From positions 1 to 32,196 of IMG/VR virus record IMGVR_UViG_3300043392_000003: a DNA stretch of 32,196 bases; one strand, 5' to 3'. How positions within the stretch are numbered: the first letter of the stretch is position 1; every line of letters begins with the position of its first letter. This stretch comes from a virus. The translations under genes and the position numbers were made by a program. The notes beneath the pieces were generated by a model. It had not been told where the DNA came from and did no database searches. It was given only the letters and a program-made list of their open reading frames with translations. Below are positions 1 through 32,196 of this stretch, one piece after another.

Positions 1-127
1 TTAAATGCTGTTGGACAACAAGCTAATACTAAAGCTCAAAAGAAACTTGCTAAAATTGGCGAATTGATCCAAGTACATTTAGACGATTTCAATGATAAAA
101 AAGATGAGATTCGTTTAGATGCTTGTT
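1..127. repeat. Terminal direct repeat, left copy
   Basis: These 127 bases are identical to 32070-32196. An exact terminal match of 127 nt, the usual maximum k-mer of common short-read assemblers, indicates that the contig closes on itself. It is best read as an assembly overlap, not a biological repeat. A genuine short terminal redundancy cannot be excluded from sequence alone. Confidence 0.95.
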
Positions 128-357
128 CAGTAGATAAAGATGGAAACATAATTCAAAACGAAAAAGGAGATTATTCGTTTAATAAAGAGGGAGTTAAGAA
201 GCTTAATCAAGCAATGAAAGAATTACTTGATACAGAATTAGTATTTACTCCTATTCAAGTTTCATTCCCTGATGGATTAGAAGATTATACTTTTCTTGAG
301 GGATGGGTTAAAGGAGTTAAATTCAATAAAATAGAACAAGAAGAAATCGAATTGTAA
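1..357 (+). CDS. Small phage protein spanning the circle junction (3' part), DUF1617-like
   Basis: This is the continuation of the gene that starts with ATG at 32031. Joined across the repeat the protein is 131 aa, so the TTG at 64 is not the start. The product is charged and helical: an N-terminal helix, a KDGN..NEKGDYSF segment, then a C-terminal part rich in Glu. The pattern (helix, DEDG-type turn, 'FNKEGVKKLN' helix, acidic end) resembles the DUF1617 family found next to tail fibre and lysis genes in siphophages. That is a resemblance seen by eye, not a search result. It lies between the S74 tail fibre and the lysis cassette and its TAA overlaps the next ATG (TAATG). Function unknown. Confidence 0.75.
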   Translation, partial: LNAVGQQANTKAQKKLAKIGELIQVHLDDFNDKKDEIRLDACSVDKDGNIIQNEKGDYSFNKEGVKKLNQAMKELLDTELVFTPIQVSFPDGLEDYTFLEGWVKGVKFNKIEQEEIEL

Positions 358-683
358 TGGTAGAATTTAAATGGATTGTTGTACAGCTTGATACAAAGCC
401 ACAAGATGGAGAATTGCTTGATGTTGTATCGGTAGTTCATTGGCGAAGAAATGCTTCTGATGGCGATTACATTGCAGAGTCTTATGGCTCAATGTCTTGT
501 CCTACTCCAAGTTCTACTGACTTTACTGCTTATCCTGATTTAACACAAGCGCAAGTTGAATCTTGGCTTGATGCTGGACTTGATGTAGAAACCATTGATA
601 ATGGATTGGTTAATGATATTGAAAATCAAAAGAATCCTCCTATTGTTACACTTCCATTGCCGTGGCTAACTACTGAATCATAA
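357..683 (+). CDS. Conserved small phage protein (DUF7936-like), tail-region
   Basis: 108 aa. The layout is FKWIVVQLDTKPQDGELLDVV, VVHWRRNASDGDYIAESYGS, then an acidic 'YPDLTQAQVESWLDAGLD' helix and a Pro-rich end finishing LPLPW. This matches a widespread small phage family, which I recall as DUF7936, encoded near tail fibres in many aquatic phages and of unknown role. It has no signal peptide or membrane segment. The start overlaps the preceding stop (TAATG) and its own stop overlaps the next ATG. A structural or virion-accessory role is inference from position. Family naming is from memory. Confidence 0.8.
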   Translation: MVEFKWIVVQLDTKPQDGELLDVVSVVHWRRNASDGDYIAESYGSMSCPTPSSTDFTAYPDLTQAQVESWLDAGLDVETIDNGLVNDIENQKNPPIVTLPLPWLTTES

Positions 684-1000
684 TGAACTTTGACGATATA
701 ATTGTACCATCTATTACTGGAGCTATCGGAGCTTTTGTCACTTGGCTTGCTGGAAGAAAAAAAGAGAATGTTGAAGTACAAGGTAGCGAAATAACAAATA
801 CACAAGAAGCGATTAAAATTTGGCGAGAGATGGCGCAAGAAATGTCAGATAAAGTAAAAGAGTTAAGTGATAAAGTAGATGCACTAACACAAGAAGTTCA
901 TAGCCTTAGAAGCGAAAATTCAGATTTAAAACAAAAACTTGGACTTGATGAAAGTAAACCAAATCGGAGCAAAAGGATTAAACCTGATAAAGAAGTATGA
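683..1000 (+). CDS. TM plus coiled-coil protein, holin or spanin candidate
   Basis: 105 aa. A hydrophobic segment at about residues 6-24 (IVPSITGAIGAFVTWLAG) is followed by a long heptad-like helix at about 40-95 (repeated DKVKELSDKVDALTQEV type heptads) and a basic tail (KPNRSKRIKP). It immediately precedes and overlaps the muramidase by 53 nt. Position and topology fit a class III-like or single-TM holin, a pinholin, or an inner-membrane component of the lysis machinery. No family can be assigned with certainty. Similar TM/coiled-coil proteins directly upstream of endolysins are common in phages. Confidence 0.7.
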   Translation: MNFDDIIVPSITGAIGAFVTWLAGRKKENVEVQGSEITNTQEAIKIWREMAQEMSDKVKELSDKVDALTQEVHSLRSENSDLKQKLGLDESKPNRSKRIKPDKEV

Positions 1001-1409
1001 GGGATTTAAGTCAGCTCCTTACAAATGTCCAGCTGGCATACCTACTATTGGATATGGTGCTACTTATTATCCTGATGGCACAAAAGTAAAACTAACTGAT
1101 AAGCCAGTTACTCAAAGAGAAGCTGATACAATGCTCTTAAATATGCTAAAACATTACGAGCAAGGTGTTGATTCATTCACGACTGATAAAGTCAATCAGA
1201 ATCAATTTGATGCGCTTGTAAGCATAGCATATAACATAGGCTTGCAAGCATTAAAAGGAAGCACATTAATCCGCAAAGTAAATCTCGATCCAAACGATAA
1301 AACAATTAAGAACGAGTTTATGCGATGGACTAAAGCAAATGGCAGAGTAATGGATGGGTTATTAAATCGCAGAAAAGAAGAAGCAGAGCTTTATGGAACA
1401 GTATGTTAA
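948..1409 (+). CDS. Endolysin, GH24 (T4-type) lysozyme/muramidase
   Basis: 153 aa from ATG at 948. A TTG at 939 would add three residues but is less likely. It hydrolyses the MurNAc-GlcNAc bond of peptidoglycan. The GH24 catalytic triad is visible at the family's spacing: Glu18 in KKYEGFK, Cys27 in YKCPAG (Asp in T4, Cys in many phage homologues) and Thr33 in PTIGYG. The later 'QFDALVSIAYNIGLQALKGS' and 'FMRWTKANGRVMDGLLNRR' segments are the family's helical lobe. There is no signal peptide or SAR helix at the N-terminus, so export should depend on a holin. It overlaps the upstream TM gene by 53 nt and the downstream spanin candidate by 17 nt. Confidence 0.95.
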   Translation: MKVNQIGAKGLNLIKKYEGFKSAPYKCPAGIPTIGYGATYYPDGTKVKLTDKPVTQREADTMLLNMLKHYEQGVDSFTTDKVNQNQFDALVSIAYNIGLQALKGSTLIRKVNLDPNDKTIKNEFMRWTKANGRVMDGLLNRRKEEAELYGTVC

Positions 1410-1623
1410 TTTAATTAAGGCAGTAACAAGTTTACTGCTTTTATTTTTTGTAGGATATGTTTACAAATCTTGCAAAGAAAAGCCTAAATCTTTAGAAATT
1501 CCGCAACAAATCGTAATAAAAAATGAAATCATTAAAACCGATAGTGCTATTAATCGCATTCCTTTTATTATCAGCGATAGCGAAAGGACAAATTTCTTAC
1601 AAAATTATCGGACATACCGGTAA
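1393..1623 (+). CDS. Small inner-membrane protein, i-spanin candidate
   Basis: 76 aa. One N-terminal transmembrane helix at about residues 7-24 (LIKAVTSLLLLFFVGYVY) is followed by a Lys-rich 50-residue tail, expected in the periplasm. The ATG lies inside the last codons of the endolysin (17-nt overlap), and the 3' 101 nt overlap the next gene in another frame. Endolysin followed by a type II membrane protein with a second gene partly embedded in it is the classic Rz/Rz1 layout. Assignment as a divergent i-spanin is inference from architecture; no sequence family is recognised. Confidence 0.65.
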   Translation: MEQYVNLIKAVTSLLLLFFVGYVYKSCKEKPKSLEIPQQIVIKNEIIKTDSAINRIPFIISDSERTNFLQNYRTYR

Positions 1624-1879
1624 GGATATATGTATTCCAGTAACATTAATGGACACAATTATTCACGACTTGAAAGAAAGAAAACTGTTGCTTAGAAAGG
1701 ATAGCTTGAGTAAGGCTTATATTTCGATTCTAACGGAAGAAAATTATGCAAGACAATCAAAGATATACGAAACCGAAAAATCTTTCTATATTAGTGAAAA
1801 CAAACGCAAAAGAAACGGATGGCAAAGGAATTTCTTTATACTTACAACGGTAGTAATATCGTACCTTTTAATCAAGTGA
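1523..1879 (+). CDS. Signal peptide protein with C-terminal TM, spanin-partner candidate
   Basis: 118 aa. A clear signal sequence at residues 1-22 (MKSLKPIVLLIAFLLLSAIA then KGQ) is followed by a charged, probably helical periplasmic part (residues 45-95) and a hydrophobic C-terminus at about 102-117 (FFILTTVVISYLLI). It starts 101 nt inside the preceding gene and overlaps the next by 61 nt. It could pair with the upstream membrane protein to bridge the envelope. Unlike Rz1 it has no lipobox Cys, so if it is a spanin it is an unusual one, anchored by both ends or by its C-terminal helix. Many Bacteroidota phages carry a similar signal/helix/TM protein after the endolysin. Confidence 0.65.
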   Translation: MKSLKPIVLLIAFLLLSAIAKGQISYKIIGHTGKDICIPVTLMDTIIHDLKERKLLLRKDSLSKAYISILTEENYARQSKIYETEKSFYISENKRKRNGWQRNFFILTTVVISYLLIK

Positions 1880-2043
1880 ACGATAAACTATCAACAGCTC
1901 AAGTATTGGATATAATGCTTGATGTGATGAATCAGATTAGCGATTCAGATGATGCTACATTTGTTCTTAAAATGAAGCTGGCAAATAATATAGAGTTTTT
2001 GGTGGATCAGTTAATGCACGAATATGAGCAATCAAGAAAATAA
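1819..2043 (+). CDS. Small helical protein of unknown function
   Basis: 74 aa, acidic, no membrane segment. The C-terminal two thirds (residues 25-74, AQVLDIMLDVMNQI, then MKLANNIEFLVDQLMHEYEQS) reads as two amphipathic helices. It is embedded in a chain of overlaps: 61 nt with the upstream signal-peptide gene and 20 nt with the downstream phosphoesterase, which suggests translational coupling. No family recognised. Confidence 0.6.
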   Translation: MAKEFLYTYNGSNIVPFNQVNDKLSTAQVLDIMLDVMNQISDSDDATFVLKMKLANNIEFLVDQLMHEYEQSRK

Positions 2044-3184
2044 AAGCACACAAGAGATAAGCCAAGAAGCTTTGGAGCTTTACATTAGTGGCAAGTTTCC
2101 AAGTCAAGGAGCAATTGTTCGACATCTATTTGAGAAATATCCATACATAAGCAAGGAGCATTTAAGAATTGCTTTACTTCGCAGAGTTCAAAGATACAAG
2201 CGAATCAATAACCATCCAGCTCTTGCTACTGAATGCGAGGCAGTAGGATTACCTTTAGAGAATGTTTCAAATTATTGGTATAAAGGAAAGCAATATTCGG
2301 TACACGTTAAAGGAGATAAAGCAAAAACTTATGAAGAAATTCGAGATGAGATTGTTGCAAGTATGCAAGAGTATTCTCCAGTATATCCTACTATCATTCG
2401 TGGTAATAATACTGATGGGCATCTGCTTGTTGTTGATCCCGCTGATATTCATATTGGTAAGCTTGCAACAGCTTATGAAACTGGAGATAGCTATAATGTA
2501 GAGATTGCAATGAAGCGAGTATTGGATGGTGTTCGAGGCATTATCCAAAAAGCAAACGGATTTAATATTGACCAAATTTTATTTATTGCTGGCAATGACA
2601 TACTACACACTGATAGCGCCAAGAGAACTACTACAAGCGGTACACCACAAGACACTGATGGGATGTTTTATGAAAATTTCCTATGTGCCAAGAAGCTATA
2701 TGTTGAAGTGATTGAGCTACTAATGCAAGTAGCAGACATTCACTTTGTATTCAATCCATCTAATCACGACTACCAAAGCGGATTCTTTCTTGCAGATGTA
2801 ATTCAGTCTTGGTTTAGGAATTCATCTAATATTACTTTTGATTGTAGCATAGCGCATAGAAAGTATTACCAGTACGGAAGCAATTTAATTGGTAGCACTC
2901 ACGGCGATAGTGCGAAGCCACAAGACTTGCCGATGCTAATGGCAGTTGAATCAAGAGAAAGTTGGGCAGATACAAAACATAAGTATTTTTATTCTCATCA
3001 CTTGCACCACAAAATTAGTAAGGATTATATCGGAGTTACTGTCGAAAGTCTTAGATCGCCAAGCAGTAGCGATAGCTGGCACCACCGCAACGGGTATGGA
3101 GTTGGAGGAGTTAAAGCAGTTGAGGGATTTATACACCATAAAGAATTTGGTCAAGTCGCTCGTTTATCCCATATTTTTAATTAA
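2024..3184 (+). CDS. Calcineurin-like metallophosphoesterase with N-terminal HTH-like region
   Basis: 386 aa. The metallophosphoesterase signature is complete: Asp141-x-His143 (DIHIG), Gly190-Asn191-Asp192 (GND), Asn247-His248-Asp249 (SNHD), His293-x-Asp295 (THGD) and a His cluster at 325-328 (HHLH). These residues bind two metal ions and cleave phosphoester bonds. Residues 1-65 look like a small helical, possibly winged-helix DNA-binding part (ALELYISGKFPSQGAIVRHL). This two-part layout is common in Bacteroidota and other phages; the substrate (DNA ends, RNA or nucleotide) is unknown. It is the last gene before an HNH cassette and the terminator at 3810. Confidence 0.85.
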   Translation: MSNQENKSTQEISQEALELYISGKFPSQGAIVRHLFEKYPYISKEHLRIALLRRVQRYKRINNHPALATECEAVGLPLENVSNYWYKGKQYSVHVKGDKAKTYEEIRDEIVASMQEYSPVYPTIIRGNNTDGHLLVVDPADIHIGKLATAYETGDSYNVEIAMKRVLDGVRGIIQKANGFNIDQILFIAGNDILHTDSAKRTTTSGTPQDTDGMFYENFLCAKKLYVEVIELLMQVADIHFVFNPSNHDYQSGFFLADVIQSWFRNSSNITFDCSIAHRKYYQYGSNLIGSTHGDSAKPQDLPMLMAVESRESWADTKHKYFYSHHLHHKISKDYIGVTVESLRSPSSSDSWHHRNGYGVGGVKAVEGFIHHKEFGQVARLSHIFN

Positions 3185-3189
3185 ATTTG
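3182..3189 (+). promoter_or_regulatory. Possible Bacteroidota -7 promoter element TAAATTTG
   Basis: TAAATTTG is an exact match to the Bacteroidota -7 consensus TAnnTTTG and starts at the stop codon of the phosphoesterase gene. A convincing -33 element is not obvious. It would start a transcript just before the structured leader of the HNH gene. Confidence 0.35.
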
Positions 3190-3194
3190 TATTA

Positions 3195-3283
3195 AGCAAC
3201 TGCAACTGCTAACTACAACATTAATGGCTCATTTTATTTACAAGACGTTGCAGACTTGTATTTAATTTGAGCCTTTATTTTTT
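3195..3283 (+). promoter_or_regulatory. Structured mRNA leader of an HNH gene: two hairpins with kissing loops
   Basis: Hairpin 1 is AGCA (3195-3198) with TGCT (3207-3210), its loop containing CTGCAAC (3200-3206). Hairpin 2 is a long stem of 3226-3244 with 3255-3273, 15 of 19 positions paired and GGCTCA/TGAGCC at the base. Its loop contains GTTGCAG (3247-3253), the exact complement of loop 1. A U-rich decamer (3274-3283) separates hairpin 2 from the ATG at 3284. The leader at 6136-6233 has the same layout with different paired sequences. Hairpin 2 plus the U-run could also act as an intrinsic terminator in front of the gene. Confidence 0.65.
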
Positions 3284-3763
3284 ATGGAAATTTGGAAAGA
3301 AATTAATTGGGTTGATGGGAAATTTGCAATCAGCAATCAAGGTTTAGTTAAAAATTTGATTACTAATAAAATTCATTATGGATCAAATTTAAGAGGCTAT
3401 AAATCAATTAACCTTAAGAATAATGGTAAAATCAAAAACTATTTAATTCATAGAATAGTAGCAAAAGCTTTTATGGATAATTACGACGATAAATTAATGA
3501 TTAACCATATAGATTTTAACAAATCAAATAATAAAATAGATAATTTAGAATTAGTTACTAATAGAGAGAATCAATGCCATTCTATTAAAGCTAAAAATAA
3601 ATTCATAGGAGTTTCTTACCATAAAATTTATAAGGTTTGGACAGCACAAATAATGATAAATGGTAAGCTTAAATATTTAGGAAGATATCAAACTCAAGAA
3701 GATGCTTATAATGCAAGATGTAAATTTGAATTAGATAATGGTATTGTCAATAAATATTTATAA
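3284..3763 (+). CDS. HNH homing endonuclease with AP2 domain
   Basis: 159 aa. Residues 1-45 are a NUMOD4-type DNA-binding segment (MEIWKEINWV...AISNQGLVKN). Residues 55-98 are the HNH nuclease: His56, Asn74-His75 in MINHIDFNK, then NKIDNLELVTNRENQ. Residues 105-150 are an AP2-type DNA-binding domain (GVSYHKIYKVWTAQIMINGK, YLGRYQTQEDAYNAR). The protein is a free-standing selfish nuclease and probably cuts phages lacking the element. It sits between the phosphoesterase gene and the terminator, preceded by a structured leader. It is more AT-rich than the neighbouring structural genes, consistent with mobility. Confidence 0.9.
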   Translation: MEIWKEINWVDGKFAISNQGLVKNLITNKIHYGSNLRGYKSINLKNNGKIKNYLIHRIVAKAFMDNYDDKLMINHIDFNKSNNKIDNLELVTNRENQCHSIKAKNKFIGVSYHKIYKVWTAQIMINGKLKYLGRYQTQEDAYNARCKFELDNGIVNKYL

Positions 3764-3809
3764 TATTACATAATTAGTTTTCATAGTAGATAAAGGTTTA
3801 GTTGAAAGG

Positions 3810-3841
3810 AAAGGGTACTGGCATTGCTGGTATCCTTTTTT
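3810..3841 (+). terminator. Intrinsic terminator
   Basis: AAAGGGTAC (3810-3818) pairs with GTATCCTTT (3830-3838) with a single G:U, around an 11-nt loop, followed by a run of T at 3836-3841. It ends the lysis/phosphoesterase/HNH block and lies 62 nt upstream of the promoter element at 3903, marking the boundary between transcription units. Confidence 0.8.
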
Positions 3842-3902
3842 GTTGCTTGAAAAATAATTAAAAAAAATATTTAAAAAAGTTTTTTATTTCCAAAACAAGT
3901 AT

Positions 3903-3910
3903 TACCTTTG
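3903..3910 (+). promoter_or_regulatory. Promoter -7 element TACCTTTG, early block
   Basis: TACCTTTG matches TAnnTTTG. A T-tract (3880-3885) lies about 17 nt upstream at the position of the -33 element, inside a very A/T-rich stretch (3848-3890). It follows a strong terminator and precedes a series of closely spaced genes beginning at 3953, so it is a good candidate for the main host-type early promoter. Confidence 0.55.
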
Positions 3911-3952
3911 ACATATCGAAAGCAACGAAGCAATCGAATAAACTTTATCAAG

Positions 3953-4150
3953 ATGAAAAAAGAATTTAGAATTTTCGAAGAAAACAATGCTAATTTTTTT
4001 AATCAATATGGCATTGCTGGTTATTTAAATCAAGATGATGCCAATAAATATGCTAAGTTAAAATGCGAATGGTGGGGCAGCAATTTAGTTTATTTAGGAG
4101 CTGAATTAATTGATGGATATTACTTCCCACAATTTAATGTATTTGATTAA
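3953..4150 (+). CDS. Small hypothetical early protein
   Basis: 65 aa from ATG at 3953; an in-frame TTG at 3908 overlaps the promoter element and is unlikely to be used. The product has alternating aromatic and acidic residues (EFRIFEENNANFFNQYGIAG, YLNQDDANKYAKLKCEWWGS) and looks like a compact alpha/beta domain. It is the first gene after the promoter at 3903, a position where phages commonly place host-takeover genes, but no function can be read from the sequence. Confidence 0.65.
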   Translation: MKKEFRIFEENNANFFNQYGIAGYLNQDDANKYAKLKCEWWGSNLVYLGAELIDGYYFPQFNVFD

Positions 4151-4202
4151 TAATTATACCGAGTGGAGGCGGATTCCTCCATAACTTTTTAACATTATCA
4201 AA

Positions 4203-4328
4203 ATGAAAAACTTCTTTAAACTAATGATTGGCGAAGATTTCACAACTTCCGACATCAAACCAGCTTTAATATTAGCTGCAAAATTAGCCTTAATTCTTAC
4301 AATCGTTTCAATCATTGAAAAACTATGA
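4203..4328 (+). CDS. Small membrane protein (41 aa)
   Basis: Begins MKNFFKLMIGEDFTTSDIKP, followed by one transmembrane helix of about 18 residues (residues 21-38, ALILAAKLALILTIVSII) and a short EKL tail. Its TGA overlaps the ATG of the next gene (ATGA), as in many gene pairs here. The N-terminal 20 residues should be cytoplasmic. Function unknown. Confidence 0.65.
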   Translation: MKNFFKLMIGEDFTTSDIKPALILAAKLALILTIVSIIEKL

Positions 4329-4492
4329 AAGTAATAAAGGCGCAATTCAAGGATGAAGCTGGTTATTATACAATGACTTGGAGCTTTAATCCGAAACTTT
4401 GGGAAGTCAAGGACATTATCCAAAATGAGTGTAAAAAATCAAAGGCAACTTTTATAAAATTTATCAGTTATGACAAGGGATCAACTAATTGA
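4325..4492 (+). CDS. Small hypothetical protein (55 aa)
   Basis: Begins MKVIKAQFKDEAGYYTMTWS and continues with a basic, Lys-rich second half. No membrane segment or known motif; the pattern suggests a beta-hairpin followed by a helix. It overlaps the upstream gene by ATGA and the downstream gene by 23 nt, which supports it being a translated member of the early series. Confidence 0.6.
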   Translation: MKVIKAQFKDEAGYYTMTWSFNPKLWEVKDIIQNECKKSKATFIKFISYDKGSTN

Positions 4493-4631
4493 AGATATTA
4501 AGCATACAAATCAAATGCTTGGACTTCGCAATAATTTTTTAGAAATATATGCGCTTTCTTTTGAAGAACTTAAAATAGTTTGGAAGCGTAATTGGGAAAA
4601 CTTAACTCTGTTATTACAACAATCAAATTAA
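4470..4631 (+). CDS. Small hypothetical protein (53 aa)
   Basis: Begins MTRDQLIEDIKHTNQMLGLR and contains SFEELKIVWKRNWENL. It is predicted all-helical and soluble. It overlaps the previous gene by 23 nt and ends 2 nt before the ATG of the ERF gene, so it is probably translationally coupled with it. No family recognised. Confidence 0.6.
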   Translation: MTRDQLIEDIKHTNQMLGLRNNFLEIYALSFEELKIVWKRNWENLTLLLQQSN

Positions 4632-4633
4632 TT

Positions 4634-5170
4634 ATGGAAAATCAACTATCAATTATTCAAAGTAAAGTTAAAGCTCCAAAGGGGCAGTTTAACTCATTCG
4701 GTAAATATCATTACCGTTCTGCCGAAGATATACTTGAGGCAGTAAAGCAAGTAGTTAATCCAATGGGTTACTCAATTACAATCTCTGACACGATAATTAA
4801 CGTAGGAGATAGATATTACATTAAGGCTACTGCAACTCTTTCAAATGGCAAAGAAACTTGGTCAGTTGATGGATATGCAAGAGAGGAAGAATCCAAAAAA
4901 GGAATGGATGGATCGCAAGTTACTGGAGCTTCAAGTTCTTATGCTCGCAAGTATGCCTTAAACGGATTATTTGCATTAGATGATACAAAGGATTCAGATG
5001 CGACTAATACACACGGAAAAGACAATCAAGGATATGTTAAGTTTGATATTGTTATGATTCAAGATTGCAATACTGAAGCAGAGCTTACAAACTTATACAA
5101 CAAGTACAAATCAGTTTTAACTGATGCAGACATTAAATTATTTTCAACTCGTAAATCTCAATTAAAGTAA
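4634..5170 (+). CDS. erf: ERF-family single-strand annealing recombinase
   Basis: 178 aa from ATG at 4634; a TTG at 4592 lies inside the previous gene and is rejected. The ERF core is recognisable: KVKAPKGQFNSFGKYHYRSA, then EDILEAVKQVVNPMGYSI, a beta-rich middle, and the signature GASSSYARKYALNGLFALDD. ERF proteins form rings that anneal complementary single strands and drive phage recombination and concatemer formation. The C-terminal 40 residues are a variable helical tail. It is followed with a 1-nt overlap by a protein carrying an SSB-like C-terminal tip, a sensible partner. Confidence 0.92.
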   Translation: MENQLSIIQSKVKAPKGQFNSFGKYHYRSAEDILEAVKQVVNPMGYSITISDTIINVGDRYYIKATATLSNGKETWSVDGYAREEESKKGMDGSQVTGASSSYARKYALNGLFALDDTKDSDATNTHGKDNQGYVKFDIVMIQDCNTEAELTNLYNKYKSVLTDADIKLFSTRKSQLK

Positions 5171-5436
5171 TGGAAAAGAAAGACAAAGTATTCGCAGATG
5201 GTATTATCTTCAAACGTAACGATAATGCTCCAAGCTTCGCCATTGGCAAGCTATCATTCAAAGTAGAGGAGGCGATTGCTTTCCTACAAGCAAACTCCAA
5301 AAAAGGATGGGTTAACCTTAACATTAACCAAAGCCAAAATGGCAAGTATTATATTGAGCTTGATACTTGGGAAGCTACTGGAGCAAAGCAAGAAGCTCCA
5401 AAGTCAAATGCAAATTCAACTGACTTGCCTTTCTGA
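5170..5436 (+). CDS. Small protein with SSB-like C-terminal tip, recombination partner candidate
   Basis: 88 aa. Residues 1-68 form a beta-rich domain (FADGIIFKRNDNAPSFAIGK, LSFKVEEAIAFLQA, KGWVNLNINQSQNGKYYIEL) followed by a low-complexity linker (TGAKQEAPKSNANS) and the end STDLPF. A domain, a flexible linker and a terminal DLPF is the layout of bacterial SSB, whose DDIPF/DLPF tip recruits repair and replication proteins. The N-terminal domain is too short for a classical OB fold, so this may be a mini SSB or a protein that mimics the SSB tip. It lies directly downstream of erf. Confidence 0.75.
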   Translation: MEKKDKVFADGIIFKRNDNAPSFAIGKLSFKVEEAIAFLQANSKKGWVNLNINQSQNGKYYIELDTWEATGAKQEAPKSNANSTDLPF

Positions 5437-5700
5437 CTGAATAAAATCAAGTTAAATACTTGCTACCAATTTAAATGGAAAGACCATTATGGTGGATCGT
5501 TCAATGGCTATGCTCAAAGCTATTACCATTGGAAAGAGTTTAAAACAAAGGAAGAAGCTTACAATTACATTACTGGAATGAAAGCTGGAAACTTTTTAAA
5601 AGGAATTACTGAACAAGGCGAAGAATATGACAAGTTAATAGCCAATGAAGATGGAGATGGCTTGGAAGAATACAACGCTAAAAACACTTTTATTATATGA
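5437..5700 (+). CDS. Hypothetical protein with non-standard start, directly after an in-frame TGA
   Basis: The reading frame of the upstream gene continues open past its TGA (5434-5436) for 87 codons to a TGA at 5698. The translation looks like a real protein (YQFKWKDHYGGSFNGYAQSY, HWKEFKTKEEAYNYITGMKA) with an acidic end. The first ATG is only at 5578 and would discard the most protein-like half. The only conventional alternative upstream is CTG at 5437, abutting the stop. Either a CTG start coupled to upstream termination or read-through of TGA is needed. The stop overlaps the next ATG (ATGA), as in genuine neighbours. Confidence 0.5.
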   Translation: MNKIKLNTCYQFKWKDHYGGSFNGYAQSYYHWKEFKTKEEAYNYITGMKAGNFLKGITEQGEEYDKLIANEDGDGLEEYNAKNTFII

Positions 5701-5888
5701 AAATCAGAAAAATGGATATGTACAAAGAAGTCGCAGAAAGACTTAACCGAAAAGGAGTTAAACCTTTCAGCGCAAGAGAATTCTCAATGCCATTAATTCA
5801 ACAAGTTGTTTACGGTAAAGTAAAGAATGAGGATGTAATGGATGAAATAAAAGAGCTTATGCTTGAGAAGCTTTATGAGTCAAGGTAA
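5697..5888 (+). CDS. Small putative HTH DNA-binding protein
   Basis: 63 aa, basic. MYKEVAERLNRKGVKPFSAR followed by PLIQQVVYGKVKNEDVMDEI resembles small phage helix-turn-helix proteins in which the recognition helix reads 'xVxxVxxGKxKNexV'. No dimerisation or effector domain is present. It may be a Cro-like regulator of the early block, but this rests on pattern alone. It starts within an ATGA overlap and overlaps the next small gene by 14 nt. Confidence 0.6.
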   Translation: MKIRKMDMYKEVAERLNRKGVKPFSAREFSMPLIQQVVYGKVKNEDVMDEIKELMLEKLYESR

Positions 5889-5994
5889 GAACAAACAACA
5901 CGAGAGAGCCAGCGAAGCGTTGGCTTTCTTTGGACTTTGCGGAATAATTTCCGTATGGATCATTTACTTAATTGCTTATTTATTTGAATTATGA
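5875..5994 (+). CDS. Small membrane protein (39 aa)
   Basis: MSQGKNKQHERASEALAFFG, then a transmembrane helix at about residues 17-37 (FFGLCGIISVWIIYLIAYLF). The charged N-terminus is probably cytoplasmic. Coding is supported by the 14-nt overlap with the upstream gene and the ATGA overlap with the downstream one. Function unknown. Confidence 0.6.
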   Translation: MSQGKNKQHERASEALAFFGLCGIISVWIIYLIAYLFEL

Positions 5995-6122
5995 AAGAGC
6001 TAACCTTTAACCAATGGCAAGCACATCTTGCTAAGGAACTACAAAACAACTATCGTAAACTAAAACTTATTAAAATAGATAAAAAACAAAGAAATAGTTT
6101 GATTTCTAAGAATAAAGTATAA
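5991..6122 (+). CDS. Small basic hypothetical protein (43 aa)
   Basis: MKELTFNQWQAHLAKELQNN, then a strongly basic tail (YRKLKLIKIDKKQRN). It could bind nucleic acid. Its stop (TAA 6120-6122) coincides with the left border of the HNH cassette at 6118-6767, so in an ancestor lacking the cassette it would lie a few bases upstream of the DUF4373 gene. Confidence 0.55.
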   Translation: MKELTFNQWQAHLAKELQNNYRKLKLIKIDKKQRNSLISKNKV

Positions 6123-6135
6123 TATTGCATTTGTA

Positions 6136-6233
6136 ATCGCCTCCTTACATTATAGCGATAAAGAACTTAAAATGCTCTCATTTAATGAAACCGAAGTAAG
6201 GAGCGGTGGATTTATTTGGGAGCTTTTTATTTT
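6136..6233 (+). promoter_or_regulatory. Structured mRNA leader of an HNH gene: two hairpins with kissing loops
   Basis: Hairpin 1 is ATCGC (6136-6140) with GCGAT (6155-6159), loop starting CTCCTTAC (6141-6148). Hairpin 2 is 6174-6192 with 6205-6223, about 12 of 19 positions paired, GCTC/GAGC at the base. Its loop holds GTAAGGAG (6196-6203), an exact 8-nt complement of loop 1. A U-rich decamer (6224-6233) separates it from ATG 6234, the same spacing as in the leader at 3195-3283. GTAAGGAG is also the best Shine-Dalgarno-like sequence nearby, though 30 nt from the ATG. Upstream, GCATTTG (6127-6133) weakly resembles a -7 element. Confidence 0.65.
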
Positions 6234-6767
6234 ATGAAAAATTTAGAATGGTATCCATTTTTTTATAATGGATCTGAAACAAACATTGAAGCTACTAAAT
6301 GTGGTAGATTAAGAAAAGTAGAAAAAGATTGGTACGGAAAAGGTAAAGGTAAAAATCGAGTAGTGTATGGAGAAATAGATTTAATGCAAAAAAAAATATC
6401 TAATTCTGGTTACAAGCAAATTAATGTAAGAGTAAATAATAATTTAAGTAGACCATTTACAGTTCATCAAATTATGGCTGCCATTTTTTTAAATCATAAT
6501 ATAGATGGTCATAAATTTGTAATAGATCATATTGATTCCAATAAATTAAATAATAATATTAAAAATTTACGAATTGTGTCGGCAAGACAAAATTGTTCAA
6601 AAGAGAAAACCTTAGTATCAGGACTTCCAGCTGGTGTTCATTTTCATAAACCATTGCAAAAATATGCTTCAAGAATTCATTATAATGGTAAAAAGCATTT
6701 TTTAGGATATTATAACAATATTGAACAAGCATCACAAGCATATCAAACTGCTTTAAACAATTTATAA
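6234..6767 (+). CDS. HNH homing endonuclease with AP2 domain
   Basis: 177 aa from ATG 6234; an in-frame TTG at 6216 lies within the leader hairpin and is rejected. Residues 55-75 precede the nuclease. HNH core: His78 in VHQIMAAIF, Asp98-His99 in VIDHIDSNK, then NNNIKNLRIVSARQN. Residues 132-172 are an AP2-type domain (GVHFHKPLQKYASRIHYNGK, FLGYYNNIEQASQAY). It is related in architecture to the nuclease at 3284. TATAA occurs at both borders (6118-6122 and 6763-6767), and the element separates two early genes without damaging either. Confidence 0.9.
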   Translation: MKNLEWYPFFYNGSETNIEATKCGRLRKVEKDWYGKGKGKNRVVYGEIDLMQKKISNSGYKQINVRVNNNLSRPFTVHQIMAAIFLNHNIDGHKFVIDHIDSNKLNNNIKNLRIVSARQNCSKEKTLVSGLPAGVHFHKPLQKYASRIHYNGKKHFLGYYNNIEQASQAYQTALNNL

Positions 6768-6769
6768 CA

Positions 6770-7453
6770 ATGGAAAAAGAAGCTTATTATTTCCCGCATT
6801 TTTGTAATGCAAGACACGACCGAAAGATTCGGAGATTAAGAAAGGAATTAGGAGTTGAGGGTTATGGCATATACTTTATGCTATTAGAAACTCTAAGGGA
6901 GCAACAAGACCTTATGTATCCTTTAGAGGATTTAGACTTGTTAGCAGAAGAGTTTGGAGTATCAGAGGCAAAGATTCAAGTAACTGTCAGCAAGTACGAT
7001 CTATTTGAAATAGATGAATCGCAAAAGTTTTTCTCTCCGAAGATGTTAGTTTACTTAGAGCCTTACTTTAGAATGAAAGAGCAGAGGAGAGAAGCTGGTT
7101 TAAGGTCAGCAGAGAAACGAAAACTCAACGACCGTTCAACGACCGTTGAACAAAGTAAAGAAAAGGAAAGTAAAGTAAATGAAATAAAAGAAAAAGAAAG
7201 TAAAGTATCTTTTAGTGTTCAACTTTTACAATACGTTGTTGAATTAGGAGATGAATACGACAACTTTTATTCTTACTGGACAGAGAAAGATAAAAAAGGA
7301 AAAGAGAGATGGGAAAACGAAAAGTATTTCGATATTAGCAGAAGAATAAAAACTTGGATTACTAACTCAACTAAATTTAAAACTAATGGAACTAATAACT
7401 CAGAGAAACTTGGAACATCAGCTGCAAGAATGGAAGCCCTCCGTAATTGGTAA
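6770..7453 (+). CDS. DUF4373 (Lin1244/Lin1753-type) replication initiator-like protein
   Basis: 227 aa. The N-terminal domain (residues 1-110) matches the DUF4373 pattern: YYFPHFCNARHDRKIRRLRK, GVEGYGIYFMLLETLREQ, DLLAEEFGV and a winged-helix-like end. A Lys/Glu-rich linker (residues 115-145) leads to a C-terminal segment with FYSYWTEKDKKGKERWENEK and FDISRRIKTWI, typical of phage DnaD/replisome-organiser proteins. It probably binds the phage origin and recruits host replication proteins, since no phage polymerase or helicase is present in this genome. Family assignment is strong, the exact role inferred. Confidence 0.88.
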   Translation: MEKEAYYFPHFCNARHDRKIRRLRKELGVEGYGIYFMLLETLREQQDLMYPLEDLDLLAEEFGVSEAKIQVTVSKYDLFEIDESQKFFSPKMLVYLEPYFRMKEQRREAGLRSAEKRKLNDRSTTVEQSKEKESKVNEIKEKESKVSFSVQLLQYVVELGDEYDNFYSYWTEKDKKGKERWENEKYFDISRRIKTWITNSTKFKTNGTNNSEKLGTSAARMEALRNW

Positions 7454-8117
7454 TGCTTTAGCAGAGCAGTTAATGCAAGCAAGAAGAGGCAATACTTTGC
7501 GTGTAACGGAAGAAAAAGAGTTAAAGCAAGTATTACGTTACTCAATGCTTTTGGTTGGCTTACGAGCAAACAATATGCCAACTGAAGAAGAAAGCTTTGT
7601 ACTTATTAACTTTATCAAAACTAATTTTGGCAATGTTACTTTAGCAGAGATAAAACTTGCCTTTGATATGGCAGTAGCTGGTAAACTTGGAATAGATGCT
7701 AAATGCTATGAGAACTTTTCTTGTGAATTTTTTGGTAGAATTATGGCAAGATACTTAGAGTTTTCAGCTCAAGAAACACGGATCGTTGCACAAAGAGTTG
7801 TTGAAGATGAGCCATTGCCAAAGCCAAGCCAAGAAGAACTTAAAGCACAAGCAATAGTAAACGCTAATGACTATGCTCATAGTGTTGCAAATGATAAGAA
7901 GTTTAAATGGTATGAGGGAGGATTAAGCTCATTGTATGACATAGCTAAGGAAACTGGAATACTTCGATTATCAGGAGAGGAAAAGCAAGAGATATGGAGC
8001 AAGTGTAATGGAGATGTTAACTTAGCAAAGGTACAAGGATATAAGAAATTTATTCAGAACTTGGCAGACTTCGATGTAAGATTGGATGAAGCTGGAAATA
8101 TTAAACCGATAGAATAA
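7386..8117 (+). CDS. Phage replication-associated protein, helicase-loader-like candidate
   Basis: 243 aa. Helical protein with LRYSMLLVGLRANNMPTEEE, FVLINFIKTNFGNVTLAEIK and AFDMAVAGKLGIDAKCYENF, a pattern I recognise from Bacteroidota prophages as a protein encoded just after DUF4373 initiators. A pairing of initiator and loader is inferred from gene order; no Walker motif is present, so it is not a DnaC-type ATPase. The start at 7386 overlaps the initiator gene by 68 nt. The C-terminal part (KWYEGGLSSLYDIAKETGIL) is a second small domain. Confidence 0.7.
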   Translation: MELITQRNLEHQLQEWKPSVIGNALAEQLMQARRGNTLRVTEEKELKQVLRYSMLLVGLRANNMPTEEESFVLINFIKTNFGNVTLAEIKLAFDMAVAGKLGIDAKCYENFSCEFFGRIMARYLEFSAQETRIVAQRVVEDEPLPKPSQEELKAQAIVNANDYAHSVANDKKFKWYEGGLSSLYDIAKETGILRLSGEEKQEIWSKCNGDVNLAKVQGYKKFIQNLADFDVRLDEAGNIKPIE

Positions 8118-8323
8118 TGAGAAAACTAACAATTTTATTAATGGCTTGCATAGCTGGCTATTATTTTTGGACAATAAATAAAAAAGAATTAGAGCATCCG
8201 CATAAGCCAGTATATTTGCAAGTAGTTGAGCAAGACTTTCACGATGACTTCGATTCAACTTATTATTACTACGGATGCAAAACTGATACATTCACTTCAA
8301 AACATAAATGCAATGGCAAATAG
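8117..8323 (+). CDS. Small membrane-anchored protein
   Basis: 68 aa. Hydrophobic N-terminus (LTILLMACIAGYYFWTI, residues 4-20) acting as uncleaved anchor or signal, then a polar Tyr/Asp/His-rich tail with two Cys (YYYYGCKTDTFTSKHKCNGK) expected in the periplasm, where a disulfide is possible. Starts with TAATG overlap after the replication gene and overlaps the zinc-ribbon gene by 11 nt. Function unknown. Confidence 0.6.
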   Translation: MRKLTILLMACIAGYYFWTINKKELEHPHKPVYLQVVEQDFHDDFDSTYYYYGCKTDTFTSKHKCNGK

Positions 8324-8840
8324 AGCAGAAACATTGACACAAAACGAATTGCATTGCCCTAATTGCAATTACGATTATGCCAATGATAATTTGATTGAAC
8401 GATTCAATAGATCGGGGAATACAAAGTCAATAAACTTACGATGCGATTGCAAGCAATTATTAGCACTTAAGAAGCTTTCAAATTTCTTTAAGATATACGA
8501 CATTACCGAAATAAAGAAGCGAGATAATGCAAGAGAAAAACTCAAGCGACAAGGGAAGCTTCGTAAAGAATATCGAAATCATTGGAATCTAAGACACGAT
8601 AATTACTTAACTTGTTACTGGTGCAATCACGATAACGATTTAAAAGGAGTTCAAGATATGTTTAAGGCTTTCCCATTGAAAGATAGAATTCATTATTCTT
8701 GCGATAAATGTAATAGAAAGTCAAGCATACAAATTACTTCAAGAGGATTTTATGTAATGCATCCAGCTGATAAGCACAGGTATCTTCGAAATGTAGCAAA
8801 AGGAACTGCAAGATTAATCACTTTAAAAGACCATATTTAG
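8313..8840 (+). CDS. Zinc-ribbon protein with four CxxC-type motifs
   Basis: 175 aa from ATG 8313; an in-frame TTG at 8226 would lie deep in the upstream gene. It has four paired-cysteine knuckles: CPNC near residue 19, CDC near 48, CYWC near 110 and CDKC near 141. The spacing implies two zinc ribbons, separated by a Lys/Arg-rich helical linker (DNAREKLKRQGKLRKEYRNH). Such proteins usually bind nucleic acid, but I cannot name a family. It is followed after 2 nt by the RusA gene. Confidence 0.75.
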   Translation: MANRAETLTQNELHCPNCNYDYANDNLIERFNRSGNTKSINLRCDCKQLLALKKLSNFFKIYDITEIKKRDNAREKLKRQGKLRKEYRNHWNLRHDNYLTCYWCNHDNDLKGVQDMFKAFPLKDRIHYSCDKCNRKSSIQITSRGFYVMHPADKHRYLRNVAKGTARLITLKDHI

Positions 8841-8842
8841 CA

Positions 8843-9181
8843 ATGTTACTAACTATCAAAGGACAAGTTCCAAGTAAGAGTAATGGCTATCGCATAGCTA
8901 ACAATCGCTTGTTTAAATCAAGAGAGCTTAAAGAATACGAAGAGGCATTCGCTTGGCAAGCAATGAAAGTATTGCAAGAGTTTAACGATAAGTTTGGGAT
9001 AACTATGAAAGTTTATTTCCAGTCAAATCGTTCAGACTTGGACAATGCAGCTAAGGTAATTTTAGATTGCTTGCAGACATCAGGAATTATCAAGAATGAT
9101 AGGAACTGCTGGCAGTTGCAAATGACAAAAGAAATAGATAAATTGAATCCAAGAGTTGAGTTATTTATTTACGAACTTTGA
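8843..9181 (+). CDS. rusA: RusA-like Holliday junction resolvase
   Basis: 112 aa. RusA cleaves four-way junctions symmetrically. The metal-binding acidic residues are visible as Asp65 and Asp67 in SNRSDLDNAAKVILDCLQ and Asp86 in IIKNDRN; the N-terminal PSKSNGYRIA segment matches the family start. Length is typical (about 120 aa). With ERF and the SSB-tip protein it completes a compact recombination set that would resolve junctions before packaging. Confidence 0.92.
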   Translation: MLLTIKGQVPSKSNGYRIANNRLFKSRELKEYEEAFAWQAMKVLQEFNDKFGITMKVYFQSNRSDLDNAAKVILDCLQTSGIIKNDRNCWQLQMTKEIDKLNPRVELFIYEL

Positions 9182-9200
9182 ATAATCATTTTTTATCAAT

Positions 9201-9452
9201 ATGGCAAAAGCAAGAAAGCATTACTATCGGTCAGCAGATAAGACCATTTATGTCGAAATAGATTACGACAAACTATTTCACGACCATTATTCACAAGAGG
9301 GAAAGAAGCGATGGTTACTCGGAGCTGACACGGATCGCATCGAAGCATTTTTAAAAGGGAGAGGTTATGTTAAAATCAACAAGCAACAACACGATAAGTT
9401 CAGAGAAACTCTTACCATCGAATTACCAACAAGCCCTGTCTTGGATAGATGA
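9201..9452 (+). CDS. Hypothetical protein
   Basis: 83 aa, basic. Contains ARKHYYRSADKTIYVEIDYD and KKRWLLGADTDRIEAFLKGR. No membrane segment or known motif; looks like a small alpha/beta domain. It follows rusA after a 19-nt gap and overlaps the next gene by 86 nt. Confidence 0.6.
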   Translation: MAKARKHYYRSADKTIYVEIDYDKLFHDHYSQEGKKRWLLGADTDRIEAFLKGRGYVKINKQQHDKFRETLTIELPTSPVLDR

Positions 9453-9633
9453 GCAATTGACAAAGCCTAACCAGTTTAATATCAATCTTGGCGGAGGCAT
9501 TATTATTATTGATTTGCATAAGTGCTTGGAAGTCAAGAGAGAAAGATTGCTTAACTTAGATGGATATAACCAAAAAGTTGTATTTTTACAAACGAAGATA
9601 ATTAAAGACCATTTGAAATATGAAACTAACTGA
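9367..9633 (+). CDS. Hypothetical protein overlapping two neighbours
   Basis: 88 aa. Starts at ATG 9367 inside the upstream gene and overlaps the downstream ATG (9620) by 14 nt. The section outside the overlap (SWIDEQLTKPNQFNINLGGG, IIIIDLHKCLEVKRERLLNL) is plausible protein with a hydrophobic strand and a helix. No ATG is available after the overlap, only TTG. Confidence is limited by the long overlap. Confidence 0.5.
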   Translation: MLKSTSNNTISSEKLLPSNYQQALSWIDEQLTKPNQFNINLGGGIIIIDLHKCLEVKRERLLNLDGYNQKVVFLQTKIIKDHLKYETN

Positions 9634-9964
9634 AAGAGAAACAATAGTAATATATGCTGGATTAACTAATGCTTTAATTGACCATATAGACAATGACTTT
9701 AGAAAGAACATCTTTAACAAGCAGAGCTTAAAGTTTAAAAGCAATGCTGTACTAAAAGAGCTTGAATCAATTACCGATAGGCTATACTCAAAGGAAGCAT
9801 CCGCTGAAGCAGTTGACCAACATATCGAAGCTGGCAACATTATGATTAAGTTATTCCGAATTGGAATACAAATGTCAGATATGGATGAGGTAAAACACGA
9901 TGGATTGAATACTCAAATGAATTTATTACTTAAATCTTACGGAATAGATGGAATCGAATTTTAA
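9620..9964 (+). CDS. Helical hypothetical protein
   Basis: 114 aa, predicted almost entirely helical: MKLTERETIVIYAGLTNALI, then LKELESITDRLYSKEASAEA and QHIEAGNIMIKLFRIGIQMS. Soluble, weakly acidic, no catalytic motif. It overlaps the DUF3310 gene by 17 nt. Function unknown. Confidence 0.65.
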   Translation: MKLTERETIVIYAGLTNALIDHIDNDFRKNIFNKQSLKFKSNAVLKELESITDRLYSKEASAEAVDQHIEAGNIMIKLFRIGIQMSDMDEVKHDGLNTQMNLLLKSYGIDGIEF

Positions 9965-10205
9965 TGGCTTAGACCAAACTTTACTTGAAATGACTCGTGA
10001 AGTTAAAGATATGGTTAATTCCCCAGCTCATTATCAGGGCAAAAAATTTGAGGTAATTGACATAATTAACGACTACTCATTGAACTTTGAGTTAGGGAAT
10101 GCAATCAAGTATATCTTGCGAGCAGATAAGAAAGGGAATAAGAAGCAAGACATTGAAAAAGCTATTTGGTATCTCAATCACGAGTTATCAAAATTTAAAG
10201 GATAA
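9948..10205 (+). CDS. DUF3310 (SaV-like) protein
   Basis: 85 aa. VNSPAHYQGKKFEVIDIIND, then FELGNAIKYILRADKKGNKK and DIEKAIWYLNHEL are the hallmark of DUF3310, a small helical family widespread in phages, sometimes labelled nucleotide kinase-like although no kinase motif is present. The His/Tyr of HY and the RAxxKG segment are conserved family positions. It is the last of the contiguous early series; a short gap with the TCGTTTAT octamer follows. Confidence 0.88.
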   Translation: MESNFNGLDQTLLEMTREVKDMVNSPAHYQGKKFEVIDIINDYSLNFELGNAIKYILRADKKGNKKQDIEKAIWYLNHELSKFKG

Positions 10206-10218
10206 AACGATACTTTTT

Positions 10219-10226
10219 TCGTTTAT
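10219..10226 (+). promoter_or_regulatory. TCGTTTAT octamer upstream of the regulatory block
   Basis: Exact copy of the octamer found 5 nt before the ATG of three late genes (13256, 22367, 25385). Here it is 15 nt before ATG 10242, the first gene of the block holding the sigma-like factor. The AACAAW upstream half is not at the expected distance. It may be an autoregulatory site or a chance match. Confidence 0.35.
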
Positions 10227-10241
10227 ATAAAAAAGAGATAT

Positions 10242-10421
10242 ATGAAACCTGAAGAAAGGGCATCTTTCCTATGCAATCACGCTAATTTCTTTTGTAGAGA
10301 TAGAGCCAATGCCATAGAATTAGCTTTGCTTATATGCGAGCTAATACTTGAGAATCGTTTGAAAGAAGATGATAGAGTATATTGGAAGCTTACTGTTGAA
10401 GAGATATATAAACTACGATGA
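10242..10421 (+). CDS. Small hypothetical protein (59 aa), first gene of the regulatory block
   Basis: MKPEERASFLCNHANFFCRD followed by helical RANAIELALLICELILENR and a C-terminal VEEIYKLR. Two Cys at 11 and 18 and His13 are noticeable. Its TGA overlaps the ATG of the sigma-like gene (ATGA), so the two are probably co-translated. No family recognised; a regulator of the downstream sigma factor is conceivable but not shown. Confidence 0.6.
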   Translation: MKPEERASFLCNHANFFCRDRANAIELALLICELILENRLKEDDRVYWKLTVEEIYKLR

Positions 10422-10867
10422 ATCACATATACTCGAAGCATAAACATTGGATTCGTGTGGTGGAAAAGTTTGGCGAAGTACATTATGCAGAAGATGTAGT
10501 GCAAGAGGCATACATCAAAGTTTTTGAAAAGGACATCAACGAAGCCTACTTTTACTTTACGCTACGATCCCTTACAATGGACTTGCATCGAAAGAAAGTT
10601 GAAAAGGTAGAGATAACAAAAGAGATAGAATACTCGTTAATAGAAGAGAATGATGAGTATATCATTGACCTTGCAAAGCCTTACCAAGATTACATCGAAA
10701 CTTGGGATTGGTATGATAAGAAGCTATTCATGCTTTGGATTGAATCAGGAGTAAGTATGAGAGAAATAGCAAGAAGAACGAATATCGGTTTCATGTCAGT
10801 TTACAATACAATTAAAAATTGCAAAGAAAAGATTAAACAATGGGAAAAAGAAAATCACAAGGCTTAG
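10418..10867 (+). CDS. Phage-encoded ECF-like sigma factor
   Basis: 149 aa, very compact. Residues 22-60 read as sigma region 2 (YAEDVVQEAYIKVFEKD with the conserved D-VQE-F pattern, then FYFTLRSLTMDLHRKK, the region 2.3/2.4-like helix). Residues 108-140 form a region 4 helix-turn-helix (SGVSMREIARRTNIGFMSVY, then NTIKNCKEKIK). This two-domain form is that of ECF sigma factors, so the protein could direct host RNA polymerase to phage promoters. It precedes the packaging genes, the usual place for a late regulator. An alternative is a sigma-like DNA-binding protein without polymerase function. Confidence 0.75.
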   Translation: MNHIYSKHKHWIRVVEKFGEVHYAEDVVQEAYIKVFEKDINEAYFYFTLRSLTMDLHRKKVEKVEITKEIEYSLIEENDEYIIDLAKPYQDYIETWDWYDKKLFMLWIESGVSMREIARRTNIGFMSVYNTIKNCKEKIKQWEKENHKA

Positions 10868-11202
10868 GCGATTCGATAGAAAAGCTTACCGAAGCAACTG
10901 GAATTAAAAAGGCAGTTGAATTATTTAGCGAGATTACTGGTTTAGATTGCGGATGCGATGAAAGAAAGGAGAAACTCAACAAAATCTTTCCTTACAAAAA
11001 GCCTAATTGCTTGAACGAGGAAGATTATAACTACTTAAAAGAGTTCTTTGCAAGCAATCCAAGCCAAATTACTCCAGTAGTTCAAAGGGAATTATCAGCT
11101 ATTTACAAGAATATATTTAATGTGAACTTAGAGTCAACTTCTTGTTCATCTTGTTGGAGAGATTACATCGGGGAAATTAGAAGAATTTATAACGAATATT
11201 AA
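10840..11202 (+). CDS. Conserved Cys-containing phage protein, partner of the sigma-like gene
   Basis: 120 aa. GLGDSIEKLTEATGIKKAVE, then LDCGCDERKEKLNKIFPYKK and a C-terminal TSCSSCWRDYIGEI. Cys37, Cys39, Cys57, Cys102 and Cys105 could make a zinc site. I recognise the family from Bacteroidota phages and prophages near the terminase but know no function. It overlaps the sigma-like gene by 28 nt and ends 1 nt before the TerS ATG, so it is expressed with both. A zinc-binding anti-sigma or transcription co-factor is one possibility, speculative. Confidence 0.7.
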   Translation: MGKRKSQGLGDSIEKLTEATGIKKAVELFSEITGLDCGCDERKEKLNKIFPYKKPNCLNEEDYNYLKEFFASNPSQITPVVQRELSAIYKNIFNVNLESTSCSSCWRDYIGEIRRIYNEY

Positions 11203-11203
11203 A

Positions 11204-11464
11204 ATGGAAGAGAAGCAAAGAGGAGGCAAAAGAGAGGGAGCTGGCAGAAAGTCAAAGGCTGAAGAGCAATCTTTAATTGAGAAGCTATCTCCATTAGAGC
11301 CTAAAGCATTTGAGGCATTAGTAGCAGCATTAGAAGACCATAAAGATTGGGCAGTTAAGTTATTCTTCCAATATCAATACGGAATGCCTAAGCAAGTTAT
11401 TGACCAAAATACAACTCATACGGTTAACGATTTTGATATTAAGGAGATTGTCAAATTCAAATGA
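11204..11464 (+). CDS. terS: Terminase small subunit
   Basis: 86 aa. Starts with the basic GGKREGAGRKSKAEEQ segment typical of Bacteroidota phage small terminases, followed by a helical domain (LEPKAFEALVAALEDHKDWA, KLFFQYQYGMPKQVIDQ). TerS recognises the packaging site and loads TerL. It is shorter than the average TerS but of usual size for this group. Its stop (TGA 11462-11464) is separated from TerL only by the HNH cassette. Removing that would recreate an ATGA overlap between TerS and TerL. Confidence 0.82.
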   Translation: MEEKQRGGKREGAGRKSKAEEQSLIEKLSPLEPKAFEALVAALEDHKDWAVKLFFQYQYGMPKQVIDQNTTHTVNDFDIKEIVKFK

Positions 11465-12023
11465 TAGGGTGTTGCTTTGAAAATCATTTTTAGCTATATT
11501 GCATTATGGAAATATGGAAAAAAATTGATGGCTACCAAGGCTACGAATGTTCTAATTTAGGAAGAATTAAAACATTTAATTGGAAAAATACGGGTAGGGT
11601 TGCAATTATGAAGCCAGCACTTGACAGTTCAGGATATTTGCGAACTGTATTAAAGCGAAATGATGGCAAATTATGTACGATAAAAGTGCATAGAATTATT
11701 TTGCAAACATTTAATCCGAATGACAATAGTAGTATTTTAGAATGTAACCACAAAAACGGGATCAAAAATGACAATAATATTTTGAATCTTGAATGGGTTA
11801 CACGAAAACAAAATTTACAACATTGCAAAGATAACAATTTGCAATATGTTTTAAGAGGAGAAGAGGTAGGCAATTCTGTTCTAACTTCAACAAAAGTACT
11901 TGAGATAAGAAGCAAATTTATTCCAAGAAAATACTCAAGAACAAGATTAGCAAAAGAGTATGGAGTTTCTGAAGCAACAATTAAAGATGTACTTTATAAA
12001 AGAAGTTGGAAACATATATGATA
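11461..12023 (+). mobile_element. HNH homing endonuclease cassette inserted at the TerS-TerL junction
   Basis: ATGATA occurs at 11461-11466 (TerS stop region) and at 12018-12023 (TerL start). Deleting 11461-12017 joins TerS and TerL by an ATGA overlap, the arrangement seen at many other junctions of this genome. The 557-bp unit contains only a short leader and one HNH gene. The direct repeat is short and could be chance, but the restored junction argues for a clean insertion. Confidence 0.5.
11506..12021 (+). CDS. HNH homing endonuclease with C-terminal HTH
   Basis: 171 aa. NUMOD4-like start (MEIWKKIDGYQGYECSNLGR), HNH core with His62 in VHRIILQTF, Asn81-His82 in CNHKNGIKNDN, then NLEWVTRKQN. 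Residues 127-167 contain a helix-turn-helix (TRLAKEYGVSEATIKDVL) instead of the AP2 domain of the two other HNH proteins. Free-standing homing nucleases next to terL are common and usually target terL of competitors. The leader (11465-11505) is short; ATATTGCATT just before the ATG also occurs at 6122-6131. Stop overlaps the TerL ATG. Confidence 0.92.
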   Translation: MEIWKKIDGYQGYECSNLGRIKTFNWKNTGRVAIMKPALDSSGYLRTVLKRNDGKLCTIKVHRIILQTFNPNDNSSILECNHKNGIKNDNNILNLEWVTRKQNLQHCKDNNLQYVLRGEEVGNSVLTSTKVLEIRSKFIPRKYSRTRLAKEYGVSEATIKDVLYKRSWKHI

Positions 12024-13234
12024 ACTATTAACAAAAAATATATCCCCCTGTTTAGCGAAAGTAGTAGATACTTCGTTATAACGGGGGGGCGATAAGTGGG
12101 AGCGGGAAATCGTTTGCACTAAACTCATTTCTTTTGCTTCTAACGTACGAAGTAGGCCATACCATACTATTTACTCGTTACACATTAACATCTGCTCATA
12201 TCTCAATTATTCCCGAATTTGTAGAGAAGATTGAGATGGCTGATTTGCATAACGACTTCAGCATTACCAAAGATGAGATTATAAATCTTCGTACTGGTAG
12301 CAAGATTCTATTCAAAGGAATTAAGACATCTTCAGGAACTCAAACTGCAAACTTGAAATCGTTACAAGGTGTTACGACTTGGATTCTTGATGAGGCAGAA
12401 GAATTAGTTGAGGAGGATATATTTGATAAGATTGACTTATCAGTTCGTAATTCCCAAAAACAAAATAGGGTTATACTTATTTTGAATCCGACTACTAAGG
12501 AACATTTTATCTACAATAGATTCTTTGAGCAAAACGGAGTTGAAGCTGGAGAAACATTAACCAAAGGAGATACGACTTATATCCATACTACTTACCAAGA
12601 TAATATTGAATATCTTTCTGAATCATTTTTAAATCAGATTGAGGCATTAAAGAAAAACAATCCAAAGAAGTTTGAACATACTATTCTTGGTGGGTGGCTT
12701 GACAAAGCAGAGGGAGTTGTATTTACGAATTGGCGATTCGGAGATTTCAATCCTGACAAACTGCAAACATCATTTGGGCAAGACTTTGGATTCTCTATCG
12801 ATCCAACTACATTGGTAGAGGTAGCAATTGACAAGAATAAGCGCAAGATATACGTTAAGGAGCATTTGTATAAGCCTAAGCTAACTACTTCAGAGATTGC
12901 CATAATTAACAAGCAAGTATGCGGAGGCAATTTGATTATTGCGGATAGTGCAGAGCCAAGACTAATTGCTGAATTGCAAAGTCAAAAGTGCAACATTCAG
13001 CCAACTGAAAAAGGAGCTGGAAGTATATCAGCTGGTATTGCTTTGATGCAAGACTACGAAATTATCTTAGAGCCTAACAGCTCAAACATTGCAAAGGAAT
13101 TTAATAACTATATTTATTCGGATAAGAAATCAGGCTTGGTAATTGACAACTTTAATCACGCTATTGATGCTATACGATACAATGTCTTTTATCACTTATC
13201 TAATCCAAGCAAAGGTCAATACTTTGTGTATTAG
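12018..13234 (+). CDS. terL: Terminase large subunit, reading frame broken in the Walker A motif
   Basis: The ATG at 12018 encodes MITINKKYIPLFSESSRYFV-ITGGR and meets TAA at 12093. The -1 frame continues SGSGKSFALNSFLLLL to 13234. A -1 slip on GGGGGGG (12083-12089) gives a 405-aa protein with ITGGAISGSGKS. Removing 5 nt (12091-12095) gives 403 aa with the canonical ITGGRGSGKS. The rest is intact: Walker B WILDEAEE, coupling motif, nuclease Asp residues in QDFGFSIDPT, IIADSAEPR and HAIDAIRY. No ATG or GTG exists upstream of the motif in the second frame. The enzyme pumps DNA into the prohead and is essential, so a rescue mechanism or a sequence error is expected. Confidence 0.85.
12083..12089 (+). 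other. Possible -1 slippery heptamer G GGG GGG in terL
   Basis: In the phase of the 12018 ATG the codons are ACG GGG GGG CGA TAA, so G GGG GGG fits the X XXY YYZ rule exactly and a stop follows one codon later. Slipping by -1 re-reads GCG ATA AGT and enters the rest of terL. A homopolymer of seven is also a place for indel error. Confidence 0.45.
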
Positions 13235-13237
13235 AGT

Positions 13238-13263
13238 AACAAATAAAAACTTAACTCGTTTAT
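13238..13263 (+). promoter_or_regulatory. Bipartite late motif AACAAA-N12-TCGTTTAT before the tail chaperone gene
   Basis: AACAAA (13238-13243) and TCGTTTAT (13256-13263) separated by 12 nt, then AAATT and ATG 13269. The AAC-N16-CGT spacing is like that of ECF sigma promoters (-35 AAC, -10 CGT). If it is a promoter, transcription would start at or next to the ATG. Confidence 0.5.
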
Positions 13264-13268
13264 AAATT

Positions 13269-13934
13269 ATGAAAGTAGAAATTACTATTCCTACGGATTT
13301 AAGCGAAGTGCCATTGGCTCGCTATCAAAAGTTTTTAAAGATTGCGGAGAACAACGAAGATTCGGAATTCTTGCATCACAAAATGATTGAGATATTTTGC
13401 GGGATAGATTTAAAGCTTGTTCCTCAAATTAAATACAAGGACATATTGGATATTAATGGCATCCTAACAAATATGTTCAATAAAGACCATAAGCTTGTGA
13501 AAACTTTTAAGCTTGGTGGAGTTGAGTTTGGATTCATTCCAAATATGGAGGACATTACATCAGGGGAATATATGGATTTAGATACATATATTAACGACTG
13601 GAAAGAGTTACATAAGGCAATGGCAGTCTTATATAGACCAATTAAAACGAAGATTGGTAATAAATATACGATTGAGCCTTACTTGGGATCGGATGCTTAC
13701 TCCGATGTAATGAAGAATGCGCCATTAGATGTTGTTTTAGGAGCAAGGGTTTTTTTTTATCATTTAGGGAACGAGTTACTGAAAAGTACGTTGACCTATT
13801 TGGAGGGGAATCAGGAGGCAATGAGTATTCTGAACAAGCACAATTTGGGCAAAGATGGGGATGGTACTCCTCACTCTATGCTCTTGCTCAAGGCGATGTT
13901 AGAAGATTTGATGATATTACCAAGCTTTCTCTAA
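13269..13934 (+). CDS. Tail assembly chaperone, short (0-frame) product
   Basis: 221 aa. MKVEITIPTDLSEVPLARYQ, then YMDLDTYINDWKELHKAMAV, LYRPIKTKIGNKYTIEPYLG and MKNAPLDVVLGARVFFYHLG match the pattern of Bacteroidota phage tail chaperones (lambda gpG analogues), which hold the tape measure during tail tube assembly. The 0-frame ends HSMLLLKAMLEDLMILPSFL. Protein-like sequence continues in the -1 frame to 14014, giving the longer form. It starts 5 nt after the TCGTTTAT motif. Confidence 0.8.
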   Translation: MKVEITIPTDLSEVPLARYQKFLKIAENNEDSEFLHHKMIEIFCGIDLKLVPQIKYKDILDINGILTNMFNKDHKLVKTFKLGGVEFGFIPNMEDITSGEYMDLDTYINDWKELHKAMAVLYRPIKTKIGNKYTIEPYLGSDAYSDVMKNAPLDVVLGARVFFYHLGNELLKSTLTYLEGNQEAMSILNKHNLGKDGDGTPHSMLLLKAMLEDLMILPSFL

Positions 13935-14014
13935 ATCAGTGCCTAACTTGGCTAACATTTGAGAAACAAAAGAATGATTTAGAAGCGAAAATGATTAATA
14001 AGCAATTAAAATGA
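13751..14014 (+). CDS. Tail assembly chaperone -1 frameshift extension (gpGT-like)
   Basis: A run of nine T (13750-13758) in the phase GTT TTT TTT TAT offers a T TTT TTT slippery heptamer at 13751-13757. After a -1 slip the frame reads FRERVTEKYVDLFGGESG, then EYSEQAQFGQRWGWYSSLYA, LAQGDVRRFDDITKL and ends at TGA 14012-14014, making a 248-aa fusion. The WGWYSSLYALAQGD..FD..TKL segment is typical of T-domains of phage tail chaperones. The -1 frame has no start codon context of its own; the ATG of the next gene overlaps its stop (ATGA). The slip site itself is inferred. Confidence 0.75.
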   Translation, partial: FFLSFRERVTEKYVDLFGGESGGNEYSEQAQFGQRWGWYSSLYALAQGDVRRFDDITKLSLNQCLTWLTFEKQKNDLEAKMINKQLK

Positions 14015-14466
14015 ACGGATACTATTACTTAGTCAATAGGCTAAAGACTTACTTAAATGCTACTGGATTTATTAATTCAGTTTCTATTGGGGATATTTAC
14101 GACATTGACTTAAATAAGCAAACGATATTCCCTTTAACTCATATAATTGTTAATAATGCTACTCCTGATGAGCAAACTCTTTCATTCAATTTGTCCATTC
14201 TTTTTATGGATATTGTAGATGAGAGCAAGTCAGAAACAACTTCTTTATTTGAGGGCAATGATAATACTCACGATGTTTTAAATACTCAATTATCAATCGG
14301 GAATAGATTGTATTTGGATTTAATTCGTGGGGAGCTATTTGATGAATTGGTGCAAGTTACTGGCACTCCATCATTCGAGCCATTTGTTGATAGATTCGAA
14401 AATAAGATTGCAGGATGGACATTAACTTTTGATGTAAGCATTCCTCAAGATATGACCATTTGCTAA
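14011..14466 (+). CDS. Tail terminator/completion-like protein
   Basis: 151 aa. YYYLVNRLKTYLNATGFINS, then IFPLTHIIVNNATPDEQTLS, FNLSILFMDIVDESKSETTS and a C-terminal WTLTFDVSIPQDM. An N-terminal helix followed by a beta-sheet with 'hxhxhxhhDxhD' strands is the fold pattern of tail terminator proteins. It overlaps the chaperone extension and the next gene by short ATGA/TAATG junctions. Assigned from pattern and context. Confidence 0.65.
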   Translation: MNGYYYLVNRLKTYLNATGFINSVSIGDIYDIDLNKQTIFPLTHIIVNNATPDEQTLSFNLSILFMDIVDESKSETTSLFEGNDNTHDVLNTQLSIGNRLYLDLIRGELFDELVQVTGTPSFEPFVDRFENKIAGWTLTFDVSIPQDMTIC

Positions 14467-14996
14467 TGGAATTAAAAAATACTTATGCGCTTGTAAAGAA
14501 GTATAGGGATTATGTGGTGCAACAATCCAAGTCAAACTTGACAAGGACAAAGCACAATAATACGAAGTCTTTGTACAACTCAATTAAAGGCGATATTTTA
14601 ATTGAAGATAAGTATGCTGTTGTAGGATTCAGAATGAACGACTACGGGCAATACTTGGATCAAGGTGTTAAAGGAAAGACAAGCGGAAACAAAGCTCCAA
14701 ATTCAGTATTTAAATTTAGCAAAGGTGGAAGCGGAGGATTAACACAAGGAATAAATAAATGGGTTAAGCAAAAAGGCATTCAATTTAGGGATAAAAAAAC
14801 GGGTAAGTTCTTGAGCTACGATTCAACAGCTTTCTTAATTACTCGTAGCATTTGGCATAAAGGATTAGAATCTACTTTGTTTTTTACCAAGCCATTCCAA
14901 GCTGGATATAAAAAGTACATTGAGAACGATATGATTAACTCCTTTGCAGCAGATGTTGATACTTTAGTAGATTATAATTTAACGAATACGAAATGA
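14466..14996 (+). CDS. HK97 gp10-like tail completion protein
   Basis: 176 aa from ATG 14466 (TAATG overlap); a TTG at 14460 is less likely. N-terminal helix, then YAVVGFRMNDYGQYLDQGVK, a Gly-rich part (KGGSGGLTQGINKWVKQKGI), RDKKTGKFLSYDSTAFLITR and FTKPFQAGYKKYIENDMIN. The 'YGxYLDxGVKG' and 'FLITRSIWHKGLESTLFFTKPF' features are typical of gp10-like neck/tail completion proteins in Bacteroidota phages. Ends with an ATGA overlap into the next tail gene. Confidence 0.7.
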   Translation: MELKNTYALVKKYRDYVVQQSKSNLTRTKHNNTKSLYNSIKGDILIEDKYAVVGFRMNDYGQYLDQGVKGKTSGNKAPNSVFKFSKGGSGGLTQGINKWVKQKGIQFRDKKTGKFLSYDSTAFLITRSIWHKGLESTLFFTKPFQAGYKKYIENDMINSFAADVDTLVDYNLTNTK

Positions 14997-16063
14997 TAAT
15001 TAATGCAAGAAGTCCATATTTTATTTTAATAGATGAAAGTGGGCAAGTAGGAAGTAAGATTGAAATATTTCTTTGGAATGCTCCAGCTTCAGTACCAGCT
15101 TCAGCTACTTATACTTTAAGTAAGCGAAATGCTTCAGCTACTCAAACCGAAAATAGCTACAATATATCTTCTTTTATTCGTGAATATATTGACAACATAG
15201 CTCCAACTGAATCGAATAATTCAATGTGGTGCAATGTAAGAGTTAAGAGATACAAGGAAACTACTTATGGATCGTACACATTAGTAGATACTATTGACTA
15301 TGTTGGAGTAAATGGATATACAAAGTATTTAGATGGATATAATTCTACTGATGCTTCAAATGCTTTTGTAGTGCTTGCAGATACAGCAAAGGAAATTCAA
15401 TATACTTTAGGCAACATTCCTTTTGTCAATGTTATAGTTAATACTGCTTTAGGGGATAAGGTAGACATTAGCTATAAAGATTTGAATGGAAGAAATGAGG
15501 CATTAACAATTTTGATTAATACTTCTGATGCTGCTACCAAAAATATGTTATCAATTCCATTTAGCACTTCATCGGTTAAGTATAAAAATGGAAATACATT
15601 AACGATTCGTTATTGGTCAGGTGGAGTTGTAGTTATTACTAAAACATTTAGAGTTACTCCAGTTTGTGAAGTTAAATATACTCCAGTAGTATGTTCATTT
15701 GTAAATCGTTTTGGTGGTTGGCAATTCTTGAGCTTCTTTAAGGCTCAAACTAATTCAATCAGTACGGAATCGACTACTTATAAGATGATGCCTGATGCGA
15801 TTGATTATAATACAAGCAGACCACAAAGCACTTCATTTAATATTAATGGAAGTCAATCAGTAGTATTAAATACTGGATGGGTTAATGAGAATTATTCAGA
15901 TTTAATCCAAGACTTGATTTTAGCTGAAACAATTTTACTTGATGGCAAGCCAGTAGAATGCAAGACAACAAGCACAAGCTTAAAAACTGCATTGATGGAT
16001 CGTAACATCAATTATACAATGGAATTTGAATATGCTTATAGCTTAATTAACAATGTAATTTAA
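14993..16063 (+). CDS. Tail tip/baseplate protein (Bacteroidota phage type)
   Basis: 356 aa, beta-rich. Begins MIINARSPYFILIDESGQVG with SKIEIFLWNAPASVPASATY, then repeated beta-sandwich-like strands and a C-terminal ALMDRNINYTMEFEYAYSLI. The N-terminal 'RSPYFI..DE' opening is recurrent in Bacteroidota siphophage tail modules. Likely a distal tail or tip protein. Overlap TAATG with the next tip gene supports joint assembly. No catalytic motif. Confidence 0.65.
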   Translation: MIINARSPYFILIDESGQVGSKIEIFLWNAPASVPASATYTLSKRNASATQTENSYNISSFIREYIDNIAPTESNNSMWCNVRVKRYKETTYGSYTLVDTIDYVGVNGYTKYLDGYNSTDASNAFVVLADTAKEIQYTLGNIPFVNVIVNTALGDKVDISYKDLNGRNEALTILINTSDAATKNMLSIPFSTSSVKYKNGNTLTIRYWSGGVVVITKTFRVTPVCEVKYTPVVCSFVNRFGGWQFLSFFKAQTNSISTESTTYKMMPDAIDYNTSRPQSTSFNINGSQSVVLNTGWVNENYSDLIQDLILAETILLDGKPVECKTTSTSLKTALMDRNINYTMEFEYAYSLINNVI

Positions 16064-18282
16064 TGGTAATAGTTGGAGTATATATTTATGTTGATGGAGT
16101 TGCTAAAAGACTTGAGCTTTTTAAGGATGAAACAATTAGCATCACAAGCACAATCCAAGATGTAAATGACATTGGTAAAGTCTTTACTGATTTTAGTCAA
16201 TCGTTTACTGTTCCCGCTTCAGATGTCAACAACTCTATCTTTAAGCATTGGTACGAAAATGCTATTGATAATGGATTTGATGCAAGAAAAAGAGTTGATG
16301 GCTATATTGAGCTTGATACTATTCCATTCAGAAAAGGAAAGATTCAAATTGAAAAAGCGCAATACAAGAATGGAGTATTGGACAATTACCAAATTACTTT
16401 TATCGGTAGTTTGATTAGCTTAAAAGATGCTTTTGCTGGCAAGCAATTAAAGGACATTGACTTTAGCTCATATGACTTTGCATATAGTGGAACTGTAGTA
16501 AAAACTCGTGTAACTACTTTAGCAAATCTTGATATTAAATTCCCTTTAATCAGCTCGAAGAATGTTTGGCAATATGGAGGAGGCGGAGCTGCTGTAAGCA
16601 ATTGGGATATATCAAATACTGCAACACCAATTTATACTTCGGATTTATTTCCCGCAATGAAAGTTGCAAGTATATTTGATGCTATTGCTAATGATTTAGG
16701 ATTAACATTTCAAGGGGATTTCTTGACTGATTCAAGATTTACTCGTGCTTTCTTGTGGCTAAAAAATACTGACTTATTCGAGCAGAAGTTTAGAGTTACA
16801 AAAATTAACTTCCAAACAAATACTTCGACTACTGGCACTCAAGGAATGTTCAATGTACTAACTGATACATTAACTTATACAAAGCCTACATCGCCAGCTT
16901 ATTTAAGTCAAAGCCATATTACTTTTACATTTACTTCTTCAGGTACTCCATTTACTTTTTATGTTTATCGTAACGGAATTAAACTAAGCGAGCAGAGCTA
17001 TGTTACACAAACTTCGCCAATGTACTTGGAAGCTCCTCTTGGCGAATCAGGAGCTTACACATTTCATATATCAGCTACTTCTCCAGTAACTTATACTTCG
17101 GTTTATTACTTTGAAACAAAAGTAGGCACTACAGTAACAAGCGATGTAACTGTAACTCAAAGTACAAGCCAAACTACGGATACTATTTTGAATGTTGCTT
17201 CTTATATGCCTGATATGAGCTTGGAAGAATTCTTTATGGGAATTCTAAAGATGTTTAATCTTACTTGCTATTCGGTTGAGGATTCGATATTCAAAATTGA
17301 GCAGATTGAATCTTGGTATAATGCTGGTCAAATTAAAGACATTTCTAAGTATGTTGTAACTGATGAAATTACCATTGCAAGACAAAAGGCTTATAAGCAA
17401 ATAAAATTCAATTACGAGCCAAGTGAAAGCTTCATGAATAAGCAATACTTATCTATTGCTAATCATGAATACGGGAATTTAAATTACGAATTGGATAGCG
17501 ATGGCTATGAGTACAAGATTGAAGTGCCATTTGAAAACTTGTTATTTCAAAAGTTTACTGGTACTGACTTGCAAGTTGGCTATTCTTTAAAAGTAGGATT
17601 TGATAATTACATACCAAAGCCAGTTATTTTGTATGAATATGGATCGTTAACTTCTACTTCGTTTAAAATAAACGATGGCTCTACAACAACGACTGCTTTG
17701 GCTTACAATGTATTCGGGCAAGACACTAATATTTCAAGTGTTAATTGGTCAATAAATTTTGGAGCTGAACAATCAAGCTTTACAAATTTCATTGAAACTA
17801 ATACTTTGTATGCTAATTACTACGATGATTACATTACGAATATCTTTAGTGTAAAGGCTCGAATTGTAAGCATTAAAGCGATTATGCCAATTCCTTTTTT
17901 AACTGCCTTAAACTTAAACGATAGGCTTGTAATAAGGGATAAGCGATACACTATTAACTCATATACTACTGATTTAACTACTGGCGAGGTAAGTCTTGAG
18001 TTAATTAATGATTTTAGAGTTGATACGGAAGCTCCTCCAGTTCCTACAACTGAATGGTACGAGCTTTACAATTGTGAAGATGCTTCAGTTGCTTATTCAG
18101 AGGAATATACAATTGGCGATTTTGTAATTGATGAACGAGTTACAAATGGCGCAGATACTTATACAATTAGTTCGGTATTGACAAGCGAGCCAAGCGGTAC
18201 TTTATTAGCTATTACAACAACTGGCGAATCAGGTTGCCCAACAATTACAAACGAATCAATTACATACTACACTTTATACTAA
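16063..18282 (+). CDS. Large tail tip/hub protein
   Basis: 739 aa. N-terminal part (residues 1-110) reads RLELFKDETISITSTIQDVN, FTDFSQSFTVPASDVN and GYIELDTIPFRKGKIQIEKA, like the inner ring of tail hubs. The middle (about 260-380) is a Thr/Ser-rich beta insertion. Around 400-640 comes a hub-like section (MSLEEFFMGILKMFNLTCYS, ending LNLNDRLVIRDKRYTINSYT). The last 80 residues contain a Cys/Asp-rich small domain (YELYNCEDASVAYSEEY) that may be a receptor-contact or carbohydrate-binding element. Exact role unknown. Confidence 0.65.
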   Translation: MVIVGVYIYVDGVAKRLELFKDETISITSTIQDVNDIGKVFTDFSQSFTVPASDVNNSIFKHWYENAIDNGFDARKRVDGYIELDTIPFRKGKIQIEKAQYKNGVLDNYQITFIGSLISLKDAFAGKQLKDIDFSSYDFAYSGTVVKTRVTTLANLDIKFPLISSKNVWQYGGGGAAVSNWDISNTATPIYTSDLFPAMKVASIFDAIANDLGLTFQGDFLTDSRFTRAFLWLKNTDLFEQKFRVTKINFQTNTSTTGTQGMFNVLTDTLTYTKPTSPAYLSQSHITFTFTSSGTPFTFYVYRNGIKLSEQSYVTQTSPMYLEAPLGESGAYTFHISATSPVTYTSVYYFETKVGTTVTSDVTVTQSTSQTTDTILNVASYMPDMSLEEFFMGILKMFNLTCYSVEDSIFKIEQIESWYNAGQIKDISKYVVTDEITIARQKAYKQIKFNYEPSESFMNKQYLSIANHEYGNLNYELDSDGYEYKIEVPFENLLFQKFTGTDLQVGYSLKVGFDNYIPKPVILYEYGSLTSTSFKINDGSTTTTALAYNVFGQDTNISSVNWSINFGAEQSSFTNFIETNTLYANYYDDYITNIFSVKARIVSIKAIMPIPFLTALNLNDRLVIRDKRYTINSYTTDLTTGEVSLELINDFRVDTEAPPVPTTEWYELYNCEDASVAYSEEYTIGDFVIDERVTNGADTYTISSVLTSEPSGTLLAITTTGESGCPTITNESITYYTLY

Positions 18283-18286
18283 TAAA

Positions 18287-20713
18287 ATGGCATTCACTTC
18301 ACTTTCAGATGCAAGGACAAAATTAACGAATCTTGACCAAGATGTCAATTCTGCTATTTTATATGCAAACAATAGCTTGTTGGATTCAACTACAACATTT
18401 TATACAAACGTAGAAAAAACCAATTTAGCTCCAGCTGGTAACTATGTAATTCCTACTCCACAATTCAAGTCTTACTATGTTACTTTAAATAGTAGTGGCA
18501 AAATTGTAGGAACAGCTCAAGAGCTTCTTGAATCAACTACCGATGTAAGTTGGGTTGATGATTCAATTATTCAATATCCACAAGGCATTCAGGTTTCAAA
18601 TAACTACTTTGGAAACTGGTGGTGGGGAACGGATATGTCGCTTGATTCAAGCAATAGATTAACCGATGCACTTTGGACACAAAAGCCAAATGAATCTGAT
18701 GTTAAAAAATGGCAAGTAGATTACGCTGAATATCGTACTGATGCTTTGACAAATATAGATTTATCAGACATGAAAGGTTACGATTTAAAAATCACGATTG
18801 GTAAATGGGGAACAAATAACTTTGATGGAGATATAATTGCTGGGTTTGAAGTTGATAATTTCACTTTTCCGATTGTACATCTTGCAGCAGATAGAAATCG
18901 TGCAACTACGGTAGGGAGTTTAAAGTATTATTTTAGACCAGATTACTTCTTTCCAAAGGAAGACTTTAAGCATATTAGCTATTTTAGGAGATTCCCAAAT
19001 ACATTGCCTATTTTAGACAAGAATGGCAATCAAAAGGACTTTATATCCGTATTAAATCCTATTCTTGATTGTGTAGTTAAGGATTCAGGTACATTTGGAA
19101 GTACAACAAGACAATGGAGAACATCAACAAGAAATAATAAAGGATATACATATTCTTCAATGTTGTATCTTAAAAATTTCGTTAATGGCACTCCAAGTAA
19201 TTCAGATTACTTTATGCGTAAAGATTTGAATCCAACAAGAGATTCAAATAATATATTGCACTTTGTGCCAATAAATAAACGACACGTTTTTGATGGAGAT
19301 TCTTGGATTAAATCAGCAAGCGGACACGTTAGAGGAATAACTCCTAATTTTAATAATGCTACTGATGTAAGTTATATTTGTGCATTAATTGAATCTTTGG
19401 CAGTATTGCCTGATGATAGAGCAGATTGGCGTTATTCAGTTTATGGAGTAGGTATTAAAACTTATGCAGAAATTAATCCTTATGAATGGACTTTAGTACC
19501 ATATGAAGGAAGTTATAATTATACTGCTCCAGCAACATTGTTTTTAAATTTCTTTAATCCAAATGGTACTGCTGACAATCCAGTTAATGAATCAACTGGA
19601 ATAAACTTACAATTCGATTTTGAATATGTTGCTGGCTTTGGAAGAGATAGCTTTTTAATAGGTTCAATTTATAAGCAAATTTGGGAAAATTGTAAGGCTC
19701 ATTCTATTGCTCAAAATTGGCAAGCAAGCGGAGGAGTTTATCCTCGTTTAAGCAATTATGCGGAAGGATTATATCAAAGAGGTTTTCAAGGTAATAATGG
19801 AAATGGTTTTATTTCAGTAGTTGACCATACAATTAATGAAGTAAAAGCTACTGGCTTATACGATGATTATAAAAATTATTACCTATTAGGCACAAAAAGT
19901 AAATCAGCAGTTTATTACCATCGTTTTTACGAAGGAGCTATTGATGTTTACGATTCTTTTTATGTGGCTAATTATGTCAATATGGGCAGACCAAATTGGT
20001 TACTTTATGCCTTTGTACATAACTACGACATTACTCGTAAATTACTTGTAGATATTTTAGGAGCTGAAGCTGCAAAAACGAAAAAAGTAATGGGATATTT
20101 TTGGGCATTACAAGAGCCTAATAAAGCAGATTTTTACTTTGCTCGTACTGGTGTTCAAAATGGTTCGATGTTAGGATATAGACCAAGCGTAGCTCCATCA
20201 ATGAATCAATCTCTTGCAGTTTGGTCGTTTGCCTATGGTGATGGTCTTTACTTATGGTCACCATCTCCAATGCCTATTGGCGGGGAATATAATCACGATA
20301 GAGTAAACAATGACAATCCGCTAGTTTATTATTGGGGGGATTTAGGTATTGCAGACAATGGATTATATGATTGGTTTCATATCGGATATTGGCAAGTGAT
20401 GCAAAATAGAGATATTGTTGGAGCATCAACAAGCTGGTTAAGACCACAAATTTATTGGAATGGTGCTTGGACTTCTGACACGGATGCAGATAGCTCAAAT
20501 ATTCCAGTTATGCTTTGCCAAGCTAAAGCTCCCATTTCGGCTTATAAAGTTTCAGCAGATGGAAGCGAAGCGTTGCTAATTATTACAAATCCATTTAATA
20601 ATGGTTATACTAAAGCAACACATCAAATAAGATTGCCACATATTTCAGGCACTCCTACTTATAATGTTGATACTTGGGGACAATATACATCAGTAATTAG
20701 AATAACGCTATGA
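18287..20713 (+). CDS. Large tail-module protein of unknown family, possible receptor-binding or glycan-processing protein
   Basis: 808 aa, very rich in Trp, Tyr and Asn, no signal peptide. N-terminus (1-110) looks like an attachment region; residues 120-250 form a beta domain (YDLKITIGKWGTNNFDGDII). The long central part (300-720) includes GDSWIKSASGHVRGITPNF, VAGFGRDSFLIGSIYKQIWE and GYFWALQEPNKADFYF, reminiscent of alpha/beta barrel glycosidases. The C-terminus (SALLIITNPFNN-like beta strands, QIRLPHISGTPTYNVDTWGQ) resembles the beta-sandwich that closes such enzymes. It sits between tip and tape measure genes. No family assigned; enzymatic activity is a hypothesis. Confidence 0.6.
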   Translation: MAFTSLSDARTKLTNLDQDVNSAILYANNSLLDSTTTFYTNVEKTNLAPAGNYVIPTPQFKSYYVTLNSSGKIVGTAQELLESTTDVSWVDDSIIQYPQGIQVSNNYFGNWWWGTDMSLDSSNRLTDALWTQKPNESDVKKWQVDYAEYRTDALTNIDLSDMKGYDLKITIGKWGTNNFDGDIIAGFEVDNFTFPIVHLAADRNRATTVGSLKYYFRPDYFFPKEDFKHISYFRRFPNTLPILDKNGNQKDFISVLNPILDCVVKDSGTFGSTTRQWRTSTRNNKGYTYSSMLYLKNFVNGTPSNSDYFMRKDLNPTRDSNNILHFVPINKRHVFDGDSWIKSASGHVRGITPNFNNATDVSYICALIESLAVLPDDRADWRYSVYGVGIKTYAEINPYEWTLVPYEGSYNYTAPATLFLNFFNPNGTADNPVNESTGINLQFDFEYVAGFGRDSFLIGSIYKQIWENCKAHSIAQNWQASGGVYPRLSNYAEGLYQRGFQGNNGNGFISVVDHTINEVKATGLYDDYKNYYLLGTKSKSAVYYHRFYEGAIDVYDSFYVANYVNMGRPNWLLYAFVHNYDITRKLLVDILGAEAAKTKKVMGYFWALQEPNKADFYFARTGVQNGSMLGYRPSVAPSMNQSLAVWSFAYGDGLYLWSPSPMPIGGEYNHDRVNNDNPLVYYWGDLGIADNGLYDWFHIGYWQVMQNRDIVGASTSWLRPQIYWNGAWTSDTDADSSNIPVMLCQAKAPISAYKVSADGSEALLIITNPFNNGYTKATHQIRLPHISGTPTYNVDTWGQYTSVIRITL

Positions 20714-20862
20714 TAAAAAAGATACTTGATTTACTTATCGCTTTAGACCATTATGGTCAATCGGAAGTAATAGAAATTGCCAAAGGCAAGTATGAATTGC
20801 CTAACACATTTAAAAAAGGATACAAGCAAATTAAAAGACAAATAAAATGGCAAAAACAGTAG
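20710..20862 (+). CDS. Small basic hypothetical protein (50 aa)
   Basis: MIKKILDLLIALDHYGQSEV, then IEIAKGKYELPNTFKKGYKQ and a basic end. ATG overlaps the stop of the 808-aa gene (ATGA) and the 3' end overlaps the tape measure start by 16 nt, so it is probably translated in the late operon. Helical; no known family. Confidence 0.6.
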   Translation: MIKKILDLLIALDHYGQSEVIEIAKGKYELPNTFKKGYKQIKRQIKWQKQ

Positions 20863-22340
20863 AGGTAGACTTACAGATTAATAGCAATTTAGAGGGCTCT
20901 ATTGCGCAATTAAAAGCATTAAAGAAGCAATTAAAAGATACTGCTGCTGGATCGGAAGAATTTAAGCAGATATATAACCAAATTGATGACTTAGAGGACA
21001 AGATTAAATCTTCAAGAGCAGCTTCTTCTGATTGGATTGACACATTAGAAAATGCGGGCGGACCTTTAGGTATGCTTGGAGGAGCTATCAATAAAGCTAA
21101 GGTAGCAACTCAATCATTTAGTGGAGCATTAAAGGCTTCTGGAATTGGTTTACTTGTATCATTAGTAGGTGGATTAGTAGCTGCATTTAATAATTCATCG
21201 GAAGCAACTAAAAAGCTTCAGCCATTGCTTATTGGAATGGAGAGAATATTCAATGGTATTTATGCTATCGTTGAGCCTTTGTTTAATTTAATGGTTGACT
21301 TGGCATTAAAAGCATTGCCAATGGTAAGTCAAGCTTTTGCAGTAGTTTACTCTTCCGTTTCAGCTGTTGTTCAATCATTAGGTAGTTTAGGTCAATCAGT
21401 TTACAAATTTGTTACTGGAGATTTTTCGGGTGCTTGGGAATCAGCTAAATCAAGCGTTACCGATTTTAGCAAGAATTATAACGAATCAATTACAAGATTT
21501 GAAGAGGGAACAAAAAGACTTACTAAAACTGAAAAGGAAAATGCAGATAAGCGAGTTGCTATTAAGAAAGATGAGATTAAGCAACAAGAAGATTTAAATG
21601 CTAAGCAATATCGTGATGCACAAGAACAGTATGAAAATTACCTAAAAGGTATTGCAGATTTGGAGCAACGTTATAATGACGAAATCCAAGATATGAAAGC
21701 CAACAATGACCAAAAGGCTTTGAACTTATGGTATGAAAGAAGAGCAAAAGAAATAGAAGCAATAACTAAAGATGAGGGGGAAAAGAATAATTTATATGCT
21801 TTGCTTGCCCAAGAAAGAGCATTAAAGCAAGCAGAAATTGACCAAAAAGCATTTGAAACTCGTAAAGATTTACAATTAAAGTATGCTGATGTTGTTATGT
21901 CTGCTGGTAGATTATTACAACAAGCTGCGGGAGATAATAAAGATTTAGCTATTGCGGGTATCATATTAGACCAAGCTTCGGCTGTTGCTTCAATTGCAAT
22001 TAATACTCAAAAGAATGCAGCAAAAGCGGGTTACTTTTCTCCAACTGGTATTGCTGAATTAGCAGCTGGAGCAGTAGGTATAGCTTCCGCAATTATGTCA
22101 GCAAAGCAAGGTATTGATGCAATTAACTCTTCAGGCATTCAAGGCGGAAGTGGATCGGGAGCAACAATGGTAGCTCCTCCAGCTCCTAAATTTAATGTAG
22201 TTGGTGCAAGTGGAATTAATCAAGTAGCACAATCAATAGGCAATCAATCTAATCAGCCTATAAAAGCTTATGTAGTTTCTAAGGATGTAACAACTGCGCA
22301 AAGCCTTGATAGAAATATCATTAGCTCTGCATCTATGTAG
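20847..22340 (+). CDS. Tape measure protein
   Basis: 497 aa. N-terminal coiled coil (NLEGSIAQLKALKKQLKDTA), a Gly/Ala-rich hydrophobic stretch at about 70-180 (LKASGIGLLVSLVGGLVAAF, VDLALKALPMVSQAF), a long charged coiled coil at 220-350, a second hydrophobic region (AIAGIILDQASAVASIAINT) and a C-terminal KAYVVSKDVTTAQSLDRNI typical of Bacteroidota phage tape measures. It sets tail length and is delivered into the envelope at infection. At 497 aa it is short, implying a short siphovirus tail. It lies upstream of the head genes, an unusual order. Confidence 0.85.
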   Translation: MAKTVEVDLQINSNLEGSIAQLKALKKQLKDTAAGSEEFKQIYNQIDDLEDKIKSSRAASSDWIDTLENAGGPLGMLGGAINKAKVATQSFSGALKASGIGLLVSLVGGLVAAFNNSSEATKKLQPLLIGMERIFNGIYAIVEPLFNLMVDLALKALPMVSQAFAVVYSSVSAVVQSLGSLGQSVYKFVTGDFSGAWESAKSSVTDFSKNYNESITRFEEGTKRLTKTEKENADKRVAIKKDEIKQQEDLNAKQYRDAQEQYENYLKGIADLEQRYNDEIQDMKANNDQKALNLWYERRAKEIEAITKDEGEKNNLYALLAQERALKQAEIDQKAFETRKDLQLKYADVVMSAGRLLQQAAGDNKDLAIAGIILDQASAVASIAINTQKNAAKAGYFSPTGIAELAAGAVGIASAIMSAKQGIDAINSSGIQGGSGSGATMVAPPAPKFNVVGASGINQVAQSIGNQSNQPIKAYVVSKDVTTAQSLDRNIISSASM

Positions 22341-22349
22341 TGAAAATAA

Positions 22350-22374
22350 AACAATCAAATTTTAAATCGTTTAT
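22350..22374 (+). promoter_or_regulatory. Bipartite late motif AACAAT-N11-TCGTTTAT before the protease gene
   Basis: AACAAT (22350-22355) and TCGTTTAT (22367-22374), then AGGTT and ATG 22380. Same layout as at 13238 and 25367 with one nucleotide less in the spacer. It opens the head gene block. Confidence 0.5.
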
Positions 22375-22379
22375 AGGTT

Positions 22380-22949
22380 ATGAGAATCGTGGAATTAATT
22401 ATTGATAAAGATACTGATGGCATTGATGCCGTTTCCCTTGTCGACTTTCCCGCAATAGAGAGCAACTTTGTCGCTTTAAATAAAGAATACGAAGTTAAGC
22501 TTGCCGAAGTAGATGCGGAGAAACGGATATTGATGGGGGCGGCATTAATACCAAATAAGCAGATTTATCGTAAGTATGGAAAGGATGAGTTTTATGTATT
22601 CTTCTCAAAGGAAACAGTAAAGCAAGCATCTGAATTATTCCTAAAAAATGGCAATCAGTCAAATGCTACTTTGCAACATAATAGCAAGATTGATGGAATG
22701 ACTGTTGTAGAATCTTGGATTATTGATGATACTGAAAATGATAAATCTAATGCTTATGGCTTTTCATTGCCACAAGGTACTTGGATGATTTCAATGAAAG
22801 CAGACAATGACAAGGTTTGGCAAGATGTTAAAGATGGAAAAGTTAAAGGCTTTTCTATTGAGGGATATTTTGCGGATAAATTAGAAATGGCTAAAGAAGA
22901 AGAAATTGTTAAACAAATTATTGACATACTTAAAGATGGCGAAGAATAA
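22380..22949 (+). CDS. XkdF-like prohead protease
   Basis: 189 aa. Opens with ELIIDKDTDGIDAVSLVDFP (the family's self-cleaved N-terminal region), followed by RILMGAALIPNKQIYRKYGK, DEFYVFFSKETVKQASELFL, NGNQSNATLQHNSKIDGMTV, VESWIIDDTENDKSNAYGFS, and WQDVKDGKVKGFSIEGYF. These segments define the XkdF-type putative serine protease family (PF14550), equivalent to prohead maturation proteases. His in LQHN and Ser in FSIEG are the likely catalytic residues. It precedes the scaffold and major capsid protein, as expected. Starts 5 nt after TCGTTTAT. Confidence 0.9.
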   Translation: MRIVELIIDKDTDGIDAVSLVDFPAIESNFVALNKEYEVKLAEVDAEKRILMGAALIPNKQIYRKYGKDEFYVFFSKETVKQASELFLKNGNQSNATLQHNSKIDGMTVVESWIIDDTENDKSNAYGFSLPQGTWMISMKADNDKVWQDVKDGKVKGFSIEGYFADKLEMAKEEEIVKQIIDILKDGEE

Positions 22950-23124
22950 AACTTCATCTCCACAAGGAGGGAATCGTGCTTGCTTATGCGAGGATGGAAC
23001 ATATTCAAAAGATTGTTGTAAAGGAGAGATTATTAATCAAGGAATTGGATCGTTAGTTGAGCAAGTGGCTCCATCTAATGTTGTTAATACAAATTCTCCA
23101 AGAACTATTGTAAGTGTAAATTAA
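22936..23124 (+). CDS. Small Cys-rich conserved phage protein
   Basis: 62 aa from ATG 22936; a TTG at 22906 lies inside the protease gene and is rejected. NRACLCEDGTYSKDCCKGEI with CLC and CC motifs is a small conserved block that I recognise from Bacteroidota phage head modules, followed by NQGIGSLVEQ and a Ser/Asn-rich tail. The four Cys may form a metal site or disulfides. It overlaps the protease gene by 14 nt. Function unknown. Confidence 0.7.
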   Translation: MAKNKTSSPQGGNRACLCEDGTYSKDCCKGEIINQGIGSLVEQVAPSNVVNTNSPRTIVSVN

Positions 23125-23142
23125 TCAATTAAATAAATAAGT

Positions 23143-23751
23143 ATGAACTACAAAAACAAGTTAAACCAAATCAAAGCGTTACTTGCTTTAGAGGTTAAGC
23201 TTGCTCAAATGAAGCTTGAAGATGGTATTACCATTGTAGAAGCTGAAGCATTCGAGCCTGACTACTCTATTGGAATCGTAACTGCTGATGGGATTGTACC
23301 AATGCCAGTAGGCGAGTACAAATTGGAAGATGGAAGCATATTAGTTGTTGCGGTTGAGGGCATTATTGCTGAAATCAAACAAGAAGAAGCTGAAGCGGAA
23401 GTTGAAGTTGAAGTTGAGGCTGCTCCTGAAGAGGTTGTTGAGCCTATGATGGAAGCAGAAACACCAGCTCCAACTCCTAAGCGTATCGTTGAATCAGTTT
23501 CAAAAGAAACATTCTTCGAAGCACAAATTGAAGCATTGCGCAATGAATTAGAAGAAATCAAAGCAGAGAATGAGGCTTTGAAATTGTCTAAGCAATCTTT
23601 AGAAATTGAATTGTCAAATGTAGAGGAGGGAGCAGAAGCAATTGTTCCTAATCCTGAAGCAGAAAGCAAGGTATCTTCATTTAAATTAGCAAAGAATCGT
23701 ACTCGTTCAATCGAAGATTCAGTTTACTCAAAAATTTTTAACAAACAATAA
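23143..23751 (+). CDS. Scaffolding protein
   Basis: 202 aa, strongly acidic. A small N-terminal domain (residues 1-75, YSIGIVTADGIVPMPVGEYK) is followed by a low-complexity Glu/Val/Ala linker (EAEAEVEVEVEAAPEEVVEP), a coiled coil at about 125-160 (IEALRNELEEIKAENEALKL) and a basic C-terminus (FKLAKNRTRSIEDSVYSKIF). Acidic coiled coil plus a basic end between protease and major capsid genes is typical of phage scaffolds. The linker is encoded by GAAGTT-type tandem hexamers near 23395-23420, a place where length could vary. Confidence 0.85.
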   Translation: MNYKNKLNQIKALLALEVKLAQMKLEDGITIVEAEAFEPDYSIGIVTADGIVPMPVGEYKLEDGSILVVAVEGIIAEIKQEEAEAEVEVEVEAAPEEVVEPMMEAETPAPTPKRIVESVSKETFFEAQIEALRNELEEIKAENEALKLSKQSLEIELSNVEEGAEAIVPNPEAESKVSSFKLAKNRTRSIEDSVYSKIFNKQ

Positions 23752-23758
23752 ATAAATA

Positions 23759-24712
23759 ATGGCTACTACAACAAGCATTACAACAACTTATGCTGGCGAA
23801 TTTAAAGATAATATTATCGCTGCAGCATTATTATCAGCTCCAACTATCGAAGCTGGCGGTATTACAGTTAAACCATCTATCAAGTACAAAGAGGTTATCA
23901 AGAAATTGTCTACTGATGCAATCTTGAAAAACGCTTCTTGCGACTTTACTGCTACTTCTACAGTTACTTTGACTGAAAGAATTTTAGCTCCTGAAGAGTT
24001 CCAAGTTAACTTACAACTTTGCAAGAAAGATTTCCATTCTGATTGGTTATCAGCACAACAAGGATATGGCGCATTTGATGTGTTGCCAACTTCTTTCGCT
24101 GACTTCTTAGTTGCTCATGTTGCTGCTAAAGTTGCTGCAAAGAACGAAACAAACATTTGGTCAGGTGTTACTGCTAACGCTGGCGAGTTTGATGGTTTCG
24201 CTACATTATTAGCTGCTGATGCTGCTCTTCCAGCTGCACAAGAAGTTGCTGGTACTACAGTTACTGCTTCTAACGTTGTTGCTGAATTAGGCAAAATCGT
24301 TGATGCTATTCCAGCTGCTCTTTACGGAAATGATGGCTTGTACATCTACGTTTCACAAAACATTGCTCGTGCTTATGTTCGTTCATTGGGTGGATTTGGT
24401 GCATCAGGTTTAGGAGCTAACGGTACTAATGCTATGGGTACTCAATGGTACAACAATGGCTCTTTATCTTTTGATGGTGTTAAAATCTTTGTAGCAAATG
24501 GTTTAGCTGCAAATACAGCAATCGCTACTACTAAGGACAACTTGTTCTTCGGTACTGGTTTATTAACTGACTTGTCAGAAGTTAAATTGATTGATATGTC
24601 AGATTTAGATGGATCGCAAAACGTTCGTGTAGTAATGCGAATGACTGCTGGCGTTCAATATGGCATCGTAGAAGATATCGTTACTTACGGTATCACTAAC
24701 TCTGCTAACTAA
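23759..24712 (+). CDS. Major capsid protein, HK97-fold type
   Basis: 317 aa. MATTTSITTTYAGEFKDNII opening, KPSIKYKEVIKKLSTDAILK, LTERILAPEEFQVNLQLCKK, FHSDWLSAQQGYGAFDVLPT, then a Gly-rich insertion (LGGFGASGLGANGTNAMG) and a terminal GVQYGIVEDIVTYGI. This matches Bacteroidota phage capsid proteins placed after protease and scaffold. Codon choice is more C-ending (AAC, TTC, ATC) than in neighbours, as usual for a highly expressed gene. Followed by a terminator-like hairpin. Confidence 0.9.
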   Translation: MATTTSITTTYAGEFKDNIIAAALLSAPTIEAGGITVKPSIKYKEVIKKLSTDAILKNASCDFTATSTVTLTERILAPEEFQVNLQLCKKDFHSDWLSAQQGYGAFDVLPTSFADFLVAHVAAKVAAKNETNIWSGVTANAGEFDGFATLLAADAALPAAQEVAGTTVTASNVVAELGKIVDAIPAALYGNDGLYIYVSQNIARAYVRSLGGFGASGLGANGTNAMGTQWYNNGSLSFDGVKIFVANGLAANTAIATTKDNLFFGTGLLTDLSEVKLIDMSDLDGSQNVRVVMRMTAGVQYGIVEDIVTYGITNSAN

Positions 24713-24725
24713 TTAGCATCTTAAT

Positions 24726-24755
24726 AGCTCCTCGTTAATTCGGGGAGCTTATTTT
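24726..24755 (+). terminator. Probable intrinsic terminator after the capsid gene
   Basis: AGCTCCTCG (24726-24734) pairs with CGGGGAGCT (24741-24749), one U:G wobble, loop TTAATT, followed by TATTTT. It would limit read-through after the highly expressed capsid gene, reducing tail tube and portal levels. Confidence 0.65.
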
Positions 24756-24777
24756 CAATCATTTAATTTATTTTAAT

Positions 24778-25305
24778 ATGGCTTGTGATATTTCACTTGG
24801 TAGATTAGAGCCTTGCAAAACAAGTAACGGAGGATTGAAAGCCGTTTACTTTGTTAACGAGGGCGATGCTACTGGAGTAACATACGATGTTACGGATACG
24901 GATGCCATTTCTGCGGTAGCTGGTACACCAACAGCTTACAAATATGATTTGAAAGGAAACTCTTCATTTGAGCAAACTATCACTTCATCTCGTGAAAATG
25001 GTACTACTTTCTTCGAGCAAACGCTTAACTTGACTTTGAAGAAGTTAACAATTAAAGACCATAAGCAAATCAAATTGCTTTCTTATGGCAGACCACAAGT
25101 AATTGTTGAAGATAACAACGGAAACTTGTTCTATTGCGGTTTAGCTCATGGAATGGAAGTAAGCGGTGGTACAATCGTTACGGGTGCTGCAATGGGAGAT
25201 TTGTCAGGATATACTTTAGTATTATCAGGACAAGAGCCAGTTCCAGCAAACTTCTTAACTACAACTTTAACATCTGCTGGATTTACAGTAGTAGCTGGAG
25301 TTTAG
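24778..25305 (+). CDS. Major tail (tube) protein
   Basis: 175 aa. MACDISLGRLEPCKTSNGGL, AVYFVNEGDATGVTYDV, YKYDLKGNSSFEQTITSSRE, NGTTFFEQTLNLTLKKLTIK, VIVEDNNGNLFYCGLAHGME and TIVTGAAMGDLSGYTLVLSG form a pattern I know from Bacteroidota phages as the tail tube protein. Beta-rich throughout. Lies directly after the capsid gene and is bounded by terminator-like hairpins on both sides, suggesting strong separate expression. Confidence 0.8.
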   Translation: MACDISLGRLEPCKTSNGGLKAVYFVNEGDATGVTYDVTDTDAISAVAGTPTAYKYDLKGNSSFEQTITSSRENGTTFFEQTLNLTLKKLTIKDHKQIKLLSYGRPQVIVEDNNGNLFYCGLAHGMEVSGGTIVTGAAMGDLSGYTLVLSGQEPVPANFLTTTLTSAGFTVVAGV

Positions 25306-25333
25306 GATTTTGTGTTGTTTAGGTTTGAAAATT

Positions 25334-25358
25334 GGTGGGCAGATGTCCCACCTTTTTT
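25334..25358 (+). terminator. Intrinsic terminator after the tail tube gene
   Basis: GGTGGG (25334-25339) pairs with CCCACC (25347-25352) around a 7-nt loop, followed by six T (25353-25358). GC-rich stem plus T-run is a textbook intrinsic terminator. The bipartite motif of the next block begins 9 nt later. Confidence 0.8.
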
Positions 25359-25366
25359 CATTTAAA

Positions 25367-25392
25367 AACAAACCTATAATATTATCGTTTAT
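25367..25392 (+). promoter_or_regulatory. Bipartite late motif AACAAA-N12-TCGTTTAT after a terminator
   Basis: AACAAA (25367-25372) and TCGTTTAT (25385-25392), 12 nt apart, then TAATT and ATG 25398. Its position right after a terminator is the best argument that this repeated motif is a promoter rather than a translation signal. Confidence 0.55.
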
Positions 25393-25397
25393 TAATT

Positions 25398-25724
25398 ATG
25401 ATAATCTTAAAAGAATCAGCATTAGCGCAAGAGGTTAAATTTATACCAACAAGACTTGCAACTGCTAACAAGTTATTTTTGCGCAATGAAACTACCAATG
25501 TGGAAGTTGAGTATGCAATTACTTGTACTGCTGAAAGCTTCTATTTGAAATTTAGTAAGATTGTCGCTTTAGAGCAAGGACATTTTTACACAATGACTAT
25601 CAAGAATAATACGGATTTAGTGTATCTTGATAAAGTATTTTGTACTAACCAAGATATTGATACATATTCAGTTAATAAAGATGAGTATGTGGCACACAAT
25701 CAAAACATAATTTTCTATGAGTAA
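25398..25724 (+). CDS. Hypothetical protein upstream of portal
   Basis: 108 aa, beta-rich: IPTRLATANKLFLRNETTNV, YAITCTAESFYLKFSKIVAL, GHFYTMTIKNNTDLVYLDKV, then a Tyr/Asn-rich end. Overlaps the portal gene by 8 nt. A head decoration or connector role is possible from position only. Starts 5 nt after TCGTTTAT. Confidence 0.65.
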   Translation: MIILKESALAQEVKFIPTRLATANKLFLRNETTNVEVEYAITCTAESFYLKFSKIVALEQGHFYTMTIKNNTDLVYLDKVFCTNQDIDTYSVNKDEYVAHNQNIIFYE

Positions 25725-27450
25725 CATTCACTTCGTGGAATTGGAAGCTTACAAAGCTCCGAAATCTATTGAGAGTAACAAGAATAATTGGGTTGAATTT
25801 GGCGATAATAATGATTATTATGGCTATTTAAATGCTCGTTATAACGGATCGACAACTAACAATTCAGTTATCAACTCAATTAGCAAGCTTATTTATGGCA
25901 AAGGATTAGATGCAACTGATTCTAATCGTAAGCCAAACGAATATGCTCAAATGAAGATGTTGCTTCGCAAAGATGTTGTGAAGAAATTAGTAGTTGATTA
26001 CAAACGTTTAGGTCAAGGATATTTGCAACTTATTTACAATAAGGCAAAGAATGCTATTGTAAGAGTTGAGCATATTCCTACAATGAATATTCGTGTGGAG
26101 AAGTGCAACGAGAAAGGCGAAATTACAGGTTACTATTATAGCGATAATTGGCAGGATACAAAGAAATTCCCACCTAAGCGCATTCCAGCCTTTGGTTATG
26201 GCGATAAGACCTTAGAATTAATATCAGTTGGTAATTATACTATTGGACAAAAATACTATTCCAATGTTGACTATTTAGGCGCATTGCCTTATGCTCAATT
26301 AGAGGAAGAAATTGCAGACTACTTAATCAATGATGTACAAAATGGTTTTGCTCCTACTACTATTATTAATTTTAACAACGGAATTCCCGATGAAGAAAAA
26401 CAAGAATTAATTTCTAACGATGTTAAGCGCAAAACTTCGGGATCGCATGGTGTTAAAACAATTGTAGCTTTCAATAACGATGAAACAAAGAAAACTACGA
26501 TTGATTCAGTTCCGTTAAATAATGCTCCTGAACATTACCAATATTTAAGTGAAGAAGCAAGAGGTAAAATCCTTTTAGGACATGGAGTAACATCAGGTTT
26601 ATTATTTGGTATTCCATCTGCTAACGGATTTAGCTCTAATGCTGATGAATTAAAGAATGCTTTTGTATTGTTTGACAATATGATTATCAGACCATTCCAA
26701 GAGAATCTTTGCGATATGTTTGATGAGATTTTAGGATTCAATGGTATTAGTTTAAATTTATATTTTAAAACTTTACAGCCATTAGAGTTTACTGACTTAT
26801 CTCCAGTTATGGATTCAGCTTCAATGGAAGAGGAAACTGGAGTAAAGCTATCTTCTCATATTGACCAATTAGATGTAGAAGAATTTGGCGAAGAGATTGA
26901 CTTAACGGAATGGGAATTGATTGATTCAAGACCAGTAAGTTATGAAGATGAAGAAAGACTTGATGCTGAATTAGAAGCATTAAACAATCCTGAAAAATCT
27001 TTAATGGCTAAGGTTTGGGAATTTGTAACTACTGGAGTTGCAAGACCAAATTTGAAATCAGAGCAAGATGGAAAGTTATTTATGAGCCGTTATCGTTATA
27101 CTGGAGAAATTTCAAGTAATTCAAGAGAGTTTTGCAGAAAGATGATTAAGGCTAATAAACTATATCGTAAAGAAGATATTGAACAAATGAGCGCAAAGCC
27201 ATCAACTAATGGAGCTTGGTCGCCAAAGGGAGAAAACACATACGATATATTCCTTTATAAAGGAGGCGGAGCTTGCCATCATTTTTGGACACGAGAAACT
27301 TATAAAAGATTTACCAATCCAAGAAAGAAAGGAAGTAAAGAAGTTACTCCAGCAGAAGCAAGAAAAGCTGGCGAGATATTACCAACAAATAATAAAAAAG
27401 TATATCAAAAGCCTATTGATATGCCAAATCAAGGTTTTTTAAATAGATAA
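25717..27450 (+). CDS. Portal protein with C-terminal MuF-like head morphogenesis domain
   Basis: 577 aa. Residues 1-400 are a portal: SINSISKLIYGKGLDA-like start (VINSISKLIYGKGLDATDSN), VDYKRLGQGYLQLIYN, RVEHIPTMNIRVEKCNEKG, NDVQNGFAPTTIINFNNG, LLGHGVTSGLLFGIPSANGF and LKNAFVLFDNMIIRPFQENL. Residues 440-540 (FMSRYRYTGEISSNSREFCR, KMIKANKLYRKEDIEQM, GGGACHHFWTRETY) look like the minor head (Mu gpF-like) domain with its Cys/His positions. The portal forms the dodecameric DNA gate at one vertex. A fused portal-MuF protein is known in this phage group. It lies 12 kb from terL instead of next to it. Confidence 0.85.
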   Translation: MSNIHFVELEAYKAPKSIESNKNNWVEFGDNNDYYGYLNARYNGSTTNNSVINSISKLIYGKGLDATDSNRKPNEYAQMKMLLRKDVVKKLVVDYKRLGQGYLQLIYNKAKNAIVRVEHIPTMNIRVEKCNEKGEITGYYYSDNWQDTKKFPPKRIPAFGYGDKTLELISVGNYTIGQKYYSNVDYLGALPYAQLEEEIADYLINDVQNGFAPTTIINFNNGIPDEEKQELISNDVKRKTSGSHGVKTIVAFNNDETKKTTIDSVPLNNAPEHYQYLSEEARGKILLGHGVTSGLLFGIPSANGFSSNADELKNAFVLFDNMIIRPFQENLCDMFDEILGFNGISLNLYFKTLQPLEFTDLSPVMDSASMEEETGVKLSSHIDQLDVEEFGEEIDLTEWELIDSRPVSYEDEERLDAELEALNNPEKSLMAKVWEFVTTGVARPNLKSEQDGKLFMSRYRYTGEISSNSREFCRKMIKANKLYRKEDIEQMSAKPSTNGAWSPKGENTYDIFLYKGGGACHHFWTRETYKRFTNPRKKGSKEVTPAEARKAGEILPTNNKKVYQKPIDMPNQGFLNR

Positions 27451-27455
27451 TAAGC

Positions 27456-28046
27456 ATGGCATTAGTTTATCAACATACAAGATTAGATACTAATGATGTA
27501 TTTTATATTGGAATAAGTTCTAATTATAAAAGAGCATATCAAAAAGCTGATAGAAGAAATATAATTTGGGGTAGAATCGTTAAAAAAACTGATTATAAAA
27601 TTGATATTATAGCAGAAGATTTAACTTGGGAGCAAGCTTGTAAATTAGAAATAGAATTAATTGCCAAGTATGGAAGAATTGATTTAGGTAATGGTACTTT
27701 AGCTAATTTAACTAATGGGGGCGATGGATCATTTAATAGAATTCAAACTCAAGAAGAAAAAGAAAAAAGAGCTAAATCTATTAGAGGCATGAAAAGAAAT
27801 GATGAAACTAAAAGAAAAATAAGTTTAGCGCATAAAGGAAAAGTTTTTAGTGAAAAATCAAAAAAAAGAATGTCTGATGCGCATATTGGACAAATTAGTG
27901 CAAATGCAAAAATTGTACTTGATTTGCAAACTGGAATATTTTTTGATAGTTTAAGAAGTGCATGCGAATTATTAAATATTAAGTATAAAAACCAATTTGC
28001 ATTAATGAGTAGAAATAGTTTAAAATCAAGATTTACGTTTATATAA
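27456..28046 (+). CDS. GIY-YIG homing endonuclease with NUMOD3 motifs
   Basis: 196 aa. GIY-YIG core: VYQHTRLDTN, then VFYIGISSNYKRAYQKADRR with Arg26, and the acidic helix WEQACKLEIELIAKYGR carrying the probable metal ligand Glu66, ending LANLTNGGDGS. Residues about 118-150 hold NUMOD3 motifs (KRKISLAHKGKVFSEKSKKR, MSDAHIGQ) and 160-195 a NUMOD1/HTH-like end. Inserted between portal and connector: ATAAT at 27447-27451 and 28043-28047. Joining these recreates a TAATG overlap of portal stop and connector start. Confidence 0.92.
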   Translation: MALVYQHTRLDTNDVFYIGISSNYKRAYQKADRRNIIWGRIVKKTDYKIDIIAEDLTWEQACKLEIELIAKYGRIDLGNGTLANLTNGGDGSFNRIQTQEEKEKRAKSIRGMKRNDETKRKISLAHKGKVFSEKSKKRMSDAHIGQISANAKIVLDLQTGIFFDSLRSACELLNIKYKNQFALMSRNSLKSRFTFI

Positions 28047-28546
28047 TGGCACAGGCACTTTTTGTTTCGAGAGATGATATTGTTAAATTTACAGCCTTAA
28101 ATGGAAATGTAGATGAGTCAAAATTTATTCAATGGGTAAAGGTTGCACAAGATATTCATATTCAAAATTACTTGGGTACGAAGCTTTTTAATAAAATTAA
28201 CGATGGAATTGTAGCTGGAAACTTAGCTAATCCATATTTAATGCTTTTAAATGTGTATATTAAGCCAATGGTTATACATTGGTCAATGGTTGAATATATG
28301 CCATTTGCAGCTTATACTATTGCGAATAAAGGAGTTTATAAGCACGGAAGCGAAAATAGTACCAATGTAGAGAAATCAGAGGTTGACTTTTTAGTTGAAA
28401 AGGAAAGAAGCATTGCTCAAAATTATACTCGTAGATTTATTGATTATATGAGTTTTAATCAATCAAGCTTTCCTGAATACAATACAAATTCAAATGCAGA
28501 TGTCTATCCCGATAAACAAGCAGATTTCGGAGGCTGGTACTTGTAG
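28046..28546 (+). CDS. Head-tail connector-like protein (DUF6712-type)
   Basis: 166 aa. LFVSRDDIVKFTALNGNVDE, FIQWVKVAQDIHIQNYLGTK, LFNKINDGI, IKPMVIHWSMVEYMPFAAYT and YKHGSENSTNVEKSEVDFLV reproduce the helical pattern of adaptor proteins downstream of portals in Bacteroidota phages (recalled as DUF6712). It would dock below the portal. Start overlaps the GIY-YIG stop (TAATG). Confidence 0.8.
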   Translation: MAQALFVSRDDIVKFTALNGNVDESKFIQWVKVAQDIHIQNYLGTKLFNKINDGIVAGNLANPYLMLLNVYIKPMVIHWSMVEYMPFAAYTIANKGVYKHGSENSTNVEKSEVDFLVEKERSIAQNYTRRFIDYMSFNQSSFPEYNTNSNADVYPDKQADFGGWYL

Positions 28547-28611
28547 AGGTAAATACAAGCCCAAAGAAAAGAACGTAAAAAAGTTAGAAATATTTTTAAA
28601 AAAGATAAGCA

Positions 28612-28950
28612 ATGAGTCTTAATTTTACACATATAAAAGGCGATACTTTTAACCAAGTAGCTTTTGAGCTAAAGATTGATTCAGTAGCGGTTAATTTAAC
28701 TGGCGCTGTAATTAAGATGCAGTTGCGCAAGAATGCTAACGATGTATCTCCAGCTTTGTCTTTAACTTCGGTAAGTTCTGCTGGCATTACAATTACAAAT
28801 GCTACTTCAGGATTGTTTAAAATCAATGAGCAAATCATTGACATTCCAGTAGATACTTACCAATACGATATTCAAATTACTTTTGCAAGCGGTGTAGTTA
28901 AGACATACATTGCGGGATCGTTCAATATCACTCCTGAAATAACACGATAA
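28612..28950 (+). CDS. BppU N-terminal-like baseplate/fibre-attachment protein
   Basis: 112 aa. FTHIKGDTFNQVAFELKIDS, AVNLTGAVIKMQLRKNANDV, ITITNATSGLFKINEQII and YQYDIQITFASGVVKTYIAG match the small beta-sandwich found as the N-terminal domain of lactococcal BppU and in many free-standing phage proteins. Here it is encoded just before the tail fibre and may connect the fibre to the tail tip. The gap 28547-28611 before it holds only an A-rich leader. Confidence 0.8.
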   Translation: MSLNFTHIKGDTFNQVAFELKIDSVAVNLTGAVIKMQLRKNANDVSPALSLTSVSSAGITITNATSGLFKINEQIIDIPVDTYQYDIQITFASGVVKTYIAGSFNITPEITR

Positions 28951-28952
28951 TT

Positions 28953-31900
28953 ATGTGTGATGAAAACATCGAAATAGGTGTTACGGAAATCACTAATAAT
29001 ATCCTTGTTTCCGCAACTCCGACTGACCAAAAAATTGATATTAATGTAACGGAAACGACTGAAGAAGTTGCAGTAAATGTAACTCCAACAGTTGTAGAAG
29101 TTAATATTGATGTTACTCAAGAGCTTATTACGGAAATCGTAACAATAGATGCAGAAACTTGTGTAAATATTATTGATGTAAGCGTTACGGATGCAAGCGA
29201 TAATGTTACATTAAATATTACTCCAAGCATCGTTGAGGTAAACATTAATAGAGGAGGCGGAAGTGGCTCTTCAGAATGGGGAGCAATTACGGGTACATTA
29301 TCAGACCAAACGGATTTACAAAGTGCCTTAGATGCAAAACAAGATGTATTAGGTTATACTCCAGTACCAAGCACAAGAACTATTACAATTAACGGAGTTA
29401 CTTATGACTTATCAGCTAATAGAAGTTGGACAGTTGCGGGAGGATTAAGTGGTAGCGGAACAACGGGATACTTAACTAAATGGACTGGCTCAACAGCTTT
29501 AGGAAATAGCATTGCTTACGAAGATGCGGGCAACTTCTTAATTGGTACAACTTCGAGCTTATACAAGCTTACGGTAAATACTGCTTCAGGAGTCAACTTT
29601 GGAGTTGGTAGAACTTCATTATTCGGAACAAACGATGCAGTATTCCTTAATTCGGTAAACGATAGTTACGGATCGATTCCTTTTACTTTAAATGCTTCTC
29701 ATATTGGCTTATATATCGGATATAGCGAGAAGATGCGAATCAATGCTTCAGGCAATGTTTTAATTGGTACAACTACGGGAGTTACTGGTGGAGGATTATT
29801 GCAAGTTAATGGCATTATTAATTCAGGAGAATACGGCTTACTTGGTGGTTATGTAGGATTAGATACAACTCCTACTACTACTCCATCAACAGCGGGAACT
29901 TTATCTTGGAATGATACTGATGGAACAGCTGACCTTAAATTAAAAGGTGGTAATGTTACATTACAAATAGGTCAAGAAGAAGTTCTTCGTGTTGTAAATA
30001 AAACGGGTTCATCATTAGATGAAGAAGATTTTAGAGCTGTAAGAATTAGAAGTGTTTCAGAGGGTGGTGCTGCTGGGCAAAGACTTGCGGTTGTATTAGC
30101 ACAAGCTGATAGCGATCCACATTCTGCAACTACTATTGGTTTAGTTACCGAAAGTATATCTAATAACCAAGAGGGATTTATTACTATTTCAGGTAATATT
30201 AATAAGATTGACACAACAGGTGCTAAATCTTATGGTGGTACTGAAACTTGGGTTGATGGCGATTTGCTTTATTTATCTCCTACTCACGCAGGATACTTAA
30301 CTAATGTTAAACCACAAGCTCCTCAACATACAATTATTGTTGGTTGGGTTGTTTATGCTCATGCTAACAAAGGAAAAATCTTTGTTAAGGTTGACAATGG
30401 CTATGAGTTAGATGAATTGCACAATGTGTTAATTACTTCGCCAAGCAATGGGCAAGCTTTAGTTTACGATTCTACTAATGCTTTATGGAAGAATCAAACT
30501 ATATCTTCGGGAAGTATTTCAGGAAGTGGTACTACTAATTATATCCCTAAATGGTCAAGCAGTTCAGCTTTGACTAATAGCTTATTATTTGATGATGGCA
30601 CAAATGTAGGTATTAATACAATTACTCCTGATACCTTATTCCATGTTTTTGCAGATGTAACAACTTCAACTGATTTAGCATTATTTGGTAGAAATAACGA
30701 TAAGGGATTATTTATTGGAGCAACTGAATATGGAGCTTATATAAACGATTCCACAAGTCAATCAGGATGGGGGATTGAAACTGATAATGATTCAGGATTT
30801 ATGCGATTTTATCGTGGCACTTCTGAATATATGCGAATCAAACAATCAGGAGGCAATGTCGGTATTGGCTTAACAAATCCAGCTTATAAACTTGATGTTT
30901 CAGGCGATGTAAATATTACTGGTACTTATCGTGTTAATGGAGTAGCAATAGGCGGAGGAAGTGGAACTGTAACTTCAGTAGCAGCTTCAGTTCCTACGGG
31001 ATTCTCAATAAGCGGATCGCCAATTACGACTTCAGGAACTTTAGCTATTACATTTGCTTCGGGTTACTCATTACCTACAACTGCAAGCCAAACAAATTGG
31101 GATACTGCTTATTCTAATAGAATTACAAGTGCAAGTTCTCCATTATCAATTACTTCAAATGTAATTTCAATTAGTCAAGCCACTACTTCAACAAATGGAT
31201 ATTTAAGCTCTACTGATTGGAATACATTTAACGGGAAACAAGCAGCATTAACTAATCCAGTAACAGGCACAGGAACTTCAGGATATATTGCAAAGTGGAA
31301 TGGAACTTCATCTATTAATGGCTCTTTAATTTACTCCAATGGCACAGGTATTTCATTTTTCAATACATTAGGAGGAACAGGTTATGCGTTAGAATTTAAT
31401 AATAATGCTGGTCAGCCAAGAATGGATATAGTTGAAAATGGAGTTTATACAGCAGTAGTTAAATCTTACAATTCTGCAGCTTGGTTTTCAAATAATTCAG
31501 CAAACCCTTTAATATTAGCAACATCAGGAACTGAAAGAATGAGAATTACTTCATCTGGAGATGTTGCAATTGGTATTGCTACAACCGTAGGAAGATTTAA
31601 TATTTACACACCAAATGTTCAATGGGCAGCAAATATTGACCATGGATATGCTACACAATTTTATATCAATTTTAGATATGGAACTACTCAAACTGGTAGC
31701 ATAATGGGTAACGGAACTACAACTTCCTATAATATTACTTCAGATTATAGATTAAAGGAGGATTTTAAACCAATTAAAGGATTAGAACAAGTTTCCAAAA
31801 TTAATGTATACGACTTTAAATTTAAAAATTCATCAAATAGAATGGATGGGGTTATTGCGCACGAATTGCAAGAAGTATTGCCGTATGCAGTAACTGGAAT

Positions 31901-32000
31901 CAAAGATGGTAAGGATATGCAATCTGTTGACTACTCTAAAATTGTTCCTGTATTAGTTCAGGCAATTAAAGAGTTAAATGCTAAAATAGAATCAAAGTAA
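28953..32000 (+). CDS. Tail fibre with C-terminal S74 chaperone domain
   Basis: 1015 aa. Residues 1-100 form a beta-repeat region (repeats like VTPTVVEVNI and ITPSIVEVNI). A middle region has three copies of a fibre module starting GSGTTGYLTKWTGSTALG, GSGTTNYIPKWSSSSALTNS and GTGTSGYIAKWNGTSSINGS, each followed by an LIGTT/VGINT-type turn. The last 95 residues are a peptidase S74 intramolecular chaperone: SDYRLKEDFKPIKGLEQVSK, MDGVIAHELQEVLPYAV and VDYSKIVPVLVQAIKEL. The chaperone trimerises the fibre and cuts itself off before the Ser of SDYRLKE. This is the probable host-range determinant. Confidence 0.92.
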   Translation: MCDENIEIGVTEITNNILVSATPTDQKIDINVTETTEEVAVNVTPTVVEVNIDVTQELITEIVTIDAETCVNIIDVSVTDASDNVTLNITPSIVEVNINRGGGSGSSEWGAITGTLSDQTDLQSALDAKQDVLGYTPVPSTRTITINGVTYDLSANRSWTVAGGLSGSGTTGYLTKWTGSTALGNSIAYEDAGNFLIGTTSSLYKLTVNTASGVNFGVGRTSLFGTNDAVFLNSVNDSYGSIPFTLNASHIGLYIGYSEKMRINASGNVLIGTTTGVTGGGLLQVNGIINSGEYGLLGGYVGLDTTPTTTPSTAGTLSWNDTDGTADLKLKGGNVTLQIGQEEVLRVVNKTGSSLDEEDFRAVRIRSVSEGGAAGQRLAVVLAQADSDPHSATTIGLVTESISNNQEGFITISGNINKIDTTGAKSYGGTETWVDGDLLYLSPTHAGYLTNVKPQAPQHTIIVGWVVYAHANKGKIFVKVDNGYELDELHNVLITSPSNGQALVYDSTNALWKNQTISSGSISGSGTTNYIPKWSSSSALTNSLLFDDGTNVGINTITPDTLFHVFADVTTSTDLALFGRNNDKGLFIGATEYGAYINDSTSQSGWGIETDNDSGFMRFYRGTSEYMRIKQSGGNVGIGLTNPAYKLDVSGDVNITGTYRVNGVAIGGGSGTVTSVAASVPTGFSISGSPITTSGTLAITFASGYSLPTTASQTNWDTAYSNRITSASSPLSITSNVISISQATTSTNGYLSSTDWNTFNGKQAALTNPVTGTGTSGYIAKWNGTSSINGSLIYSNGTGISFFNTLGGTGYALEFNNNAGQPRMDIVENGVYTAVVKSYNSAAWFSNNSANPLILATSGTERMRITSSGDVAIGIATTVGRFNIYTPNVQWAANIDHGYATQFYINFRYGTTQTGSIMGNGTTTSYNITSDYRLKEDFKPIKGLEQVSKINVYDFKFKNSSNRMDGVIAHELQEVLPYAVTGIKDGKDMQSVDYSKIVPVLVQAIKELNAKIESK

Positions 32001-32001
32001 T

Positions 32002-32009
32002 TATATTTG
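32002..32009 (+). promoter_or_regulatory. Possible -7 promoter element TATATTTG
   Basis: TATATTTG fits TAnnTTTG exactly and lies 21 nt before the ATG at 32031, just after the tail fibre stop. No clear -33 element is visible. It may boost the lysis genes that follow. Confidence 0.35.
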
Positions 32010-32030
32010 CTTAAACAAACACAAAATAAA

Positions 32031-32196
32031 ATGAAAAAGTATTCTGACTTATTACGATTAGTTCAAATATTAAATGCTGTTGGACAACAAGCTAATACTA
32101 AAGCTCAAAAGAAACTTGCTAAAATTGGCGAATTGATCCAAGTACATTTAGACGATTTCAATGATAAAAAAGATGAGATTCGTTTAGATGCTTGTT
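32031..32196 (+). CDS. Small phage protein spanning the circle junction (5' part)
   Basis: ATG at 32031 begins MKKYSDLLRLVQILNAVGQQ and remains open to the contig end, continuing in phase at base 1 to the stop at 355-357. An A-rich leader precedes the ATG with no Shine-Dalgarno, as usual in Bacteroidota. A TATATTTG element at 32002-32009 may drive it. It follows the tail fibre gene by 30 nt. The only reason it looks partial is the arbitrary cut of a circular genome. Confidence 0.85.
   Translation, partial: MKKYSDLLRLVQILNAVGQQANTKAQKKLAKIGELIQVHLDDFNDKKDEIRLDAC
32070..32196. repeat. Terminal direct repeat, right copy
   Basis: Exact copy of bases 1-127. The open reading frame that starts at 32031 continues in phase through this copy into position 1, where position 1 is the first base of codon 14. 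This supports circular closure with a unit length of 32,069 bp. Confidence 0.95.

Follow-up and report, generated by a model that had tools for sequence, protein, structure and literature searches.

Kissing-loop leaders before endonuclease and replication-initiator genes: a putative RNA family of Bacteroidota phages

Two kissing-loop leaders in the window

The window, by which we mean the whole 32,196-nt stretch of DNA analyzed, carries on its plus strand two genes for HNH_3 endonucleases, P0001 (3284..3763) and P0002 (6234..6767), and, directly after the second, a gene at 6770..7453 for a predicted replication initiator (PF14297 Lin1244_N; PHROG 2562). A two-hairpin leader stands before the ATG of each endonuclease gene, and when we rechecked coordinates and complementarity we found both leaders exactly where a preliminary description of this DNA had placed them. 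In leader 1, the first hairpin (H1, AGCA-ACTGCAAC-TGCT, plus strand, 3195..3210), the same in the related loci L140, L141, L142 and L122, exposes the kissing strand CTGCAAC at 3200-3206. The second hairpin (H2, 3226..3273), a two-part stem with compensatory inner-stem changes in L141 and L122, presents GTTGCAG at 3247-3253, an exact 7-bp complement, and is followed directly on its 3' side by the U-tract TTTATTTTTT (3274..3283). Leader 2 repeats this architecture with a different sequence, also as previously described. Its H1 (plus strand, 6136..6159; stem ATCGC/GCGAT) carries the kissing strand CTCCTTAC at 6141-6148 and then a conserved ATTATA, its H2 (6174..6223) carries the 8 complementary nucleotides GTAAGGAG at 6196-6203, and the U-tract TTTTTATTTT (6224..6233) follows directly. 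The distance from the end of H2 to the ATG is 10 nt in both leaders, with a T-rich stretch in the gap, in agreement with the preliminary description.

Complementary loops alone mean little in a genome this AT-rich (34% GC), so a loose scan that accepted any 6- or 7-mer in two hairpin loops was swamped by chance matches, from about 50 (7-mer) to 225 (6-mer) per shuffled genome, and was abandoned. A strict descriptor called for a two-part H2, an outer stem of 5 bp or longer that includes at least 3 G-C pairs, a kiss of 6 nt or longer with the same minimum of 3 G-C pairs, and an ATG 4-22 nt downstream. On both strands of the window it found exactly leaders 1 and 2, each with its ATG at +10, compared with 16 matches in total among 100 dinucleotide shuffles (0.16 per shuffled genome). 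Since leaders 1 and 2 themselves served as the template for the descriptor, covariation in relatives is the stronger evidence. By the same descriptor, no kissing leader precedes either of two other endonuclease-like genes of the window, at 11506-12021 (HNH, PHROG 59) and 27456-28046 (homing endonuclease, PHROG 314).

Relatives, covariation and kissing codes

We applied the strict descriptor to related phage contigs totalling about 1 Mb, most of which had been located by their portal gene. The scan returned L021, nearly a copy of leader 1, and L057, an element resembling leader 2 whose loops had changed yet remained complementary and which had no HNH gene behind it. An H1 pattern, ATCGCCN{6,9}ATTATAGCGAT, matched 52 viral contigs, 36 of which held real members; the other 16 were chance H1 matches without an H2 and were set aside. 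Among relatives of the gene at 6770, the leader stood directly before that gene in many phages, and these relatives also revealed a commoner third type, in which H1 has a long stem and a loop such as GTAGGAG, and the terminator hairpin bears CTCCTAC. We refer to leader 1 as type I, to leader 2 as type II, and to the long-H1 type with the terminator hairpin as type III. Leader 2 scored 65 bits with a model built from type II sequences (R1), whereas leader 1 reached no more than 22.8 bits (E 0.08). The kinship of type I with type II is thus likely rather than proven, and that of type III with types I and II rests on architecture. Minus-strand matches of the model were discarded as the mirror of near-palindromic stems.

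The type III alignment (31 sequences, 28 pairs) had 99.1% of its cells paired, and 16 of the 28 pairs showed both-sided changes. Its covariation score was reached by 0 of 500 shuffles, and slid and shuffled controls scored far lower. In the kissing helix itself, 100% of the cells were paired; 33 cells had both-sided changes, at three positions, and 0 had one-sided changes. RNAalifold independently returned the same two hairpins. For type II, with 16 distinct sequences, the kissing helix was again 100% paired, 5 of its 8 pairs having both-sided and none one-sided changes. Here H1 and the inner H2 stem covaried too, and the unpaired ATTATA was nearly invariant.

As a test on further data, a pattern fixed on H2 alone was searched and matched 77 contigs, some of them already seen. 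An exact partner lay in H1, 38-40 nt upstream of the H2 stem, in all 53 distinct full-length leaders, and mismatched codes occurred 0 times in 4829. The pattern required CTNNNAC and so left three middle positions free; three codes occurred, each with its partner. The preliminary description had proposed a covariation test and had read the covarying loops as a selected tertiary RNA contact. In the relatives the kissing helix covaried fully in types II and III, which, together with the 53 of 53 partners, bore that reading out. We are almost certain that this is a real, selected kissing-loop RNA family.

The kissing codes of the family form a limited set that recurs on different backgrounds: GTAGGAG, GTGAGAG, GTCGGAG, GTCAGAG, GTGGTAG and GTTAGAG, and CTCACTAC, CTCTCGAC, CTTCTCAC, CTCCTTAC and GTTCTCAC. 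On a tree of the initiators, many branches of which are weak, the code changes at least 21 times and the leader switches between types II and III at least 8 times, so it appears that leader and initiator are often shuffled or that codes often change. Two leaders, L105:2857-2955 and L106:10433-10531, differ in two fully compensated kissing pairs and at one position outside the kiss, a difference that hints at selection for new codes. An anti-Shine-Dalgarno reading of the GGAG-containing loops was dropped, since other codes lack GGAG. We likewise gave up the idea that two leaders sharing a genome must be orthogonal: codes do differ in the four genomes with a second, HNH-linked leader, but one 59-kb contig (L287 and L354) breaks the rule. 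In this contig, perhaps a fusion of two phages, each of two different initiator genes is preceded by a type III leader, and both leaders carry one and the same code.

The preliminary description knew of no RNA class of this form, and our searches agree with it. Rfam 15 at the curated gathering score gave 0 matches for the window, L091, L102 and L140, with HEARO, riboswitches and attenuators among the families covered. A lax Rfam search around the two leaders gave chance-level matches only, and a search up to E 0.5 with seven leader-bearing loci gave none. In the open-access literature we found no description of a kissing-loop leader family. A blastn search of the leaders against cultured phages returned nothing for type III and short, weak matches only for type II, and the descriptor found no kissing leader in the first 25 kb of the record of Inhavirus P12024S. 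Host genomes were searched with one exact pattern, and the single match in prokaryote genome contigs, in Helicobacter vulpis, had no H2 and was dismissed as chance; members are known from uncultured IMG/VR contigs only. The hosts are probably Bacteroidota, to judge from the promoter type and from a distant portal relative, Nonlabens phage P12024S. Leaders 1 and 2 thus appear to be members of an undescribed family of promoter-proximal phage RNAs.

Replication-initiator and HNH genes behind the leaders

The preliminary description had presented the element as a leader of HNH endonucleases, a view that is not supported for the family, as most members precede replication-initiator genes and have no HNH gene. 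A kissing leader lay at most 1400 nt upstream of 65 of 66 distinct Lin1244_N-type genes, in a set that was fetched in part via the leaders and is therefore not wholly independent. Other genes behind the leader encode proteins that start MAAFRK or MDIYSL, have no Pfam match, and resemble initiators in position and size only. Leader and initiator are sometimes separated by a small ORF or an HNH gene. The home of the family would be the replication-initiator operon of a large group of Bacteroidota phages.

Nor does Pfam show the two endonucleases to share one architecture, as had been stated: it gives HNH_3 only for P0002, and HNH_3 with sub-threshold AP2 and NUMOD4 for P0001. P0001 appears to have moved as a unit with leader 1. 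In nine HNH-less relatives, no leader is present behind the exonuclease gene: a promoter box (TACATTTG, comparable to and in the place of the -7 box of leader 1) is followed there by TTTTCATA, or by a sequence close to it, and by an ordinary terminator. The unit of leader 1 and HNH gene sits between the promoter box and TTTTCATA with its terminator in the window, in L021 and in L140. The right junction of the insert in the window, TTTTCATAG (plus strand, 3778..3786), stands directly behind the resident promoter region in the HNH-less relatives, and an ordinary terminator hairpin with a T-run (3813..3841, score 21.2) follows downstream of P0001. The leaders of L021 and the window are almost identical and their HNH proteins clearly different, so probably either leader 1 travels together with HNH genes or one HNH gene replaces another behind it.

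The earlier suggestion that the leader could be part of the mobile unit fits leader 1, since the HNH-less relatives lack both leader and HNH gene at that site. A near-identical copy of leader 2 is joined directly to the initiator in L093, which suggests that leader 2 belongs to the replication operon as its resident leader and that an HNH gene was inserted between it and the initiator. HNH genes of the P0002 type occur behind a type II leader in L118 and behind a type III leader in L351 and are thus independent of any one leader type. A sequence search with P0002 returned no relatives, and a search for relatives of the HNH proteins in other phages returned six distant loci, none with a leader.

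A separate element follows the exonuclease gene at 3903-3970 of the window and in several relatives (L271-L279). It consists of a further promoter box, TACCTTTG, a conserved 5' hairpin-like sequence, ATCGAAAGCAACGAAGCAATCGA, and then an ATG, and is perhaps another leader type.

Promoter, terminator and a possible switch

The -7 element of Bacteroidota promoters is TAHHTTTG (PMC6847099). Leader 1 has a -7 box of this consensus, TAAATTTG (plus strand, 3182..3189), with a predicted transcript start at about 3194; leader 2 has a -7-like box, TAATATTG (6120..6127), which has one mismatch to TAnnTTTG and keeps a fixed register in relatives. A TAnnTTTG or TAnnTTG box stood just 5' of H1 in 90 of 96 leaders, versus 8% of equivalent stretches of the window, and because of this position transcripts are predicted to begin at about the first base of H1. 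A -33 element was not always evident.

At the other end of the leader, H2 with its T-run had intrinsic-terminator scores of 9-22 in type III, similar to the 15 and 21 of two ordinary terminators of these phages. The scores were borderline, from -6 to +3, in types I and II, the window's own (+1.4 for leader 1 and +2.8 for leader 2). The T6 run is invariant in alignment A5. Only 3-19 nt separate the T-run from the start codon, which leaves no room for a second promoter, so the polymerase has to pass through H2 to reach the gene; transcripts with starts further upstream could also cover the initiator genes. The leaders accordingly combine, as terminator-type attenuators do, a promoter, a terminator hairpin and a U-tract before a start codon, with borderline scores in types I and II. 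When type III leaders were inspected for an antiterminator, only a partial match between H1 and an arm of H2 emerged, which was not kept by the H1 covariation. In a search for leader peptides, limited to ATG starts, only 5 of the 53 type III leaders had an ATG within the stretch examined.

The observed structure and covariation, with the promoter box, the position and the pattern of HNH insertion, are most simply read as a conditional terminator, because promoter, structured RNA and terminator stand directly before the start codon. We consider it somewhat probable that the leader is a promoter-linked attenuator of the replication operon, with HNH genes inserted behind it or carried with a copy of it. 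Transcription attenuation was one of three ideas in the preliminary description and is the best supported of them, by the promoter box, the terminator-type H2 and the position. From a Bacteroidota promoter, H1 would be made from about +1, followed by the terminator-type H2 and U-tract, with 7-8 bp of pairing between the H1 and H2 loops. Many transcripts would end at the U-tract after about 90-100 nt, and the initiator would be made on read-through of H2. The loop contact would shape H2 during its synthesis and may help or hinder termination. We infer termination in vivo and its tuning by the contact, in either direction; the trigger would be a protein, a change in the polymerase or an RNA in trans, since neither a leader peptide nor a conserved antiterminator pairing was found. 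An HNH gene would then have settled between leader and initiator at leader 2, and at leader 1 another would have travelled, together with a copy of the leader, to a second site behind the exonuclease gene.

It is also conceivable, if unlikely, that the element is a small-RNA gene, in which a promoter, a structured RNA of about 95 nt and a terminator yield a product that acts in trans and the gene behind is reached by incidental read-through. The compact RNA framed by promoter and terminator would suit this, as would the limited codes recurring on different backgrounds, the compensated pairs of L105 and L106 and the repeated code changes on the initiator tree. Against it speak the tight placement 3-19 nt before the start codon, the linkage to one functional gene class, and the complementarity of the loops within one RNA, which is thus satisfied in cis.

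We think it rather unlikely that the leader is a structured 5' UTR that acts after transcription, protecting the mRNA 5' end or tuning translation like the hairpins of T4 homing-endonuclease genes. H1 begins at the predicted +1 and H2 ends 10 nt before both start codons in the window; a hairpin lies just upstream of the ribosome binding site in seg43(25) (PMC2988022), and mRNA structure tunes translation in Flavobacterium (PMC6847099). However, the start codon lies outside H2, the gap between T-run and ATG ranges from 3 to 19 nt, and a conserved U-tract directly behind a GC-rich stem would be unneeded in such a role. A T4-style block of the ribosome site, as raised in the preliminary description, is further disfavored by the 10-nt gap between H2 and the ATG, by the lack of Shine-Dalgarno sequences in Bacteroidota (PMC6847099) and by the terminator-typical T-run.

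A nascent put-like RNA, which would make the polymerase ignore later terminators of the replication operon, seems very unlikely. Like HK022 putL as presented in the accessible parts of PMC9378689, the leader comprises two hairpins in about 70-95 nt directly downstream of a phage promoter, and the nearly invariant unpaired ATTATA of type II would fit, but put acts on terminators further downstream, and the type III H2 itself scores as a terminator, which those parts do not describe for put. A replication-origin transcript or primer, kept while initiator genes are exchanged, could explain why the leader precedes several initiator-like proteins that share no Pfam family, and is least probable in view of type I copies before HNH genes, away from the initiator.

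In P12024S, the region before gp16 (L269, about 10120-10265) has a promoter box, TATATTTG, followed by what appears to be a strong terminator hairpin and by an ATG, lacks kissing loops, and looks like a simpler promoter-terminator-gene form in a cultured relative. The window also encodes, at 10418-10867, a small protein with weak matches to sigma-70 region 2 and a helix-turn-helix (UPF0122), and gp33 of Nonlabens phage P12024S, a sigma region 2 protein, occupies the corresponding place. The window protein might change promoter use during infection.

The systems nearest to the kissing leaders, namely plasmid replication attenuators, HK022 putRNA and T4 endonuclease hairpins, each differ from them in a defining respect. 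The rep leaders of plasmids pT181 and pIP501 are terminator-type transcription attenuators of replication genes. As in these plasmids (for the pIP501 rep attenuator, see PMC4981023), a terminator-type hairpin lies between the promoter and a replication-initiator gene and loop-loop contacts are central; the plasmids use an antisense RNA from the opposite strand, whereas here one RNA contains both complementary loops, and the element belongs to phage genomes. HK022 putRNA resembles the leaders as a short RNA with two hairpins that lies immediately downstream of an early phage promoter, but it suppresses later terminators, and the accessible parts of PMC9378689 describe neither loop kissing nor a terminator role for it. 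The leaders of T4 homing endonucleases and of seg43(25) of Aeromonas phage 25 (PMC2988022) also place a hairpin just upstream of an endonuclease start codon. Those hairpins hide or flank a Shine-Dalgarno sequence, unlike the two kissing hairpins and U-tract found here, mostly without an endonuclease gene. HEARO and omega RNA (Rfam) are structured RNAs beside an HNH gene in a mobile setting as well; in contrast, the kissing leaders have no Rfam match and lie mostly without an HNH gene, and the enzymes encoded here are small HNH_3 proteins of 159-177 aa.

We see a slim chance that the interchangeable codes let terminated leaders recognize leaders of the same code in trans, for copy-number sensing or the exclusion of relatives. 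If true, this would resemble plasmid incompatibility at replication-gene transcription, but with a sense RNA.

Read as conditional terminators, the leaders are candidates for a switch of replication-gene expression in a group of phages about whose regulation little is known. We found no description of a comparable control, in which the loop of a terminator would be held by a second hairpin of the same RNA through exchangeable codes. Homing endonucleases would here settle behind a regulatory RNA and carry it off. The family, structured, strongly covarying, widespread and absent from Rfam, would belong to a large and mostly uncultured group of Bacteroidota phages.

Follow-up and report, generated by a model that had tools for sequence, protein, structure and literature searches.

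The sigma-factor gene and its surroundings

The window analysed here, 32,196 bases long, is an entire virus record, and as its final 57 bases match positions of about 71-127 the genome is probably terminally redundant or circular. Its main features are collected in Table 1. As described in the first-pass annotation, a 149-aa ORF starts in an ATGA overlap, here with a 59-aa ORF, and the leader of this block carries the octamer TCGTTTAT. The 3' end of the 149-aa ORF is overlapped by a 120-aa ORF (10840-11202), which weakly matches PHROG 32048 (function not assigned) and possibly encodes a sigma partner or an anti-sigma. No anti-sigma gene was identified, the adjacent 59-aa and 120-aa ORFs having no match to a named family in Pfam or PHROGs. 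Adjacent anti-sigma genes are common, not universal, for ECF sigmas. A search of the window against Rfam gave no match at gathering thresholds.

Table 1. Positions of the genes and signals in the 32,196-base window
Feature	Position	Strand	Description
Candidate weak self-promoter TCGTTTAT	10219-10226	+	23 bases before ATG; PWM 15.4, fifth in window
59-aa ORF	10242-10421	+	No family match in Pfam or PHROGs; ATGA overlap with sigma start
Most likely ECF-type sigma factor, 149 aa	10418-10867	+	Profiles, predicted model, fold matches
Large terminase (terL)	12018-13234	+	Downstream of sigma, in two frames
Predicted late promoter 1	13239-13263	+	ACAA, N14, CGTTTAT, AAATT, ATG at 13269; PWM 22.0, rank 1
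Late block 1	13269-22340	+	Gene after terL (PHROG 32199, function not assigned), then long genes with unassigned PHROGs or none
Predicted late promoter 2	22351-22374	+	ACAA, N13, CGTTTAT, AGGTT, ATG at 22380; PWM 17.7, rank 2
Late block 2	22380-25305	+	Head-maturation-protease-like gene (PHROG 24921, 3017), then PHROG 11320 and 19091 genes
Terminator-like hairpin	25334-25352	+	Adjoins predicted late promoter 3 upstream; weak alone
Predicted late promoter 3	25368-25392	+	ACAA, N14, CGTTTAT, TAATT, ATG at 25398; PWM 17.5, rank 3
Late block 3	25398-32000	+	108-aa ORF, portal, homing endonuclease-like, further ORFs, tail fibre
Portal	25717-27450	+	In late block 3
Homing endonuclease-like ORF	27456-28046	+	Matches homing endonuclease PHROG
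Tail fibre	28953-32000	+	End of late block 3

To judge from its position and gene size, late block 1 is probably the tail module; PHROG 11320 and 19091, represented in late block 2, have no assigned function. In terL, the change of frame falls within the Walker A region (12018-12135), at a run of seven Gs with a stop two codons later. The seven-G stretch is shared with five contigs (L004, L008, L009, L010 and L012) whose terL bodies are 78-88% identical to that of the window, and an uninterrupted TGGRGSGKS is present in the terL of L002, L003, L006, L007, L011 and L054. A possible hairpin (z -1.74) lies downstream of the frame change. The frame change may not be an error but a site at which recoding is conserved, and the 5' segment of terL looks to have been exchanged as a cassette. 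A NUMOD4/HNH homing endonuclease ORF (11506-12021) is located between a terS-like ORF and terL. Judged by the sigma-to-terL spacing, an insert of similar size is present in L012 and not in L004, L008, L009 or L010, and these four share the terL frame change without it. The ORFs 3284-3763 and 6234-6767 resemble HNH endonucleases by eye only.

In the 149-aa protein, region 2 spans approximately residues 1-61 and region 4 approximately residues 84-147, with a low-confidence linker (62-75) between them. The NCBIfam sigma70-ECF profile TIGR02937 matched with E 2e-7 and 30.8 bits, below its cut-off of 42.9 bits. One of the four family members scanned passed this cut-off (L116, 44.4 bits, from a distant sigma clade of ~42% identity); the cultured phage P12024L (29.4 bits) and L128 (27.1 bits) fell below it with the window. 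The best Pfam match was UPF0122 (E 9.7e-6, residues 101-145). Pfam Sigma70_r2 matched at E 0.0096, scoring 16.1 against a cut-off of 24, and of 30 relatives 26 also matched it with E no higher than 0.1 (best E 0.0034), while the sigma factor PHROG 1740 matched at E 3e-4. A profile of 30 family members found SigW (5wuq) in the PDB at E 0.006, the alignment covering residues 12-61. In IMG/VR, the family comprised 49 relatives in a first scan and at least 562 with a profile.

The AlphaFold2 model of the protein (pLDDT 75.5, falling below 50 at residues 62-75; pTM 0.42) shows two helical domains. When it was searched with Foldseek, rank 1 was one chain from a transcription initiation complex and ranks 2-7 were ECF sigmas (SigL, AlgU, SigH and sigmaE), with a best E of 0.0044 and no match below 0.001. 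The first-pass annotation had proposed comparing a predicted structure with ECF sigma folds, and a sigma region 2 fold was found: VIA-align placed residues 1-65 on 4lup, a complex of sigmaE region 2 with the -10 element (Z 7.7, rmsd 2.1, 65 aligned), and residues 85-148 on 2h27, a complex of E. coli sigmaE region 4 with the -35 element (Z 8.4, rmsd 2.2, 64 aligned). A further region 2 match was 5uxx; absences from the Foldseek and VIA-align results were not counted as evidence. Because Z-scores of 7-9 are middling for small helical domains, identification as a sigma factor draws on sequence and fold jointly. Profiles and model matched two domains only and gave no sign of region 1 (1.1, 1.2) or region 3, in agreement with the earlier description of region 2-like and region 4-like helices without the other two. 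The ECF-like identity first proposed is also supported by profiles, fold and relatives, and an ECF-type sigma factor confined to regions 2 and 4 is the most likely identity of the protein.

A two-part motif before the gene blocks

The octamer TCGTTTAT occurs eight times in the window against 1.66 expected, and none of 100 shuffles reached eight (largest, six). Only four of the copies (10219, 13256, 22367 and 25385) are intergenic on the plus strand. Those at 3160 (+), 17668 (-), 19275 (-) and 30741 (-) lie inside ORFs and were treated as chance. The octamer forms the -10 half of a two-part motif, ACAA-N13/14-CGTTTAT, with five bases between its end and ATG. The octamer understates the real signal, since the full motif at this distance is present at three of the four intergenic copies. 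These best copies fall outside 10219-10867, the interval to which the first-pass annotation was attached.

The motif emerged from a positional 7-mer scan, with no preset motif, of 578 deduplicated upstream regions from 116 sequences, in which CGTTTAT at -12 from ATG ranked top (43 occurrences against 1.1 expected). Aligning the sites revealed the second half, giving ACAA, 13-14 bases, CGTTTAT, about five bases and ATG; a collection of 138 sites includes duplicate contigs, so that its sites are not independent. A PWM was trained on 38 sites, none of them from the window or its closest loci. Its top five matches in the window were 13257 (22.0), 22368 (17.7), 25386 (17.5), 10635 (15.6) and 10220 (15.4), of which 10635 lies inside the sigma ORF and was treated as chance. 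On 200 random sequences the mean maximum was 13.2 and the highest 19.2; by score alone only 13257 beats all of these maxima, 22368 and 25386 falling below the highest. A search with the plain pattern and no ATG condition found three sites in the window against 0.047 expected (maximum in 300 random sequences, two). With the window and six further loci searched for their own -10 versions, all 20 sites had an ATG within nine bases, L094 contributing a single site that is weak alone. Scans of the window for sigma70-type promoters and terminators gave nothing above chance, terminator-like sites numbering seven against 8.2 expected in shuffles.

For comparisons among the relatives, the window (L001) was excluded, and upstream regions and sigma rows identical across the compared stretch were merged. 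Across the gene starts of sigma-bearing loci, a looser form of the motif was found at 80 of 798 starts lying 25 or more bases beyond the previous gene, at four of 87 lying 15-24 bases beyond it, at four of 318 lying 0-14 bases beyond it and at one of 1,081 overlapping starts. As the motif is found at starts after a gap and hardly at overlapping ones, it is read here as a late operon promoter and not as a translation signal. When the starts lying 15 or more bases beyond the previous gene are divided by their place relative to sigma, the motif is present at 78 of 422 on its downstream side and at six of 463 upstream. Of these six, three belong to P12024L genes located where its linear record begins; the other three are found in the CGTTATAT clade, in front of a 97-aa gene that lies immediately upstream of sigma.

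For the gene following terL, the strict motif was found in 45 of 66 deduplicated cases with sigma in the same DNA (51 of 109 counting all). Among the 21 misses, eight have a near variant (L038, L057, L079, L110, L109, L047, L106 and L181); in the other 13 the motif is absent, misplaced or in another arrangement. In a clade with asparagine at sigma residue 58 (L137, L142, L156 and kin), the sigma gene lies ~9-10 kb upstream of the post-terL gene. Leaders of this clade carry TAATACAA or ATACAA followed, at a greater distance from ATG, by a TTATTA-type sequence that may mark a shifted kind of promoter. L192 and L202, also N58, have a TTGTA-type sequence that does not fit the strict motif. A sigma-free relative that could serve as a negative control was not found among 20 chosen post-terL records. 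Sigma was present in five of them: the four records that reach or exceed 29.8 kb, and a single one of 23.8 kb. The 15 records without sigma are shorter (6.4-23.8 kb), so none of them is shown to be a true sigma-free relative.

The octamer in the sigma leader has an imperfect -35 half, ATAA for ACAA, one base off. Its PWM score (15.4) alone proves nothing, because the chance match at 10635 scores 15.6. In nine of ten distinct close contigs, each with at least 243 bases of upstream sequence, CGTTTATA is found 197-225 bases before sigma, and in seven of these nine its surroundings are of three unlike contexts. The -35 half is not recognisable in the L002-type context, and most of the more distant loci listed lack the leader site. 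In L118, L119, L121, L122 and L126, the 97-aa gene upstream of sigma has a full late-type promoter in front of it, suggesting self-activation in that clade. The proposal that the sigma factor may autoregulate is thus suggestive only: the retained CGTTTATA speaks for weak self-activation in the close contigs, and the imperfect -35 half and the absence from most distant loci speak against it.

Residue 58 and the -10 element among relatives

Five versions of the -10 element were distinguished. Most loci with a site have CGTTTATA; the L118-L126 clade has CGTTATAT, L069, L074, L093, L094 and L099 have TGTTTATA, L151 and L158 have TGTTATTA, and P12024L has CGTTAATA. The sigma tree was built without region 2.4 from 87 rows, in which loci lacking a -10 class are represented only by a chosen set; rows with more than 45 gap columns were excluded. 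On this tree, which has long branches, the five classes need four changes, the minimum.

Residue 58 of the sigma protein sits in MDLHRKK. Arginine, serine or histidine at this position occurs with C as the first -10 base (53 distinct region-2 sequences, 91 loci), and asparagine with T (six distinct sequences, ten loci). In three further sequences, lysine is paired with G or A (one sequence each) and threonine with G (one). The locus counts include duplicate contigs and are therefore not independent. As an exception, L173 (N58) also has a G-type site. The leaders of L137, L142 and L156 do not fit the residue-base rule, and these loci were excluded from the residue-58 table together with L192 and L202. 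First base and residue-58 class each change four times on the tree. On the best tree they agree in four independent pairs, a number that drops to two when only well-supported branches are counted (sign test p 0.5). The sigma protein and its promoter signals seem, from their sequences, to change together across the related phages. With four changes, two of them on well-supported branches, the covariation is a pattern to test and not a statistic.

The cultured relative is the Nonlabens (Persicivirga) phage P12024L, whose gp35, shortly before the terminase, is annotated as a hypothetical protein containing Sigma-70 region 2 and no more. The equivalent gene of P12024S, gp33, has the same place before terL. 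A tblastn search of 50,697 phage records with the window sigma gave one match (E 0.3) and missed P12024L, which was reached through window genes 13269 and 23759. Both phages have relatives of these two genes and a sigma gene before terL, as in the window; they are far diverged from it, and the P12024L record (NC_018272) carries no promoter annotation. Like the window, P12024L has its version of the motif, ACAA-N14/15-CGTTAATA, before gene starts: the starts at 179, 3031, 5412, 24771, 26011 and 27612 are preceded by ACAA-type-N14/15-CGTTA(A/T)TA before ATG. A strict search for CGTTAATA in P12024L found five sites against 0.027 expected. A Bacteroidota host is proposed for the window phage from its P12024L kin only, because one scan of genome contigs gave just four distant loci, on a Bacteroidetes MAG contig (32%), a contig of a Colwellia MAG and two contigs of Flavobacteriales MAGs.

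Proposed late transcription and its alternatives

The first-pass annotation had a phage sigma serving the late genes, and this is supported in silico by promoter placement, by specificity for operon starts and by the sigma/promoter covariation. On the evidence of sequence and model, we consider it highly probable that a late ECF sigma acts at ACAA-N13/14-CGTTTAT promoters that lie so near ATG that the late mRNAs are nearly leaderless. The sigma factor would be made from the block just before the terminase, bind host RNA polymerase and direct it to the motif. This would open three late blocks, covering the probable tail module, the head protease with head-module genes, and the genes from portal to tail fibre. 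Region 4 is predicted to recognise the -35 element, ACAA, and region 2.4, residue 58 in particular, to recognise the base with which the -10 element begins. Transcription would start at or within about two bases of ATG and, because the motif ends five bases before ATG, we infer leaderless or nearly leaderless late mRNAs. In F. johnsoniae, transcripts with a probable promoter are described as mostly leadered, 87% of them over 10 bases, in the relevant passages of PMC6847099.

For the early genes, host-type TAnnTTTG promoters had been proposed, and the host element given for F. johnsoniae in the same passages is TAHHTTTG (PMC6847099). This element is not clearly enriched in the window (43 copies against 35 expected; seven of 100 shuffles as high). 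Six plus-strand copies lie outside simple gene calls, all of them outside 10205-31999, and some of the six fall in short ORFs that these calls missed. Support for the proposed early promoters is weak.

Alternatively, the gene could encode a late activator of helix-turn-helix type (RinA, ArpU or YlxM-like) that aids host sigma-RNA polymerase, the motif being its binding site. The best Pfam match, UPF0122/YlxM at residues 101-145, points in this direction, as does the place of the gene directly before the terminase, where the late activators of some other phages also sit. Nevertheless, the N-terminal half matches Sigma70_r2 in most relatives (26 of 30, E up to 0.1) and aligns with sigma region 2. 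The two motif halves, with their near-fixed spacing and fixed distance to ATG, resemble an RNA polymerase promoter, and the TAHHTTTG element is absent from all three late leaders. An activator is therefore unlikely.

The constant distance to ATG would also suit a reading of CGTTTAT as a translation-start signal and not a promoter, the more so as Bacteroidota mRNAs are described in passages of PMC6847099 as having no Shine-Dalgarno sequence and initiation tuned by nearby bases. A signal of this kind is at odds with the distribution over 80 of 798 starts after a gap versus one of 1,081 overlapping starts, with the distant ACAA half and with the variation of the motif by sigma clade, and we regard it as very improbable. 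Least credible of all is a sigma factor that chiefly reprogrammes host genes, late phage promoters being secondary. Against such a role, the motif precedes the phage's own structural genes in many relatives. The late sigma factor acting at its own promoters is thus the preferred reading.

Bacterial ECF sigmas are cellular regulators, usually with an anti-sigma. Those such as B. subtilis SigW and E. coli sigmaE resemble the window protein in having regions 2 and 4 only, but sequence similarity to it is weak. SigW promoters combine an AAC-type -35 with a CGT-type -10, as in the window motif. In a note to the phage 7-11 record, phiEco32 gp36 is termed an ECF sigma, a label that we assume for the sigmas of both phages. 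As with sigmas of the 7-11 and phiEco32 kind, the window phage has its own promoter motif before late genes.

Phage-encoded late-gene sigmas are established in phiEco32 and 7-11, according to passages of PMC4331800 and PMC8948821. The sections of PMC8948821 on Salmonella phage 7-11 describe SaPh711_gp47, a 185-aa late sigma with the promoter GTAAtg-16-aCTA and a transcription start 6-9 bp from the promoter element. Like the window protein, it is small and opens late genes via a two-part promoter (PMC8948821); the promoter itself is different, and 7-11 is a 90-kb Salmonella phage. The two proteins can hardly be aligned: BLASTP gave E 0.009 across 16 region 2 residues, and hhalign a probability of 6% with E 0.006 across region 4. 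For phiEco32 gp36, the same source gives in its relevant part a single-element promoter, tAATGTAtA, and reports region 4 homology as absent (PMC8948821). The likeness of gp36 to the window protein, as a phage sigma for middle and late genes, is one of description. A search of the open-access literature, which is not a full check, returned no account of the lineage, promoter, covariation or late control in P12024-type phages, and word searches of PMC4615864 and PMC8776804 found neither promoter nor late control of these phages.

Extended to a whole lineage, the proposal is tentative, its chances falling just short of even: small Bacteroidota phages would carry an ECF sigma whose -10 element is built onto the start codon, with leaderless late mRNAs in mostly leadered hosts, and residue 58 would set the first -10 base (R/S/H to C, N to T, K/T to G or A). 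If true, the results provide a predicted late promoter for a large environmental phage group, with the cultured P12024L and P12024S as test phages. The natural series of sigmas and promoters, which apparently changed together, could be of use in studying how ECF region 2.4 reads DNA. The leaderless messages, if they are so, would offer a clean case of initiation by Bacteroidota ribosomes on such mRNAs.

Follow-up and report, generated by a model that had tools for sequence, protein, structure and literature searches.

A bipartite motif fused to the start codons of three gene blocks in a phage genome is a probable late promoter for the phage's own ECF-like sigma factor

A bipartite motif that stands at a fixed distance before the ATG of three genes in a viral genome could serve transcription, translation or some other process, and this locus raises the question of which of these it serves and what reads it. 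The window, i.e., the whole stretch of 32,196 nt that was analyzed, ends in an exact direct repeat of 127 bp (1-127 and 32070-32196), which makes it very probable that the genome is complete and circular, with a length of ~32.07 kb; in that case, a motif scan of the window covers the whole genome. In a pattern scan of both strands, AACAAW-N11/12-TCGTTTAT-N5-ATG occurred three times, at 13238, 22350 and 25367, always on the plus strand, exactly where the first-pass annotation had placed it. The pattern AACAAWN{11,12}TCGTTTAT had matches only at 13238-13263, 22350-22374 and 25367-25392, against an expectation of 0.00 from 100 dinucleotide shuffles, and TCGTTTATNNNNNATG was found in the window exactly three times, without mismatch. 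The interval from AAC to CGT, claimed earlier to be 15-16 nt, measured 16, 15 and 16 nt at the three sites, respectively, which is the spacing of ECF-type promoters; the N5 spacer ends in TT at all three, again as claimed, and an A directly follows each ATG. The bare octamer TCGTTTAT is also found elsewhere in the window (e.g., at 3160 and 10219) and on the minus strand; it is the bipartite arrangement together with the fixed ATG register, not the bare octamer, that sets the three sites apart.

All three sites lie on the plus strand at the heads of gene blocks, after non-overlapping junctions with gaps of 34, 39 and 92 nt to the previous ORF, in agreement with the earlier reading of these junctions. 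The first putative late promoter consists of a -35-like AACAAA at 13238-13243, found at the same place in relatives, and a -10-like TCGTTTAT at 13256-13263 (CGT at 13257), supported by the pattern, the relatives and a position weight matrix (PWM). Its transcription start is predicted, from register and purine conservation, at 13269, the A of the ATG, 12 nt past the C of CGT, and the gene that begins there (13269-13934; PHROG 32199, function unknown) directly follows the terminase. The second has AACAAT at 22350-22355 (pattern and relatives) and TCGTTTAT at 22367-22374 (pattern, relatives and PWM), with a predicted +1 at 22380 on the first base of a head maturation protease gene (22380-22949; Pfam Peptidase_S78_2). 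The third has AACAAA at 25367-25372 and TCGTTTAT at 25385-25392, with the same respective support, and a predicted +1 at 25398, where a gene for a 108-aa protein of unknown function begins (25398-25724), the portal gene being next at 25717. Just before the third site, an intrinsic terminator-like hairpin with a T-run occupies 25334-25352 (-17.1 kcal/mol, z -3.4), which bears out the claim of a terminator directly ahead of one of the copies. The motif thus stands at the post-terminase, protease and portal block heads, and the first early gene (ATG 32031) is headed by a contrasting, host-type promoter box, TATATTTG, at 32002-32009 on the plus strand; the consensus of the Bacteroidota primary-sigma -7 box is TAnnTTTG (PMC6847099, PMC9723704). 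Another strong terminator-like hairpin (24726-24749) separates genes 23759 and 24778 and is followed by no late motif; a possible role is to adjust how much of the upstream gene, perhaps that of the capsid, is expressed relative to the later genes.

The PWM used for the genome-wide scan was trained on other phage clades only and held no information on the ATG. An earlier version had looked weak because it penalized T before CGT, the sites of the window's own clade being outside the training set, and this position was then dropped. The hold-out matrix ranked the three sites 1, 2 and 3 in the window; random windows yielded 0.097 matches each at that score, and none of the 300 contained three. 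The PWM also matched within gene 23759 and, in some relatives, within coding regions; these matches were attributed to conservation of the coding sequence and discounted. The primary-sigma box in the form TAHHTTTG was absent from all three motif sites, folding of the three sites revealed no RNA structure, and Rfam had no match anywhere in the window. A weaker candidate, AAC-N11-CGTTTATA at 10206-10226 on the plus strand (PWM 14.1), precedes the gene at 10242 and the sigma gene described below; it is also present in one relative (L012), has its ATG at +22, and might conceivably reflect autoregulation of the sigma factor, which we suggest with low confidence.

For the comparison with related phages, approximately 250 loci from viral contigs were found via the terminase, protease, portal and sigma proteins. 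When the post-terminase region was read without anchoring, nearly all relatives had the motif, consisting of AACAAA (or TACAAA), a variable spacer, ACGTTTATA (or TCGTTTATA), 4-5 bases and the ATG; the motif likewise stands ahead of the homologs of 22380 and 25398. The exact 12-nt register of GTTT/GTTA was found in 134 of 139 homologs of 13269, 109 of 116 homologs of 22380 and 66 of 85 homologs of 25398, with a further 18 of the latter having GTTT/GTTA at 13 nt. Since the homologs of 13269 that are in register belong to 20 of 23 protein clusters (75% identity), the motif does not represent one recent copy. At the three gene heads, AAC-N15/16-CGT is retained despite protein identities of 46-80%, while the spacer diverges. 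Over all loci, the PWM had 185 distinct matches on the plus strand, mostly 12-13 nt before an ATG, versus 3 on the minus strand, so that the motif is far from equally common on the two strands or at arbitrary places within genes. The motif was not found at the distant protease homologs L102-L105, L107 and L108, in which the sigma region lies outside the available sequence, and no recognizable CGTT core was found in the sigma group L252/L255. Several loci (L166, L169, L171, L172, L175, L179 and L186) have an extra copy of the motif, which precedes a small ORF upstream of the 20847 homolog and closely resembles the same clade's own post-terminase promoter.

The position of the RNA start was addressed with 166 distinct sites anchored on GTTTA, with the C of CGT taken as 0. 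The start codon is at +12 in 147 of the 166 sites, and GTG starts occupy the same register; in the well-anchored exceptions the ATG lies only farther downstream, at +13, +14 or +15, and never before +12. At +12, 97% of the sites have A and 2% have G, and at +11, 94% have a pyrimidine. Where the ATG is displaced downstream, the purine at +12 is still present, usually with T at +11. This pattern is as expected of a -1/+1 pair, and the register and purine conservation suggest that the predicted late mRNAs would be leaderless.

It could be argued that the promoter is correctly identified and that the RNA starts a few nucleotides inside the ORF or upstream of it, in which case the actual starts would be different or the mRNAs would have a short leader. 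ECF promoters do allow 1-3 nt of play, and in many homologs of 25398 the ATG is at +13, with +14 or +15 in others. However, the shift of well-anchored ATGs in the downstream direction only, with retention of the purine at +12, argues against this possibility, as does a fourth site that has a leader and independently yields the same +1; we regard a shifted start as unlikely. In about a dozen relatives, this fourth site is a perfect-scoring motif heading the genes upstream of the 683 homolog; the motif is 28-31 nt before the ATG, with an A-rich leader of 14-17 nt, AAACAAACAACAAAA-ATG, in between. In the window, the counterpart leader, AAACAAACACAAAATAAA, sits behind the host-type TATATTTG at 32002, not behind the phage motif. 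Bacteroidota primary-sigma promoters have 4-5 nt from the -7 box to the start (PMC6847099), and the +1 derived from this spacing in the window coincides with the base predicted by the +12 rule in relatives; this agreement argues for a +1 at base 12. It should be noted that this early-side head (32002-32031), where the window has the host-type TATATTTG, has the phage motif in L117, L121, L165, L184, L205 and L242. The comparison of window and relatives indicates that the promoter type is swapped at one place, with the A-rich leader nearly unchanged, and that in some relatives the phage-type motif class also heads the early side.

The fourth site bears on another explanation, i.e., that the motif is a translation-initiation signal that replaces the Shine-Dalgarno (SD) sequence upstream of the AUG, on longer mRNAs started elsewhere. 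The fixed distance to the start codon would fit such a signal, and Bacteroidota, which lack SD sequences, favor A at -3, -6 and -12/-13 (PMC6847099). However, the same AAC-N-CGT pair stands 28-31 nt before the ATG at the fourth site, and its detachment from the ATG there argues for a promoter and against a translation signal. Furthermore, the motif heads only three of some 45 genes of the window, always the first gene of a block; the AAC box is 15/16 nt away across a drifting spacer with no RNA structure; position -3 is often T, contrary to the Kozak-like rule; and changes of the -10 element follow the sigma factor (see below). Therefore, a translation signal appears highly improbable.

The presumed reader of the three promoters is encoded at 10418-10867 on the plus strand, where the first-pass annotation had noticed a sigma-like protein. 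The product and its 35 homologs all match the sigma70-ECF model TIGR02937 at E <= 0.01 (best, 1.1e-11; window protein, 2e-07). The window protein is below the curated cut-offs, with 30.8 vs 42.9 bits for TIGR02937 and 16.1 vs 24 for Pfam Sigma70_r2, and is therefore called ECF-like. It consists of 149 aa with sigma2 and sigma4 only, i.e., without sigma1.1 or sigma3, in line with the size of ECF sigma factors (~150-200 aa). The AlphaFold model has helices at 2-63 and 78-146 with a low-confidence linker between them; confidence is good within the domains, and the pTM of 0.39 leaves their arrangement undefined. Among structure and profile searches, the best matches were the ECF sigma factors SigW, SigL, SigH and SigE; the structural alignment extends over 1-149 for sigmaE, SigL and SigH, and the sigma4 part aligns to SigW, 2h27 and 3mzy at 2-3 A. 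The gene is syntenic: in all 78 loci, counting the window, with 4 kb or more of sequence upstream of the terminase, it is situated 1.1-5.2 kb before the terminase. IMG/VR contains several hundred genes for related sigma factors. A tblastn search of cultured phages with the window sigma had no match, and a sigma search of genome contigs gave only distant matches (23-50%), with unrelated ECF sigma factors among them. The conservation of the arrangement across a large phage family with a matching sigma factor points to a general late-gene switch, not a chance repeat.

The -10 element differs among sigma groups: it is CGTTTATA in large groups, TGTTTATA in the L204 group and AGTTTAAT in L083; the L016 group has GGTTTATA at its 13269 site, and the L243 and L248 groups have CGTTATAT, at two different genes, with CGTTATAT at both sites in L245 and L248. 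A diverged sigma factor is accompanied by a coordinated change of the -10 element at several sites (CGTTTATA, CGTTATATA or CGTTAATA). For example, the cultured Nonlabens phage P12024S has six late heads with CGTTAMTA and the ATG at +12, of which five have CGTTAATA and one, at gene 179, has CGTTACTA; a clear AACAAA box is present at five of the six. Its sigma factor, gp33, annotated as Sigma-70 region 2, was found by profile alone (E ~2e-10). If one trans-acting factor reads the sites of a genome, the -10 element should change at several of them together, as it does here. The tracking of sigma groups by -10 types is strong but indirect support for a cognate pair, in that the sigma factor and its sites both follow the phage phylogeny and the correlation alone is no proof of contact. 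The sigma -10 loop (INEAY, INFAY or INYAY) was inspected for residue-to-base co-variation, which followed no clean rule, and the tracking holds at the level of groups only.

The same observations bear on two further explanations. One is that the promoters are served by a host ECF sigma factor, such as one implied by the SM6 CGT-box motif of F. psychrophilum, and not by the phage sigma factor; flavobacteria indeed have several ECF sigma factors and a CGT-box promoter class (PMC9723704). However, each motif-bearing phage with enough sequence has an ECF-like sigma factor of its own, and the -10 element shifts with the phage sigma factor at several sites together, although a site read by the host would be expected to hold the host consensus; we consider a host reader quite improbable. 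The other is that the motif is a repeated operator or another DNA signal, such as a repressor, packaging or recombination site. Short conserved repeats within intergenic gaps could be of this kind, but the single orientation, the placement at gene heads, the ECF spacing, the concerted change with the sigma factor and the lack of a palindrome make this hardly credible.

Taken together, the three sites are most probably late promoters for the phage ECF-like sigma factor on the host core polymerase, with RNA starts at or near the ATG, a reading to which we assign a probability of roughly 0.83. The conserved geometry, the plus-strand bias, the presence of the sigma gene and the concerted -10 change all speak for the late-promoter interpretation offered by the first-pass annotation, within which direct recognition of the three sites by the 10418 product is proposed from these sequence patterns and the late timing from gene content. 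Under this model, the early genes, including that of the sigma factor, would first be transcribed via the host primary sigma factor from TATATTTG at 32002; the accumulating phage sigma factor would then activate three late blocks, from 13269 on, from 22380 on (protease and capsid) and from 25398 on (portal and tail). In the complex of host core polymerase and 10418 sigma, sigma4 would contact AACAAA (-35) and sigma2 would contact CGTTTAT (-10), and the RNA would begin 12 nt after the C of CGT, on the A of the gene's ATG. With +1 on this A, the late mRNAs would be leaderless or would have a leader of 1-3 nt. The host probably belongs to aquatic Bacteroidota, judging from relatedness to P12024S, base composition and the TATATTTG box; a prophage search of genome contigs detected no terminase relative, and the host assignment thus continues to lean on P12024S.

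Several other features of the window and its relatives are worth recording. The reading frame of the large terminase is broken at Walker A (12020-12134): translation from the ATG at 12020 ends in ...TGGR-stop, and the remainder can be read in the -1 frame, across G_GGG_GGG (ACG GGG GGG CGA TAA). The cassette GGGGGGGCGATAAGTGGGAGC is also present in L012, L013, L015/L188, L077 and L089, and absent from closer relatives, e.g., L004; a programmed -1 frameshift or a 5-nt insertion that has spread are both possible. Four free-standing ORFs, at 11506-12021, 3284-3763, 6216-6767 and 27456-28046, are scattered over the window; three encode HNH endonucleases and one a homing-endonuclease-like protein, and the endonuclease gene at 11506-12021 directly precedes the frameshifted terminase only in the window and L089. 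The 59-kb record IMGVR_UViG_3300027969_000114 (L048 and L080) contains two different terminase loci of this phage family and represents either two joined phages or a mis-assembly.

Late promoters read by phage sigma factors are already known. In Salmonella phage 7-11, the sigma factor SaPh711_gp47 with the host core reads late promoters GTAAtg-(16)-aCTA, and its nearest sigma relatives were reported from Winogradskyella, a flavobacterium (PMC8948821). The two systems share a phage sigma factor with region 4, a bipartite promoter with a 16-nt spacer, late genes and the host core, and the start is 6-9 bp from the element in 7-11, compared to the 6 nt past CGTTTAT predicted for the window. However, the elements differ (GTAAtg-(16)-aCTA vs AACAAA-N12-CGTTTAT), the phage belongs to another family, and fusion to the start codon was not reported. 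The phiEco32 sigma factor gp36 also turns on late genes, but it reads a single element, tAATGTAtA, at middle and late promoters, with no -35 element and no sigma region 4 (PMC8948821). The SM6 promoters of the flavobacterium F. psychrophilum have a CGT box at -10 that is ascribed to ECF sigma factors; this is, however, a host regulon of type IX secretion genes, non-phage, for which no fusion to the start codon is described (PMC9723704). The late promoters of phage AR9, AACA-N6-TA/G, likewise have an upstream AACA box and TA or TG at the start, but they are read by a phage multisubunit polymerase, have leaders of 26-491 nt and an incompatible spacing, and are a resemblance only (PMC5312081). 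The Nonlabens phages P12024S and P12024L (Inhavirus; NC_018271 and NC_018272) are relatives, with a terminase 60% and a portal 33% identical to those of the window; P12024S differs in its -10 element (CGTTAATA vs CGTTTATA), in having more late promoters and in a sigma factor that is 21% identical in alignment. In the literature searched, no description of the P12024S/P12024L promoters was found, nor did an incomplete search reveal, for Bacteroidota, any phage sigma promoter fused to a start codon. Leaderless mRNAs make up ~5.5% of mapped mRNAs in Flavobacterium psychrophilum (PMC9723704), and 5' UTRs under 10 nt only 3.7% in B. thetaiotaomicron (PMC7366714). What sets the present system apart is the conserved fusion of promoter and start codon in a host group where leaderless mRNAs are rare.

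For a large family of phages with hardly any cultured members, the results outline a transcription program that can be tested, directly so in the cultured member P12024S. The naturally diverged set of sigma factors and promoters (CGTTTATA, GGTTTATA, CGTTATATA, CGTTAATA) should be useful for understanding how ECF sigma factors select the -10 element. If the starts fall on the AUG, the system would offer a clear example of leaderless expression by design among Bacteroidota, in which SD is unused and leaderless messages are rare. A tentative extension, to which we give a low but appreciable chance, is that the late switch doubles as a switch to leaderless translation, in that the sigma factor would purposely make the mRNAs of the structural-gene blocks begin at the AUG; if true, the ribosome would select late messages differently from the mostly leadered messages of the host and of the early phage genes.
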